Assembly (NCBI RefSeq): GCF_026210795.1
Contig: NC_089454.1
Location: forward strand, 1,798,001 to 1,862,000
Length of the DNA stretch: 64,000 bases
Direction: 5' to 3'
From: Rhizophagus irregularis
Taxonomy: Eukaryota; Glomeromycota; Glomeromycetes; Glomerales; Glomeraceae
Shown here: positions 1 through 64,000 of the stretch, one piece after another
Numbering within the stretch: the first letter of the stretch is position 1
How the letters are laid out: each line of letters opens with the position of its first letter
Notes under the pieces: generated by a model
The model's input: the letters and a program-made list of their open reading frames with translations, nothing else
Told to the model about the DNA's origin: nothing
Database searches by the model: none
Position numbers and translations under genes: made by a program

Positions 1-576
1 ATATTTTATTTTTTATATTTTAATGATTTTATATTTTATTTTTTTTAGATTTTTCAGTTTTTCTTTATAACTATTAAGGTATATTTTTTATTTTTTTATT
101 TTTATTTATTTTTATATATAATTTTTATTTTCTACTAACTTTATTTCTTCTTTTATTTTATAGGGTTGGTTTTATTTAATTTTCTGTTTATCATATTTTT
201 ATTCTTTTCCCATTTTTGTTTTCTTTTTATCTCTTTATTTCTTTTGCTTTTTTTATTTTTCTCTTTCTTTATTTTTTCTATTGCTTTTTATTTTTTCTTT
301 GTTTCTTTCACTTTTTTGTTCTTATTTTGTTTCTTTTGTTCCTTTACACTACCTTTCATTTCTTTTATTTTTTTACACTACCTTTCATTATTTTTATTTT
401 TTTCTATTTCCATTTTATTATTTTTGTTCCTTTATACTATTCTTTATTATTTTCATTTTTTTTCCATTTCCACTTCATCTTTTTCATTTTTTTATATTAT
501 TTTTATTTCTTTTATTTTTTTATTTTTCTTTTGCTCCATTTTATCTTTCTTTTATTCTTTTTTTTTCATTTCTTTC
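1..576 (+). repeat. T/C-rich repeat with an intron-like core
   Basis: The strand is almost pure T with C. Its long open frames encode only Phe/Leu/Ser/Ile-rich low-complexity peptide and are not credible genes. Positions 79-163 have intron architecture: GT at 79, a CTACTAAC branch-point-like motif at 132-139, a pyrimidine tract and AG at 162-163. The same arrangement, with recognisably homologous sequence, returns at 63762-63850. The T/C-rich tract continues beyond the CACTA-like element at 7424-7620, so that element appears to have landed inside it. Confidence 0.6.
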
Positions 577-591
577 AACTAGTCGAAATAA

Positions 592-1022
592 GAAATTTTG
601 GACATGTAACTTTCGGCTAAGTTTCGGAATAAATTTCAGCCAAAATTCGTCTGAATTTAATTTCGGCTTAATTTCAACTTACATGATTTCCAAAGTTCTT
701 TTCTGAAGTTCTTCTGAAGTTCTTCTGATATTCTGATTTTCCGAAGTTCCGATCATTATATAAAACTCAGTTTCTGAAATTTATTATGAACAAGTGACAC
801 TTATGTAAAACTCAAAAAAAAAGAATTTATGTAAAATCCAATAAAAAGCAACAACTTCCGTCAAATTTCGACTAACAAAAATGAAGATTTATTATTATTA
901 TTTTTAACGAATGTTAAATTTTCTATTAACAGGATTTACGACCAAATATTCTCTCGCATTTTTCCTATCCGAAATTTTATATTTTATTGGCACAAATCTA
1001 CTGAGAATATTATGCACTGGAA
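592..1022. repeat. Subterminal repeats, left end of CACTA-like element
   Basis: Several degenerate copies of TTCGGCTAAGTTTCGG, TTTCAGCCAAAATTCG and GAAGTTCTTCTGA-like words lie just inside the left terminus. Related words recur at 7190-7400 in the opposite orientation. They are the expected place for binding by an element-encoded protein; that role is inferred. No gene is seen here. Confidence 0.5.
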
Positions 1023-4000
1023 TTATGCAATCTCGACCTTCTGGGTAAAATTCAGTACCCTAAAGTTCGACATTGCAAATTTCATCGTCTTCAATACTGA
1101 AATAATAACGAGAATTCGCTGGTTGATACCATCGAATGAATGCCAAATTATGTTCCAATTCTCCATCCGGTAAGTCAACCTTGTGGGAAAAAAAAATTGA
1201 ACTTGTCCAGGATAACAATCGACACTACCGTCTTGTGTTATAAATTTGGCTAAAACATACGAGTTCCTTACGTGTCGAGCTGACATATTTGATCCAAATG
1301 TCTCTGAACCGATTCTACATCTACCGAACTGTTTCATTTTGACGGAAATAATCCTTGAATTCTCGTGGCCTTCTCCAAATGGCTTTCGAAACTCAAGTGT
1401 TTCATAAGTCACCAAATAGTATTCGACCAGTAAATCAAGCATTGAATTTGACATAACTACATTTTCAGAGGCAGAACCCAACATTTCACCTGGAAACGAC
1501 TCGCTTCCAGTGACTATTGATTGTTGAATATTCTGCGAATTCAACTAAAATCGTTCCATTTCATCAGCTGAAAATTCGTCAGCCTCTGCCAAGGATCCAA
1601 CAAAAGCTCGGTTATTGAGAAGTTCTAGTCATTTTACATTTTCTCCAGAATTTACAATACTATCAATGTGGATATTAGCCATCATTTGTCGCATAATTTC
1701 TGGTTCTATTTTCCTATGGCTGTTTGGTAAGGTGCCTAAAATTTAAAATTACAATTATGCATAAATTAAGAATAAGAATATTAAACCTAAATAAATAGTT
1801 ATAGTTTACCTAATACACCGTTCATGCATTCGAAGAAGAAACACCAGAATGCGTATAAAGGTCTAAAATCATACATACATTCACTCAAATGAAGTGAAAG
1901 ATGGAGATTAAGAGTAATTTTATCTCATTCATAATGTTCTTCAATCAACTTCACAATTTCAATCAATCTCTCATGCAATTCTCTCACAGCATCAAGTTCT
2001 AAAATTCGACTTACAAAAGCTGTATAAACTCTCACAAAATGATTGAGAATTTACCGATCATGTACCGAAAGGTGACTCCATAGCGATACCATAGCGTAAA
2101 TTGTGAAAAAGATTCGCCATTAATCTGCTGTAAAATTTGAAAATCCTTCTCTGCAATGGATTTTCCCAGGGATTCATCCCAAATCAGATGGAATCTGAAA
2201 CTCATCCATTTTTTTTTGAATTTTTATAAACGATTGTTAGTTCAAAATTCCTTCATCAACCCAAATTCTTTTCACTATCCATCTCGCGATGCCTAGAAAT
2301 AAGCAGTGCATTGGATCGACAACAATGAACCTTATAGGGTCGAAGTATGACAACTGCAATAATTCTGACCATCTAACTCCAGTATCTTTCGTAAAATGTT
2401 TTTGTGAAGCATTAGAGCTACAACATCGCCATTCATGTGCATTTTCACGAAACTTGGCCAAATCTTGAGTAACAAACCATTCGTCTATATTGTCCATCCC
2501 AGCGAAATTATTTTGTCAATTCTCATAATTTGCTCGTTTTTTGCACTGGTGACATGATGTAAGCGCTGAAATATGCCTGTATATCTTTCTTGCCGCAGGA
2601 ACATCACACGAAACTAGTACTAAAGCCACACGAATATTTTTTCCGTTTTGGCACTCAAATGTTTGATTTAGAGTTATTCCACTCCATAGTAATTCTAAAT
2701 TATTGACAATTGGTGCTAAATAGTGATTGATTTGGTGTAGGCTCACTTCGTTAGGACCTGGTAATATTCTGAAAATTAATAAATTTTCTCTTTTAAATCG
2801 AATGTCGTAAGGCAAGTTGCAAATGGCAACATATATCACACCGGTGCTGTGAATTGTCCCTTCATAGGGTTAAAACCAATCCACATTCAGCATTAAACTG
2901 AGGTGTTAATCTGCAACTTCAAACTGAAAAAAATTAGGCGAATCATGATAAGAAGTATCCTTAAATGTTTTCCACACTTGACCATCGTAAATGTCGGTCA
3001 ATATATTTTCAGAATGTGATCGATCGGACTAATATCTGAGTGACCTTTCGAATCCTGATCGAAGATATAGGGTTGCTAATTGTTGACGAATTGTAGAAAA
3101 TGGATAAATCATCTCAATTCGATTTAACACTTTATTTAATAATCTTATTTGATGAGATAAAGGAGTTTGGCACTTCTGACGTCTCGATGAATTTGGAAAT
3201 TCGATATGTTGACATTTCATAATGGCAAGAATTTCATCTTAACGAAACTCCTCTACTTCTTGTTTGTTGTATAATTTGTGACGAACGTACATAGCCGTAA
3301 AGAACAAATCAATCTTCTATGTTGAGAATATTTCTCGCTTTGTATAAAGTGACGGGAAAATTTTCAAATGCAGTATTGCCAATTTCATCCAATAACAGTT
3401 TTATAGGACCCCGGATATCTCCAAAACAGGTCATAAGTCACACTTTCGGCAGATTGGCCCATTTTTCAGAAATTTCAAAAAAATTGTTTTTTGTAAATAT
3501 CTCGGCATCCAGTAGTCCAATTTTGATGAACTTTTTTTTAAATTGTAGAGCTAAATGAGGGCTACAAAATAAAAAAAAAGTTCATTAAAATTGAATTACT
3601 GGATGCTGAGATATTTACAAAAAACGATTTTTTGAGTTTCAGCAAAAAGGGGTGTTTTTGGCCAAAAGTCCATTATGACCTTTATATTAGATATCCGGGG
3701 TCCTAGTTTTATGAACTTTATTAGTGATTTAGTTGCTGTTTCTGAAATGTTAAATCTCATTCGAAATTTCATAATCCATATTAAAATCCATAAAAACTTA
3801 TTATCATCGCTAGTTGGAGTTGGAGTGACATCTGGGTCTTGATATGGTTCGAAAGAAAGGCATATAATCTTCAAAAGTTTCAGAATTGTTATTTTCCGAT
3901 TCGTCATCTCCATTCGATTCGTTATCTTCATTAGTGTCTTCGCTTTGATCTTCGGCTGTACTTTCTCTCAGTAATAAATCTTGTTCGATGTTACCAATGT

Positions 4001-4376
4001 TACCAATGGAAACTCTGGTCGAAATGTATCTTGATCTACATCTTCGAGGCAATCAGTCAACTCTTTGCTCATTTAAAATAGTCAATTGAAATGATTCATC
4101 ATTAATATTTTCAGTATTTTCCAAAACTTCAAATGGTTCATTATCCCGAATTTCAGTATTTTTGATAATTACTTCTGAAACATCTGACGAAAGTTGGCTC
4201 GATAATTCATGTCGATTCTTTGTGCAAGGAGCAACTAACATTCCTTTACAATCGCTACAGAAACAGGGTACTTTACGAATTCTTGGCTGAACGATTGATC
4301 AAGTAGTAACTCGAGGTGATCTGGTAGTAATAGGATTTTCATCAAGTACACTAGATATCATTCTTTTTCGTCCCAT
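1023..4376 (-). pseudogene. CACTA/Tnp2-clade transposase, decayed
   Basis: The start is taken at ATG 4376, giving MGRKRMISSVLDENPITT. A Cys-rich stretch follows (CFCSDCKG). An acidic segment comes next, then recognisable Tnp2/Plavaka-type blocks: APIVNNLELLW and VSCDVPAARKIYRH (2516-2839), followed by DPMHCLFLGIARW (2237-2497), the conserved Asp-x-Met-His block of this transposase clade. The frame is broken by TGA codons near 4300 and 4051, several further stops or frameshifts, and a 300-bp MITE at 3405-3704. The 1023-1544 frame is probably the C-terminal part. Family assignment rests on these two motifs, so it is fairly secure at clade level and less so for subfamily. It cannot encode an active protein as read. 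Confidence 0.7.
3405..3704. mobile_element. 300-bp MITE with AGGACCCC termini, 8-bp duplication
   Basis: The ends are AGGACCCCGGATATC and its inverted copy. The direct duplication AGTTTTAT is exact on both sides (3397-3404 and 3705-3712). An 8-bp duplication fits hAT-type, P-type or KDZ/Zisupton-type transposition. Most of the interior folds on itself (the arms contain ATTTACAAAAAAC and CATCCAGT...ACTGGATG). It interrupts the CACTA-like transposase. A second copy with the same ends is at 55609-57175, and a degraded relative lies around 14400-14690. Confidence 0.85.
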
Positions 4377-4987
4377 TTTGTCAAAAATTTCAGATAATTT
4401 TGATAATTATGGAATTGTATTGAAATTTGTTTCAATTCAATAATTATCATATAATTGTTGCTAGTGAAGTTTCGACTAACGAATTTTCAACTTGAGCGAT
4501 CAACTTAAAAGTGATTTATCGAATTCTCATCAAACTTTATGAATTTTCCATCAACTTTAAATGATGTATTGAATTCTCATCAAACTTTACGAATTTTCCA
4601 TCAACTTTAAGTGATGTATTGAATTCTCATCAAATTTAAGTGATTTGGCGAATTTCACATCAACTAAAATTGATTTATCAAATTTCCATCAATTTAACGT
4701 AAAGTAACTTATCGAATTATTAATAAAAAATTCAATAAATCACTTATCAAATTTAAGAATTTAATAGTATAAATTAAGCTTTTGATCAAATTTTTAACTA
4801 TAAATAAACTATAAAAAAACTCGATTCTTCAAAGTTTCGTCCTAGAACTTAACTTTTTTTTTCTTACAATTTCAAAATACTTTCGTGTAAAATTTTATTA
4901 TATATTTTTACAAATTTAATAAATTTAATAAAAGTAAATAAATTTTGGCTATTTTAACAATTAAGAAAAGTTCTATTTTTTTCAAAT
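4377..4987. promoter_or_regulatory. Divergent intergenic region with tandem repeats
   Basis: This stretch separates the two divergent genes of the CACTA-like element and must hold both promoters; no clear core promoter can be named. Positions about 4510-4680 contain two and a half copies of a roughly 58-bp tandem unit built from GAATTCTCATCAAACTTTA and GAATTTTCCATCAACTTTAA. These words also resemble the subterminal repeats. Confidence 0.45.
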
Positions 4988-6857
4988 ATGTCAAAGGACA
5001 CATCAAAGAATATTAATAAAAAGGGAGAGAAAGAAGGAACTGAAAGAAACGAAAGAGATGTTTTTATCTCGTCCCCCCTAATGTTGATGAGGAAGAAACT
5101 GCTTTACGAACCTCCAACATGTTATCAGAAACTTTACGATCCCCCTTCAACATGAAATCATTTTCTTCATCACCGAGTACTTTAAGATCCCCCTTCAACA
5201 CGAAATCATCTTCATTACCAAGTGCTTCACGAACCTCTCTCTCCAATATGAAATCATCTTCATCACTGAGTGCTTCACGAACTTCTCTCTCCAATACGAA
5301 ATCATCGTCAAATATTATTAAATCAAAGCTTGCAGGCTTACAAGTAAAAATTCCAAAAATCCATTTACCGAAATCAATGATTCTAGATGAAAGTTGAGTT
5401 GAAGCAACCAAAACTTTGTGATCATTGGAAAAAAATTTGAGTAATTTTGGTAAATTTTGATTATCGATTCTTAATTGTTTATTGACGAATGTTTTTACGA
5501 TATATAGATATATATTTGAAAACCTTCAATTTTTAGATCTGAAGGTAGAAAATGGGAAATTAAAAGCCAATAATATGGAATTGCAATATAAGATAGATAA
5601 ACTTAATAAAGAACTTGAAGAGTTGAAAGAATTAAATGAAATGCTAATAAAAATAAATGAGGAATTCGGAAAAAAGACCGACAGACTTTATGAACGAATC
5701 GATTTTTATAAGAACCTTCGGATGTCAAGAAGCATGAAAAAAAGCTCAAAGCCTAAACGTAAACATCAAAGGTATCATAAATTTTTGTTATCCGTTTTAT
5801 AACTATTCGTATAATTAATTACCTTTTATTTGCCAACGTTAGGAATAATGATAGTGAAGATTCAGATGACGAAATTATTAACGTGGATGTTGAAATAGAC
5901 GAAAAGGATGAAAAGGACGATAAGGATGAAAAGGACGATAAAGATGCAAGGGTTAGTAATATTTTAAAAAATGGTTTCGTGCTAATATTTACCAAATTTT
6001 TTATTACTGTTAATAATTTAGATGGAAATGAAGACCATTTTGAAAACTATGCCTGCCAAATTTGACCTGGACTATGATCAAACGTTTATGAGCAAAACTA
6101 ACGTAGACATAAAAAAACAATTAATACCAGAACTAATGAAGAGCTTAAAGCCAAATTTTAACTCCACCTACGATAAGTTGACGAAATGGCTAATGTCGTT
6201 GCATAAATCTAGACGAGTAAGAATAATTACAAGAAGAAGGGAAAACTCAATAGTGACGATCGTCATCTACACACAAATGGGAGGATGAACGACATAAGAA
6301 TTTTGGTTGTTTTTAGTTAAATATAAACGTTTTACCCATGTTATTTTGCGTTTAGAAAAAAATTCGTTGACTAAAAGCTGCCAAAGCTTTATATGATAAA
6401 GACGACGTGAGAATTGCTCACTATGAAAAACAAGAGATGATCAATATCATTCAAGATATCAGATATTATTCACCGGAGTTGAGTGAAATGGATGAGGAAA
6501 ATGCGTCGGAAAAACGTCAAATAGTTGTGTATAATCGATCATGGAAATCATCGGAGGTATGTACTAACTTTCGACTTATTATAGTAATTTATAGATTTAC
6601 ACTAACTTGTTTCTTTCTAGTTAAAAACTTTTTTTAGGGAAGTATTGGATCTTTATTCATTTACACAACAAAACGCACAACTAACCAGATGTAGAAATTA
6701 TGACGATATGTTGCAAAATTTTGACGTCCAACCTCCAAACGATGCACCACAATGGACGTGTGTAGAACCAGAAAATGGTAATGTCGTATATGATTCTGAT
6801 ATAGGATACGAGAGTATATATGATGACTATATGTATGATGATGCTGACACGTTTTAA
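4988..6857 (+). pseudogene. Spliced coiled-coil second gene of the CACTA-like element
   Basis: I do not recognise the family. The likely start is ATG 4988 (MSKDTSKNINKKGEKEG). A six-C run at 5073-5078 shifts the frame; one extra C would join it to a Ser-rich segment with four related SPSTLRSPFN/SASRTSLSN repeats (5119-5397). In-frame exons follow: 5537-5771, a Lys/Glu coiled coil around KLNKELEELKELNEMLIK; 5843-5951, an acidic DEKDEKDDK run; 6022-6216; 6356-6556; and 6621-6857, ending YDDYMYDDADTF. Introns are 64-139 nt with GT/AG. A TGA at 6368-6370 breaks exon 5 where CGA would read through. Its position inside the CACTA-like ends suggests a TnpA-like DNA-binding accessory protein. That is inference only. 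Confidence 0.55.
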
Positions 6858-7409
6858 TGGAGTGTTGGTAATTATTATATACATTTGATATTATTTCGCT
6901 AAAATTTAACGTTCAATGTTATTTCAGTATAATTTTACTTTAACCTTTATTTTATTTGTTTATTGTATCAAAAAATTAGCATTGTGAATGAAGTTGATGA
7001 TGAAAGTCGTCTTGAAGGTGTTATATTATATAAATAGGACATTCTTATAATATATTATTATTAGCGTAGCATATAAATTGAACATTATAATAATTAGTAT
7101 AAATTAGTATTAAATATATAGTATTAAATATTTTATTAAATAAATAACAATTTATTGCGTTTAAAAGCTGACCGAATGTTAAGTATTCGTTATAATGAAT
7201 GTTATCTGAAAGTTATACGATTTTTTATTCTGAAAGTCATGCGAATGGTAGATCAAAATCTACTGAAGTTTAGTTAAAATTTAGACGAGTGGCAGTCTGA
7301 ATGGTAACACTTGATAAAAACTTTTGGTTAAGAGATTCGTCTAACTTCGGCCAAATTTCAGCCATAATTCGGGCCAAATTTGCCTATATGAAATCTGGCC
7401 GAATTGGAC
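6858..7409. repeat. Right subterminal region of CACTA-like element
   Basis: AT-rich 3' flank of the second gene, then degenerate repeats of GAATG/CGAATG and TTCGGCCAAATTTCAGCC words leading to the right terminus. They mirror the left subterminal repeats. No gene is seen. Confidence 0.45.
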
Positions 7410-7423
7410 TATTTCGACTAGTG

Positions 7424-7823
7424 TCTATTTGATCTTTTTTATTTCTTTCATTTCTTTTACTCTCCTTTACTCCATTTTATTTCTCCTTCAATCTCTTTTA
7501 TTTCTTTATTTCCTTTCACTCTTCCTATTTTTTTCATTTACCTTTATTCTTTTTTTCTTTTTTCATTTACATATTTTCTTTTTTTTATTGTTGTAACTCA
7601 TTTTTTTTTTGTTATCCCTATCAAAAAATTTAGTATTTTGGATAGTATGAGTTTATTTTTTTCAATCAATAAATCTAAAAATTAATATAAGTATATTTAT
7701 TATATATTTAAAAAAATTTAGCTAATCATCATGAGTGAATCACTTATCCTAGATAATCTTTATTCAGAGAGAAAGTTAATAACAGTCTATAAATATAATA
7801 TAACAAAATAAATATTTGAAAAG
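7424..7823. other. T/C-rich flank, no gene
   Basis: 7424-7600 continues the T/C-rich tract seen at 1-576 on the other side of the CACTA-like insertion. 7600-7823 is featureless AT-rich DNA ending at the LINE target site. Confidence 0.5.
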
Positions 7824-7838
7824 TATATATTGCATTTT

Positions 7839-9077
7839 TTTTTTTTTTTTTTGCAAGATAGTGCAATTCATGAGTTTATTAGTTATATGAAAGTACAGGA
7901 GTGTCTGCTAAGTGTATAACTAATCTATTAAAACTCTGAACCAGTTTCCCATCCTATAGATTGCTCCCTGTGCCCTACCATCACCAATATAAAATTCACC
8001 TATATCCTCCCATAGTAGCTATCAGATTATATAGGATCATTATTATCATATGGCTTCAGTATGTGCTTTCACTATCCTCTAAACAAAAAGAAAAAATTAT
8101 ATTTGTATTTGTACATCTTAGTATTATTATATACCTTCCAAATCACCCTATTTCCTTTTCTGATAAGTTGGTCTATATATTGTCTAGTTTTTCCAAGAGC
8201 AATTGACCATTGTTCATTATGTTTAAAAATTTTCCTTCCCTTTAAGTTATAAGTATCACCTTCTATTTGTTGAGTTAGAGTTCATTCATATGTAATATAT
8301 TAATGTGCTGGTATTTTCTTCCTTAAGTCTTACTTCTTGATTCCTTTTGTGCGTTCCCATTCTGTTATTAAGTTGCAGCGTGGTTGTCAAATGATTTTAT
8401 AAAATTCATTAACAAATATTTCTAAAAAAAAAGTAGTAATTGTTAGTGTAGCTTTTTCTGACTTAACAATAAGCTTGATTTCTCTATATTTTTCTTTAGG
8501 AAAAAAATTCTTTAGCATTAAATGTATGAAGGGAATAGGTAACTCTTGATTAGAATCTATTGTATGGCCAAAAAAATTTCTATTCCACAAAAGTAATTGT
8601 TGTGTATCCTCTTGGTTTAGTTGGAGATATTTCTCTTGTGAAAGCAAGTCTTTAAGCATTTGGTCACATTTATGCATAGTGTTGTTCGCCACCATTAACC
8701 ATTTATCTCTAAGTTGCTGACAATAGATTATGTGATCATTGTCTTCATTTTCTTCAAGACACATTCTGCATTTTACATCTCCATATAAATTGTATCTCCT
8801 TTCTTTCATAATCTCTAAAGTTGGTAGCAGATTATTTGTCAGTTTTAAGTGCTTAATAAATCTGTCATTTATTGTTGATGTTGTACAATTGAGACCTGTG
8901 TTTTTTTTAAGTAATGCCCACGTGACTTTTTCTTCTATCACACATGTTGTGTCTTGAAAAATTGTTCTGTATGCACGATTAAAAGACCATGCTACCTCTA
9001 GTACAGACTCACATATATTATCTATAAATTTCCTAATGTGTCTGTCAACTCTTTTACCATCCCAATATATATCATAT
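7839..9077 (-). mobile_element. 5'-truncated LINE (non-LTR retrotransposon) remnant
   Basis: A perfect 15-bp duplication TATATATTGCATTTT flanks the unit (7824-7838 and 9078-9092). On the plus strand a run of T follows the left copy, which is the poly(A) tail of a minus-strand insert, so the 3' end is on the left. Minus-strand reading from about 9060 to 8387 gives an open C-terminal segment. It includes LTNNLLPTLEIMKERR and a zinc-finger-like CRMCLEENEDNDHIIYC (Cys-x2-Cys...His-x3-Cys), matching the post-RNase-H tail of ORF2 proteins. The 49.6-49.8 kb part of the large LINE has the same type of block (LLLDMLPTL, CPQC, HLWTC). EN, RT and RNase H are missing, so it was dead on arrival. Confidence 0.85.
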
Positions 9078-9092
9078 TATATATTGCATTTT

Positions 9093-10623
9093 CAAATAAT
9101 AATAATACAAGTTAATAATAATTGTAAACTTTGACTTTTATATATAACTTAATATTATTAAAGTTTTTTATTATACTTTTAATTATTTGCATATATATAT
9201 ATATAGATATTATAGAAATAATGGTAATAACAGATAAAGAATTGTATTTGAATTTGCTTTTCTGCATTAACTTATTGTGAATCACTTACCAGTAATAATA
9301 AATTGCTTTACAATAATATAAATATGTTTTTTTAGATAAGTATGATTAAGATATTGAGATATATATAATATATAAGTGATGTATTAATCAATTTTTAAAT
9401 TTTTTTTTCTGGTATTTTCCTATTTTCACAGTAAATTAAGGTACCTCTCACTTATCCAACTGTTAGAAAATACAGAAAATTAGATGTAAAAATAGCACCA
9501 GTTGAGAAATTGCAATATAATGATATAAGGGATATATGAAATTTGATTATTGCACGGATTTATTATTGATTACAAAACTGGGTTTTATTTTGTTTTTATA
9601 CTATAATTTCTTATAAAATAAGAAAATAATACACTTCAGATTGTTTATCATACACGAAGTATGAAAACCTATTTCCTAATTATTATAATATATAATTAAT
9701 GAATGGAAAACGGGTGAAATATTATGGACAACTGCAAAAAAGGTCATTTTTTTCATTAACACCTTCAGAGAAAAATGGAAATACAACTAAAATTTAGATT
9801 TGAATGTATTGTAAATTGAAAAACTTTATTTTATTAGTTGAATAAATTAGGAGGTAAAATTTCGCATATACTAATTTACTATCAAATTATCTCTAATTTT
9901 ATTTTTACGATACTTATGACTTGGAATAATGACATCACGTAGAAGAAAAAACTATTTTTTTCAAATAAATCGTCATCTTAAAATTTAAAAACCACCTAAC
10001 CATTAAAGGGCCTCAATCTAATTTATTTTTGGATAATAAAAATCCCGTTTGATTTACTGATGGAAATTTGATTGGTTACAGGAATTGAAAGGATGAATTC
10101 GGCTTCGGCTTATTTACTTGCCGAAATTATAAATCTATAATTTTTAGTAATCATTATAATCATTATAATAATGGTAAACCCCATTTTTAATCTGATGATT
10201 ATATAATGACTCACTTTAGCATGTTTGGCATTTTGAGATACCATTGATACCATTTATATCCTTTATATAAAATTACTAAGATTAATAGGATTAGGATTTA
10301 TGAGCATGCTAGAATGTTAAAAAAGGTAATTGGCTTCAGAAACTCATAAAGTTTCAATTAATACTAAGCTCGTGACTTAATCAAGTATATCACTTTCCCA
10401 CATTAATATTTATTTATTTATAATTTTCATATTGTAAAAAAAAAAATTTGTGCAGAATGTCATAATATTATTATAATCGCACATTCTCCGTGTGTCATAA
10501 ATTTAAATATTTTTTTTTTTAAAAAAAAAATACAAAAACTTTTCTCTTTTCTTTTATTTAAATTTTTTTTATATATAAAAACTAATAAAAATATCAAAAT
10601 TATAAAATTATACATTAATAATA
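9093..10623. other. AT-rich intergenic DNA, no secure gene
   Basis: No convincing gene. A short open stretch at about 9440-9540 (plus) reads KVPLTYPTVRKYRKLDVK and looks protein-like, but it is too short to assign. The last 200 bases would contain the promoter of the TMEM41-like gene; no motif stands out. Confidence 0.4.
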
Positions 10624-11805
10624 ATGACAGAAGTAACATCGCTATTAGGAAATAATAATGGTTCTCAACCATACAATTCAGTTGTAATACCAACTTCCAC
10701 GGCAAAATTATTAGATTTTAAATATCGATTACTATTTTACAATAATGATAAAAAATGGAACTCATTGAAAGCAATCCTTCGATTATTGTTAATATTTTTA
10801 GTATCTACTTTCATAGTTTATCTAATACTGAAAATATGTTTACCACCATTAAACGAGTAAATATTTTGATTCCATTTTTTTTTTTTCTTGATCCCATATT
10901 TTAAAAAAAAAGATTTTAATTTAAATTTGAATTTTCTAATTAATTTAAGAGAGCAAAAACGATCGGTACGTTTACCAAGTGGAATAGAAGATTTGCAATT
11001 ATTGAACAAATTATTAGCACAATATATGGACCAATATTATTATAGTGTAATGACCGTTTTTGTGATTGTATATATCTAGTAAGTAGTTAAAAGTGCGAGA
11101 ATTATTTTTTTTGTTTATATTAAATTTGATATTCATTTTTTTATAAGTTTACAGACATTTTCTATACCTGGCAGTATGTGGTTATCGATATTGGGTGGTG
11201 CTTTGTTTAATCTTGTTGTAGCCCTCTTCTTAGTTTGCCTTGTATGTACCATTTCATGCACTTTACTTAACAAATTTGTTATGCTTCATTCTCTAATAAA
11301 ATTTTTTTCCCTTTTTTTTTAGTGTTCAGCAATTGGTGCAACCAACTGTTATTTATTATCTCATAAATTTGGAAAATCGTTTGTAAAAGACAAATTCTCT
11401 GAAAAATTAGATAGATGGGCAGAAAAATTACGATCGCATTCGCAAAATTTATTTAATTATATGATTGTACTTCGTTTATCCCCATTTCCGCCTAATTGGT
11501 TTGCTAATATAGCAGCTCCACACGTTGGTGTTCCTTTAAAAGTATTTTTTATTGGAACATTTTTTGGTGTTGCTGCACCTTCTTTAATTCATGTACAAGC
11601 TGGTTTAACTATCGAACATTTAACAAATGCTTCCGATTTTAAAATATTCTCATTTACTAATGTTTTTGCTTTAATATTAATTGCCTTTGCTGTTCTATTA
11701 CCTGTTTGGATTAGAAGAAGGTTTGAAAAGGCTGAAAATGAGTTAAATGATGAAAACAATCAGATTGAAAATAATAATACTCCACCAGTCTCTCAAATTG
11801 TATAG
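10624..11805 (+). CDS. TMEM41/VTT-domain (SNARE-associated) membrane protein
   Basis: Four exons, 10624-10856, 10950-11078, 11148-11241 and 11323-11805, join in frame with GT/AG introns of 93, 69 and 81 nt to give 312 residues. After a hydrophilic N-terminus (MTEVTSLLGNNNGSQPYN) come a transmembrane helix near residues 50-75, then LPSGIEDLQLLNKLLAQY, a VTT/DedA-type core YLQTFSIPGSMWLSILGGAL, and RLSPFPPNWFANIAAPHVGV, which closely follows the TMEM41 signature (PNWFxNIASP, VPLKxFFxGTF). A last membrane helix and an acidic tail follow. Family members are ER lipid scramblases needed for autophagy and lipid mobilisation. The frame is intact, so I read it as a functional host gene. Start: the first ATG in an open exon, directly preceded by AT-rich 5' UTR. 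Confidence 0.9.
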
Positions 11806-13215
11806 AAGTATATAATCGCGTAGTCGTCAAATTGCATAGAAGTATAATATTATAATTTTTACTTTTTGTAATTTAGTTTATTGCCTAAATTAGAAAAAAC
11901 CCGTTTCCCCATATAATTTTAATTATTAATCGATGTATACTGGACACATGTTATATGCATGTTCAAACTTTGTATTTTAACTTGCAGGATATATATTATA
12001 TCTTTAAAATGTTCAAGTTTCAATAAAATTGATTTATACGGTAACATATATTAATTTTAACTTTCATCATTTTATTTTTTAAATATTCATGATTTTAGTT
12101 TATTCTCATAACTTTTTTTTTTAAAAAAAAATTTTAATTTTACTTCTTTTTGGATTTTTGTAAATATAAATAAACTTCAGTTACTAGTATTTTATAATCT
12201 TGCAAGTTAAATCTTTAGTTTAAAATGAAAAATACTTTGTTTAAAATTGTCAAAAAAAATTACATTTTTAATAATTCCAATTTTATATAATTCCATTAAT
12301 TTGCAACTAATAAAATTATTTTTATTTATTAAAAAAATCAGTTTTTTTAATTTTCTAATACAGGGTTAAAATTACTTAAATAAAGTATTAATTAACTATT
12401 AATATCAGTTACCATTTACCAATCTAATTGGTAATCTATTGACAATTTTACAATTATAACAAAATTTATTATAAACTTTAAATTAGTTATAATCAGCTAT
12501 TCTGTTAATAATGGATTATATTATAACTGCTAATAGATTATTAATTAGATAGCCAATTGGTAATTAATAACTTATCAATAGTTAATTAATATTTTATTTA
12601 AGTAATTTTAATCTGTATAAAACTAGAACTCTAGAAGTCAGAAAAAAGAAATTTTTATTAATAAATAATATTTTTTAATTTAATAGAATTCAAATAATTC
12701 AATTTATATATAAATGTTTAAAATAAGCTTATTAATTTATATATTCCTATTTTAGCTAATTAATAATAATTTAAATTTAATAAAATTTATACTATTGAAT
12801 TTATTTTAATAAAAGAAATTTAATTAGTGATCCAAATAAAATTGGTATTATTTTTATATTAAAATTTTGCACCTGGTTAGCAAAAAATAAGTAAATACTA
12901 AAATTGTAAAATTTCTTTTATAATTTGTAAAAAGCAAGTTATATATGCAAAAAAATTTAAAGAAAAGAATAAATTAAAAAAAAAATGTATAGTTATTATT
13001 AAAAAAAAAGGAATTTACATTGTATAAACTTCAAATTTTATACTTATATTATACAAATAATTGGCAAGAAATACCTCACTAAACTCTATAGTTTCAAAAA
13101 CCTAATGATGTCTTTTAAAAATTATAAAATATATGTATAAAAATTCAAGAAAATAAAATAAGTTAAAATAAATATATATTTGTTATTGGGAAAAAAGAGT
13201 TTATATCACATATAT
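11806..13215. other. AT-rich intergenic DNA, no gene seen
   Basis: 3' flank of the TMEM41-like gene followed by very AT-rich sequence. The interval 12360-12610 has an inverted-repeat character (TTAATTAACTATTAATA...TATCAATAGTTAATTAATA), possibly an old MITE. No ORF is worth naming. Confidence 0.4.
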
Positions 13216-13869
13216 GTAGGGATATTAAATGGTTTATCTAGTTTATTTTAAATTTCAAACTAGTAATTTTAATGGTCAAACTAGTTTTAATTAGTTTTAA
13301 CCAGATTTAACTAAAAGCATAATAGTAGTTTATCTTAAATGGATTATTTAATTTTAAACTTGCAATTAAACTAGATTTAACTAAAAGTATAAAAGTAGTT
13401 TATCATTTTTCTAATCAAGAGTTGCATAAATTACAATTTGTATATAACTTAATATTTTGAAGCTATAAATTATAATATTTTATAATGCTTTAATAAATAA
13501 ATATCCCAATATTAAACAATAATTCTTTAATATAAATTATTATCCTTATCATCTTTTATAAAGTCTTCTTCAATTAATATTGCTGCAAATCAACTTTTAA
13601 GGTAAAGAGATTTCCAAACTTTTTTTGAATTCAGGTGGGTTTTTATTGAATTAACTGTAAACTTTGCCATACTGATTATTCACTTAGTATACTTTATTGC
13701 TTGTATTACCAGATAATTATGTGTCATATTTGTAAGTGGAATCTATCAAGATCTTTTAATTTTGCCTTAGTTTTTAAACTAGTAAAATAATTGGTTTTAA
13801 CTAGTTTTAGTTAAATCAAAATGATTTAAACTTAAACTCAGTTCAGATTAAACTACTTAACATCCTTAC
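13216..13869. mobile_element. MITE-like element with GTAGGGATATTAA termini
   Basis: The left end GTAGGGATATTAAATGGTTT (13216 on) and the inverted right end GTAAGGATGTTAAGTAGTTT (ending 13869) match at most positions. The flanks are both (CA)TATATAT-like, so the target duplication cannot be read. The interior repeats AGTTTTAACTAG words and carries no gene. Non-autonomous DNA transposon; superfamily uncertain. Confidence 0.5.
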
Positions 13870-14783
13870 ATATATATCAAATATCACTTTATTTTGCATT
13901 TTTTTTAATATTGTAAATATTAAAATTGTGAAATCTGATTAGTATTTTGTAAAATTTATACTATATATATAAAAAAAGTCAAAAAAATATAATAAGCTAA
14001 AAAAAGTCATATATTATTATAAAAAAAAAGAGTTTATATTGTATTGTATTATACATTTATCAAATTTTATGATAGTGCTAATCTTATTTGAATCGGTAAT
14101 TAATAATAATAATTTTATTTTTTAACTTTAATATTTACTAAAATATAATATAAAAATAATTTTTTATTTAATATAAATTAAAAATTTGCATATTATTTAA
14201 TAAATTAAGTAATTGGATTAAAATTCTAAATATTTTTTATTAAAGAAATTCCATATAATATAAATTAAATTAAAGTTACTAAAGAAACTAAAAGATTTTG
14301 ACAAGTTAATAAAATATCAAAATAATAAAATTTTATTAAAAAAATTGGTAAAACTTTAAAGAAAAGTAAAACTTAATGAAACTTATTAGTTAAAACAGGA
14401 CTTCAGACATCTCTTATAGAACTCACAACTGACTTTTTGCCAAAAAAAACCCAATTTGCTCTTTTTTTATTTTCCATTTTTTGCGATTATTTTGGTATCC
14501 AATGATGCAGAATTTTTTATTTTGTAGAGCTCGATGAGAGCTACAAAACAAAAAAAAGTTTGTATAAACTGGACCACTGGATGCCAAAATAATTGCAAAA
14601 AACTGATTTTTTTTTTGTGAAATTTAGGTTAATCTGTGAAAAAGTTGCAACTGAGTTGTATATGTAATGTTCGGGATCCTGTTAAAACTTAAAACTGCTA
14701 AAATCTTCTAAAATTATAATAAAATTATTGTAAAATTTTAGTAAAACTAATTGTAAAATTTTGAAAAAGTTTAAATATAAGTA
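13870..14783. repeat. AT-rich DNA with a diverged AGGACCCC-type MITE (about 14400-14690)
   Basis: No gene. From about 14400 to 14690 the order of words (TTTTTGCGATTATTTTGGTATCCAATGATG, GAGCTACAAAACAAAAAAAAGTT, ACTGGATGCCAAAATAATT, GGGATCCTGTT) parallels the MITE at 3405-3704 but is heavily mutated. It is probably an old member of the same family. The remainder is featureless. Confidence 0.45.
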
Positions 14784-14979
14784 CAGTAACACCTCTCTAA
14801 GTGTACCCCCTTGAGACCATAGTAAAAAAATAGTAGAATGTGCACTTAGAGAGGGTGTGCATTTATAGAGAGTAAAATATTAAGAGTTCTTATAAGTTGG
14901 GATCAGATCCACTGTGTACTTAAAGAGAATTTATATAGTGCGTGCACTTATAGAGGATGCACTTATAGAGGTGTCACTG
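14784..14979. mobile_element. 196-bp TA-flanked MITE (pogo/Tc1-like)
   Basis: The ends CAGTAACACCTCTCTAAGTG and, inverted, CAGTGACACCTCTATAAGTG agree at 18 of 20 bases. The TA dinucleotide is duplicated on both sides (14782-14783, 14980-14981). The inner part repeats GTGCACTTATAGAG words. A 20-bp CAGT-type terminus with TA duplication is typical of pogo/Tigger-like non-autonomous elements. No coding capacity. Confidence 0.85.
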
Positions 14980-15254
14980 TAATTTTAAATTAAATACAAT
15001 AATACATATAATCTTAAATATTATTTAAATATCAAGTTTGCTATTTATCGCCTCAGGCGTTCACCGCCAGTGTCACATGATAATGTTAACACGTGATTCT
15101 CACTTAAATGTTTGTAGCAATTGTTAATGTAAATTTATAATTTATCGTTATACAATAATACAATAAATACAATTCTAATGCTAATAATTTATATACTGTT
15201 TTACTCTAAGATATAAATGCAAATAATTAAAATTCTAGTTTTGCTACAATGCTT

Positions 15255-17924
15255 CTAACCATTAATATTATTATGCTGATTAACATTTTCTTTATCGGCT
15301 TTATGTTTAGCACACCCACGAATATTATGTCCTCTACCTAAACAATAACTACAAGTTTTAAGACCACCTTCATTTGATTTTGCCATACTAGTTTGATTAT
15401 TATCTTCTACTGTACTGATGACTTATAACGCTTAGGAGGGCGCCCTTTTGCCTTGTGGTATTCTGGATTAGATATCTGGAGATTATCCAAAGGCTGTTGT
15501 GTATTATTGCAAATTTCAGTATTAATAAGTGACTCTTGCAATACATTGTTTTGTAATGAACTAAACTGATAAACTTCTTCAATGCCTAAACCTGTATTGT
15601 TACGATACTTCATAATAAATTGCATCAAAATTCCAATCAATTCTGCAGTAGCACTTTCTGCTACAGCTATTTGAATACTTGTTTTAGCCAAAGACATTGT
15701 ATTCCCATATTGAACTTTTTTATTAACACGTTCTCTTGCAGCTGGTGTATAAACATTGTTAAGTCTAATTTGATTAATATAATGTAAAGGTGTAGCTGTG
15801 TTACTTGTTTTTCCTTTGACAATTGTAATATTTGATGCTTCTGATGGAATTGATTCAAACCAACGACCATAAATAAGAGATAAATGAAATACTGCTTTTT
15901 CTGATTGGATTAAAATTCAATACTGGTATCTACATAGCATTCCCTGATTTATAATATACATACAAGTACAAAGTGATGATGAATCTTTCAAAATAATGAC
16001 GTAGTGTGGTCTAAAAGGCTTATCTGAAGCAGGTCTTATCTTCAAATCTTCCATAAGTTCTTGAATATCGTCGGAAAGTATGCCAGATAGTAATTCTTTT
16101 AAACGAATTTGTGGTACATCATATAATTGTTCAATTATACCATCAGGTGCATTATTCGATTCTTTAGCCTAAAAATAAAAAAATAACGAAAGAGTTAGTT
16201 CCTCTGTATAATTAGCATAAAGGCTCGTAAACTAACCAAAATAATCCTACCTTAACTAACCCTGACCCTAACCTTGACAAACCCTAACCTAACTAACCCT
16301 AACCCTAATCCTAACAAACCCTAACCTAACCCTAACCCTAACTAACCTTAATAGTTCTCAATAAACTTACTTGATTAATAGAAATCATCATTTCTTGATA
16401 TAGCAGTGCTTGTTTCATTTGTGCTCTTTGAAGAGATAAAGGAATAGGAGCTAAATTAACTTTTAACACATTATCAATCTCCTTGAATATACTGTTATAG
16501 GTTGATGGAAGTCCAACAGATGGATTTGATCCATAATAATCTTTAATACGAAAGATATGAAACTTCTTTTTCTAATTCACATTCAATTGCTATCACTAAT
16601 TCCTTTAACAAAGTACCACGATCAACATGTTTTTTCAGAACCCCATTAATAGACTCTACACATTGAGTAGATTCAACTCCTGCTGTAAAAATCTTTGTAA
16701 TTGAATATCTTGCCCAAGCAGCCCGATTAGGATAAAGCTTATTTTTAAGATAAGAACGACAAGGTTCATATCTTATTAACATATTTTGATATCTTAACTC
16801 AAATTCTTCTTGGCTATAGCTGTTTCGCATATGATAAAAATCTTCAACAAACTTCTTTACTGAATCACCATGTAATTTTGACTTAGCCTTCTTTTTAACA
16901 TTCTCAACAATATGATAAATACATAACAAATGTTGTGTTTGGAGATGAGTAATACTTGAATAGCAGCAATCACTGCAGGATCACCGTCTGTAAAAATTAC
17001 TTTAGGTGAAACATTATCAACTGATTCTAACATACATTGGAAAATCCATTCATAAGCAGCTTGGGTTTCATATTTAATTAAGGCTTGTCCAATAATTCTC
17101 GTTTTGAAATTATTATCAATACAAACAAATAAACTTAATGCCATATCATAACGATTTGTCTTTGCTGTATTATCATGGATAATCACGTCATTATATTTTG
17201 GCCATAAATCATTATGCTGTTGGCTAGTCATCCAGAAAAGGCCTGTAAGTTCATTATTTGGACTCTTCAAACGTGGTATAACTATATAATCTTAATCTAT
17301 ATCACGCTGCTTCAGAAGATATGATAACATTTCAGCAGCATCAAATTCATTATGGATTCGTACACCTCTAAATTTGCTGATTGCATTATATAAATTCTTC
17401 TTTTTAATATGATGTTCTGGAAATTCTTTAGTCAGGAGATCATATTGCTGACCAGCTCCTAAATAACTGGAAACAGTATAATGCTCAATCTTACTCAAGA
17501 TAGTATGTGGAAGTTTTAAATTTTTTGGTGCTAAGTCAATAATTTCTGAATTACATTGATGATTATAATAATCTGAAAGTTGGGTGAGTTTTATAGCACT
17601 TGCACGTTTTCCAAAGTAAAAATTAACATGTCATGGGCAATTTGTTTTGCCTGAAACAGTATCGCGATGAGTATTAATATCCTCAACTTTCTTAGTTCGA
17701 TTTATTCCAAATTTCCAACAGACATATTCTTGATATCGAATAATGGACTTGTCAATAGAATCAAGATCCTTGCGGTATTTATTAGCAACAAAACCCTGCT
17801 GTTTTGCATATGCTTCAACTGCAATATAAACAGAATTCCAATCATCAAATAAATCACCAACCTGAAGTTTTATTTCATATGTATCATCTTGGTTGGTATT
17901 ATTTAAAACAATTTCACTATTCAT
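15255..17924 (-). pseudogene. MULE transposase (FAR1-like), decayed
   Basis: Start ATG 17924, MNSEIVLNNTNQDDTYEIK. Order of domains on minus: a FAR1-type zinc-binding N-terminus (AYAKQQGFVANKYRKD...VCWKFG); a MULE DDE core (YNDVIIHDNTAKTNRYDMAL, then VIFTDGDPAVIAAI, then ESTQCVESINGVLKKHV); a SWIM zinc finger (CTCMYIINQGMLCRYQY, where the final His is replaced by Gln); an AT-hook-like KGRPPKRYKS; and a zinc knuckle TCSYCLGRGHNIRGC. The frame is broken by a TGA at 17628-17630 where Trp is expected, a TAA near 17290, and frameshifts near 16930, 15690 and 15400. One intron (16169-16370) carries telomere-like repeats. It is a recognisable but inactive cut-and-paste transposase. Confidence 0.85.
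16254..16350 (-). repeat. Interstitial telomere-like repeats in MULE intron
   Basis: The plus strand reads as runs of CCCTAA, CCTAA and CCCTAACTAA units, that is TTAGGG-type telomeric repeats on minus. The tract lies wholly inside the MULE intron, which at 202 nt is much longer than its neighbours. The repeats are degenerate, with TTAGG and TTAGTTAGG variants. Confidence 0.85.
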
Positions 17925-18114
17925 GATTTGTATATTATGAGTTAAATTTGGAAGGAAAGGATAAAAACAAATAAGTGTAATTATGACGTTAAATGGAGAG
18001 GGGAGAGAGGATAAGTGGTTAAGAAAGTTTAACGAAAGCTTAATTTATTATCAATCTTACATCAGTATTACATCATATTGTATAATTCTGCGGCTACACA
18101 TGATACTGGTGGTG

Positions 18115-19249
18115 TAACACCAGTGGTGATACGTATCAATTTTATTTAAATATTTATATATTAAATTATATTTAAATAATATAAAACAGATTTTTTTCTT
18201 ATTTGAAAATATTTTAAATAGTTTAAATATAAAATTTTATAAGAAAAATAGAATAATATTTTTAAGTAAAAAAAATTTGGTTTAAAATATTTATAAAATT
18301 TATTTTATATTTTTTAAAAAAATTATATTAAAAAAAAAATAGAAAATTAGTAAATATTTTTTTTAATTTTATAGATAATCAACTATATTTTTCATCTATT
18401 AATCATTTAGCCATTTTTTCAGTAAAAAGTTACTGAAGAAAAAACTTTAGTTTTTCTTACTTAAATGAATATAGAGTACTTTTATTTTATTTGAAACTTT
18501 TTAGAGATTCTTTCAAAATTCAAACAAACTTTTAACTCAAACTTTTAGTGGAGTTATAAAACTATAGAACAGTTCTTACTAAAGATCATTTTACTTCTGC
18601 AAAGCTTTTCTCCTACTAGGTTGAAAGTTATAATAGTTATGTATAGGATAGCTGAACTTTGAACTCTGCACTAATGTAAAGTTTTCCCATTAGTTTCTTT
18701 ATTTTTAAAAGCATTATAAAAGTTTTTTTTTTGAAGTATAAGTTATTTATTTAAAAATCTAAAATTTAAGTTACAAATAAAATTAGTTTATATTTCTTTA
18801 AATAAAAGTTAAAAATAAAGTTTTGAAGTTATGAAACTTATTAGCACTTATAATTTTGTATAAAATTGAAAAAAAAACTTACAAAAAAAATAAAAAAATA
18901 TTAGTCAATTAATGCTTTTTTTTAAATAAAATAAAAAGTTCTGAAATTTTACTTATCTTTAACTTTTTTTTTGCATTTTATAAAGTAAAGTCAATAACAT
19001 ATATGATATAACAATAAATTTCAAAGTAGTAATTTCATAAAATAACAGTTTTTTATTATGGCAATATTGATATTTTCAGTTTAAAACTTTATGTATAAAA
19101 AAGTTTTTAAAAAATAAGTTTCAAAAGTTTAAAACTTTAAAATTAAAACTTTATATGATATAAAATTTAAAAAATAAATTTTAAAGTTTGAAGCTTTATC
19201 ATATTACTGAAGTTTTAAAAAATCAAATTTTATATAAAAAAAAATTTAA
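18115..19249. other. AT-rich intergenic DNA, no gene seen
   Basis: Long A/T runs and scattered AAAGTTTTAAAA-type words. Nothing supportable as a gene or RNA. Confidence 0.4.
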
Positions 19250-19964
19250 TTGCCGATCCGCATGTGATCGATAGAATTTATATAATAAAATGCGGCGCAA
19301 CATTTATATATAAGCCATGTCGATCATGTTTTTATATCAAATAAAATGCAACTATATTGTTATACAATTACGTAATTTAACACCTGCAATATACGTTTAA
19401 GATCTTAGAAAAAAAAAATTTTTTTATAAAAAGTTTTTTTTCTTTGCAGTTTATAAAGTTTTATATGTGGGAAACGGAGATTTCATAGTATTTACTACTA
19501 TTTTACTTCTATGGTATAAACGATTTCTAGTTCTTTAACTTTTCTTTGACGCTTATAAAACTTTTTTTGATTATTATTTCTGTCAACTATTACATTTTTA
19601 ATAACACTACGCACTTTTATATCTCTTTTTCTTTCACAAATATGTCCAGTTTGTAAAAAATATGAATATAATGAAATATATGAATAATAAAAGGACTTTT
19701 ATTAAGTTTTAGCGTAATCTCAAAATAGAAATAGTTATCTTGAATTTTTTTTTAAAAAATAATAAACAAGTCATATAAATATGGACATAATAATGAAGTT
19801 CTGATATAATAGCGCCAGTTGCAACAAGTTTTTTAGGAGTTATGTATGTATTTGACGTTGTTGTTTCTTGGGGAAACAGAGATTTCAAATGGCATTTTTT
19901 TTATTAATTAACATAACGTCACATTTTACTATGTAAATTCTATCGATCACATGTGGATCAGCAA
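19250..19964. mobile_element. 715-bp inverted-repeat element between TTAA sites
   Basis: The left end TTGCCGATCCGCATGTGATC and the inverted right end TTGCTGATCCACATGTGATC agree at 18 of 20 bases, and the match continues through GATAGAATTTA. TTAA flanks both sides (19246-19249, 19965-19968), as in piggyBac-type insertion. However, the local sequence is so AT-rich that TTAA could be part of the termini. No transposase inside. Confidence 0.6.
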
Positions 19965-20370
19965 TTAAATAATTTAAATAAATAAATTTCAAAGGTTTAA
20001 AATTCTTAAAAAAAATTATAAAAAATTTTTTGAAATTTTATATATAAAAAAGTTTTAAAAAGTTTATTTAAAACTTATTAAAAAAAAATAAGTTTTGTTA
20101 TTATGTGATATATGTTTTCTAATGTTGGTAAATGATAAGTTATATGATTAATACTGAAATTGATTAGAAAATAAAAATCTGATATACTGTTAAAACTATA
20201 TATATATTATATGATATATAATAATAAAATATTAAAATAATTTTACAAATTTTAACATTTAGCATTTTAGAGTAATTTTGTAAAATTAGTTTTAATAGTT
20301 TTGCATATACTTGTAAAATCCTATAATTTTGGCAAGTAAACTTAATTTAATTTTAAAATTTGTGATTCAA

Positions 20371-20642
20371 TTAGTATTTTGCAAATGATTCAGTCAAATT
20401 GAATTGATTTAAGTAGTTTAATTTAGGTTAATTTAAATTTAATTTGATTTCAAATCAAATTTTTTTTGATAGATTCAATCTTAAATTTGAATTTGAAATT
20501 TGGATTTGATTCACTTCAATCTCAAATTTAAATTTGAAATTTGGATTTGATTTACAAATCAAAAATTGGCATTAAATTAAATTGAATTTAAATCAAACTT
20601 AAATTAATTTAATTTGATATCAGATTATTTGCAAAACACTAA
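20371..20642. mobile_element. MITE with TTAGTRTTTTGCAAAT ends
   Basis: The left end TTAGTATTTTGCAAATGATT and the inverted right end TTAGTGTTTTGCAAATAATC are alike, and the interior folds back through AAATTTGAATTTGAAATTTG words. A related word occurs near 13940. The 8-bp duplication is not readable, so this is probably an old non-autonomous DNA element, possibly hAT. Confidence 0.5.
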
Positions 20643-20992
20643 TAATAATTAATTATTAAATATTTCTGCAAAAAAATAAAACTAATTATAAAAATAAAAA
20701 AATAATGGAAAAAAACCAACTAATTTATTAAATATTTTAATTTAATAATAAGTTAAATGTGTAAGGATTGATTTCTATCACAATTGTGAAGAAACTTAGG
20801 AGGCTCACATTACGAAAGATTGCTTTTTATTTATCATACAAAATTATTAAATATTTTTACGCAGCCTTTATTTAGAAATTATATGTGAAAATCACATTGT
20901 AATTTAAATACATGATGATTAAACTCAAAACATCTCTAAATATTAAATCTCCAGATAAACTTAAGACTTCAAGAACGATTAAAGAAGTATAG

Positions 20993-21163
20993 ATGTTCAA
21001 TATGATTGGAATCAGATCACCTCAACCGTATACAAAGAATGCAAACTTTCAAAACTCAATGATGCGTCTACAAAGATGTAAAGAGCACTTATTCAACATG
21101 GTTACGACTGGTATATTAGCTCCTTGGAAATCCAGAAAATTCTCCAATCAACAGATAACAAAT

Positions 21164-21198
<35 letters not shown>

Positions 21199-21208
21199 TG
21201 CAGCGTAG
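20993..21208 (+). CDS. Possible small gene or terminal exon, unknown
   Basis: A 71-codon frame begins MFNMIGIRSPQPYTKNANFQ and contains MMRLQRCKEHLFNMVTTG, which has a normal protein composition. It ends in an Asn run encoded by an (AAT)n microsatellite at about 21163-21195. It could be the last exon of a longer gene; no upstream exon was established. Low confidence that it is real. Confidence 0.25.
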
Positions 21209-22209
21209 AAGATCTCGTGATCATCTGACGTTGAAGATAGGACCTTATAGTTAAGATGACTCGTTTTTAAATGAAGTCTACCTATCGAGTCAAATGATCA
21301 CTTGACAGTACACATGTGGGGTACTATATGTATGACGAGTGATTTGTAGTTTAATTATATTAGAGTAGATATTATTAGAACTTTATTTTATATATAGTTT
21401 CTTCTAATTTGTTTTTTTTACTTTAATAAAACTGCAGAAAAAAAAAATAATAAGTTAAATGAAATTGTAAATAAATTTTTTTACCATATTTAACTCTTTT
21501 ACAAAGTTTAAAGAATGCTAAAATATTAAAATTCAGATAATTATGAAAGGGTTTTATTTTTTATCGTAGCTGCATTATGTCACACCAGAACTCTGCTTAC
21601 TTCTAATAGAGGTCACCGTAAAATTTTTAAGATTTATATGTAAATTTACCTTACTCCAAATTTTCCTTCTATTAAGTAATTTTATTACCTTTCCAGTTAC
21701 ATTTTTAAATCACATATATTTTTACCTTACAAGTTCAGTAACATTTATAATTATAGATTATATTTATTTTATACATTTAGTAGTTTTTATTTCTTTCAAA
21801 ATTGGCCTAATTTTTAGATATAATTATTTTAAAAAAATGTAAAAAAGTTCCTATTTAAAATTGATCAATAATTACAAACATATATATTATTTTTTCGACA
21901 AAAAAAAAATAAATAAAAATAACTTTAATTTATCCTACCTATGGTGCGTAATATCTAAAGTCATCAAAAATTTAGCATATATTTAAAATGTATCTAATTT
22001 TTTAATTTGTATATTATTAAATAATTAAACTGATTTTTATATAGTTTATGCTGTTCTCTTTCAGAAAATCGGCTTACATTTTCAATTAACTTAATTATTT
22101 ATGAAGTTATTAGCATTTAAAAATATGGTACATTAATATTAGTTGGCCAAATTCAGACTAATTTTGCAGGGGTATTTACAGGGGTAAATCTACAAATTGA
22201 CCAATAAAA
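21209..22209. other. AT-rich intergenic DNA with a dispersed repeat at 21590-21617
   Basis: No gene. The stretch around TTCTAATAGAGGTCACC (21601-21617), with flanking ACTCTGCTTAC, has an inverted relative at 53320-53349. Downstream words such as TTTACCTTA are also shared, suggesting fragments of one dispersed repeat. Confidence 0.4.
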
Positions 22210-23649
22210 ATGCGAGATCATAATCACGCGACAACAATCAATCGCTATAAAATATTGTTAAAATTTTTTTTTTTTGACAATAAAAAATTGCAAATGCCGC
22301 TTCTTTCCAAACAAAAAAGAAAATTAAAGGAGCAAACACACACTATAGATGGTAAATTTGATAAAAAAGCAAATAAGAATAGCCAGCAATTAATTGATAA
22401 TAATAGTGGTGATGCGTTGGTTGAAGAATTCTTTGATGAAAATGAAGATTGGGGTGATGATGATGATAATGAATGGGATGATCTGGAGAATATGGAAGCT
22501 GAACTTAAGATTTATCAAAAAATAAAAAAATTTTGGCTTGGTATGGAAAGATGACAATCATTTAGAAAAAATAAAACGAGGACTAATGGACCATATAAGA
22601 TAGGTAAAACACTGAAGTCAACATATTATGATAAATATGATCCAAGTGGTTCATTAACTAAAGCAGCAGCTGGCACAAAAAAAATTACAAATTTTTTTAA
22701 TAACAGTGATATCCAAGCTACCAATTTACAATTGTTTAATCAAGATACATTAAATGATATTTTAAGTGATACAGATTCAAGTAATTCATAAAATGAAGTT
22801 GTTTGTTCACGTAATTACCAAATAACTGAAAAAATAAAAGATTTAAAAGAACAGTTAGAAAAACAACATAATCAATTAACAGTTATTGAATACAATTATA
22901 AAAGAGCAATATTTGAATATCTTACCTTGTTAAATAATAATAACGGATGTGAAAAAGTGGATATTAGTTTGAAGGTTGTTCAAAAAATTTATATTGATGG
23001 TGGTGTATGGAAAGCACAAAAAATTTGAAACTTTACAAAGTACTGGTTACTTAATAATAAACTTCCAGAATCTAGACACGGAAAATATCAAAAAACGATC
23101 AGAGTAATTGATGATGAAGATGTTGCAGAAAGATGTCATATTTGGATTCGAAAACAAAACTTCAATACTACACCAGCTACATTTAAAAAATTTGTTGAAA
23201 ATGAATTATTTCCTGCTATTGGAATTGCTAAAGAAAAATCTATTACTATAATGACTACAACGAGATGTAAGTATTCAAAGATTAAATATGCAAGTATTAT
23301 ATTAATTAATATTAATAAATTTGTTGGTTATATAAAAATAAAGGGCTTAAGGTTCTTGGTTACTCATTTCAACAATACCGTCGTGGAATCTACTATGATG
23401 GACATGAAAGAGAAGACATTTTACAATATCGAAAAAAATTTTTAGAAAATATATTTAATCATGAGAAATACATGTCCAAATATGAAGGTGAATTTATGGA
23501 TCGGATATACCTTACCTGAAGGAGAAAAAGAAAGAGTTCTTGTGGTTCATGATGAATGCATTTTTTATTCAAATGATGGGAAACGTGGATTATGGACTAA
23601 AAATGGTGAGATGCCACTTCGAAAAAAAGGAAACGGGAGATCTATAATA
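22210..23649 (+). pseudogene. DDE transposase, 5' half (split by a 16-kb insertion)
   Basis: Probable start MPLLSKQKRKLKEQTH (22294), or the upstream ATG at 22210. An acidic region follows (VEEFFDENEDWGDDDDNEWD), then NGPYKIGKTLKSTYYDKYDPSG, a predicted helical domain, IRVIDDEDVAERCHIWIRK, and the first catalytic block VVHDECIFYSNDGKRGLW, giving the first Asp of a DDE triad. Frameshifts near 22550 and 23340 and in-frame stops (for example TGA in QKI-NFTKYW) make it inactive. The frame stops at codon 23647-23649, ending KGNGRSII, and the missing part is found from 39775. Rhizophagus-type DDE superfamily endonuclease; the exact superfamily was not determined. Confidence 0.8.
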
Positions 23650-23689
23650 CTTTACTGAAATATTCAAATCTAAAATAATATCTTAACGA

Positions 23690-24245
23690 TATCATTATGA
23701 GATCGTAACGATTTCATGACGATTTTCTAAAATGATAACATATTGATATAGTTACGACTCTCTTAACGATAACGTAATAATACTGTGACGATACAGTGAA
23801 TGATAACAAAACGATATCATCCAGATATTTATTGATACTGAAATAGCATCATTTTAGTATCAGCACGATATCGTCGCAGCAATGATACAGTGACAATACA
23901 GTGAATGATAGCAAAACGATATTATCCCAACACTAAGATAGCATCATTTTGGTATCAGCACAATATCGTCGCAGCAATAATACAGTGACAATACGGTGAA
24001 TGATAGCAAAACGATATTATCCCGACACTAAGATAGCATCATTTTGGTATCAGCACGATATCGTCGCAGTATTATTACATTATCATAACTGTATCAGCAT
24101 GTTATCATTTAAAAATCGGCATAAAACCAATATGTTCCCATATTGATGTCGTTGAGATGTATAGAAAACAACTAATGATTATTCAGAATATCAATCATGA
24201 TATCTTAACGATATTTAAATGTTATCAGCTTGGTATTATGACAAT
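23690..24245. repeat. GATATC-rich subterminal region with 95-bp tandem repeats
   Basis: Dense ACGATATC, GATACAGTGA and TAGTATCAGCACGATATCGT words. From about 23799 to 24080 there are three tandem copies with a 95-bp period (copies start at about 23799, 23894 and 23989). The opposite end of the 16-kb insertion (39380-39740) has a similar but non-tandem GATATC-rich stretch. Confidence 0.7.
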
Positions 24246-24976
24246 AATTAAAGTATCAATTTTATTAATAATCAAAATTTACTTATTACATATCTGATCA
24301 TAAATAATAATTACAACATCGTTACTAGTGAAATTACTAGAACTAACTTTATTTCCATAGTATATGTGAAATTTAAAGCATTTACAATTATTTAATAATA
24401 CCATTCGGTTTTTAAAAAATACGTGTAATTAATAATAATACCTACCATACTTACCGAAAATAAGATGCAACAATTGCAGACACAAGTGCTGTTTTAACAC
24501 ATACTAAATCCCTGATGGACATGGAATGATTGTTTTGATTTTACCGCCAAGTCTATGGAAGCAACATCTCCAATTGTTCCTAAAAATACTCTAGTTGAAT
24601 ATGATATAAAGATAACGAGTGAGTAATAATATAATTTACTTATAATTTTTGATATTATAAAAACTTTGTTTATTAATAACCTTTTGCAATATTTTATCGC
24701 CGAGATTACGAATAAAGTCCTAATATCTATAGCTTCATCACCATGCGATGTAGGAGGATTTTAACATGAACAGCCTTCATAATTTTTAAATATCAGGATG
24801 TGATCGGCAAGTTCGCACCAAGAAATCCATGATCTGAGAGCCGAGAACATTATCTTTGTAAAATTTAGATTCATTGTTGAGATGAGAAGATCGATAACAA
24901 GCCTTTCACTTCATACCATGACTGGAGATATTGCACGCAAGGATTTTCCCGGAGAGGATCCTGTTGCTGAGGATGA
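24246..24976. other. No secure gene
   Basis: AT-rich to about 24480. Around 24537-24630 one plus-strand frame reads FDFTAKSMEATSPIVPKNTL, protein-like but unassigned. 24700-24976 may be further decayed retroelement DNA belonging with the RT remnant. Confidence 0.3.
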
Positions 24977-25502
24977 TTAGGAATGAAGATGTTGTCCTAT
25001 GAGAACTGGAGGCGCTATCAAAAAGTTCATCAGGAGGGAGTTAGATAAGATTTGTTTTCGTTTACTATGAACCCATGGTTCTACTAGCAATTTTACGATA
25101 ATCGAAGCATGGTCTTGAGCCTGTTCTTTTGATGAAGCCATTATCAACAGGTCGTTTAGATAATCCACTATCCTTATCCTCTGAGCTCGATATTCTGGGA
25201 CTTGTTGTCAAGCCGAACGGTAAACATGAGGAAATCGAATGCAAAATATTTTCGTTGGAACTCTGCTAGCGGTATGTGATAGAAAAAGCTTGATTGAGGT
25301 CGATAGTGACCATAAAATAGCCGCGTCTCAACAATGACTTTACTAGGTCTAGTACATCTTGAAGTGGTTGTATTGAACGCGTTAGAATTTTTGAAGATTT
25401 GTAGCTACTTTCGTTATGCTGTTTAGCTCTGGCGGTTTGACTGGCCACCCTGGTTGTCGTTTCCCGCAGGTTGATTCTTCCCTTTCCAAGTATTACTCTC
25501 AT
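24977..25502 (-). pseudogene. DIRS-like reverse transcriptase fragment
   Basis: Minus-strand fragments in RT order: LQDVLDLVKSLLRRGYFMVT followed by IDLNQAFS (motif with the first catalytic Asp), then a shifted LPFGLTTSPRI, then YLNDLLIMASSKEQAQDH, where YLDD has become YLND. This motif order and the SKEQ extension are typical of DIRS/Ngaro tyrosine-recombinase retrotransposons. No recombinase, RNase H or termini were found. Stops and frameshifts separate the blocks. Confidence 0.65.
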
Positions 25503-25869
25503 TTCTTCCTTTATAGTTGTTGTCGTTAGGTTTCTTAATATTGTGAAAAAAAACAGTAGTTAATCTGAAAAATAACTTACTTCAAACTTCAAAGGTATCA
25601 AATTTCAAAGAAACTGGTAATTATTTAACTTTAAATAAATATTTAAAAATAAAAAGTTTGGCGTAGAGGGATTTTATCAGTAAAACAAAAAACAAAAAAT
25701 TTAAGGTTTTTATTGGTTAATCAGATCCAGTCACGTGAAATAGCATTGCTAAGTCACGAATATGAAGATCGATCGCTAAATGCATTATTTTAAATAACAC
25801 TAAATGATACCACCATTAATTTCATCCTACTAATTACAAATAAATATAATAAAAGTCCTTATTATAAAG

Positions 25870-28800
25870 TCATATAGCAGTAAAAAAAAAATCATTTTTT
25901 ATCCAGCATTCATTCGTTGCATCATAAACAAAGTGAACCTTTTGCACACGGTCAATTACTGATATTGGGAATATTCTTCTCCAACATGTATCATAGGTTG
26001 CCTGAATACGATAAAGAGGACATTTCAATACATGGTGAACTCTCTTAATTTCTTCAAACCAATCAATAATAATAAATGCATAAAATTTATTATTGTTGGC
26101 TTTATATTTGAAGATTCCTTTTATAATTGCATAACATTCATCATGATTTTCTTCTTGTATTGTTACAAAGTCACCAATATGAAGATGGATTTTGGAGAAG
26201 ACACCACTAGTAGTTTCTTCTATTATATAGGTTGCCAATTTATACCAACTCATTTGAGAATATATAAGTGCTGACTTAAATCCAATATCTTCAAATGAAA
26301 GGAGCAACTCAGAATTGAAATGTGGCAAGTTCAACATAATATTTTCACGATCTTGTTGGGATACCCCCTTTTTTAAAGTAATATGTGTAATAAAGTTTAC
26401 TGGAGAAGTTACTATAATAAAATTACAATGTATAAAATTAATCATTCAGTAATCAGATTTGAATTTAAAAAAAAAAATAGTATCAAAAAATTTTGCACAA
26501 ATTTTTCTTGATTAGAATTACTTAGTAAATAATAAAATTACAATACAAACCATTATCTTGTTCATCATGTTCATTTGATGTTTCTTTGTTTTCAGTAATA
26601 TACCAATTGGTTAATATATGCCTAAAATTTGATGTCAGAGAAGCAAACCCATTACAACTTTGAGATAACCTATAATCTATACCACCATCTACTAGATGAC
26701 GAATTGCAAAAAGTGTGGTATATCGTTTTAATAAATCTAATTCAATATTCTTGCGATTTGTCCGGGTACCATTGCTTTAAAGACCCGGTGTACCATTTCT
26801 TTGATACCACATTGAGTATTTATAAGAGTACCATAAGTTTTTGCATGCATTAGTAAATGAACACTAACATGCAGATTTGGCAAGTTGACAAATTCAGAGA
26901 AAACCTAAAAATCATTTATTATTAGTAAATAATTAATTCAAATTGCTATACTAAGTAATTATTTATACCTTTGGAAGAATATTCATTTCTTCTTTAAGAC
27001 TTTGCTGTAATTCTTCATAAGAATTTATTGTAAACTTGCTTTTAAAGACCATACTCATTGTTTTTGCTATATGAACCCAACAAGTTATTATTATATTTTT
27101 TACTAAATTAATACGTGATGCACCAGTTCGTTGTTGGATATTTTTTGCCTCATTATTCTTCAAACTAGTTATTTTTAAAAACCGATTTAATATGAAAGGC
27201 ATTATTATAGCAAGCCGAAGGTAATCAGACATCATAAAACTTTCCCGGTGGCTAATGGGATTTGGTATACGTGACCATGTCTTTGGTTTCTCAAAATCTT
27301 TCCAGGTTTTAATGAAATCATTTTCTCCTTCTTGTGAAAATAATTCACAAGTTAATTTGAGTAGACGTCCAATTTTTCCTGCAGTAACATGGTAAATATC
27401 TTGTGGTGTTTGCAAATATCTCTCTCTTTTCAGTTCATCTAAAATATTAGGCTGTAATTTCAATCCATATTTCCTACTAAGTTGTTTTTTTTGAGAAATA
27501 ACTGTTTCAGCAGATATTAAAGCAAATTCAGAATCTGTCAAGTGATGATATCGAGAAGTTAAAGCTATATCTTGAGTAAAATCAGTAAATGAATCTTTAC
27601 TTATAGTACAACTTCTACACCCCTTATTAGCATTTTGTCGCAATACACCAGCCAAATCATTACCTTGGGGTAAGTCAGCTGTTACAACTCCTATGCTTGC
27701 AATTACCCAAACATCCTGTCCTTGTATATTCATTACTTTTCCTTTTTCAAGTTCTTTTATTTCAGAAATAAAAGGTTTTATAAACTCATTAAAATCACCA
27801 CCAAATGGGACAAATCCAAGGACAAAGTGATTTTTAAGCAACTTCCTTTGATGACTTGGCATATTTCCAAATTGTATATAAACACCTCTTAATGAATGGT
27901 AGACATTTCGGTATGTGCCAAAATCATCATAATAAAGATCCAAAAATAGTTTGCAGACTTTCATGGAAGGAGATGGTGGTAGTCTTGTTATGATATAATC
28001 AGCAGGGTGTTTATATGAAAAATCTACATTACGAATGCGCCAGTAACTATTATGTCTATAAACTATTTCAGTAATATGCAATGTTTCTTCAGGAATGAGA
28101 TTATGCTGGAATATCATCATCACAGTAGCTTTTTTAGAAATTTGTGATATTCCAATTATTTGAAAAGATAGGTCTTGTAACCAAACTTCACCAGTAAGAG
28201 AACGGTTCCATCTTAGTACTCCCTTAAAAGCTCCAGGCAAATCATTATAATATAGAACTTTTTGGATTCTTAGCTAATATTGCTTATCAACTTCATTCAT
28301 TAATATTGCTCTCAATCTACCAAGGTGTAATTGTTCATTATTGTCATTATCATAATAATAAACAAAATCTCCACATCTATATGTCTCTATTAGATATAAA
28401 AAAACAATAGAATTATTTTACACAAATTATGAATAAGAATAAATAACAAATATGATTATATGATCATTACCTTGTAATATTGTTAATTGTTCTTGGCCAA
28501 AAAGTCGCATTCTGCCCATAAAGTTCCATGCCAGTATTCAGATTTTATTTCTGAATGAATACCTGGACCAAAATACATATTATTAACTAATGATGGATTA
28601 CTAAGGACATGCCAAATAATATCATTTATTGAAAGTTGATATGCTAATTTTGAGTTTTTAGAAGTTGATGGTGTTTTTTTTGATGAAATTGGGATAGATT
28701 TTGCAGATATTGAAAGAAGAGGAAGATGTTGCCTCCATGTTCGAAATCTTCGGATATTTCTTACAATATGATTCCTATTGAATTCTTGATTCATAATAAT

Positions 28801-29458
28801 ATCAACAAGATCTTCATACGCATTTGTTGAGATATCATGTTTATGAATCCAACAAAATAAAGCAGCAGTAGTAAAATCTTGGAAATATAGTGCAAAATTG
28901 CCATTAAAATTTGGTAAATTGCTTTCATCTAGCGCTCTATCAATGAATATTTTTTTCCTCGATGAGGGATTAGCAATATTTTCTCCGCTTTCAAGATGTT
29001 GTTGTATCACTTTGTGATGATGCATAAACATGGTTTTCACCTTCTAGAGATGTTCTTCCTGTATCGCTATTATAATCATCATATTCTTCGTTTTCTGAAG
29101 ATGCTGTATAATTATCATCATTTTCTGACGATGTTGCATAATCATCATTTCCTGCATTCCCATAATCATCATATTCTTCGTTTTCTGAAGATGCTGTATA
29201 ATTATCACTATTTTCTGATGATGTTGCATAAATATCATCATTTCCTGCATCCTCATCATCGTCATATTCTTCATTTTCTAATTGCATATCAACATTATAA
29301 TTATTTCGTTGTTCATTACTATTATCAAAATTGTCACTACCATTATCATCATTTGGTGGTACTATTGTACCTTGTGGTTGCCTTCTAAAATTATTTCGAA
29401 TACGAAAAGGTAATGTAGTAGTATCCCTTCGTGCTCTATTTCGCAACATTGTTAACAA
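25870..29458 (-). pseudogene. BAH-domain transposase (Plavaka/KDZ-like), decayed
   Basis: Start ATG 29458. The N-terminus is acidic with imperfect repeats (YATSSENDDNYTASSENEEY). Then come HKVIQQHLESGENIANPS, a block ending NNMYFGPGIHSEIKSEYWHG, and a BAH-like segment after the intron at about 28395-28475 (CGDFVYYYDNDNNEQLHLGR). A TAG at about 28274 interrupts the frame. The 425-codon core (26963-28240) has SLRGVYIQFGNMPSHQRKLL and TADLPQGNDLAGVLRQNA with Cys-x2-Cys after it. Exons at 26562-26908 and 25870-26450 end with a second BAH-like region (FPISVIDRVQKVHFVYDA). Frameshifts occur near 29030, 28505 and 26770. I associate this architecture with Rhizophagus transposable elements; the superfamily label is tentative. 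Not active as read. Confidence 0.65.
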
Positions 29459-30480
29459 TCAAAATCAAAATTCTAAATTTTTATGAATATACAAAAATTA
29501 ATGCCTTATTCGTATATTTGCTTATAATGCAATAAATATTATTATACTGACCTATATGGTGGCTATAGTGACTGAAATATACGTATGTTGACTGAGCTAA
29601 GCTGAAAGCTGAATCTCTGAATCGCCAAGTAAAAAATACACCAATCTTTTTTATATTGATATCTCGAAATTCAACAAAATCCCGGTTTCACCTTAATATG
29701 TCCTTTTCTTGATAAAGATAATCAAAATACACAAACATATATGAGTCAAACACAACGGATGCATTTTTCTTGATAGAACGTGACACAATTATTTTAGTTG
29801 TATTACTTTCGCATCGATCAAATCACAGCACGTAAATAAAATAAAAATATTACAATAAAACAATAAAATAAATATAATAATGTTTTTTAATATATGTAAA
29901 TTTATTAGTGAAGTTGGAAAAATAAATTTAAAGGGGAATAAAAGAATAAAAAGGAGACGATAAAGTTGGAAATATAAAATAAAAAAAAGTCAAGCCAACA
30001 CCGATTATCGGTGTGGTATGATACCAATGATTGTTATTTAACAATGTTAATGTATTTCGTACAGAATTGCATATAATATATTTTAATTGTAAAACTATTG
30101 TAAAAATTGAAGTCTGCATAATTAAATATTAATCGTGAATTAATCATCGGTAGATCAGTATTCTATATAAGGTTTTATACAATATTGTTCTTCCTAGCCA
30201 GAAATCAATCGGTAAATTATTTTATTTTTATTATCAATCGGTATTATTAAATAAATCAGGTGACCTTGTAGTAATTACATCTACTTGCGTCACATAATCT
30301 ACAACATGCAGATTTTATCAAATATCACTTTAACAAAATTTATCTTATGCATCATCGTGTATTATTTGTTATTAAGAAAAAAGAATTCTCAATGATGATA
30401 TTACTTTATATATCATCACATCATACATCAATAATATTCTGTCACAACAATAATATCACACCAATAATTTTTATTACAAT
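29459..30480. other. AT-rich intergenic DNA, no gene seen
   Basis: Upstream of the BAH transposase. Short repeats ATCAATCGGTA occur at about 30210 and 30234. A small hairpin ACACCGATTATCGGTGT is at 29999-30015. Nothing coding. Confidence 0.4.
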
Positions 30481-31902
30481 CCCTATGAAAAAAAATCATC
30501 CAATTTTTGTACAATATTTGTTCAAGTCCGTGTGGAAATTGTACAATTATTGCAGATTTTTGGATAAAAATAGCTATGAAGTTTTTCAAAGCATATTAAA
30601 AGTATGCAATTTTTGTACAACTTAAATTTAAGATATAGAAAATGTTCAATTTTTGTGTGATTTTTATACAACTTAAATTTAGGATACAGAAAACATTCAA
30701 TTTTTGTACAATAAAAATTGTGATTATTGTACAACTTGAAAATAGACTTAAATTTAGGATACAGAAAGCAATTTTTGGGTAATCCTACTATACTACTTTC
30801 CATCTTACCTGTATGGTTACATTTGACCACTTTTAGGGTCGAATAGACCACTTTTAACCATTACAAATAGATTTTCCTAAGTAAAGTGATTTATGCAGTA
30901 AGGTTACATAAAATTCAACTGCATAATTGCTTATAAATGGGCATCTTCTGGACCCATTGGTGAAATTTTTGTATCATCTTGTAACTAAAAAAAAGTCAAA
31001 AACTTTTTATTAGGTTACACAATTAGTTCTGACCGGAATTATAATTTGGCCAGAATTATGCGGTAAAAATCAACTCTTAAAATTATATATGTTGATCACG
31101 TGATCTGATCGTCAAAATAAATATGACGACGCGAAATGTTTTTGTTTATGTTTTTTTAACCTTTTAACTTTTCTTCAACTTTCTTTTAAAATATCAGGTA
31201 AGAAAAACTTGTGTTCTTTATCTTTTTATTTTCCTAACTTTTTACATTTTAATGTTACTAACTTGCTTTCTTCACTAACTTCATACTTTTTTTTATTACT
31301 AATACTAATAATTTACTTTTTAACACTACTAATTTGCTTTCTTCACTAACTTCATACTTTTTTATTACTAACACTAATAATTTAGTACTTTTTAACACTA
31401 CTAATTTGCTTTCTTCACTAACTTCATACTTTTTTATTTAATACTAATAATTTACTTACACTAATAATTTACTTTCTTCTTTGATAATACTAATTTACTT
31501 TCACGTTACTAACATACTTTATTTATTTTATTTTCTTACAAATTTTTATATTTATGATTATATCAAATTTAGTATTTTATTTATGAAATATTGTGTATAT
31601 TTTTTATATTTTAAGTCAATAAAAAAAATTCATAATTTCACTTTATAAATTGCCTGTTATTACTGTAAAATTTAACCTATAATTCCTAAAATATGGCCTA
31701 AAAAAATTTGGCTCAAAAATCACACAATAATTGTATAAATTCAGGTCAAAAATAGGATAATTATTGAATGAATTACCATGCAATAATTGTGTGATTTATT
31801 GCAATTTTTAGCACAATTATTGTATGGTCAAATATACAGAAATCGTAGTGAATTTAATTGAATGATTTTTCAACAAAAATCACACAGACTTTTTTTATAG
31901 GG
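30481..31902. mobile_element. Candidate inverted-repeat element (CCCTATRAAAAAA ends)
   Basis: The left end CCCTATGAAAAAAAATC and the inverted right end CCCTATAAAAAAAGTC are alike, with AAT on both sides as a possible 3-bp duplication. The interior repeats AATTTTTGTACAACTTAAATT and CACAATAATTGTA words and has no recognisable gene. The A-runs weaken the terminal match, so this is tentative. Confidence 0.35.
31250..31500. repeat. Tandem repeat, about 65-70 bp unit, three copies
   Basis: Units contain TTGCTTTCTTCACTAACTTC and ATACTTTTTTATTACTAAT words repeated almost exactly. Each unit holds intron-like ACTAAC and pyrimidine-rich words. No coding potential. Confidence 0.7.
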
Positions 31903-31952
31903 AATATATTGCAACTTCACTACATTTTATTACATTTTTTTATTAAAATTTC

Positions 31953-33645
31953 AGTGAGCTAGCAAAATTCTTTCCACTACGGGACGGAATTTCTAAATTT
32001 TCCGTATTTTTATCTAATCTTTTGATTTGATTATAGAAAGCCTTAGTGTTGGTTTCGTTCCTTTCCTCCCACGCAATACTAAAACATTCTCTCGAAAATT
32101 CAATTAGTTTGTCCATTGATATTTCTGAAATTTCAGAAATATCAACCGCAGAAAAATAGCGGTTAAGAATTCTCTTAATAGCGACTTCACATGAAATAAA
32201 ATTGGTAATCTCAACTTGAGTTTCTGTTTCTGTAGTAGTTCCTCCTCTTTAAAAAAAAAGGAAAGAAATTCATATTGACATTAGTTATAAATACAATTAT
32301 AAATGCAAATAATATTATATTGATTACCTTTCTAATTTTTTTTGAAATTCTCGGACTAATTCTTCAATTGACACCCTAAGCTGATAACGATAGTCTGAAA
32401 AGGATTTTCTACATCGATCTATAATTGATTTCGCTGTGCTACTATAAGTTTCAAATTCGGGAAAAATTTTTCGTACTAGTTTTTCAAAAACGAGACCAGG
32501 TGGGAACCGAGATCTTAAAAAAAGACATTTTATTTCTTCGTCGATTAACCTATATTTTTCCTAAATAATAATAAAAGTTTTTGTGAAATATTTATGAAAA
32601 TTATAGTCACAACAACTGAATGTATCGATTGAAATACAATAAACGCTTACATTGGATGCGGTTGATGGCGCGTGTGCTGGCTGCTGCACTGCTAGTGCTA
32701 ATTGTGACGTATTATCCTTCATATTTAACATTTGAGTGGCTAGCTGCAGGATATCCGGATGATCAACTAGCCAATTGCAGATTTGCAATTGGTTTGTCAT
32801 TGATTCGAATTGGAGGGAACTTAACGTCATATTTATTTTATTAATAATAAATGAAGATATTTATGTATAACAAAATATTGTATTAAACAAGATTTTACCA
32901 GAATAGTTATCGTCTTCTTTTTCTCTATAATCTTGATCATCTTCTTCTTTCATTTCTTCTCCTCTTAATTCTTTCTCTATTCTCTATTTCTCGTCCTTCT
33001 TGTTCTCGACGACGAACGAGGGATTCTGACGTTCTCGTTCTTGTTCTTGACGACCACGGTGAGGATTCTGACGTTCTCGTTCTTGTTCTTGACGACCACG
33101 GTGAGGATTCTGACATTCTCGTTCTTGTTCTTGACGATCACGGTGGGGATTCTGACGTTCTCGTACTTCTTGTTCTTGACGATCACGGTGGGGATTCTGA
33201 CGTTCTCGTACTTCTTGTTCTTGACGACCATGGTGAGGATTCTGCTGATCTTTGGAAAGATCTTATCATTATTTATTATTGTTTTATTATTGTGTGTTAT
33301 TATTGTTTGTTTTTAATAGTTTTTAAGTAAAAATTAATATCTTCAATTGTATATAATAAAATGCAAAATTCATTAAATTCATAAATTAAGATTCTATGAC
33401 TGACCTCCGAGAAAATCTATTTCGTCATCCTCATTGCTTATTTCATCGTTAATTCCTCCATCCTCATCGTTAAATTCATCATTAACTTCTTCGTCTGTTC
33501 CCGATACAGTTTTTGCTCGACCTTGATTAGTTTTCGCAGCTTTTGATTGACTTTGAGCAATTCCTGCAGCTTTAATTTGACTTGCCGCGGACTTTGACTT
33601 TTTAGTAGGTTCTGTTATATAGATAGCATTAAAACCGCTATTCAA
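31953..33645 (-). CDS. Uncharacterised spliced gene
   Basis: Not recognised. The 3' exons are open and join cleanly: 32651-32819 (QFESMTNQLQICNWLVDHPD...), 32328-32560 (EKYRLIDEEIKCLFLRSRFP...DRCRKSFSDYRYQ) and 31953-32246 (GGTTTETETQVEITNFISCE...ending FASSLKF). Introns of 90 and 81 nt have GTAAGC/AG and GTAATC/AG. Upstream are a low-complexity repeat exon (QNPHRGRQEQERER-type, about 32900-33243) and an acidic exon (33394-33645, EEVNDEFNDEDGGINDEISN). The start and the join between the repeat exon and 32819 are uncertain, and reading the repeat exon through to its 3' end needs frame changes. The conserved-looking C-terminal half may be a DNA- or RNA-binding domain; that is a guess. Confidence 0.5.
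33020..33243 (-). repeat. 42/45-bp tandem repeat in coding region
   Basis: Five units with periods 42, 42, 42, 45 and 45, all multiples of three. One minus-strand frame encodes QNPHRGRQEQERER and QNPHRDRQEQEVRER repeats. A period kept in multiples of three is consistent with coding constraint on the array. Confidence 0.7.
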
Positions 33646-34716
33646 AAATCAAAAAAAATCAAAAAAAAGGAACCAAAAAATATTCAAATATTACTTGATC
33701 GAACCATGATTTAAGAATACCAATCAGATCAGAAAAATCTTAACCCTTGGGAAAATAAAGTGTCTCTTGCTCTATTGTATTTATATCTGACTCTAGCAGT
33801 ATAAGAACCTGTTTATTGGTAATCATGCCTTGTCAAACCATTTTCTGAATGCCACTTTTCTGAATATACTTCTCCCGAAATCAATTATCTAAAATGCCAA
33901 TTTTCCAAATAGGATCTTTCCCTGAAATATTCACGAATCTGTATTTCCTGAATTCCAAATTCCTGATGCTCAATTTCCCAAATCCCGAAACCTAATATAT
34001 CCTTATACCCAATATCCCGAATGGGCAATTTCCCGAAATATAAAATAATATACTGTAATCTCTTTTAATTCATATGATTTATTATAAACTGTGTAATAGA
34101 TAATGGATGAGAATTATTGTGATAAATACTTTGTTTCCATAAATCGGAAATTGGCTGATACAGATGTACATATATCGTAAACGGATCAACAGATCGATCT
34201 GTTTATATACTGCAGTCACGATAACAAAATTTTCCGGTTATGCACTTAACTGCTGTAATCATTGACCTATCGCATATTATTTAAAGTAATGTAAGAATAT
34301 TAAATAATTGGGCAAAGATATGCACATATAAGATCAAATGATAAAAGAATGAAGTCAAAAAAAAAAAAAATTTTTTTTAAAAAAAAAAATTTGAAAAAGG
34401 AGTGCAGTGCAAGGAGTACAAAAAAAAATTTAAGGGGCCGAAATGCAAAGCGGATAACCCAAATCAACCCGGTAACTTACGTGATCAAAGTATGTATCCT
34501 GGGAAATTTTCATAAGATAAAAAGGAAAAAAATTTGTGTATTATTAATTTGGAACATAATCATTGTGCTATAAACCCGATTTAGGTAGTAACTAATATGT
34601 ATTTTATTTATATTTTAAAATTTTTTTTCGTTTAAGAGCAATGATATAAAAAACAACATAAAAAACATATTTTATATACAATAATATACAGTGTATTCGA
34701 CTTTTTAGTATACTGT
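33646..34716. repeat. Intergenic DNA with CCCGAAAT-type repeats (33830-34040)
   Basis: 33830-34040 holds about eight degenerate copies of TTTCCCGAAATnC / AATTCCnAAT words at intervals near 25-35 bp. The rest is AT-rich with a 30-base A/T run near 34360-34390. No gene. Confidence 0.4.
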
Positions 34717-34851
34717 AACGTTCCTCCAAATAAAAGAATTGGTATTGATATTGACCCAAAAAGAAAAGATGTAGTTAAAATTAACCGTAGCCCAATTGTA
34801 GAACAATATCCAAAATATTGTGTGAACGCTAAAACGATCATGCATAATTAG
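34717..34851 (+). other. Possible coding fragment
   Basis: An open plus-strand run begins NVPPNKRIGIDIDPKRKDVV and ends HAN-free at NAKTIMHN before TAG. Composition is protein-like, but no family is recognised and no start or upstream exon was established. It might be a terminal exon. Confidence 0.2.
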
Positions 34852-37188
34852 ATAAGCCATGTAACGGTTGTTACAAATAAATTTACAAAATGTTTATATT
34901 ATACTGTACGTGAATTTCGTGAATTTTATGATCTTTATATATATGTAAGAAAAATATTTAAAGAATTTATTATAGGTTTATTTATAATCTTAATTTTATT
35001 TATAGATAGACAATAATTAATTAATTGATTAGGGTTCGTCAACGAATTATATATACTTTAGTAACAAACCTATTTCTGTTTCCTTGTCTAATACGCGTTG
35101 CTAACTCCTGCACGCTATAAATTTTTTCCTAACGAATATCACATCTCCCTTTTCAAAATCTTTCTCAATATTCCTATCCGAATGAAGGCTTTGATTTTCA
35201 AATAATTATTTTTTTGGATCATTGGCGTCTAATATTGACACAGCCGTAACCTCTTACTCTTGAGTGAGCCTTTCGCTAGAACCATGTAGAAACTTGGACA
35301 TTTTTTGATAAATGGTATTTGTGGAGGTTCGGGTGCAATTGGTGTAAAAAGTTTTTTTGTTAAAATATTTTTTTACATGAAATTAATGAAAAAATCTAAA
35401 GGATGATGACTTTTTATACCTTTTTTTATAATGTTAGAAATCTTCTTTTTTTTCAAATTCATTCAAAAATTCAAAATTCGTTAAATTCGATCGTTGAAAA
35501 AAATTGATAATTTAATAATTGAAAAGAAGGAGCCTCGAATTTTCATTTTCCCTATGGAAAAAACATCATGAGGCATGAGACTTCATTATTTCATTATCAT
35601 TCTCACGAGGCAATCACTTGCCATTATATTAAACGTCCGTATAAGGAACTGTAACATTTTTTTTTCAAATAAATTTTGTGAAATGATTTTTTTAATTAAT
35701 TAATAAATCCAAAAAAAATTTTTTTTAAGGAGGTTAAAAAAAAAAAATCTTGGATTGAAACGTAATGATATAAGTTACAGGTCAGCAGCATCAGTGTAAA
35801 TATATAGTTATATATTTATTATTAAAACATGACCTCTCCTTCAAGGAAAAAGAATCATACAATATATTTTAGATATTTTAACATGAATATTTGTAATTGC
35901 ATACTTCAATCCCATAATTCACAGTTTTTTATAAATTATTAAATTTTTTATTGTAGTTACAAATCGTTACCATCCTAGCAATAGGCGTTGTACAATTGGT
36001 AGATCTAGCTCTGCTCTACCATTTCGTCTAACGATGGACATTGTATAACTGGTATCATTTTTTTTTGGGTTGTCATTAGTACCGACGTCCTCGTCGTACA
36101 ACCTGGGTACTAGTAATATGCTAGTAGCAAACGGGTACTACTAAAATTGAAAAGAATGAAGCTGAAGCAAACAATTAAACTTTTTTTTATTGTTATTACA
36201 CGTGAATCTTTTTTACTAGTTATGAATTTTTTTTATCCGCTAATAAAAAACTTTTTTCACATGGTTTTTTCATGTTTTTTTTATATGTATACATTTTTTA
36301 AAATATTGATGAATTTTTTTATGTGATAATTATGTAAACAAGTCATTTTTTTTATAAAATAAATATTTCCTAAAATGATAATATTCCTCGAGTTTGATCG
36401 TTCGATTAATGATCTCAAGGCTATCTCTTTTTTTTTGTATATAAGAACAAAAAAATGATTATTTTTTTAGTACTCTAACGTAGCGGAAGAAAATTTTTTA
36501 GGTATGAATTTATAAAATTTTTTCTTTATATAAATTGACTTCAATAATTTAATTTATTTTTATTGATAATTTATTTAATAGAAAAATCAAAGCAGTGGTT
36601 TTAATTTTTTTTTTTATTAATTCAACGCGCAGTCAGCAGCAGAAAAAATTTTTTTAGGTACGAATTTAATAATTGACAATTCATATAGAGAGACAATTCA
36701 TAAGCTACTATTAACAATTAATTGATTAAAGCATGTCGCCACCTGGATCATCAAGAAAAAGGACGAGAAAGACCTATTTCCAGCGTCATACTCATCGTCA
36801 AAAAGACAAAGAAGAAAGAAGATGAAAAGATAAATCCTATGAATTGGAAAAGAAATATGATAATCTTTTGGAAAATTCTGCATTTTTTCTTATTTGGGGA
36901 TTTTTATTATTGTAGTTTTTATTTTTATTTTTATTGCTATTTTAATTAATAAATACTATTAGTATAAATACTTCTAATTTCATTTGCTGATTTTGATCAC
37001 TTTTGACTATATTCTCAAACCTGACTTTTTAAAAATGATCGAACCCAACTGTACCACCACAGATTTGATGGTGATGCAGGAGACTAAAATCAAAAATTCG
37101 ACCATGATCTACATTAGATATTGGTCGAATAATGCACTAATTAAACGTCACGCGTATTTAAAGTTTAAAAAAGGATCATCTTTTTTAA
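34852..37188. other. AT-rich DNA, no secure gene
   Basis: No gene supported. An ATG at 36733 opens MSPPGSSRKRTRKTYFQRHT and runs to a stop within 34 codons; continuing past it gives KDKSYELEKKYDNLLEN, so this may be a fragment of a coiled-coil gene. Small hairpins occur, for example around 36084-36104 (GTACCGACG/CGTCGTAC) and a perfect 12-bp stem at 37162-37191 (AGTTTAAAAAAG/CTTTTTTAAACT) just before the pyrimidine tract. Confidence 0.35.
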
Positions 37189-37302
37189 ACTCCCCTTTCC
37201 CCTTCCACTTTCCCTCCTTTCGTTCATCCTCCCTTTCCCTTTCGTCCTTCCCTTCCCCTTTCGTTCTCCCCTTTTCTCACACCTTCTTCCGCCTCTTTTT
37301 CT
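37189..37302 (+). repeat. Polypyrimidine tract
   Basis: Nearly all C and T over more than 110 bases (CTCCCCTTTCCCCTTCC and similar). A purine-rich tract at 37474-37500 (GGGGAAAGGGGAAGGAGG) is complementary to parts of it. Together they could fold across the first intron of the array, or form triplex/H-DNA. It may be the first exon of the array transcript. Confidence 0.6.
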
Positions 37303-37312
37303 TGGAAGTAAT

Positions 37313-38480
37313 GTAAGTTTCGTTTCGAAACTTACATATCTTTTTTTTTAATTTTTTTTTTAATCTTTTTAATTTTAATTAAGAAACGAACTAACGTTTC
37401 TTTTCGTTATTTTTTTTATAGGACGTGTAGGAGGACGCCGGCTTGTTCACGAAACTGGACTTTAAGGTAAAAAACGGGGAAAGGGGAAGGAGGAAGGGGT
37501 TTTGGAACCTAAGATTCTTAAGAATCTTGGTTTTATTTATTTATTTTTTTTATTATTTTGGAACGGTTTACTAACTGTTCCTTTCTTTTTTTTATAGGCT
37601 CGGTGTATTTCCGATGAATGGATGAACCAAGATTCGTAAGTACGAGTACGAATCTTGGTTTATTTATTTTTTTTTTTAATATTATGGAACGGTTACTAAT
37701 AACCGTTCCTTTCTTTTTTTAGGTTTTGGTGGAGCTTCCGAGTTCCGAAGAACAGAAAAACTAAGATTCGTAAGTAAGTACGAATCTTGGTTTTGTCTTT
37801 TTTTTAAATATTATTAACGGTTACTAATAACCGTTTTTTTCTTTATTTTTTTAGGTTCGGGTGTCTTCCGAAGAACGGAAAAAGAGGACCAAGATTCGTA
37901 AGTACGAATCTTGGTTTTGTTTATTTTTTTTTAATATTATGAACGGTTACTAACCGTTCTTTCTTTTTTTAGGTTCAGGTGGGCTTCCGAAGAACGGAAA
38001 ACCCAAAGATTCGTAAGTACGAATCTTTAATTTTTTATTTATTTATTATTACAAACGGTTTACTAACCGTTTTTGTATATTTTTTATAGGTTCGGGTGGG
38101 CTTCCGAAGAACGAAAACCCAAAGATTCGTAAGTACGAATCTTTACTTTGTTTTTATTTTTTATTATTACGAATGGTTTACTAACCATTCTTTCTTTTTT
38201 TTATAGGTTTGTGGGCTTCCGAGGATCGGAAAAAGGAGAACTAAGGTTCGTTACGAACCTTGGATTTTTTTATTATTATGAACGGTTTCTAACCGTTCTT
38301 TTTCTTTTATTTTTATAGGTTCGGTTGGCTTCCGAAGATCGAAGGAACCAAGATTCGTAAGTACGAGTACGAATCTTGATTTTTGTTTTTTTTTATTATT
38401 TTGGAACTAACCGTTCCTTTCTTTTTTTTAATAATTTCTTACGTTTGTAGGACGGTTCCTTGGAATTTTCTTCAGCTTTG
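37313..38480 (+). other. Tandem mini-exon/intron array with hairpinned splice sites
   Basis: Seven units of about 112-132 bp plus divergent end units. Introns (GT...AG) are 37313-37421, about 37467-37597, 37636-37722, 37770-37854, 37898-37972, 38013-38089, 38129-38206, 38250-38318 and 38357-38450. Exons between them are only 30-47 nt. The 5' splice site GTAAGT lies in the loop-side of a stem AAGATTCGT/ACGAATCTT. The branch point TACTAAC lies in the loop of a stem GAACGGT/ACCGTTC at 18-20 nt before the AG. Exons carry a third small stem, TTCCG/CGGAA. Stems change in a paired way between units. Exon lengths are mostly not multiples of three, so a long protein is not encoded. Function unknown: a structured spliced non-coding RNA, or an amplified exon-intron unit. 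Confidence 0.8.
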
Positions 38481-38960
38481 GTAAGTTTCTTTTGAAAAAT
38501 TTATTTCTGGGAAAGGGAGGTGCAGCTGGTGTTTTTTCATAGTAATTAGATAAAATTTTTTTTTTTACACCATAGCCACCATGTACGCTAGGAAAACGGA
38601 ATCCTTCGTGTTGCATAACTCGCAAATGTTACGTGTAGGACGTGTAGATGTCTTGGAATTGGTAAGTTTTATTTTTTTATTATTAATTTTGATTTTTTTT
38701 TATTAATTTTTTTATTAATTTTTTTATTAATTTTTTTATCTTTTAATTTGTAAAAATCGATGGTTTCACACTTCCCGGATCAAATTAGTAAGTTTTTTCA
38801 CTTAAAACTTTTTTTAAAATTTTTTTTTATTATTATTTAATTTTTTTATTATCTTTTTTTGTAGTTTCGGCTTCCTTATCCCGGATCAGTAAGTTTCAAA
38901 ACGGTTCATTTTGAAACTTTTTTTTTAAGTTTAATTTTTCCGAATTTTTATTTCAGATCG
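38481..38960 (+). other. Downstream continuation with micro-exons and hairpinned donors
   Basis: GTAAGTTT donors at 38481, 38661, 38788 and 38889. The last two sit in stems AAGTTTT/AAAACTT (38790-38810) and AAGTTTCAAAA/TTTTGAAACTT (38891-38919). A 24-nt micro-exon, 38865-38888 (CTTCCTTATCCCGGATCA at its end), follows TTGTAG and resembles the exon end before 38788. T-rich intron bodies separate them. The array therefore extends to about 38960 in looser form. Confidence 0.55.
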
Positions 38961-39379
38961 GACTTGGACTTTATTTTTTTTCTTTAGGTATAGTTAGACG
39001 ACTTTTAACATTCGTTCTTTTCAAGATGCGATCACGTGATTTGAACTTTATCTTTTTTTTATTTATAATATTAGATAAATGCTAATATACGTGTACTGTA
39101 GCGTTTAATAAATTAATAAATTTGAAATTGAACTAATATTAAACTAAATTAATAAAAAAAATATTGAAGAATAAATTGGTCATCTTTAGACCTTAAAATT
39201 TTGTCGAATAATATTTATCCGAACTTGTGCCTTAATTTGACTACTATTAGACCTATAGTCAAATTTAGGTTGAACGGTAGTGTAATGATAGTTGAATATT
39301 CTTTCCGTATAAGACGATTGGCATCCAAACTGCGCCAAAAAATTTGACCTTAATTTGACTTGTCTTTTTTCAACTAGTG

Positions 39380-39772
39380 TAAAAAAATCGTTTTAGCAAT
39401 ATTAAACCGATATCAATATGATAATTATTTGTTGTTTTAGCGATATCAACATATTATTGATTTAACATTTTTAAAATAATATCGTTATGATATATTTTTA
39501 ATACTGAATTGATATTATATCAATATCGTGTTTTTTCACATTTTTTTTAAAAAATATCATTGTCATTTTGACGATATTAAAGTGATATCGATTTGATATT
39601 TATTTAAATAAATATCTCTACGATATCTTTTTGATATATCAAATCAATATTGGAACGATATTATCCTAATATTATAATGATATCATCTGCAAATCGATAT
39701 CACTACGATATAGAATTAACATCATTATTATATCAATTTGGCATTGTTTAAAATTTTGAGGTTTCTGTAAAG
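39380..39772. repeat. GATATC-rich right subterminal region of the 16-kb insertion
   Basis: Many CGATATC, TGATATC and ATATCAATA words, both orientations, ending at the right terminus TTTCTGTAAAG. It mirrors in composition the left end at 23690-24245. 38961-39380 before it has no visible gene. Confidence 0.6.
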
Positions 39773-39774
39773 TA

Positions 39775-40679
39775 GTAAGCGAGTTTCTAACTGAGATTGA
39801 TGGACGCCTACATTTAAAACAAGCTGATATAGAAAAGCATCCCTATGTACCTGAAGAAGCATGATGTTTTTTAAAACCTGGCATAAATCAAGAGGGTTAT
39901 TGGATAGCAGAACATCTTCTTGAACAAATTGAATGTAAAGTAATCCCTATTTTTGAAGCTTTATATTCAGATTGCGTAGCTGTGTTTGCTTTTGATAATA
40001 GTTCCAATCATGCTGCTTTTAGCAAAGATGCCTTAGTTGCAAGCCGAATGAACCTAAACCTAAGCGGTAAACAACCAGTTATGCGGAATACTTACTTTGG
40101 GCCAAATAATCAGTTACAAACAATGGTGTTTCCAATAACATATCATGATGAAAAACTTCGTGGTAAACCTAAGGGAATTAATAAACAAGTATTAATAGAG
40201 CGTGAAAAATGGCCACCTGGAGGATTAATATTAGTCTGCAAAGAATGCAAAGAAAAGATTCAAGACATTTCAAGAACTACCTGTTGTGCACGTCGAGTAA
40301 TATCTTTGAAACCAGATTTTATTGCTCAAAAAGGCGCTATTGAGGAATTAATTGAAAATGCAGGCCATAAATGCATTTTTCCCCCTAAATTTCACTGCGA
40401 ATTAAACTTTATTGAGAGGTATTGGGTGCTGCTAAAAGATATTCGCGTGAAAATTGTGATTATTCGCGGGAAGGGTTACAAAAAATTGTTCCTGAAAGTC
40501 TTAATTCGGTAAACTTAACAACTATTAGAAAGTTCTCAAGAAAATGTTGGTGTTATATGGACCTTTATAGAAAAGGTATTGATGGAAAATTGGTGGAGTA
40601 TGCTATAAAAAAATATAAATCTCACAGAAGAATTTCAGAGTGTGTTTTGGAAGAGTTAAATAAATTTACAAATGATTAA
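39775..40679 (+). pseudogene. DDE transposase, 3' half
   Basis: Begins VSEFLTEIDGRLHLKQADIE in the frame that continues the half ending at 23649. It holds the second catalytic Asp in FAFDNSSNHAAF, then NLSGKQPVMRNTYFG, a Cys-x2-Cys pair (LVCKECKEK...TTCCARR), and the third acidic residue in CELNFIERYWGAAKRYSREN. One G is missing near 40425, splitting the frame between YWG and AAKRY. A TGA at about 39862 is a further lesion. The family's C-terminal helical end (YRKGIDGKLVEYAIKKYKSH) is present to the stop. Together with the left half it gives a complete, though mutated, DDE transposase. Confidence 0.85.
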
Positions 40680-40911
40680 ATTTGTTTTTAATGATTTTTT
40701 TTTTATGTAACAATGTAACGAAATTCATTTGTATAAGCTATCCTTATCCAATAAAAATTGTTGTACATGATAAATTATGTGACAATCGTCATTTTGAAAT
40801 TTCAGACTGTTGATGACTTTAGATGTTACGCATCATACCCTTTCCATTTTTTGCTTTATTTTATAATTTTTTATATTACACGGATATCCATAAAAAATTT
40901 TTTTTTACATA
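40680..40911. other. 3' flank of DDE transposase, no gene
   Basis: AT-rich. The terminal repeats of the DDE element were not recognised here or before 22210. Confidence 0.4.
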
Positions 40912-41433
40912 CAGTCGCCACTGGATATAACAAACCTGCCGTTCCAAGTGTTTTGGTTCAGTATATGGTGAATTCGATATATGATATTCATATTATATAC
41001 CGAACTGTTCGGTATATGAATTTTATCCAATTAAATTATAGCAGCATATACTGTAATATTTAAAGTTCGGATGATTACATGACTTACTATAACAGATAAC
41101 ACTATGTTTTATTTAAAATTTATGTGTTCATCGATTTTTTAAGTATTTACCAGCTATTCAAATGAAAATTTTATCTGATACTAGCAGAAATAATTTTTCC
41201 GGTAGTCCATTCTTTTATATTACTAATTAAAGTCACGTGATAATTCGGTATACTAAATATGTAACTAATATACTTGGGCTGGCTAAAATAAGTTCGGATG
41301 CGGTATATAGTAATTTATTATGTGATTTCGTTATATCCAGTGCAATTAATTATAAAAAAATCAGTTCTGTGAAACTTGGTTCAATATAACAAGTTTTCGG
41401 TACAAACAGGTTTGTTATAGCCAGTGGCAACTG
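40912..41433. mobile_element. 522-bp TA-flanked MITE (pogo-like)
   Basis: The left end CAGTCGCCACTGGATATAAC and the inverted right end CAGTTGCCACTGGCTATAAC, both continuing AAACCTG, are near-identical. TA is duplicated (40910-40911, 41434-41435). Inside are GTTCGGTATATGAA-type palindromes and no coding region. Confidence 0.85.
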
Positions 41434-41447
41434 TATTTATTTTTTTA

Positions 41448-42048
41448 ATTTTACGTGTTTGTGTAATAAATTTATACATGTCTATATTTGTGTAATGAAA
41501 TTTTATGTGTCTGTATAATGAACTTATGCTAAAAATAATATAATAAATTTTACATGTTTGTGTAATAAAATTTTATTTACGTGTCCGTATAATAATAAAC
41601 TTGTAACTAAAAATAATATAATAAATTTTACGTGTTTGTGTAATAAAATTTTATGTGTCTGTATAATAAACTTGTACTAAAAATAGTATAATAAATTTTA
41701 CGTGTTTGTGTAATAAAATTTTACGTGTCTGTGTAATAAACTTGTACTAAAAATAGTATAATAAATTTACGTGTTTGTGTAATAAACTTGTACTAAAAAT
41801 AGTATAATAAATTTACGTGTCTGTGTAATAAACTTGTACTAAAAATAGTATAATAAATTTTATGTGTCTGTGTAATAAATATAAATTTTATGTGTCTGTG
41901 TAATAAACATAAATTTTATGTGTCTGTGTAATGAAATTTTACGTGTCTGTGTAATAAACTTATACTAAAAATAGTATAATAAATTTTACGGTCTGTGTAA
42001 TAAAATTTTACGTATCTGTGTAATAAACTTTGTGCTAAAAATAGTATA
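41448..42048. repeat. Tandem array of GTGTCTGTGTAATAAA units
   Basis: About 600 bp of alternating units such as ACGTGTTTGTGTAATAAAAT and CTTGTACTAAAAATAGTATA. Unit length varies from about 30 to 70 bp. No coding potential. The pogo-like outer element at 42051 begins at its right edge. Confidence 0.75.
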
Positions 42049-42204
42049 TACAGTCAACTCTCTTTATAGTCACACATTTGGGACAGTTCATATTTGGTGA
42101 TTATAAAGAGATGTGACTATATAAAAAATTTCTTATATTTGTATATCATAATTCCGGCCAAAAATTAACATAATTTTAGCTAGAATTATACTTAAAACTT
42201 TATT

Positions 42205-42605
42205 GTATCGTAACTTCGCCAATATTAATCGTAGAGAGATGATCTTACCGCCATTCGATTCGTCTTGATGAGACGGTTCTAATGGTATAAACTACATCGA
42301 AATCCAATCACTAGATTAATTTCTGAAATTAAAAAAATATTAATGGTTTTTGTGTAATAACTCTGCCAATATTGATCCTAGAAAGACGATCTTACTACCA
42401 TTCGATTCGTCTTGATGAGACGAATCTAATGGTATAAGATACATCGAAATCCAATCACTAGATCAATTTCCGAAATTAAAAAATATTAAATGGTTTTTAA
42501 GTAATAACTCCGTCAATATTGATCACAGAGAGATGTGCTTACCACCATTCGATTCGTCTCGATGAGGCGATTCCAACGAGCTATAAATCGTCTTTTTACA
42601 ATCAC
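42205..42605. repeat. 147-bp tandem repeat, about 2.7 copies
   Basis: GATTCGTCT recurs at 42257, 42404 and 42551, exact spacing 147. Each unit contains ACCATTCGATTCGTCTTGAT and TACATCGAAATCCAATCACT. A further partial copy follows the SINE cluster at 52827-52900, and a related segment lies in the foldback element at 57860-58331. Confidence 0.85.
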
Positions 42606-42717
42606 TAGGTACTGAGAAATCTAGCAAAATGTTAAATGGCACAGTAAACGTAAATCAAGAAATATTATAATGCCGATGTTTAACATTTTGTTGAATAACT
42701 CGTCAGCCAGTGATCGG

Positions 42718-42745
42718 AAAAGGATAAAACTAAAAGGATAAAACT
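42718..42745 (+). repeat. Two tandem copies of the 14-bp retroposon target
   Basis: AAAAGGATAAAACT occurs at 42718-42731 and again at 42732-42745, immediately before the LINE. Further copies are at 50583-50596, 51573-51586, 51862-51875 and 52810-52823. Confidence 0.9.
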
Positions 42746-42868
42746 AACTCTCTCCCGTTCTGCTCACTTGACAATATTTACGAAAAAAATAAAAAATTTT
42801 TTCGGAGTTTTTTATTACTTTTTCTTTATAATTTCTTTATTTTAGATAACTACTACGACACTTTACAA

Positions 42869-44890
42869 ATGGGTAAAGATAACAAAAAGAAAAATAACCA
42901 GTCTAACAAAGATACTACGTCTAAACGTCCTGCCTCTAGCTCTCCAACTGGCAACGTTTCTGGTCAAGGTTCCTCTATGTCTGGCCCTTCGAACACTCCA
43001 CCTTCGACCACCTCTACTAATAAACGTACCAGAGTCAGTGCTGAAGACTCTGTCATGGATGTTGATAAACCTCTCACGCCTCCTGGCCCTGTTGAGACAA
43101 CTTCCGCTGAGATACCTTCTCAACCCGATGCCTCCTCTCTCGATGCTTCGCAACACGCCCCTGCTAACAACAACGATAAAGGCAAAAGCCCTGAAATTAC
43201 TCCCGCAGTCTCTCCTTTCCTGAACGTGCTGCCTCTCCGACGCGTCCCAAGCTGCAGTACAATCTCAACCTACACTTTTCTACGCCTCGGCCGCTCCTAA
43301 TGACGTCGATGGCTTTTGGAATCACTTCGCTTCGAACCGCGACGCGTGCGACGCGGTTGATCGACAACTTTCCTTGTTCTCCTCTTATGGTAGTCGTGCC
43401 ACGTGTAGTGGATCCAACGATTTGAAGAGGATCATCGTCCACTTCCGAAAAAAGGATGATCTTGACACAGCCACAGCTTCCCCTATGGAATCTTTGTTTG
43501 GCTTGCATTTCCATAGCATACGATCCCCAGGCTATTAAGGCTGATGAACACGCGCGTACCCTGGTGGTTACCGATATCCCCCTTTTTCTATCTGACGCTC
43601 TTCTTGCGTGGTACCTTTTCTCGTTACGGCAATATTACTCGTTGCCATACCCGTTTATCTAAACTTTATCGTACTGCATACATTACTTTTGAATCTACTG
43701 GTGCTTTACAGAACCTCGACTCTACCTGGGGCGTCCTTTGTGGAGGACATTGTTTGCGAATTTGCCCCGCTACTTTCTCTCCCCGACCAACGTGCTGAAA
43801 GACGCGCTTATGTTGCTTTACTTGCCGGTCTTCCGCGTGGTACTATAGCGGCCGATCTTGCTGAAATTGCCGATGAAATTTCCGCTAAATCTATCAATGT
43901 TCCCTTCTCTATGAATTCCTACAATCCCAAACCTTACGCCTATTGCCACTTTGCCTCCGAAACGGCTATGGAAAATGCTAAATCTATTTCATGCGCAAGA
44001 AAGTTGGTTTTACCTGGCATTCTCTGGATGAAGTCACTTCTCTTTGTCATCGATGTGGTCGCCCTAATTGTAACCCTGATCGATGTGGTTCTTCATCTAG
44101 ACCCAATCGCCCTTCTCGCCCTTGGCAATCTAATGATAAATTACGTGCTTTATATAACAAGCATCTGCCTCCTTCTCATCCTGCTAAACGACATAACCGT
44201 TTTGCCCGCCCTGATAACAATAATGATGGACAAAGCCGTACCAATGCTTCTCGCCATCGTTCTAAATCCAGACCTAATAATCGACAACAATCTCGTTCTC
44301 GTTCTCAACGCCGACCATGGAATCACGATAATCTCAATAATAATAATAATGATCAACGTCGTCGCATTCCTGATGAAAAGGAACTTGATTACTATATTGA
44401 TGGCATGGATGTTACATACCCTGCTCCTCCTACTGTGCTTACTGATTGGAAATCTATTGGTGCTGCTCTTGAAAAAGTAGTTGAAGAATTAGCCCTTCTT
44501 ACCACAGAATTTGCTACCATGAACAGCCGCATCACTAATTTGAAATCTGCTATGGCTGCTCGTGCTCCTATTCCTGGCCCTTTTGTCGCTAAACCTCCTT
44601 CCTACATCCCTTCCTCTATGCAAGGATGGGACGATACCGTGAACCGAACTGATAATAATATCCTCGTTGATGTTAATTCTCCCCCTTTGCAATCAACAAG
44701 TGGTTTTTCCCCGATTCCTCATTTTGCTCCCATTCCACCTTCCAACGTCGCTCCTTCCTCCCCTATTGATATGGAACAGCGTCTCTCCTCTCTTTCCGAT
44801 ACTGTTGCCTCTTTGGCTGGCTCGATCAAAGAAGGAATCCAACAAAACAACCTCATCTTAGCTCGGCAACAAGGCCAAGCTAATCAATAA
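42869..44890 (+). pseudogene. LINE ORF1 (RRM-like, Cys-His motif), frameshifted
   Basis: Start MGKDNKKKNNQSNKDTTSKR. A low-complexity Ser/Thr/Pro N-terminus is followed, in shifted frames, by an RRM-like pair (TLVVTDIPLFLSDALL and RTAYITFES), a second pair further on (YVALLAGLPRGTIAADLAEI and KPYAYCHFASETAM), then a Cys/His cluster CHRCGRPNCNPDRC, a basic Arg/Asn/Ser region and a coiled-coil-like C-terminus to 44890. Frame changes occur near 43240, 43530, 43620, 43735 and 43985. ORF1 proteins coat the element RNA and chaperone it during integration; RRM-bearing ORF1s are known from several LINE clades. Confidence 0.75.
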
Positions 44891-44944
44891 TTGTTCTCCT
44901 TTTCTTTTCCCCCTTCTTTATTACCGATTTATCAGTGTGTAATA

Positions 44945-47900
44945 ATGATGGACAACAAAAAACATAACTTTTCCCCTCACCCCTCTCCCCTTATTAAATT
45001 TGGTCAATTAAATGTTAATGGTTTATGTTCCCCAGTTCGACAACAACATTTGCTTAATTTTTTTCTCCACTCCTCTTTTGGTGCTTTATCTATTAATGAT
45101 ACGCGTCTTTCCCTTCAAATGCTAAATTTATTTTCAAAAATGAACACTCCCAACATCACTTTAAGTCCTATTGGGCTTGTTCATCTTCTTCTTCTCGCCC
45201 TCATGATGGTGTTGGTATTTTGTTACGTAATCCCCTTCATAAACATGTTCAAACGATTGATTCTTGGAACGGTCGACTTCTTAAATTAGACTTGTTCTTT
45301 CATCAAACTAAAATTTCTATTATTTCTATATATTATCCCCCTTCTGGTTCTGTTCATCAATCTATTTGCAATGATCTTATTGCTAAACTTCTTTTTTGGC
45401 TCGATTATGCCCGAGCTAATAATTATTTTGTAGTTATTCTTGGCGATTTCAATGTTGATGCAATCGCTCATTCTAATTATTCACCTAATCATTTTAAGCT
45501 TCTTCGCTTGCTTTCTTCTCGGTTTTTTACCGATCATCAAGCTCACTCCTCTACAAATGGTCCTGATCCCACTTTCTTTCATGATAATGGATCTTCTAGA
45601 CTGGATTATATTTGGTCTTCACCTGGTTTTCCTGCCCCTGGTCTTTTTTCGCAAGTGGTTACTTGCTCAGATCTCCTTGATCGTCCTTTTACAGATCACA
45701 AAGTTCTTACAACTATCTTTGACTTCAGTTCTTGCCTGGCTGTTTTGGCTAAATTTCGTCTCAAACAAAAAAAAGAAATGCGTACTATTTTCTCTTACGC
45801 TTCCACTTCAGTTGAACAATGGAATAATTTTACCACTGAAGTAGATGATTCTCTTGGAGTTTATTTAGATAGACAATATCACCCTGATCTTGATTTCTCC
45901 TCTCTTTCTCTTGATCGTATGTGGCATGCATTGAAAGCTGCCATAATTAGTGCTGCAATTGAAACTCTACCCTTTCAAAAAGTCTCCAATACATACCGAC
46001 ATTCGTACTCTCCTGAATTAACTAAACTTATTGCTATTAACAAGTTTTTAGATCGATTTTTATATCGCCTTACTACTCGTCGTTCTAATCGGCCTACTCA
46101 GATTGCGCAAATGACTGCCGCTTTGCCCTCCCATCTTGAAAATCTTGCATCCTTACTTCCTGATTACTCAGTTCCTACTTATTCTACAACCCCTGCATCT
46201 GTATTTAAATCGTTTTTACGATCACAGAAGACTTTAGTTTCTGCCTTTTTATCTACTAAATTCGCCCAACATCTTACGGACTCAGTGGAATATTATACTG
46301 CACTACGTGATGAACACTTTTCGAACTCGCTCGGCACTTTTATCGATTCTGCCTTATCAGTAGAAAAACGTTCAATTGTTCTTGACCGTGTTTTGGTCGT
46401 TTTGGACTCAACTCCTACTTTATTAACGGATCCTTCGGATATTAAACATGCGGCTGTCTCTCATTTTCAATCAATTGTTTCTCCTCCGTTGGTCCACTAT
46501 TCTTCCATCACTTCATTTCCCGCCCGATGGCAACAAGCTTACACTCCTCTTGCAAATGTGTCTGCTTCATTATATGATCCTGTTTTGGCGCCTATTTCCC
46601 TACAAGAATGGTCTGCTGTGATTTCCTCCATGCCAAATAACAAAGCTTCCGGCCCTTCAAAAATTTCTTATGAGATGATTAAACACTTATCCGGTGAAGC
46701 CTTGGATTTTTCTCTTTTACTTGCCAATACTTGCCTTTCTCGTGGTGATATTCCTGCTGACTGGCGTGAAGCCGTGGTTTATCCTATTCCTAAACCTCAT
46801 GACTTTGATGCTCAACTAAAGAACACTCGACCTATTACCCTTCTGGAAACAGTTCGAAAATGTGTAGTTAAGGTCGTCACGAATCGTCTTTCCAACATCC
46901 TTGCTGATAATAAAATTCTTCAAGGAGGAAATTTTGCTGGTTTACCTGGTGGTTCTACTGATGTCCCTATCAAAATGCTGGATGCAATTATTCATCAACA
47001 TAAACATGACTCTACTGATGATCAGGAACTATGGATTATTTCTCAAGATATCTCTAAAGCTTTTGATTCTATGGATCTAAATATGCTTAAATTAGCTTTA
47101 GATAGGTTACATATCCCTGCACTTTTAGTGCGATTTATTTTAAATCTTTTCACACGACGCAATAATAAGATAATTACTTGTCATGGCGATACAGCTGCTT
47201 ATAGAGTATGTGTTGGTATCGATCAAAGAGAAATCATTTCCCCTCTTCTTTGGGTTATTTATTTGGATCCCTTACTCACTGTTTTGAATCAAGAAGCACG
47301 AGATCCTTTTATTTTAAAATCTTCAGCTCTTTTAAATTACTCCCCACTTGAATTTGAACAACATTCTTTACCAATTTCACATTTAACGTTTATGGATGAT
47401 TCTACACTTATTGCTTCCTCAAAATCTGGAATAGAAGACCGTCTCTCTATTACTGCTGAATTTTATACTTTAAATAATGTTCAAGCTAATTCAGCGAAAT
47501 ATGTTCTTCTTTCATCCTTTTCGCCTTCTTCGGAGATTACTTTTGATCTTTCACCTTCCCTTTTAATTTCCAATATATCTCTCTCCCTTTCTTCTTTACC
47601 TCTTAAAACTTCATTTCGCTTTTTAGGTGTTTGGTTTTCTTTATCCGCCTCTTCTGATTTTGTTCTTAAACAAGCGCACTCCATGGTTAAAGATATGGCT
47701 GCTCTCCTGGGACCGAAGAAATTATTAGCACAACATGTGGCCTATCTCTATAATGCTGTCCTTCTTCCGCGATTGGAATTTCGTCTTCAAACTACCCTTT
47801 TCTCTGAAAGTACTATTCAATCAATTGTCAAGCCTCTGTTTTCAGTACTTCGAAGAAAAGCTGGTCTTGCTACGACTACTCCATTGCCCTTGTTATTTCT

Positions 47901-50326
47901 GAAACTTCCCTTTTCGATTCAGAATGCTTTTTATCGCTTTCTTTCTTCCCATATAGCATCTTGGCAAAAAATTTTCACTCATCCTGATTTCAAAGATTTT
48001 GCCCTTTATGCTATCTCCTATCTTCAAGGATATTTGGGTGCTGAAAGTTGCCCGACTACTATTAACTTAGAACCATGGTCACAGATCGTTTCTTTGCGAA
48101 CGCACACTTTGTTTAATTCGTTATTGTTTTCTTCGCGTTTGAACATCACGTGGTCTCTTTCCTTCCGGCCTCCGAGGCATGATCTACAACCTGCTCTGCC
48201 ACTCCGATCTATTCTACCTCATTCCATTTTTCAATCGAGTTGGAAACTTTGGAAAAACCTGAATATATTTGTGCTTGCTCAGTTGGTTTCTCCTTGTGGA
48301 CGTTATCTTATGAATTGGCCTGACCTTCGTTATCTTGCATCGTTGGTCGTAAAGGACGGATCCCTAATTGGTTTACTTTTATCAATAATAATTTTCTCTC
48401 TTCTTCTTTTTCTACTTTACTTTTATCTTCATATTTTATTAATTCTTCTTTTACTTTAGCTTCTCCTTGTTTATTAGATCATACTGTTAAAGATTATTCT
48501 TTTTATCCTCAATGGGCTATTACTCTTGACTCTGCTACTCAAACTTTATCTGTTGGTCGTGTGTGTATCACTTATAAGAAACAAAACTCGGCTATTATGT
48601 CTCATTGGCTTCCTGTATCTACCTCGGCTGATGAACGATCCTATGACCCTTGTCCCGGTTGTGCTCTTAACATTCCCGCCTTATCCATGAAATCTGCCAT
48701 CAGACAACGCTGTAATAGCGAGAAATGCTTTTTTAATGTAATCCTATCGGATACTGTGGGCTATCCTACCAGAAATGCCAAAGTTTTCGCGGCTTATCTT
48801 CCCATTACTCTATCTACTTCATGGAGTTATGCATCCTCCTTGGCTCTTGTTCATTTTTCGAACGCGTCTCCTGCTCTTTCTCCTCCTTTTAAGGATAGTA
48901 TCGATAGAATTGAAGACACTATCTTACCACTTTCGGTGCAATCTTTGTACACAGATGGTTCGTTCCATCCTGCCAATGATTCTTCGCCTTCTTCCATGAC
49001 TTCTGCTTGGATTGCTCTTGATGATGATGGACTTATTCTGGAATCTTCTTCCATGCATCTCCCTTCTTACTTTCCTTCCGCTTTGCGTTCTGAAATTTCT
49101 GCTGTTCTATTAGGATTGAATGCCCTTTTCCGTGATTCGTCAATCTCTATTTATACTGATTGTAGTCAGTTAATTTCACTATGGACACGGTTTGTTGATG
49201 CTCCTTTCTCACCGAAGTTGCTCCGAGAACCTAATCATCTTCTTTGGCTTTCTATTCGACAAATTATCATGGATCGTAATCTTGATGTCGAATTGATTAA
49301 AGTCCCTGCTCATGGCGATGATATCTACAATATACAAGCGGATTCTTTGGCAAAAGATGCTCATTCGTCTTTACAACCCACTACTCTACTTTCAACATTT
49401 TGTTATGCTCCATGCTTGTTGACTTTTAACTCCTTGCCTATTGACGTGAATATTCGACATTTTCTCCGCTCTATTGCAGATGCTCGTGCTCTTTTATCTT
49501 TCTGTTCACTAGCGCGTTTTACTGCTCTTGGTGCTCCTTCATTTTTTGATTGGGCTGGTATATATTTTTGCCTTTCACAAATTAAAGGTTTTGCTTCACA
49601 TAGGAATGGTCGTCCTGAATTTTGGATCTTCCGCATTAAACTTCTTTTGGATATGTTGCCTACCTTAACTACTCTTCAACAACGTAAACCTTACTTATAT
49701 TCTCCTGACTGGCTTTGTCCGCAGTGTAATTCTGCTCCTGAAGATTTGAATCATCTTTGGACTTGTCCTTATATTTTACCGGAATTAAATCCTTGTTTAA
49801 CGCACCGGTCTGAAGTCATTAAATTTAGAGATTCTTGTTTATCTTCTTTCCTATCCTTGAAATCTTTGGATAAATCCTTTCGTACCGATTTCTTTGCTTT
49901 GGATTGCTGGAACTATGAAGCTCCTCTTCATCTTGTCTTTGGCTCACTCGAGGATTGTTGCCTGTGCATTTAACGGCATTTTTGAACCAATACTTTCCTC
50001 TCTCTGTTATATACAAGATTATTTCTCCCCTTCTTAATGACTTCCAAGTCGCATTATATGGTGAAATTTGGCTGTGTCGGAATGTTCTTTTTCATGCTTG
50101 GGAGGAGTCGCAGGGTATCTCGGCTGCTTCCAAATTATGTGGCCCATCTACAAATTCTTTCCCTAATACCACTCCACAACAACACAACTCTTCTTTGGCG
50201 TCAGTTTCTCAGGATACCTGGATTTCTTGGATATCCTCTTCTATAATTCGGGGTGGATCTTGGATCTCGCACTTGGATTTTCTGCGCCGCTTAACAGTTC
50301 AACCTCTTAGGATTTCTTTCTGGTAA
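44945..50326 (+). pseudogene. LINE ORF2: endonuclease, RT, RNase H, zinc finger
   Basis: Starts 54 nt after ORF1 at MMDNKKHNFSPHP. AP-type endonuclease: KFGQLNVNGL, GDFNVD, SRLDYIWSS and TDHKVL. Reverse transcriptase: NKASGPSKISYEMIKHL, RPITLLETVRK, ISQDISKAFDSM, GIDQREIISPLLWVIYLDPL and the active site FMDD (47389-47400). RNase H: YTDGSF, SEISAVLLGL, YTDCSQ and NIQADSLAK, with all four acidic positions present. A Cys-x2-Cys/His/Cys finger (CPQCNSAPEDLNHLWTC) is near the end. The long frame 45220-48459 is open. Frameshifts near 45190, 48345 and 49950 break the protein into four pieces. It nicks target DNA and copies its RNA by target-primed reverse transcription. Confidence 0.85.
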
Positions 50327-50596
50327 CGGACTGGATTTTTGGATGTTGGATAGTTGACTCACACTGGCCTTCGGGTAAAGTTGGGGTATGCGATTCTGTA
50401 ATAGTTCAGTTTTTCTTTGCTTTAATTTTATTTTAGTTTAGATTTCTTTACTTGTATGAGTCGTGAAGCTACTCTTTTTATTTTTTATTAGTTTATTTTC
50501 TTATTTTTGTAATATTGTTTGATTATTCTTCGAAATTTAAAGTATAAATAAAAGATAAAGTCATAAGACTGTTTGCACAAGGAAAAGGATAAAACT

Positions 50597-51572
50597 AGGG
50601 TTGGTCACCCTATCTCGGTGGTTAGTCACTGAGACCCTCATTAAGCCTGAGTATGGTGAGGTCGCAGGTTTGATTCCCATGACCACGGAAATAAAAAGAA
50701 TTTTACTGCGGACGCTACAACCAATAGCGTGAAGGTACAGGGATTAGTGTAGTTGGACTGCATCATGGTGAATTAGTGTGTACGGTTAGGCCGCACATTT
50801 CAACTAAGGGTCATAGGTGTCCTTCTAACGTTCCCTATGAGGCCATTGGCATGTGCGCAGTCCTGTCCTTGAGGTCACTACTATACCCTGGGGGGACTTC
50901 CTGTCTGGGTGGTCACTCCACGATACCACTTGGGGTCAGTAATGGCTAGATGGTCATCCTAGATGGTAAAGCTGAGGGTGCAATGTCTTAGTGGTAGTTA
51001 GACCTTCTGTTAGGTCTTAGGCCAACCAAGGTGTTCGTGCACAGAACAGGTAGCATGGTTATGGGGTTCGATTCCCCACTTCTTGGATCCTGGTTGGTGA
51101 TCCCTGGTGGTTGATACCCACCATAAGGGGTGATCCTGGATAGAAGCCTGCTACTTCCTGTCCGAGTGGTCACTACATAAGTATACCACTTGGGGTAAAC
51201 AACTGTACTATCGGTGCTAGGTAATCGCGGGCTGTAGTGGCCTTTGAGTGAGGACACTCGTACTTAAAATGGTGGTATGAAAGGGTACTAGATGGTTGAT
51301 GTTACCTGTCGAAAGTCCTCCATGAAAGTAGGTCTTCTCTAAGGTCGTAAAATAAATTGAGTACCAGTATCGTGCAATGGATTAAGGATGAGTAGGCGGC
51401 GTGTACTTAGCTTCAGATCGCCTAAAATGGGCTGATGGGGGATGTCTTACATGGTGCTGTTACGAGGTAAGTACTCGGTTTAATGGTTGCCTATTGAAGA
51501 TGATAGGACACAGACCCGAGATTAGTCTCATAAGAGGCAATGGGTGGTCTGGCCGTAAACAATAGCAAAAGG
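50597..51572 (+). mobile_element. SINE-like retroposon, copy 1 (976 bp, dimeric tRNA-like)
   Basis: Flanked by AAAAGGATAAAACT on both sides. It contains two tRNA-like promoters: an A-box-like TATCTCGGTGGTTAGTC (50611-50627) with B box GGTTTGATTCC (50667-50677), and TGTCTTAGTGGTAGTTA (50984-51000) with a perfect B box GGTTCGATTCC (51065-51075). The 3' part ends GGTCTGGCCGTAAACAATAG followed by CAAAAGG. No ORF of note. The 3' tail GCAAAAGG resembles the LINE tail GCACAAGG, suggesting mobilisation by that LINE. Confidence 0.75.
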
Positions 51573-51586
51573 AAAAGGATAAAACT

Positions 51587-51861
51587 GATGTTACCTGTCA
51601 AAAGTCCTCCATAAAAGTAGATGCTCTCTAAAGGTCGTTAAATAAATTAAGTATCAGTATCATGCAATGGGTATAGGATGAGTAGGCGACGTGTACCTAG
51701 CTTCGATCAGCTAAAATGGCCCGATGGGATGTCTAGTGGTGCGTGTTACCGAGGAATTAAGTACTCGGCATAATGGTTGCCCATTGAAGATGATAGGATA
51801 CAGACCCGAGATTAGTCTCATAAGAGGCAATGGGTGGTCTGGCCGTAAATACTTGCAAAGG
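51587..51861 (+). mobile_element. SINE-like retroposon, copy 2 (5'-truncated)
   Basis: 275 bp corresponding to the 3' end of copy 1 (starts GATGTTACCTGTCAAAAG, matching copy 1 near 51298). It ends GGTCTGGCCGTAAAT and then CTTGCAAAGG before the shared 14-bp target. 5' truncation with an intact 3' end is the mark of reverse transcription from the 3' end. Confidence 0.8.
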
Positions 51862-51875
51862 AAAAGGATAAAACT

Positions 51876-52809
51876 CTAGGGTTGGTCACCCTATCTCGGT
51901 GGTTAGTCACTGAGACCCTCATTAAGCCTGAGTATGGTGAGGTCGCAGGTTCGATTCCTATGACCACGGAAATAAAAAGAATTTTACTGCGGACGCTACA
52001 ACCAATAGCGTGAAGGTACAGGGATTAGTGTAGTTGGACTGCATCATGGTGAATTAGTGTGTACAGTTAGGCCGCACATTTCAACTAAGGGTCATGATGT
52101 CATTCTAACGTTCCCTATGAGGCCATTGGCATGTGCGCAGTCCTGTCCTTGAGGTCACTACTATACCTTGGGGGAACTTCCTATCCGGGTGGTCACTCTA
52201 CGATACCGCTTGAGGTCAGTAATGGCTAGATGGTCGTCCTAGATGGTAAAGCTGAGGTGCAATGTCTTAGTGGTAATTAGACCTTCTGTTAGGTCTTAGA
52301 CCAACCAAAGTGTTCGTGCACAGAACAGGTAGCATGGCTATGGGGTTCGATTCCCTACTCCTTGGGTCCTGGTTGGTGATCCCTGGTGGTTGATGCACAC
52401 CATAAGGGGTGATCCTGGACAGATGCCTGCTACTTCCTGTCTGAGTGGTCACTACAAAGTATACCACTTGGGGTATACAACTGTACTATCAGTGCTGGGT
52501 AATCGTGGGCTGTAGTGGCCTTTGAGTGAGACTTAATACCTAAAATTGTGGTATAGAAGATGCTCTCTAAAGATCGTTAAATAAATTGAGTATCAGTATC
52601 ATGCAATGGGTATAGGATGAGTAGGCGGCATGTACCTAGCTTCAGATCAGCCTATAATGGCCCGATGGGAGATGTCTTCTATAGTGGTGCTGTTACCTGA
52701 GGAATTAAGTACTCGGTATAATGGTTGCCCATTGAAGATGATAGGACACAGACCCGAGATTAGTCTCATAAGAGGCAATGGGTGGTTTGGCCATAAACAC
52801 TAGCAAAGA
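51876..52809 (+). mobile_element. SINE-like retroposon, copy 3 (934 bp)
   Basis: Nearly full-length relative of copy 1, with both tRNA-like modules; its first B box is the canonical GGTTCGATTCC (about 51948-51958). A short internal deletion relative to copy 1 lies near 52555. It ends CATAAACACTAGCAAAG and then the 14-bp target at 52810-52823, after which the host element resumes with a partial 147-bp repeat unit. Confidence 0.8.
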
Positions 52810-53109
52810 AAAAGGATAAAACTACCACCATTCGATTCGTCTCAGTGAGATGATTCTAACAAGCTATGATACATCTTTGTACGATTATTAGATGCCAAGT
52901 TATTTAATATATTCTTTATATAACTGTGATTATATATAAATGGTTCTTTTTAATATAAGATTTTTGAGGATAGGTGTGATAGTGACTATAGATAGATTGT
53001 GACTATATAGGATAGATTTTAATAATAAAGTGTTTTGAACATTCAACTGGTGTGACTATATAGTAGAATGTGACTATAACGGGAGTGACTATAGAGGAAG
53101 TTGACTGTA

Positions 53110-53738
53110 CTAGTAATTAATTTTACAAAATCATAAATTTTACCTTATAATTACAAGTTACATTTTAAAATCCTGTTTAATTTTACCATATACTTAACAG
53201 TTACATAAAAAAACTTACCACAGAATTACATTTACTTTTTTTAATTTATAAAGAATTTTACCTTATGAATTCAACCAGTTTTTTTGACTTTTCTATGTAA
53301 TTTTTACCTTAGGCTTGTGGGTGACCTCTATTAGAAATAAGCGGGGTCTTATTACACTCATATAATATGTTATATATAAAATTCAAAAATGACATTCTAA
53401 ATTTTTTTTAATATATTAAGAAAACTCGTAGAGCAGTCAAAAATACACATAGTATAAGATTTCTTGTAGTATATAGTAAGTGCATAAAGTCTCATGCCAG
53501 GATTTTTAAAAAATGGAAAATCTTTAACAAAATCACATGATCAGCGCGAAAAAAAATATATTCCATTATAAAAATAATTTTTCTAAATTTAATTTATTAA
53601 GAAAATTTTAATAATAATTTTTACCAATATTTAATATATAATTATGCCTTTAAAAATATTTAGAATTATCCTATTATTTATAATTTGATAATGGAATTTT
53701 CATGAATTTTAGCTTATTTGATTTGAAACAATTTAGAT
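53110..53738. repeat. AT-rich DNA with dispersed TTTTACCTTA repeat
   Basis: No gene. 53110-53350 is built of AATTTTACC/TTACAnTT words and ends with GGTGACCTCTATTAGAA (53320-53336), the inverted relative of 21601-21617. The 8-bp hAT target ATTTAGAT is at 53731-53738. Confidence 0.45.
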
Positions 53739-55608
53739 CAGTATTCAGAAATGACCTGGTCATTTAACCATTTAAAGGATTTGTCTAATCTTTTGTCATA
53801 ATCCTAAATCATTTGACATTTATCATTTTGTAAATGATCAAATGACTAATAAATGCCAAATGATCACATATCATTTGACTGTCATTTGAATCATTTGTCA
53901 TTTAGTCATTTGGTAATAATGATTTCTATACCAAATATAATAATATTATAAATAAAATAAATGTAATAATACATAGCTCATTATGCCAACTTGTTGATTA
54001 TTCAATCACGAATTGATTTTATCATCATATTACGTTACATACTAGTTACGCGTCATATTGATTATTTAAATAAATATTTACACGATCTAACTCGTTAATT
54101 TTGTCTTTATTTTTTCTTATGCTTCATTAATTTTTAAATAAAAAATGGGCAAACAACCACATCCTTTTCATCTATACTTTGAATTAGTATCAAATCTGAA
54201 TAATAAAACTAATAAATATGCTGTATGCCTTTGTTGTATTGAAGAATATACACGAAATATTGCAATAACAAAGAAGGAGTGTTGTATTTTCAATAAAGCA
54301 AAGTATTATCATGACCACTTAGCAAGTTATGAAAATTTTAAAGAAAGGTATGATGAAAAAAAATGCGCAGAAATTCTTTCATTAGGCAATAATAATCATG
54401 ATGATAATTATAAAAGTAATAAAAGTACAAGTAAAAGAAAAAGTTAATAATACTAATTTACAGTAATACAATAAGTATACAAAACTTGATTTTTAATGCT
54501 ATTTTAGTTATTTATTTAAGAAACCACTTCTGAAGATGAGATTGAAGTACAAGAGATTAACAAATATGTAAAAGTTATACCAACTCAAGTAGTGGTTAGA
54601 CAAGCTCCTATCACAAATTATGTGTCACGCCCATTATCAACAAAAGATGATTCACATTTTCGTCAACTCTTTTTTAATATGATTATATCAAATGGATTAC
54701 CTTTTTCCTTTGCAGAAAACCCAGAAACTCATGAACTCTTTAAGTTTTGTATACCAGCAGTCAAATTACCATTAGCAAAAACACTATCTGGGTCAGTTTT
54801 AAAGAATGCATCAAAAAATTTAGTTGAAGAAAACATTTCTATTGCACAGAAAAATTTAGGTGGAGTTACTGCTATCTTTGATAGATGGACTAATGTTCAA
54901 TCAGAACATTTATTTGGTATAGTGTTTATTACATCAGAAGGAAAAACAATAACATGAGGTGCAAAAGATATTAGTTCTGAACAATTCAAAATACAAAATG
55001 TGATTTGTCATATTAAGGATATTATGGAGGAGGCACACAACCACAAGATTAACATTAAGTACTTTGTCTCAGATTCAGCTAAAAAATATACTGCTGCAAA
55101 GTATTATATTATTTTATTAAAATTATTTTGAATATATTCTTAATTAATAATTTTCTTAAAATATAAAATATAGGTGTCAAATGCGTGTAGAATATAAAGA
55201 CAAAATTTTCTTACCATGTATGGCATACCAAATGAACCTAGTATTTGGAGATATATTTAAGGAATCAAAAAAATATAAGGATGTCTCCACAAAAGCAATT
55301 TGAATTGTTAGTTTTTTTAATATGTCTTCCTTTTTTGCTGATAACTTAAGAGATGAGCAAATGGCAATTTATAAAAAACCCATTGCATTAACAAGACCTG
55401 GTGACACACGCTGAAATAGTTTTTATTTCTGTTTTAATAGCTTTTTAAAAACTGAAGTTGCATTAAAAGTAATTAAAAATTTTCTAATTCCTTATATTAT
55501 CAAATAAAAATATTAATAATTACTTTAGTCACTAGTAGCAAAATTCTCTCCTCAACGTTCTAAATCTGGACGTTCATGCAAAATCTCTTCAAATAACAAG
55601 TTGTTACC

Positions 55609-57175
55609 AGGACCCCAGATATCTAATATAAAGGTCATAATGGACTTTTAGCTAAAAACATCCCTTTTTGCTAAAACTCAAAAAATCGTTTTTTGTAAAT
55701 ATCTCAGCATCCAGTGATTCAATTTTAATGAACTTTTTTTATTTTGTAGCCCTCATTTAGCACTACAATAAAGTTCATCAAAATTGGACCACTGGATGCT
55801 AAGATATTTACAAAAAATGATTTTTTAAACCTCTGAAAAATGGGCCAATCTGCCGAAAGTGTGACTTAGCGATCATTGTACTTTCTTTCCCGTTGGGTTC
55901 TGCCCATTTTTTTCCAAGAAGACATGGATGAAAAATATGAGGATTTTTTGCCTTGAGTGATAGTAAAAAGACTTTTTGACATTATATGAAGTTATTACCG
56001 AGATCTTTAGTTTCGCCTAAATTCCTTATGGCTCATATTGAGTTAGGACCATTATCATGAGTTTTGGAGTTACCAATAATAACGTAAGATGGCAGTTCCA
56101 TACGAACATTCTCCTGGACTTTCTAAAAGGTTAAAAAGTAGTGCGTCTTAATTCCTACGCCTTTAAAGTCTAACTGGCCAAGTGGTTCGCAGGTTGGACC
56201 GTTATTTCTTGGAAGTAGCTCCTGACCAACGTATTTCTTACTAGTTGATTTTGTTAACAGGGGGGAGTTAGTCTTCTAAAATAAGGAGACAGAGTTGAGA
56301 TATATGTTTAGTGTTTTTTACTTAAGTTTTTCTCATTGTACTTTGAGTTTTCCTGAGATTTATGTTTTTATTTTTTTCTTTTTGTTTTTCTTGGTTGCTT
56401 TTTTTGGTGTAACTTTATTTTCTTTGGGGGATGGGGGGATACTGGAAAATTTGATCATCATGGTGGCTTGGTGTTACTAATTTTTAAAATCGATGATTAC
56501 TCAGGTGATAAGGGGGGTGACAGGTTGGGTACCGCAGTTTTTGTAGTATACTGATCATGATAGTCACATGTTGGGCTATCATTGGATTGACTTATCTAGG
56601 TAGATCTTAGGCTGATAGATTGTTCGCAATGAGATGGGTGTCCTCCGTTAGGAGTTGTTTGAAATGAGGTGGGTATCCTCGTTGGAATTGCACGACACTA
56701 AAAAGTTCTCACTGCTGACTGCACGACACTAAAAAGTTTCTTGAGGTCTTTGTGAAATAGGTTTGTTATTTATAATATGTAGTCAAATAGGAGAAATTGA
56801 ATTTTGTGTATTTTTGATAGCGCTAATGGTATTTGGCAATGGGATTCTTCGATCTTTAAATGTAGCGAGGGATCTCACTGGGTACGTATAGCATAGTCGA
56901 TTCTACCGGATTTGAGATATAATTTGGAGGGTAGCCATAGTTATTTATATAGAGAGGGTGTTGGGTTTATAATCTTGCATTTTTTTTATATGTATTTTTT
57001 GGAAGATTATTGTTCTTGTATTAAATTAGTTCTGCACTTTGTTGCAGTTCTTTTTTGAATACCTGGTATTCTAAAAAATGCTTTAAATATAGGCTTAAAA
57101 TTAAAATAAAATTGCGCAAACTTTGTTAAACTGAAAGTGTGACTTATGACCTGTTTTGGAAATATTCGGGGTCCT
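55609..57175. mobile_element. AGGACCCC MITE in the hAT gene, itself interrupted
   Basis: Perfect 8-bp duplication TTGTTACC (55601-55608, 57176-57183). The ends AGGACCCC...GGGGTCCT and the internal sequence match the 300-bp MITE at 3405-3704. The extra 1.26 kb comes from a retroposon at 55869-57132. It splits the hAT transposase coding region. Confidence 0.9.
55869..57132 (+). mobile_element. Retroposon (LINE 3' end or SINE) inside the MITE
   Basis: Flanked by the 14-bp direct duplication GAAAGTGTGACTTA (55855-55868 and 57133-57146). 1264 bp, no assignable protein, G/T-rich in the middle. It holds a short duplication TGCACGACACTAAAAAGTT at about 56690-56740 and ends in A-rich TTAAAATTAAAATAAAATTG. 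A long duplication and an A-rich 3' end indicate target-primed reverse transcription. A tRNA A-box-like TGGCCAAGTGGTT occurs at about 56177, but no partner B box was found. Confidence 0.75.
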
Positions 57176-57859
57176 TTGTTACCAGTTGATATTATTCAAA
57201 TTTCTACATTTTAGGCAAACACTATTTGAATTACAAAATTTATTACTTTCATTTTGTGGATTTCTTAATAAACTTCAAAAGGATATATCACGACATTATG
57301 AAGTACTCCACGTTTTTGCTTATACAATAAAGCTTTTTCGTAAATTATCGTACCCTGATTTTAGTACAAAAATGGTAGATCGACTTGAAAAAAAATGAAG
57401 GGCAATTAAGGAAGAACTCTTGTTGTTTCTTTTTATTCTTCACCCACATTATGGTATTGAAATATTTCGTAAAACTGCACAGAATGATTCTTATACAGAT
57501 TTTGGGCAATGGCTAAATTATTATTATGAAATTTGATATGGAATTTGACTAAAATCTATTTTTCTAGAATTTGTTAAGTTTAAAAAAGAACAATATCCTT
57601 TTGATCAGCATCGAATAGAGCAATTTGGTGAGGACGTTATGAGTTTTTGAGAATCGTATTTGGACAGTCTTCCAGAATTATCACGTTTTGCACTGCATAT
57701 TTATGGTATTTGCGTAAATGCTGCTTCAGTAGGACGATTATGGTCCATTATGGGATTTATTCATACAACAAGAAGAAATCAATTAGAAGTAAGTTATTGA
57801 CTAAAAAATAGGTACTATTATTAATATGAGATAAATTTTACTTTAGTTTATTTTACACA

Positions 57860-58331
57860 GGTTGAAAAGTGAAAAATCAGTCATCAATCAGTCACCAATC
57901 AGTTACAAATCAGGTAGCTAATTGGTGGCTGATTGGTGGTCAATTGGTGACCGATTGGCATTTTACCAAATACCGTCACCAATCAGGCAGTTTGCTAACT
58001 TTTTATCTAGTGATCAGAAAAAGATGAAATATAGCTCATTGGAATCGTCTCAATAAGATGAATCTAATGGTAGTAAAATTGCATTTCTAGAATTAATATT
58101 TAATAAAAAATTAAATAAAATATAAATGATACATTTTTATTTTTATATTTTACTTAACTTCTCATCAAATATTAATCATAGAAATGCAATTTTACTACCA
58201 TTAGATTTGTCTTGTTGAGATGATTCCAATGAGCTATATTTCATTTTTTTCTGATCATTGGATCAAAAGTTAGCAAACTGCCTGATTGGTGAATGGTGAC
58301 TGATTGATGCCTGATTTTTCACTCTTCGACC
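57860..58331. mobile_element. 472-bp foldback MITE in a hAT intron
   Basis: The left end GGTTGAAAAGTGAAAAATCA and the inverted right end GGTCGAAGAGTGAAAAATCA match at 18 of 20 bases, followed by repeated TCAGTCACCAATCAG words. The arms continue inward (GTTTGCTAACTTTT / AAAAGTTAGCAAAC, and ATTGCATTTCTAGAATTAAT on one side), so most of the element can fold. The inner arm has CCATTAGATTTGTCTTGTTG, related to the 147-bp repeat unit at 42.2 kb. No clear target duplication. Confidence 0.75.
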
Positions 58332-59145
58332 TATATTATTTATTTATAATTTATTTAATTTATCTCTATTATTTATTAATTAGAATGAAAAAGTTTTGGA
58401 TATTGCAAGAATTCAGAGTAGCATTCTTTATAAACGAAAAGTTAAAGAAGTAGAAGAAGCTCAAAAATAAGCACGATGTCTCCATATTTCTTTGCCAATA
58501 TTAGACAATCAGGATGAAAATTTAGAACAGAAAGAAAATGAGTTTATTTCCAAAGATGGCCTAAATGTTAGTGACTGGGATGACGCAGATAATGTGGATG
58601 AAGTCAACAAAGAAAATAATGATTTGGACGAAGAAGAAGCTAATGATTCAAGAACTGAAGAAGCCAAAGATGATTTCTATTAGTCTGAAATCTGTGAAAA
58701 TTGGATTAATTTAGCTGAACATGAAAATCAGTTTGATAATGAAGAAGATAATCATTTATTAGAAATGGCACAAAATTTTTATGCAGCTGGAAGAAATGTA
58801 CATCCTGCTGATGATGAGACTGCAAAGTGGAATTTGAAATATCTTTTTAACGAAAATATCCAAGCACCAACTCTTTTAGGAATAGATAATAATTTAGCTT
58901 AATATATTATGGTATTGTATCATATAATAAATGTATCACATGATTTGAAAAATACATGCTGCTTTTGATTTTTTTTTTGAGGTTTGATCTATTACCTTAA
59001 ATAAATAAAATGATTTACAAATTTTACAAAATATACAATATTGACTGAATGACTAAAATCATTTGTCATTTGAGTAAACGAAATGACAAATGACAAATGA
59101 CATGTCATTTGAATCATTTGTCATTTGCCAAACACTGATTTAGAT

Positions 59146-59667
59146 GGTAATAAATTTATATTTGTTAAAATGATATTGATCAAGTTATATCATTTTAAGT
59201 TTTAAGAATTATATAAATAATTTATGCAGTAAAGTAATTTATATATTATAAAAACAAAACTATAAATTATTTATATTACATTAGTCTATATGTACCCATA
59301 ACTAGTAAGATTTTTTACAAATTTTTAAAATTTCAATTTAATAATTTTTGGACTGGTGAACGAAATATAAATCAGTTTACGTAACGACTAACGAGCAAAT
59401 GACTGGAGAAAAAAAAATATATGATAATTACGTGACACGGGTTGGAAAAAAAACTTTTATTTGTTTTAAAAAAAAAAAAATTGCAATAACCGCATAATAT
59501 TATAGTGAACATAATTGCATATTTTAAAAAATAATTATGAGCATTAAAAATGTTAAGAGAATACGAATGGATTATTTACAGAATATATTGTAATGTAATA
59601 TTATATATTTCCGGATGACAATTCTCTCAAGCTTTAATGCTTATAATTCAAAATAACATAACAACTT
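59146..59667. other. AT-rich intergenic DNA, no gene seen
   Basis: Lies between the hAT element and the 3' end of the reticulon-like gene on the opposite strand; the latter's 3' UTR probably occupies the right part. Nothing else recognised. Confidence 0.4.
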
Positions 59668-61057
59668 CTATTCTTCTTTTTTGGCAGTCTTGTCATCATT
59701 AACAAGACCTTTTGTTACAGCAAAAGATTTAGCCTTCTCATAAACTCCTCCACTATGTTGTTTAGCCATAGTAAGACCACTAAAAATACACCATCAGATA
59801 AATGATAAATTCGTATTTTGATAAGTCATTTCATCGTTATTAAAATGTTAAAACTTACCGGTCAAAATGAGAACGCAAAAACTTGTTAAATTGATATAAT
59901 TTTTCATCAACAAACTCTTTATTTTTCTGATACGTTATTGGGGTAGAGAAACTAAGAATAAGGCCTTGGATATGGAATAATAAAGATTATAAACGTTAAT
60001 CAAATATTACGATTTCAGCTATAATAAGTATAATTAAGCCATACCAATTCCAAAGAGCGTTCGGAAACTAATCCAAGTGCCCAAAGTCCATAATATGTAG
60101 AACATAACAACGTGCTATTATTGAAAAATGAAATAGTAAGTATTCAAAAATTGTATAATTAACAAAATTAATATAGTATACCCTCATAGTTCTCATTGGG
60201 TCATCAACCAAAGCAATCTTCTGAGCTTCCAACAGTACGAAGTTGGCAGTGTCGATTATTGAATCTAAATATTTTTCTGCATCTTCGCGTTCAATATACC
60301 ATGGCTTGTTTACCAATAAGTGCCTACAAATCATCACATAAATATTTTAGTTTATATATATATTTCGATGTCGCAACGTTAATTAAACGTTTGCATACTC
60401 ATGTGGATTGACAGGTTTTTGGTTGATTAAAGACTGGAACTGTTTGAAACCCATTACGTAAATCCAATTCACTCCTATCAAAATAGCAGCTAAGGCAAAG
60501 AATGTATTGAACAAGGAATAGTAGGCAGTGAAGATCAAGAATGATAAACTAGCTGCCAATATAGCACCGGAATGTGTAGGATTCTCCCAATAGACAAGTT
60601 GAGTGACTAGCGATGATCAATCACATTTTGACATTAATACGCCATAAAACGCAAAATTGAACTAATGTCTTAATTGTATTACCTCTGTGAGTTAAATTTT
60701 TGAAGGGATCTATAATTTTCGTGTAACAAGATGATAGATTAGACACATTTTATAAACACCATTCTTGTACTACATAAGATCAAAAAATATCATACTTTCG
60801 ATATTTTTAGCTTGTCTCTTCTTCTCAACATGATCTTTATCATTCTGTGTTGAAGGATTTGCGGTGACTTCCTTGATCTTCTCCACCAACTTATTAGTAG
60901 CTTCTTCAATAAGCTCTTTTTGCGTTTCTTTTGTTGGTTCCATTGTTGGATGCTGGTGGTGTTGTTCAATTGTAGGTTGAGCGTTTTCCTTACTATCATT
61001 CAATATATTATCATTACTAATAATATTATCAGTATTCATAATAGGCTGAGTATCCAT
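59668..61057 (-). CDS. Reticulon-like ER membrane-shaping protein
   Basis: Seven exons on minus: 60796-61057, 60683-60709, 60399-60606, 60182-60323, 60045-60114, 59859-59964 and 59668-59779. All join in frame through GT/AG introns of about 67-102 nt and give 308 residues from MDTQPIMNTDNIISND. The N-terminus is hydrophilic and Gln/Lys/Glu-rich. The reticulon homology domain starts near residue 88 (NPFKNLTHRVTQLVYWENPT) with a first hairpin membrane segment (LAASLSFLIFTAYYSLFNTF), a loop (PWYIEREDAEKYLDSIIDTA), and a second hydrophobic hairpin (HVVMFYILWTLGTWISFRTL). The C-terminus ends TAKKEE. Reticulons insert as wedges into the ER bilayer and curve tubules. Frame intact, presumably functional host gene. 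A 27-nt micro-exon (exon 2) is notable. Confidence 0.92.
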
Positions 61058-62661
61058 GATCGATAGTTTATATTATTAACGTTAATAGACGATAAAATAT
61101 ATCTTTTTTTTCCTATAATAGAGGGAATTTCAAAAAAAAAAAATTTTTTTGTGGGAAAAATGAGATTTTATTCTTTTATAAATAAAAATCCGATTTTTTT
61201 TTATAAACAACTTTATACTATGAACACAATACTAATGACGAAAGCAAAAAATTTATTGTGTGTGAGAAATAAGTCAACTCCTAGTTACATAATTAAAGTT
61301 TAGTCTGATTTTTTTCAGTGGTTGATTAAATTTCCCAGTAGTTATTTATATTAATTAGGCGTAATCATGATGTAAATTCGAGATCAAAATGATGACGCAA
61401 CAGATGTATAAACTTACATAATTAATACTTAATAACTTTTGTCGCTTTAAGAGGCTGAAATTGGCGGAATTTTATCACGTTTGCTTTAAGTTTGATCAAA
61501 TCTTAAAATGCCACGTCTATCAGCAAGATTTTCTTTGTGTTTTCTTTGTGCTTAATCGACACGTATTAGGTATTCGTCTGCATAAATCTGCACAACCTAC
61601 AATTTTTCACATGTAATTGCGACAGAAAGCGGCAGTGTAAAGTGGCGAAGCTGATTCTGTTGATTCGATGATAAGGGATACTGTTTAAGTGTTGAACATC
61701 ATCACACGATGGCACGATCCTCCAAAACCCTTTATACGGAAATATAAGAAATTTTTTGTTGAAGTTTCTCGATAGATCACGAGGGTCACGAGGGGAAAAA
61801 AATATTTAAATGATTACAATCCGTCATCGTGTTTTGGGTTTAATTTATTAAGTTTCGTAATTTTGGCATAATTTAATTATGTAAACATACGCCTAAGAAA
61901 TCATCGTAAAATTTATAATAAAATAACCGAATATTTGTAATTTTAATTATTTAGGTGATGTCATATTTACAATCGCATAATGCTCAAACTCAGTTTTTTT
62001 CAACTTTTCTCGCACTTCTCTTACGGTAATCTAACACCATTGCCCAAAAAACGTCAGTAAATCAAAATAATCTTTTCCTTTATTTCTTTGATATACATAA
62101 CTTCTAATTTTACTAATATTTAATAAATTATTTCATAATAAAATATTGCAAAAAAAGAAATTATTTCTTATTATTGTAGAAATTAATAAACTAATATTAT
62201 ATAAATATTATCATAATATTTTATATTTTATATACTGTATGTTTACATATTAAATAATATTAAAAAGATAATAAAATAAACAATAGTTTAATATTGAATA
62301 GAGGGGTAAGCAGTTTGGACCATTTATATCCAATAACTATACAGTATACTGTATATCCAAAATCATAATAAACTCAATTAACTTTAATTTATAGTGAAAT
62401 TTTAATATACAATTAATTTTACATCTCTTAGGATTACCAGGGTTATGCTTATTTATAATAAAAGTTTCCATAAAAAATTTTAGTAATTTTACCAGTGATT
62501 CTATTGGTTAACTGTTTAAAAAAAAAAAATTCAAAATAACTTAGTATGAGTCTGTATAATATTTTTTTTTTATATGTAATTTATCTATAGTATATAGTAG
62601 GATCTTTAAAATTTTTTATATATAAATTTTCTTATAATTCTGGCATGGTGATCTTTCTATG
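61058..62661. other. AT-rich intergenic DNA, no gene seen
   Basis: Includes the probable promoter of the reticulon-like gene next to 61057. Less AT-rich patches at 61440-61830 have no open frame. A palindrome TATACAGTATACTGTATA is at about 62338-62355. Confidence 0.4.
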
Positions 62662-63177
62662 AAAAGTCTTTATACTTAAAATATACTTAAAATTTTATTA
62701 AAATATACTTGAAATAAGTATCAATTTTTAATTCATGATATACTTTATAATATACCTAAAAAAATATGCCTAAAATACTCTTAAAATATACTTTTGATGT
62801 ACTTGTTTTGCTCAAGTACTTAAATTATACTTAAAATATACTTAAACTAGAATTTAAGTACAATATAAATGTATTTTTTACATGTTTAAAATATTCTTAA
62901 AATATGTTTAAATTAAAATTTAAGTACAATATAAGTGTATTTTTCATATACTTAAAATATACTTAAATTGACATTTATATTATACTTAAATTCTAGTTTA
63001 AATATATTTTAAGTATAATTTAAGTACTTAGGTAAAAAACAAATACATTAAAAATATATTTTAAAAGTATTTTAGGCATATTTAAGTATATTATAAGTAT
63101 ATTGTGAATTAAAATTAATACTTATTTTAAGTATATTTTAATAAAATTTTAAGTATATTTCAAATATAAAGACTTTT
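62662..63177. mobile_element. 516-bp foldback element
   Basis: Two arms of about 210 bp (62662-62870 and 62971-63177) are inverted copies, beginning AAAAGTCTTTATACTTAAAA outward, with a short centre. TATG flanks both sides (62658-62661, 63178-63181). The arms are made of repeated TATACTTAAAATATACTTAA words. It could form a large hairpin; non-coding. Confidence 0.8.
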
Positions 63178-63181
63178 TATG

Positions 63182-64000
63182 CAGCTTTGATTAAATAAGG
63201 AACTTGGTATGATTATAATAAGATAATAAATTTATTAATAAAAATATTAATTCAGTATTTTAATAATATTTATATATACATAAATTAAAGAATATAACTA
63301 ATTTAGAGTGATTTTAATTATTTTCCTTTAAGGTGATTTAACCTGATAATTTTATATAACAGATAATTTACCCAGTGATATCACCTCATTATTAAATTTG
63401 TACACGTGCACCTTATTAAATTTTATTGGCTAATTAATGTGCTGATCATTTTCAGCTTATGTTTGTTTATTTTTTTTAAATGTACTTGGATAGTTGAATA
63501 ATCTTTTTTTTAGGTCGGTTTACATTTCCTTCTGGCATCAGTACGTTTTCTTTTTTTCATTTTTGCTTAAATGCATTTTATTTTTTCTCTTTAACTTTAT
63601 TTCATTTTTTAGGTCCTTTGGCTTTTTTGGTTTTGCAATTAAGTATGTCCAGCACTACATGGTCGTTTTTCTTATTTTTTATTTCGTTCTTGAATTTCGT
63701 TTCTTACATTTTGTATTTTGTTCTTTTTAAGCCTTTTCAGTTCTTCTCTGCAACTACTAAGGTATGTTTTTATTTTTTGTTTTCGTTTATTTATTATATA
63801 TAATCTCTGTTCCCTACTAACTTTATTTCTTCTTTTATTTTATGGGTTTAGTTGTTACTTGGTCCCCTATTTATCTCATTTTCGTTCCTTCTCCATTTTT
63901 TGCTCTCTTTTTGCCTCTTCATTTCTTTTGCTCTTTTTGTTCTTCCCTTCCTTCATTTTTTCCGTTATTTTTATTTCCTTTTGGTCTTTTCATTTTTTTT
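63182..64000 (+). repeat. AT-rich flank, then T-rich repeat with intron-like segments
   Basis: 63182-63480 has no gene. From about 63495 the strand is T-rich with short less-T-rich pieces bounded by splice-like signals: TTTTTTAG at about 63507-63514, a piece to GTACG at about 63541, TTTTTTAG at 63605-63612, and AAG/GTATG at 63762. CTACTAAC lies at 63814-63821, followed by TTTATTTCTTCTTTTATTTTAT as at 140-161 of the window start. Pieces between them are 25-45 nt. Open frames are Phe-rich and unlikely to be genes. Confidence 0.5.

Follow-up and report, generated by a model that had tools for sequence, protein, structure and literature searches.

What kind of element carries the tandem array of intron-like units in this part of the Rhizophagus irregularis genome, and do the hairpins around its splice signals act in RNA? 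The window, i.e., the whole stretch of 64,000 nucleotides analysed here, had previously been read from its letters, and the original prediction saw in it a tandem array of mini-exons and introns, in which each 5′ splice site and each branch point is wrapped in inverted repeats. The array and its hairpins hold up in our analysis, but this reading missed that the array appears to be the cargo of one transposon that lies inside a second one.

A tandem array with hairpins at its splice signals

TRF reports a repeat at 37,540-38,430, with periods of 117-123 in its main rows and 7.4 copies in the 123-bp row, and a profile built from six units of the window gives 8 units at the locus, which confirms the tandem character of the array (Table 1). 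Each unit runs from an AG through the exon (38-47 nt within the window) and AAGATTC to GTAAGTA..CGAATCTT and a T-rich stretch; its second half consists of GAACGGTT..CTAAC or CTAAT..AACCGTTC, followed by a pyrimidine tract and an AG. On the 5′ side, the array is preceded by a 12-bp palindrome, a CT-rich tract and an intron 1 with donor and branch hairpins of its own. The CT-rich tract is present too in the loci L024 and L026 and in the second element family described below.

Table 1. Features of the array element and of the transposon enclosing it (positions in the window)
Feature	Position	Strand	Basis or remark
16.1-kb transposon enclosing the array element	23650..39772	+	ends CTTTACTGAAA / TTTCTGTAAAG, TA duplication
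Array-element remnant, non-autonomous CACTA-type, 5′ end absent	37117..39379	+	homology to L004-L010, L022
12-bp palindrome 5′ of the CT-rich tract	37162..37191	+	counterpart in other F1 loci
CT-rich tract, promoter-like (putative promoter)	37192..37300	+	sequence
Intron 1 donor hairpin, perfect 12-bp stem, unrelated to array sequence	37311..37337	+	
Intron 1, predicted	37313..37421	+	GTAAGT...CTAAC...TATAG
Intron 1 branch hairpin, 8-bp stem around CTAAC	37381..37402	+	
Tandem exon-intron array	37506..38430	+	about seven units, ~117-125 bp each
Donor-type hairpin without GT donor	37506..37533	+	AAGATTCTTAAGAATCTT
Donor hairpin, 14-bp stem	37625..37660	+	GT at 37,636
Branch hairpin, 10-bp stem	37686..37709	+	
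Donor hairpin	37757..37794	+	GT at 37,770 and 37,774
Branch hairpin, 8-bp stem	37816..37835	+	
Donor hairpin	37881..37922	+	GT at 37,898
Branch hairpin, 8-bp stem	37941..37959	+	
Donor hairpin	37998..38035	+	GT at 38,013
Branch hairpin, 8-bp stem	38053..38072	+	
Donor hairpin	38121..38144	+	GT at 38,129
Branch hairpin, variant	38171..38190	+	GAATGG/CCATTC
Donor-type hairpin, variant	38230..38274	+	AAGGTTC/GAACCTT, GTTACG replaces GTAAGT
Branch hairpin, 8-bp stem	38280..38298	+	
Donor hairpin of the last unit	38346..38381	+	GT at 38,357
3′ region, predicted donors 38,481, 38,662, 38,788, 38,889	38481..38956	+	conserved in diverged copies
CACTA-type 3′ end	39369..39379	+	TTCAACTAGTG

The proposed intron grammar of GTAAGT, branch motif and AG is found in register across hundreds of units. 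As predicted, six of the array's donor hairpins have perfect stems of 10-14 bp, and the 12-bp donor stem of intron 1, unrelated in sequence, is present too; both paired variants that had been pointed out, AAGGTTC/GAACCTT and GAATGG/CCATTC, were found as well. Other details need correction. GTAAGT does not occur in every unit, since the one near 38,250 reads GTTACG. Branch stems of at least 8 bp surround eight of the 10 branch-like sites, whereas there is none at 37,571 and one of 5 bp at 38,407 (the sites at 37,814 and 37,824 belong to one common hairpin). The exon stem TTCCG/CGGAA exists, but it comprises merely 5 bp and is missing from some folds. The distance between branch point and AG, which had been put at 18-20 nt, is 21-29 nt (5-95% range of 309 predicted introns), such that the former values apply to the shortest introns only. 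In the 3′ region, the predicted donors at 38,788 and 38,889 have stems of 7 bp and 11 bp, and those at 38,481 and 38,662 are stemless.

Hairpins at splice signals compared with control DNA

Perfect hairpins are much more common at donor and branch signals than at control sites. A perfect stem of at least 8 bp is found at 9 of the 12 donor-like hexamers of the window element (a single hairpin accounts for two of them) and at 0 of 84 control sites, which gives a p-value of 1.7e-10 that overstates independence, because the array units are homologous. The control DNA comprised the window outside 37,000-39,400 and the flanks of fetched loci, on both strands, and 11 of its 84 donor sites came from L021 and L025, which are largely copies of window DNA. 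Among donors outside the array, three of five have a stem of at least 7 bp, compared with one of the 84 controls (p = 3e-4). Stems of this length were found in control DNA at 1/119 CTAAC, 14/310 TTAAC and 12/311 CTAAT sites. Folded as RNA, six units of the window gave z-values of -2.9 to -8.9. Such hairpins take up 35% of the bases in the array, about 2% in two stretches of the window beyond the element, and 0-18% in six non-array parts of elements.

The non-array introns, namely three sequence versions of intron 1 and two 3′ introns, likewise have their donors in hairpins, and these are unrelated in sequence. In L051, a transposase-bearing relative described below, 0 of 10 donor-like sites has a stem of at least 8 bp, which argues that the hairpins are not general to the superfamily in this genome.

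The array as transposon cargo

In the genome searched (146.7 Mb, 32 contigs), array DNA has at least 154 matches among the matches listed (40 of 341 candidates scored), and the perfect donor palindrome, allowing one mismatch, occurs at 432 places, as against 0 in a reversed control. The profile of six window units recovers 329 units (306 of them distinct) in the 28 loci searched with nhmmer, with 4-21 units per locus, some of which are clipped by the stretch fetched.

Both ends, CACTAGTCGAAAAA and TTTTTCGACTAGTG (at most one mismatch), were found in 16 distinct copies, where they are 1,429-4,289 bp apart; copies with one end or none (L001-L003, L012, L030, L031), the second family and duplicate fetches were left out of this number. 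CACTA/EnSpm elements duplicate 2-3 bp of their target, and an exact 3-bp duplication flanks 14 of the 16 complete copies. The two without it are L010 and L027, and L010 may represent one insertion together with L007, since their flanks are alike. The pattern of the 5′ end, with up to three mismatches, is found at 89 places (some of them 3′ ends) versus 0 in a reversed control, and for one subgroup of 5′ ends the matching 3′ end lies some 7 kb or further away. Two members of this subgroup, L051 (7.2 kb) and L052, are 97% identical to each other, have the target duplications ACG and AAA, and contain zero array units at E ≤ 0.01; a minus-strand ORF of L051 matches Transposase_21 (tnp2, E = 3.9e-11). 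L051 and L024 have terminal stretches of 112 bp (76%) and 145 bp (92%) in common, beyond which they share only a match of 55 bp and short subterminal ones. Ends, target duplications and the tnp2 relative together mark the array elements as non-autonomous CACTA-type elements with a foreign-looking cargo. To judge from these sequence features, the array is not a single gene but travels as cargo in non-autonomous DNA transposons, 1.4-4.3 kb long, that are dispersed over the genome, and an L051-type transposase would be what moves them.

We considered that the array might serve as a transposase-binding site. This is less likely, since the element ends carry subterminal repeats of their own, which they have in common with the array-free tnp2 relative. 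Plavaka transposases gave at least 123 matches (123 of 180 candidates scored), and the tnp2 element was found by pairing ends. On the opposite strand of L051, an ORF at 4249-5103 is rich in SSTPTPPNIATS-like repeats and is followed by coiled-coil-like ORFs, possibly representing a second protein of the tnp2 element. L030 and L031 contain a long low-complexity tract of CCCTTTCGTTTT-like repeats, which runs antisense to the array.

The copy in the window has kept its CACTA-type 3′ end and lost its 5′ end. Its left limit at 37,117, common to it and L022, resembles an element end, but it is the point of divergence from L022 and not a proven end. Position 37,117 is probably the insertion site of another transposon, ending in ...CAGCCCGATGAC, and this sequence also adjoins the array in L013 and L037. 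A GC-rich sequence ending in CACTACCAGCCCGATGAC adjoins truncated array elements at three unrelated places, L013:1270, L022:4596 and about 1060 in L037 (where it ends in GACGAC), as if another transposon with this 3′ end often inserted there.

The remnant lies within a 16.1-kb transposon, of which a second copy with the same two ends is located on contig C2; three blocks match at 97.5-99.4% and make up 14.5 kb of the 16.1 kb. This transposon in turn sits in a DDE_3-like ORF (downstream part 39,865-40,512), whose DDE_3 match, at E = 0.0064, is below the Pfam cut-off. Its own ORFs include a weak BAH-domain match (25,873-26,445, minus strand). Further downstream, the window has ORFs of a non-LTR retrotransposon at 45100-49973, with endonuclease and reverse transcriptase at 45,100-48,456 and RNase H at 48,324-49,970.

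A second element family with the same units

Array units are also present in L013, L014, L016, L017 and L020, the ends of which are CATCAGCAAGTTT. All three of these loci in which both ends were seen have 2-bp duplications (L014 AA, L016 AT, L017 CC); L013 is an interrupted copy, and the 5′ end of L020 is absent from the stretch fetched (L054). Intron 1 of this family has a different 12-bp donor hairpin, AGTTTCGCAACG/CGTTGCGAAACT, as well as a series of branch-type hairpins such as CGAAACGTTTTTTAACGTTTCG and CGGAACGTTGGCTAACGTTCCG; a member of this series (TCGGAACGTTGAAAAACGTTCCGA) lacks a branch motif, and in one copy the stem is imperfect. These data argue for one cassette that is common to two types of element whose ends are unrelated, and the different hairpins of intron 1 indicate that the layout with hairpins at splice signals recurs in unrelated sequence.

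A proposed mechanism

Most likely, the array units are introns, or were so until recently, of a non-coding transcription unit. The reading that we prefer, with slightly better than even confidence, is that of a transposon-borne, multi-intron non-coding unit, the hairpins of which probably slow or grade splicing. The CT-rich, promoter-like tract would drive a chain of duplicated exon-intron units as a non-coding RNA with many introns, and in each unit the 5′ splice site would be placed at the tip of one hairpin and the branch site at the tip of another. The hairpins would fold co-transcriptionally and compete with the U1 and U2 snRNPs, such that splicing of the chain would be slow and graded and would yield a mixed set of RNAs. 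Tandem duplication would alter the number of units, and a transposase made elsewhere would disperse the elements. We infer transcription, splicing and any effect of the hairpins alike.

In an engineered case, as far as the accessible part of the report goes, a branch site that is sequestered in a stem blocks splicing (PMC2275289). For yeast, the available portion of another study describes a depletion of structure around used splice sites (PMC12350175), by which the splice sites of the array may be poor ones. CMC-EnSpm and Plavaka elements are named, in the accessible text of PMC11075540, among the elements upregulated in roots colonised by R. irregularis; this renders transcription of the array family plausible, but does not show it.

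Covariation and decay of the stems

The main rival to the preferred reading is that the hairpins are palindromes of DNA, either binding sites or products of template switching that keeps the two arms alike, in units which may derive from an intron and whose RNA structure has no function. We regard this as a real possibility, if not a probable one. The original prediction had argued from covariation to selection on RNA structure, and the stems of many more copies can now be compared. Out of 306 distinct units, 286 were anchored, giving 228 distinct rows, and changes in 17 stem pairs were traced with FastTree and Fitch on a tree that is based on 112 columns of tandem units, which have possibly recombined. 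One donor-stem pair, A37-T52 (found as AT, TA and GC), shows 3 same-branch double changes among 4 and 7 changes (p = 9e-6). It is the one strong case among the eight pairs with same-branch tests; two others are weak and five have p = 0.09-1, and the remaining nine of the 17 pairs have zero double changes on the tree. Both weak pairs, G41-C48 (p = 0.018) and the branch pair at C85 (p = 0.049), lie at CpG, where a C-to-T change on one arm and a G-to-A change on the other restore pairing unaided. In 13 double changes the outcome was again a Watson-Crick pair, and in one it was not. That double changes appear without intermediates would fit copying from arm to arm, as the DNA reading expects.

Selection for RNA pairing on the array strand should favour G.U. 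On the tree, single changes from intact pairs led to G.U 94 times versus 115 times to A.C (20 versus 23 on internal branches; 49 versus 48 in the donor stem, 45 versus 67 in the branch stem), and this strand symmetry of one-sided changes speaks for DNA palindromes. The raw cells, which ignore relatedness, do favour G.U in the donor stem (98 versus 60; total 157 versus 139, branch stem 59 versus 79), which would count against them, but the tree does not. The G of the donor changed 17 times and the other three CpG bases 15-19 times. With no preference for G.U and no sparing of the donor G, the copies seem to decay without visible constraint by RNA pairing or splice-site function, on a tree that covers existing copies and not the active lineage (few copies), and in which the neutral decay of dead copies lowers power. 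Substitutions in the stems (28 loci) are mostly C-to-T or G-to-A at CpG, as expected if the copies are CpG-methylated.

In an alignment of 51 representatives of the 304 near-complete units, both hairpins are found, with two-sided changes in 4 of 12 pairs, and the covariation term of RNAalifold on the unit alignment is only -0.2 kcal/mol, another point in favour of the DNA reading. Selection on the RNA structure of the array hairpins is thus only partly supported: one pair covaries once more copies are aligned, but most other paired variants are at CpG and also occur on either arm by itself. Palindromes 5′ of the CT-rich tract, in both families, fit the DNA reading too, and as palindromes outside splice signals (37,162-37,191 in the window) we count them against hairpins that act in splicing. 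Against the DNA reading stand the placement of donor and branch signals at hairpins even in unrelated sequence, and the position of array and CT-rich tract on one strand in all copies read.

A bolder version of an RNA function, which we think unlikely, is that of a mobile RNA module: the hairpin-capped intron chain would be kept in both transposon families because its structured, slowly spliced RNA helps them, for example by engaging the spliceosome and evading RNA-based silencing, R. irregularis being rich in AGO-like genes.

Decay also bears on the view that the array is passive filler, an intron-derived tandem repeat amplified by slippage in non-autonomous copies and never, or no longer, transcribed. 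The CpG decay over the copies, with its unspared donor G, and the range in unit number from 4 to 21 would be expected of filler. A cassette common to two families with unrelated ends, and a grammar that is kept in the non-array introns as well, would not, and we consider this view rather improbable.

Coding potential and lone introns

The 309 introns predicted in 38 loci show a spacing of GT, branch and AG that is normal for spliceosomal introns, with a median length of 85 nt (quartiles 82-89), in a pattern search that itself required the GT, branch and AG signals. Lengths of the exons between consecutive introns are 0, 1 and 2 modulo 3 in 87, 62 and 59 of 208 cases (38 loci), and across five spliced chains that were inspected the exon motif turns up in each of the three frames. 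These two results stand against a tandem-repeat coding gene, such as an SP7-like effector, which we regard as very improbable. In its favour, 8 of 10 spliced chains exceed 95% of mononucleotide shuffles in the length of their stop-free stretches, and 155 of the 311 exons contain no stop in any frame; SP7-like genes, according to the accessible part of PMC11333574, contain tandem repeats together with a conserved intron. A strictly non-coding reading must explain the 8 of 10 open chains by repeat structure, and we attribute them, like the stop-free exons, to the tandem duplication of a single stop-poor exon; the excess over shuffles is set aside as coding evidence, since its null ignores tandem copying and the frames shift. 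The SP7 motif Y[KR]Rx[AP]x[AP] has 0 matches in 228 translated frames of the 38 loci. With no frame kept and this motif absent, the array looks non-coding, and we reject an SP7-like effector gene on account of frames, exon lengths and the missing family motif. A known RNA family was considered for the array, and Rfam 15 gave 0 window matches at gathering scores.

Least probable of all is that every unit is an introner, a mobile intron inserting singly into genes: each unit does hold a complete intron-like sequence, in many copies, and such elements often derive from non-autonomous DNA transposons (as stated in the available part of PMC9860276), but none of 10 lone-looking unit hits (drawn from 100 of the 432 palindrome sites) was a single intron in a gene, nine being in arrays and the tenth (L038) the last unit of a 5′-truncated element with a CACTA-type 3′ end that adjoins another array, and what moves is a whole element with its own ends.

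Comparison with known systems

In a literature search, the accessible parts of the sources contained no description of a transposon cargo of tandem introns with hairpin-capped signals. To our knowledge, no transposon cargo that acts through splicing structure has been described. The transposable elements of R. irregularis were about two thirds unclassified before curation, and the DNA-transposon criteria given in the available text of that study are a length of 1-17 kb with a transposase domain, or 50 bp to 1 kb for MITEs (PMC11075540); judged by this text, neither criterion seems to cover transposase-free elements of 1.4-4.3 kb. Provided that the introns are spliced, they offer hundreds of similar natural constructs for testing the effects of hairpins on splicing, and they would be a case of introns that multiply in tandem inside a transposon, not singly in genes.

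The array elements resemble CACTA (EnSpm/CMC) transposons in their CACTA-type inverted ends, 3-bp target duplications, subterminal repeats and a tnp2 relative with the same ends, but differ from them in carrying tandem intron-like units with hairpins. With fungal introners they share the multiplication of intron-like sequences by DNA transposition, although their units are in tandem within a larger transposon, whereas introners are found singly in genes. SP7-like effector genes also occur in R. irregularis and have tandem repeats and introns, but the array is without the family motif (228 frames) and without a kept frame. The structured introns of S. cerevisiae (zipper and downstream stems) are likewise short and have local stems; according to the accessible portion of PMC12350175, these stems bridge or reduce distances and are scarce at the splice sites in use, in contrast to those of the array. 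The theophylline switch comes close in that its branch site is in a stem, closure of which blocks splicing (PMC2275289, as far as available), yet it is engineered and driven by a ligand, whereas the array is natural, repeated and has no known ligand. CACTA elements, introners and structured introns are already known; tandem, hairpin-capped introns as cargo appear, to judge from the accessible sources, to be new.
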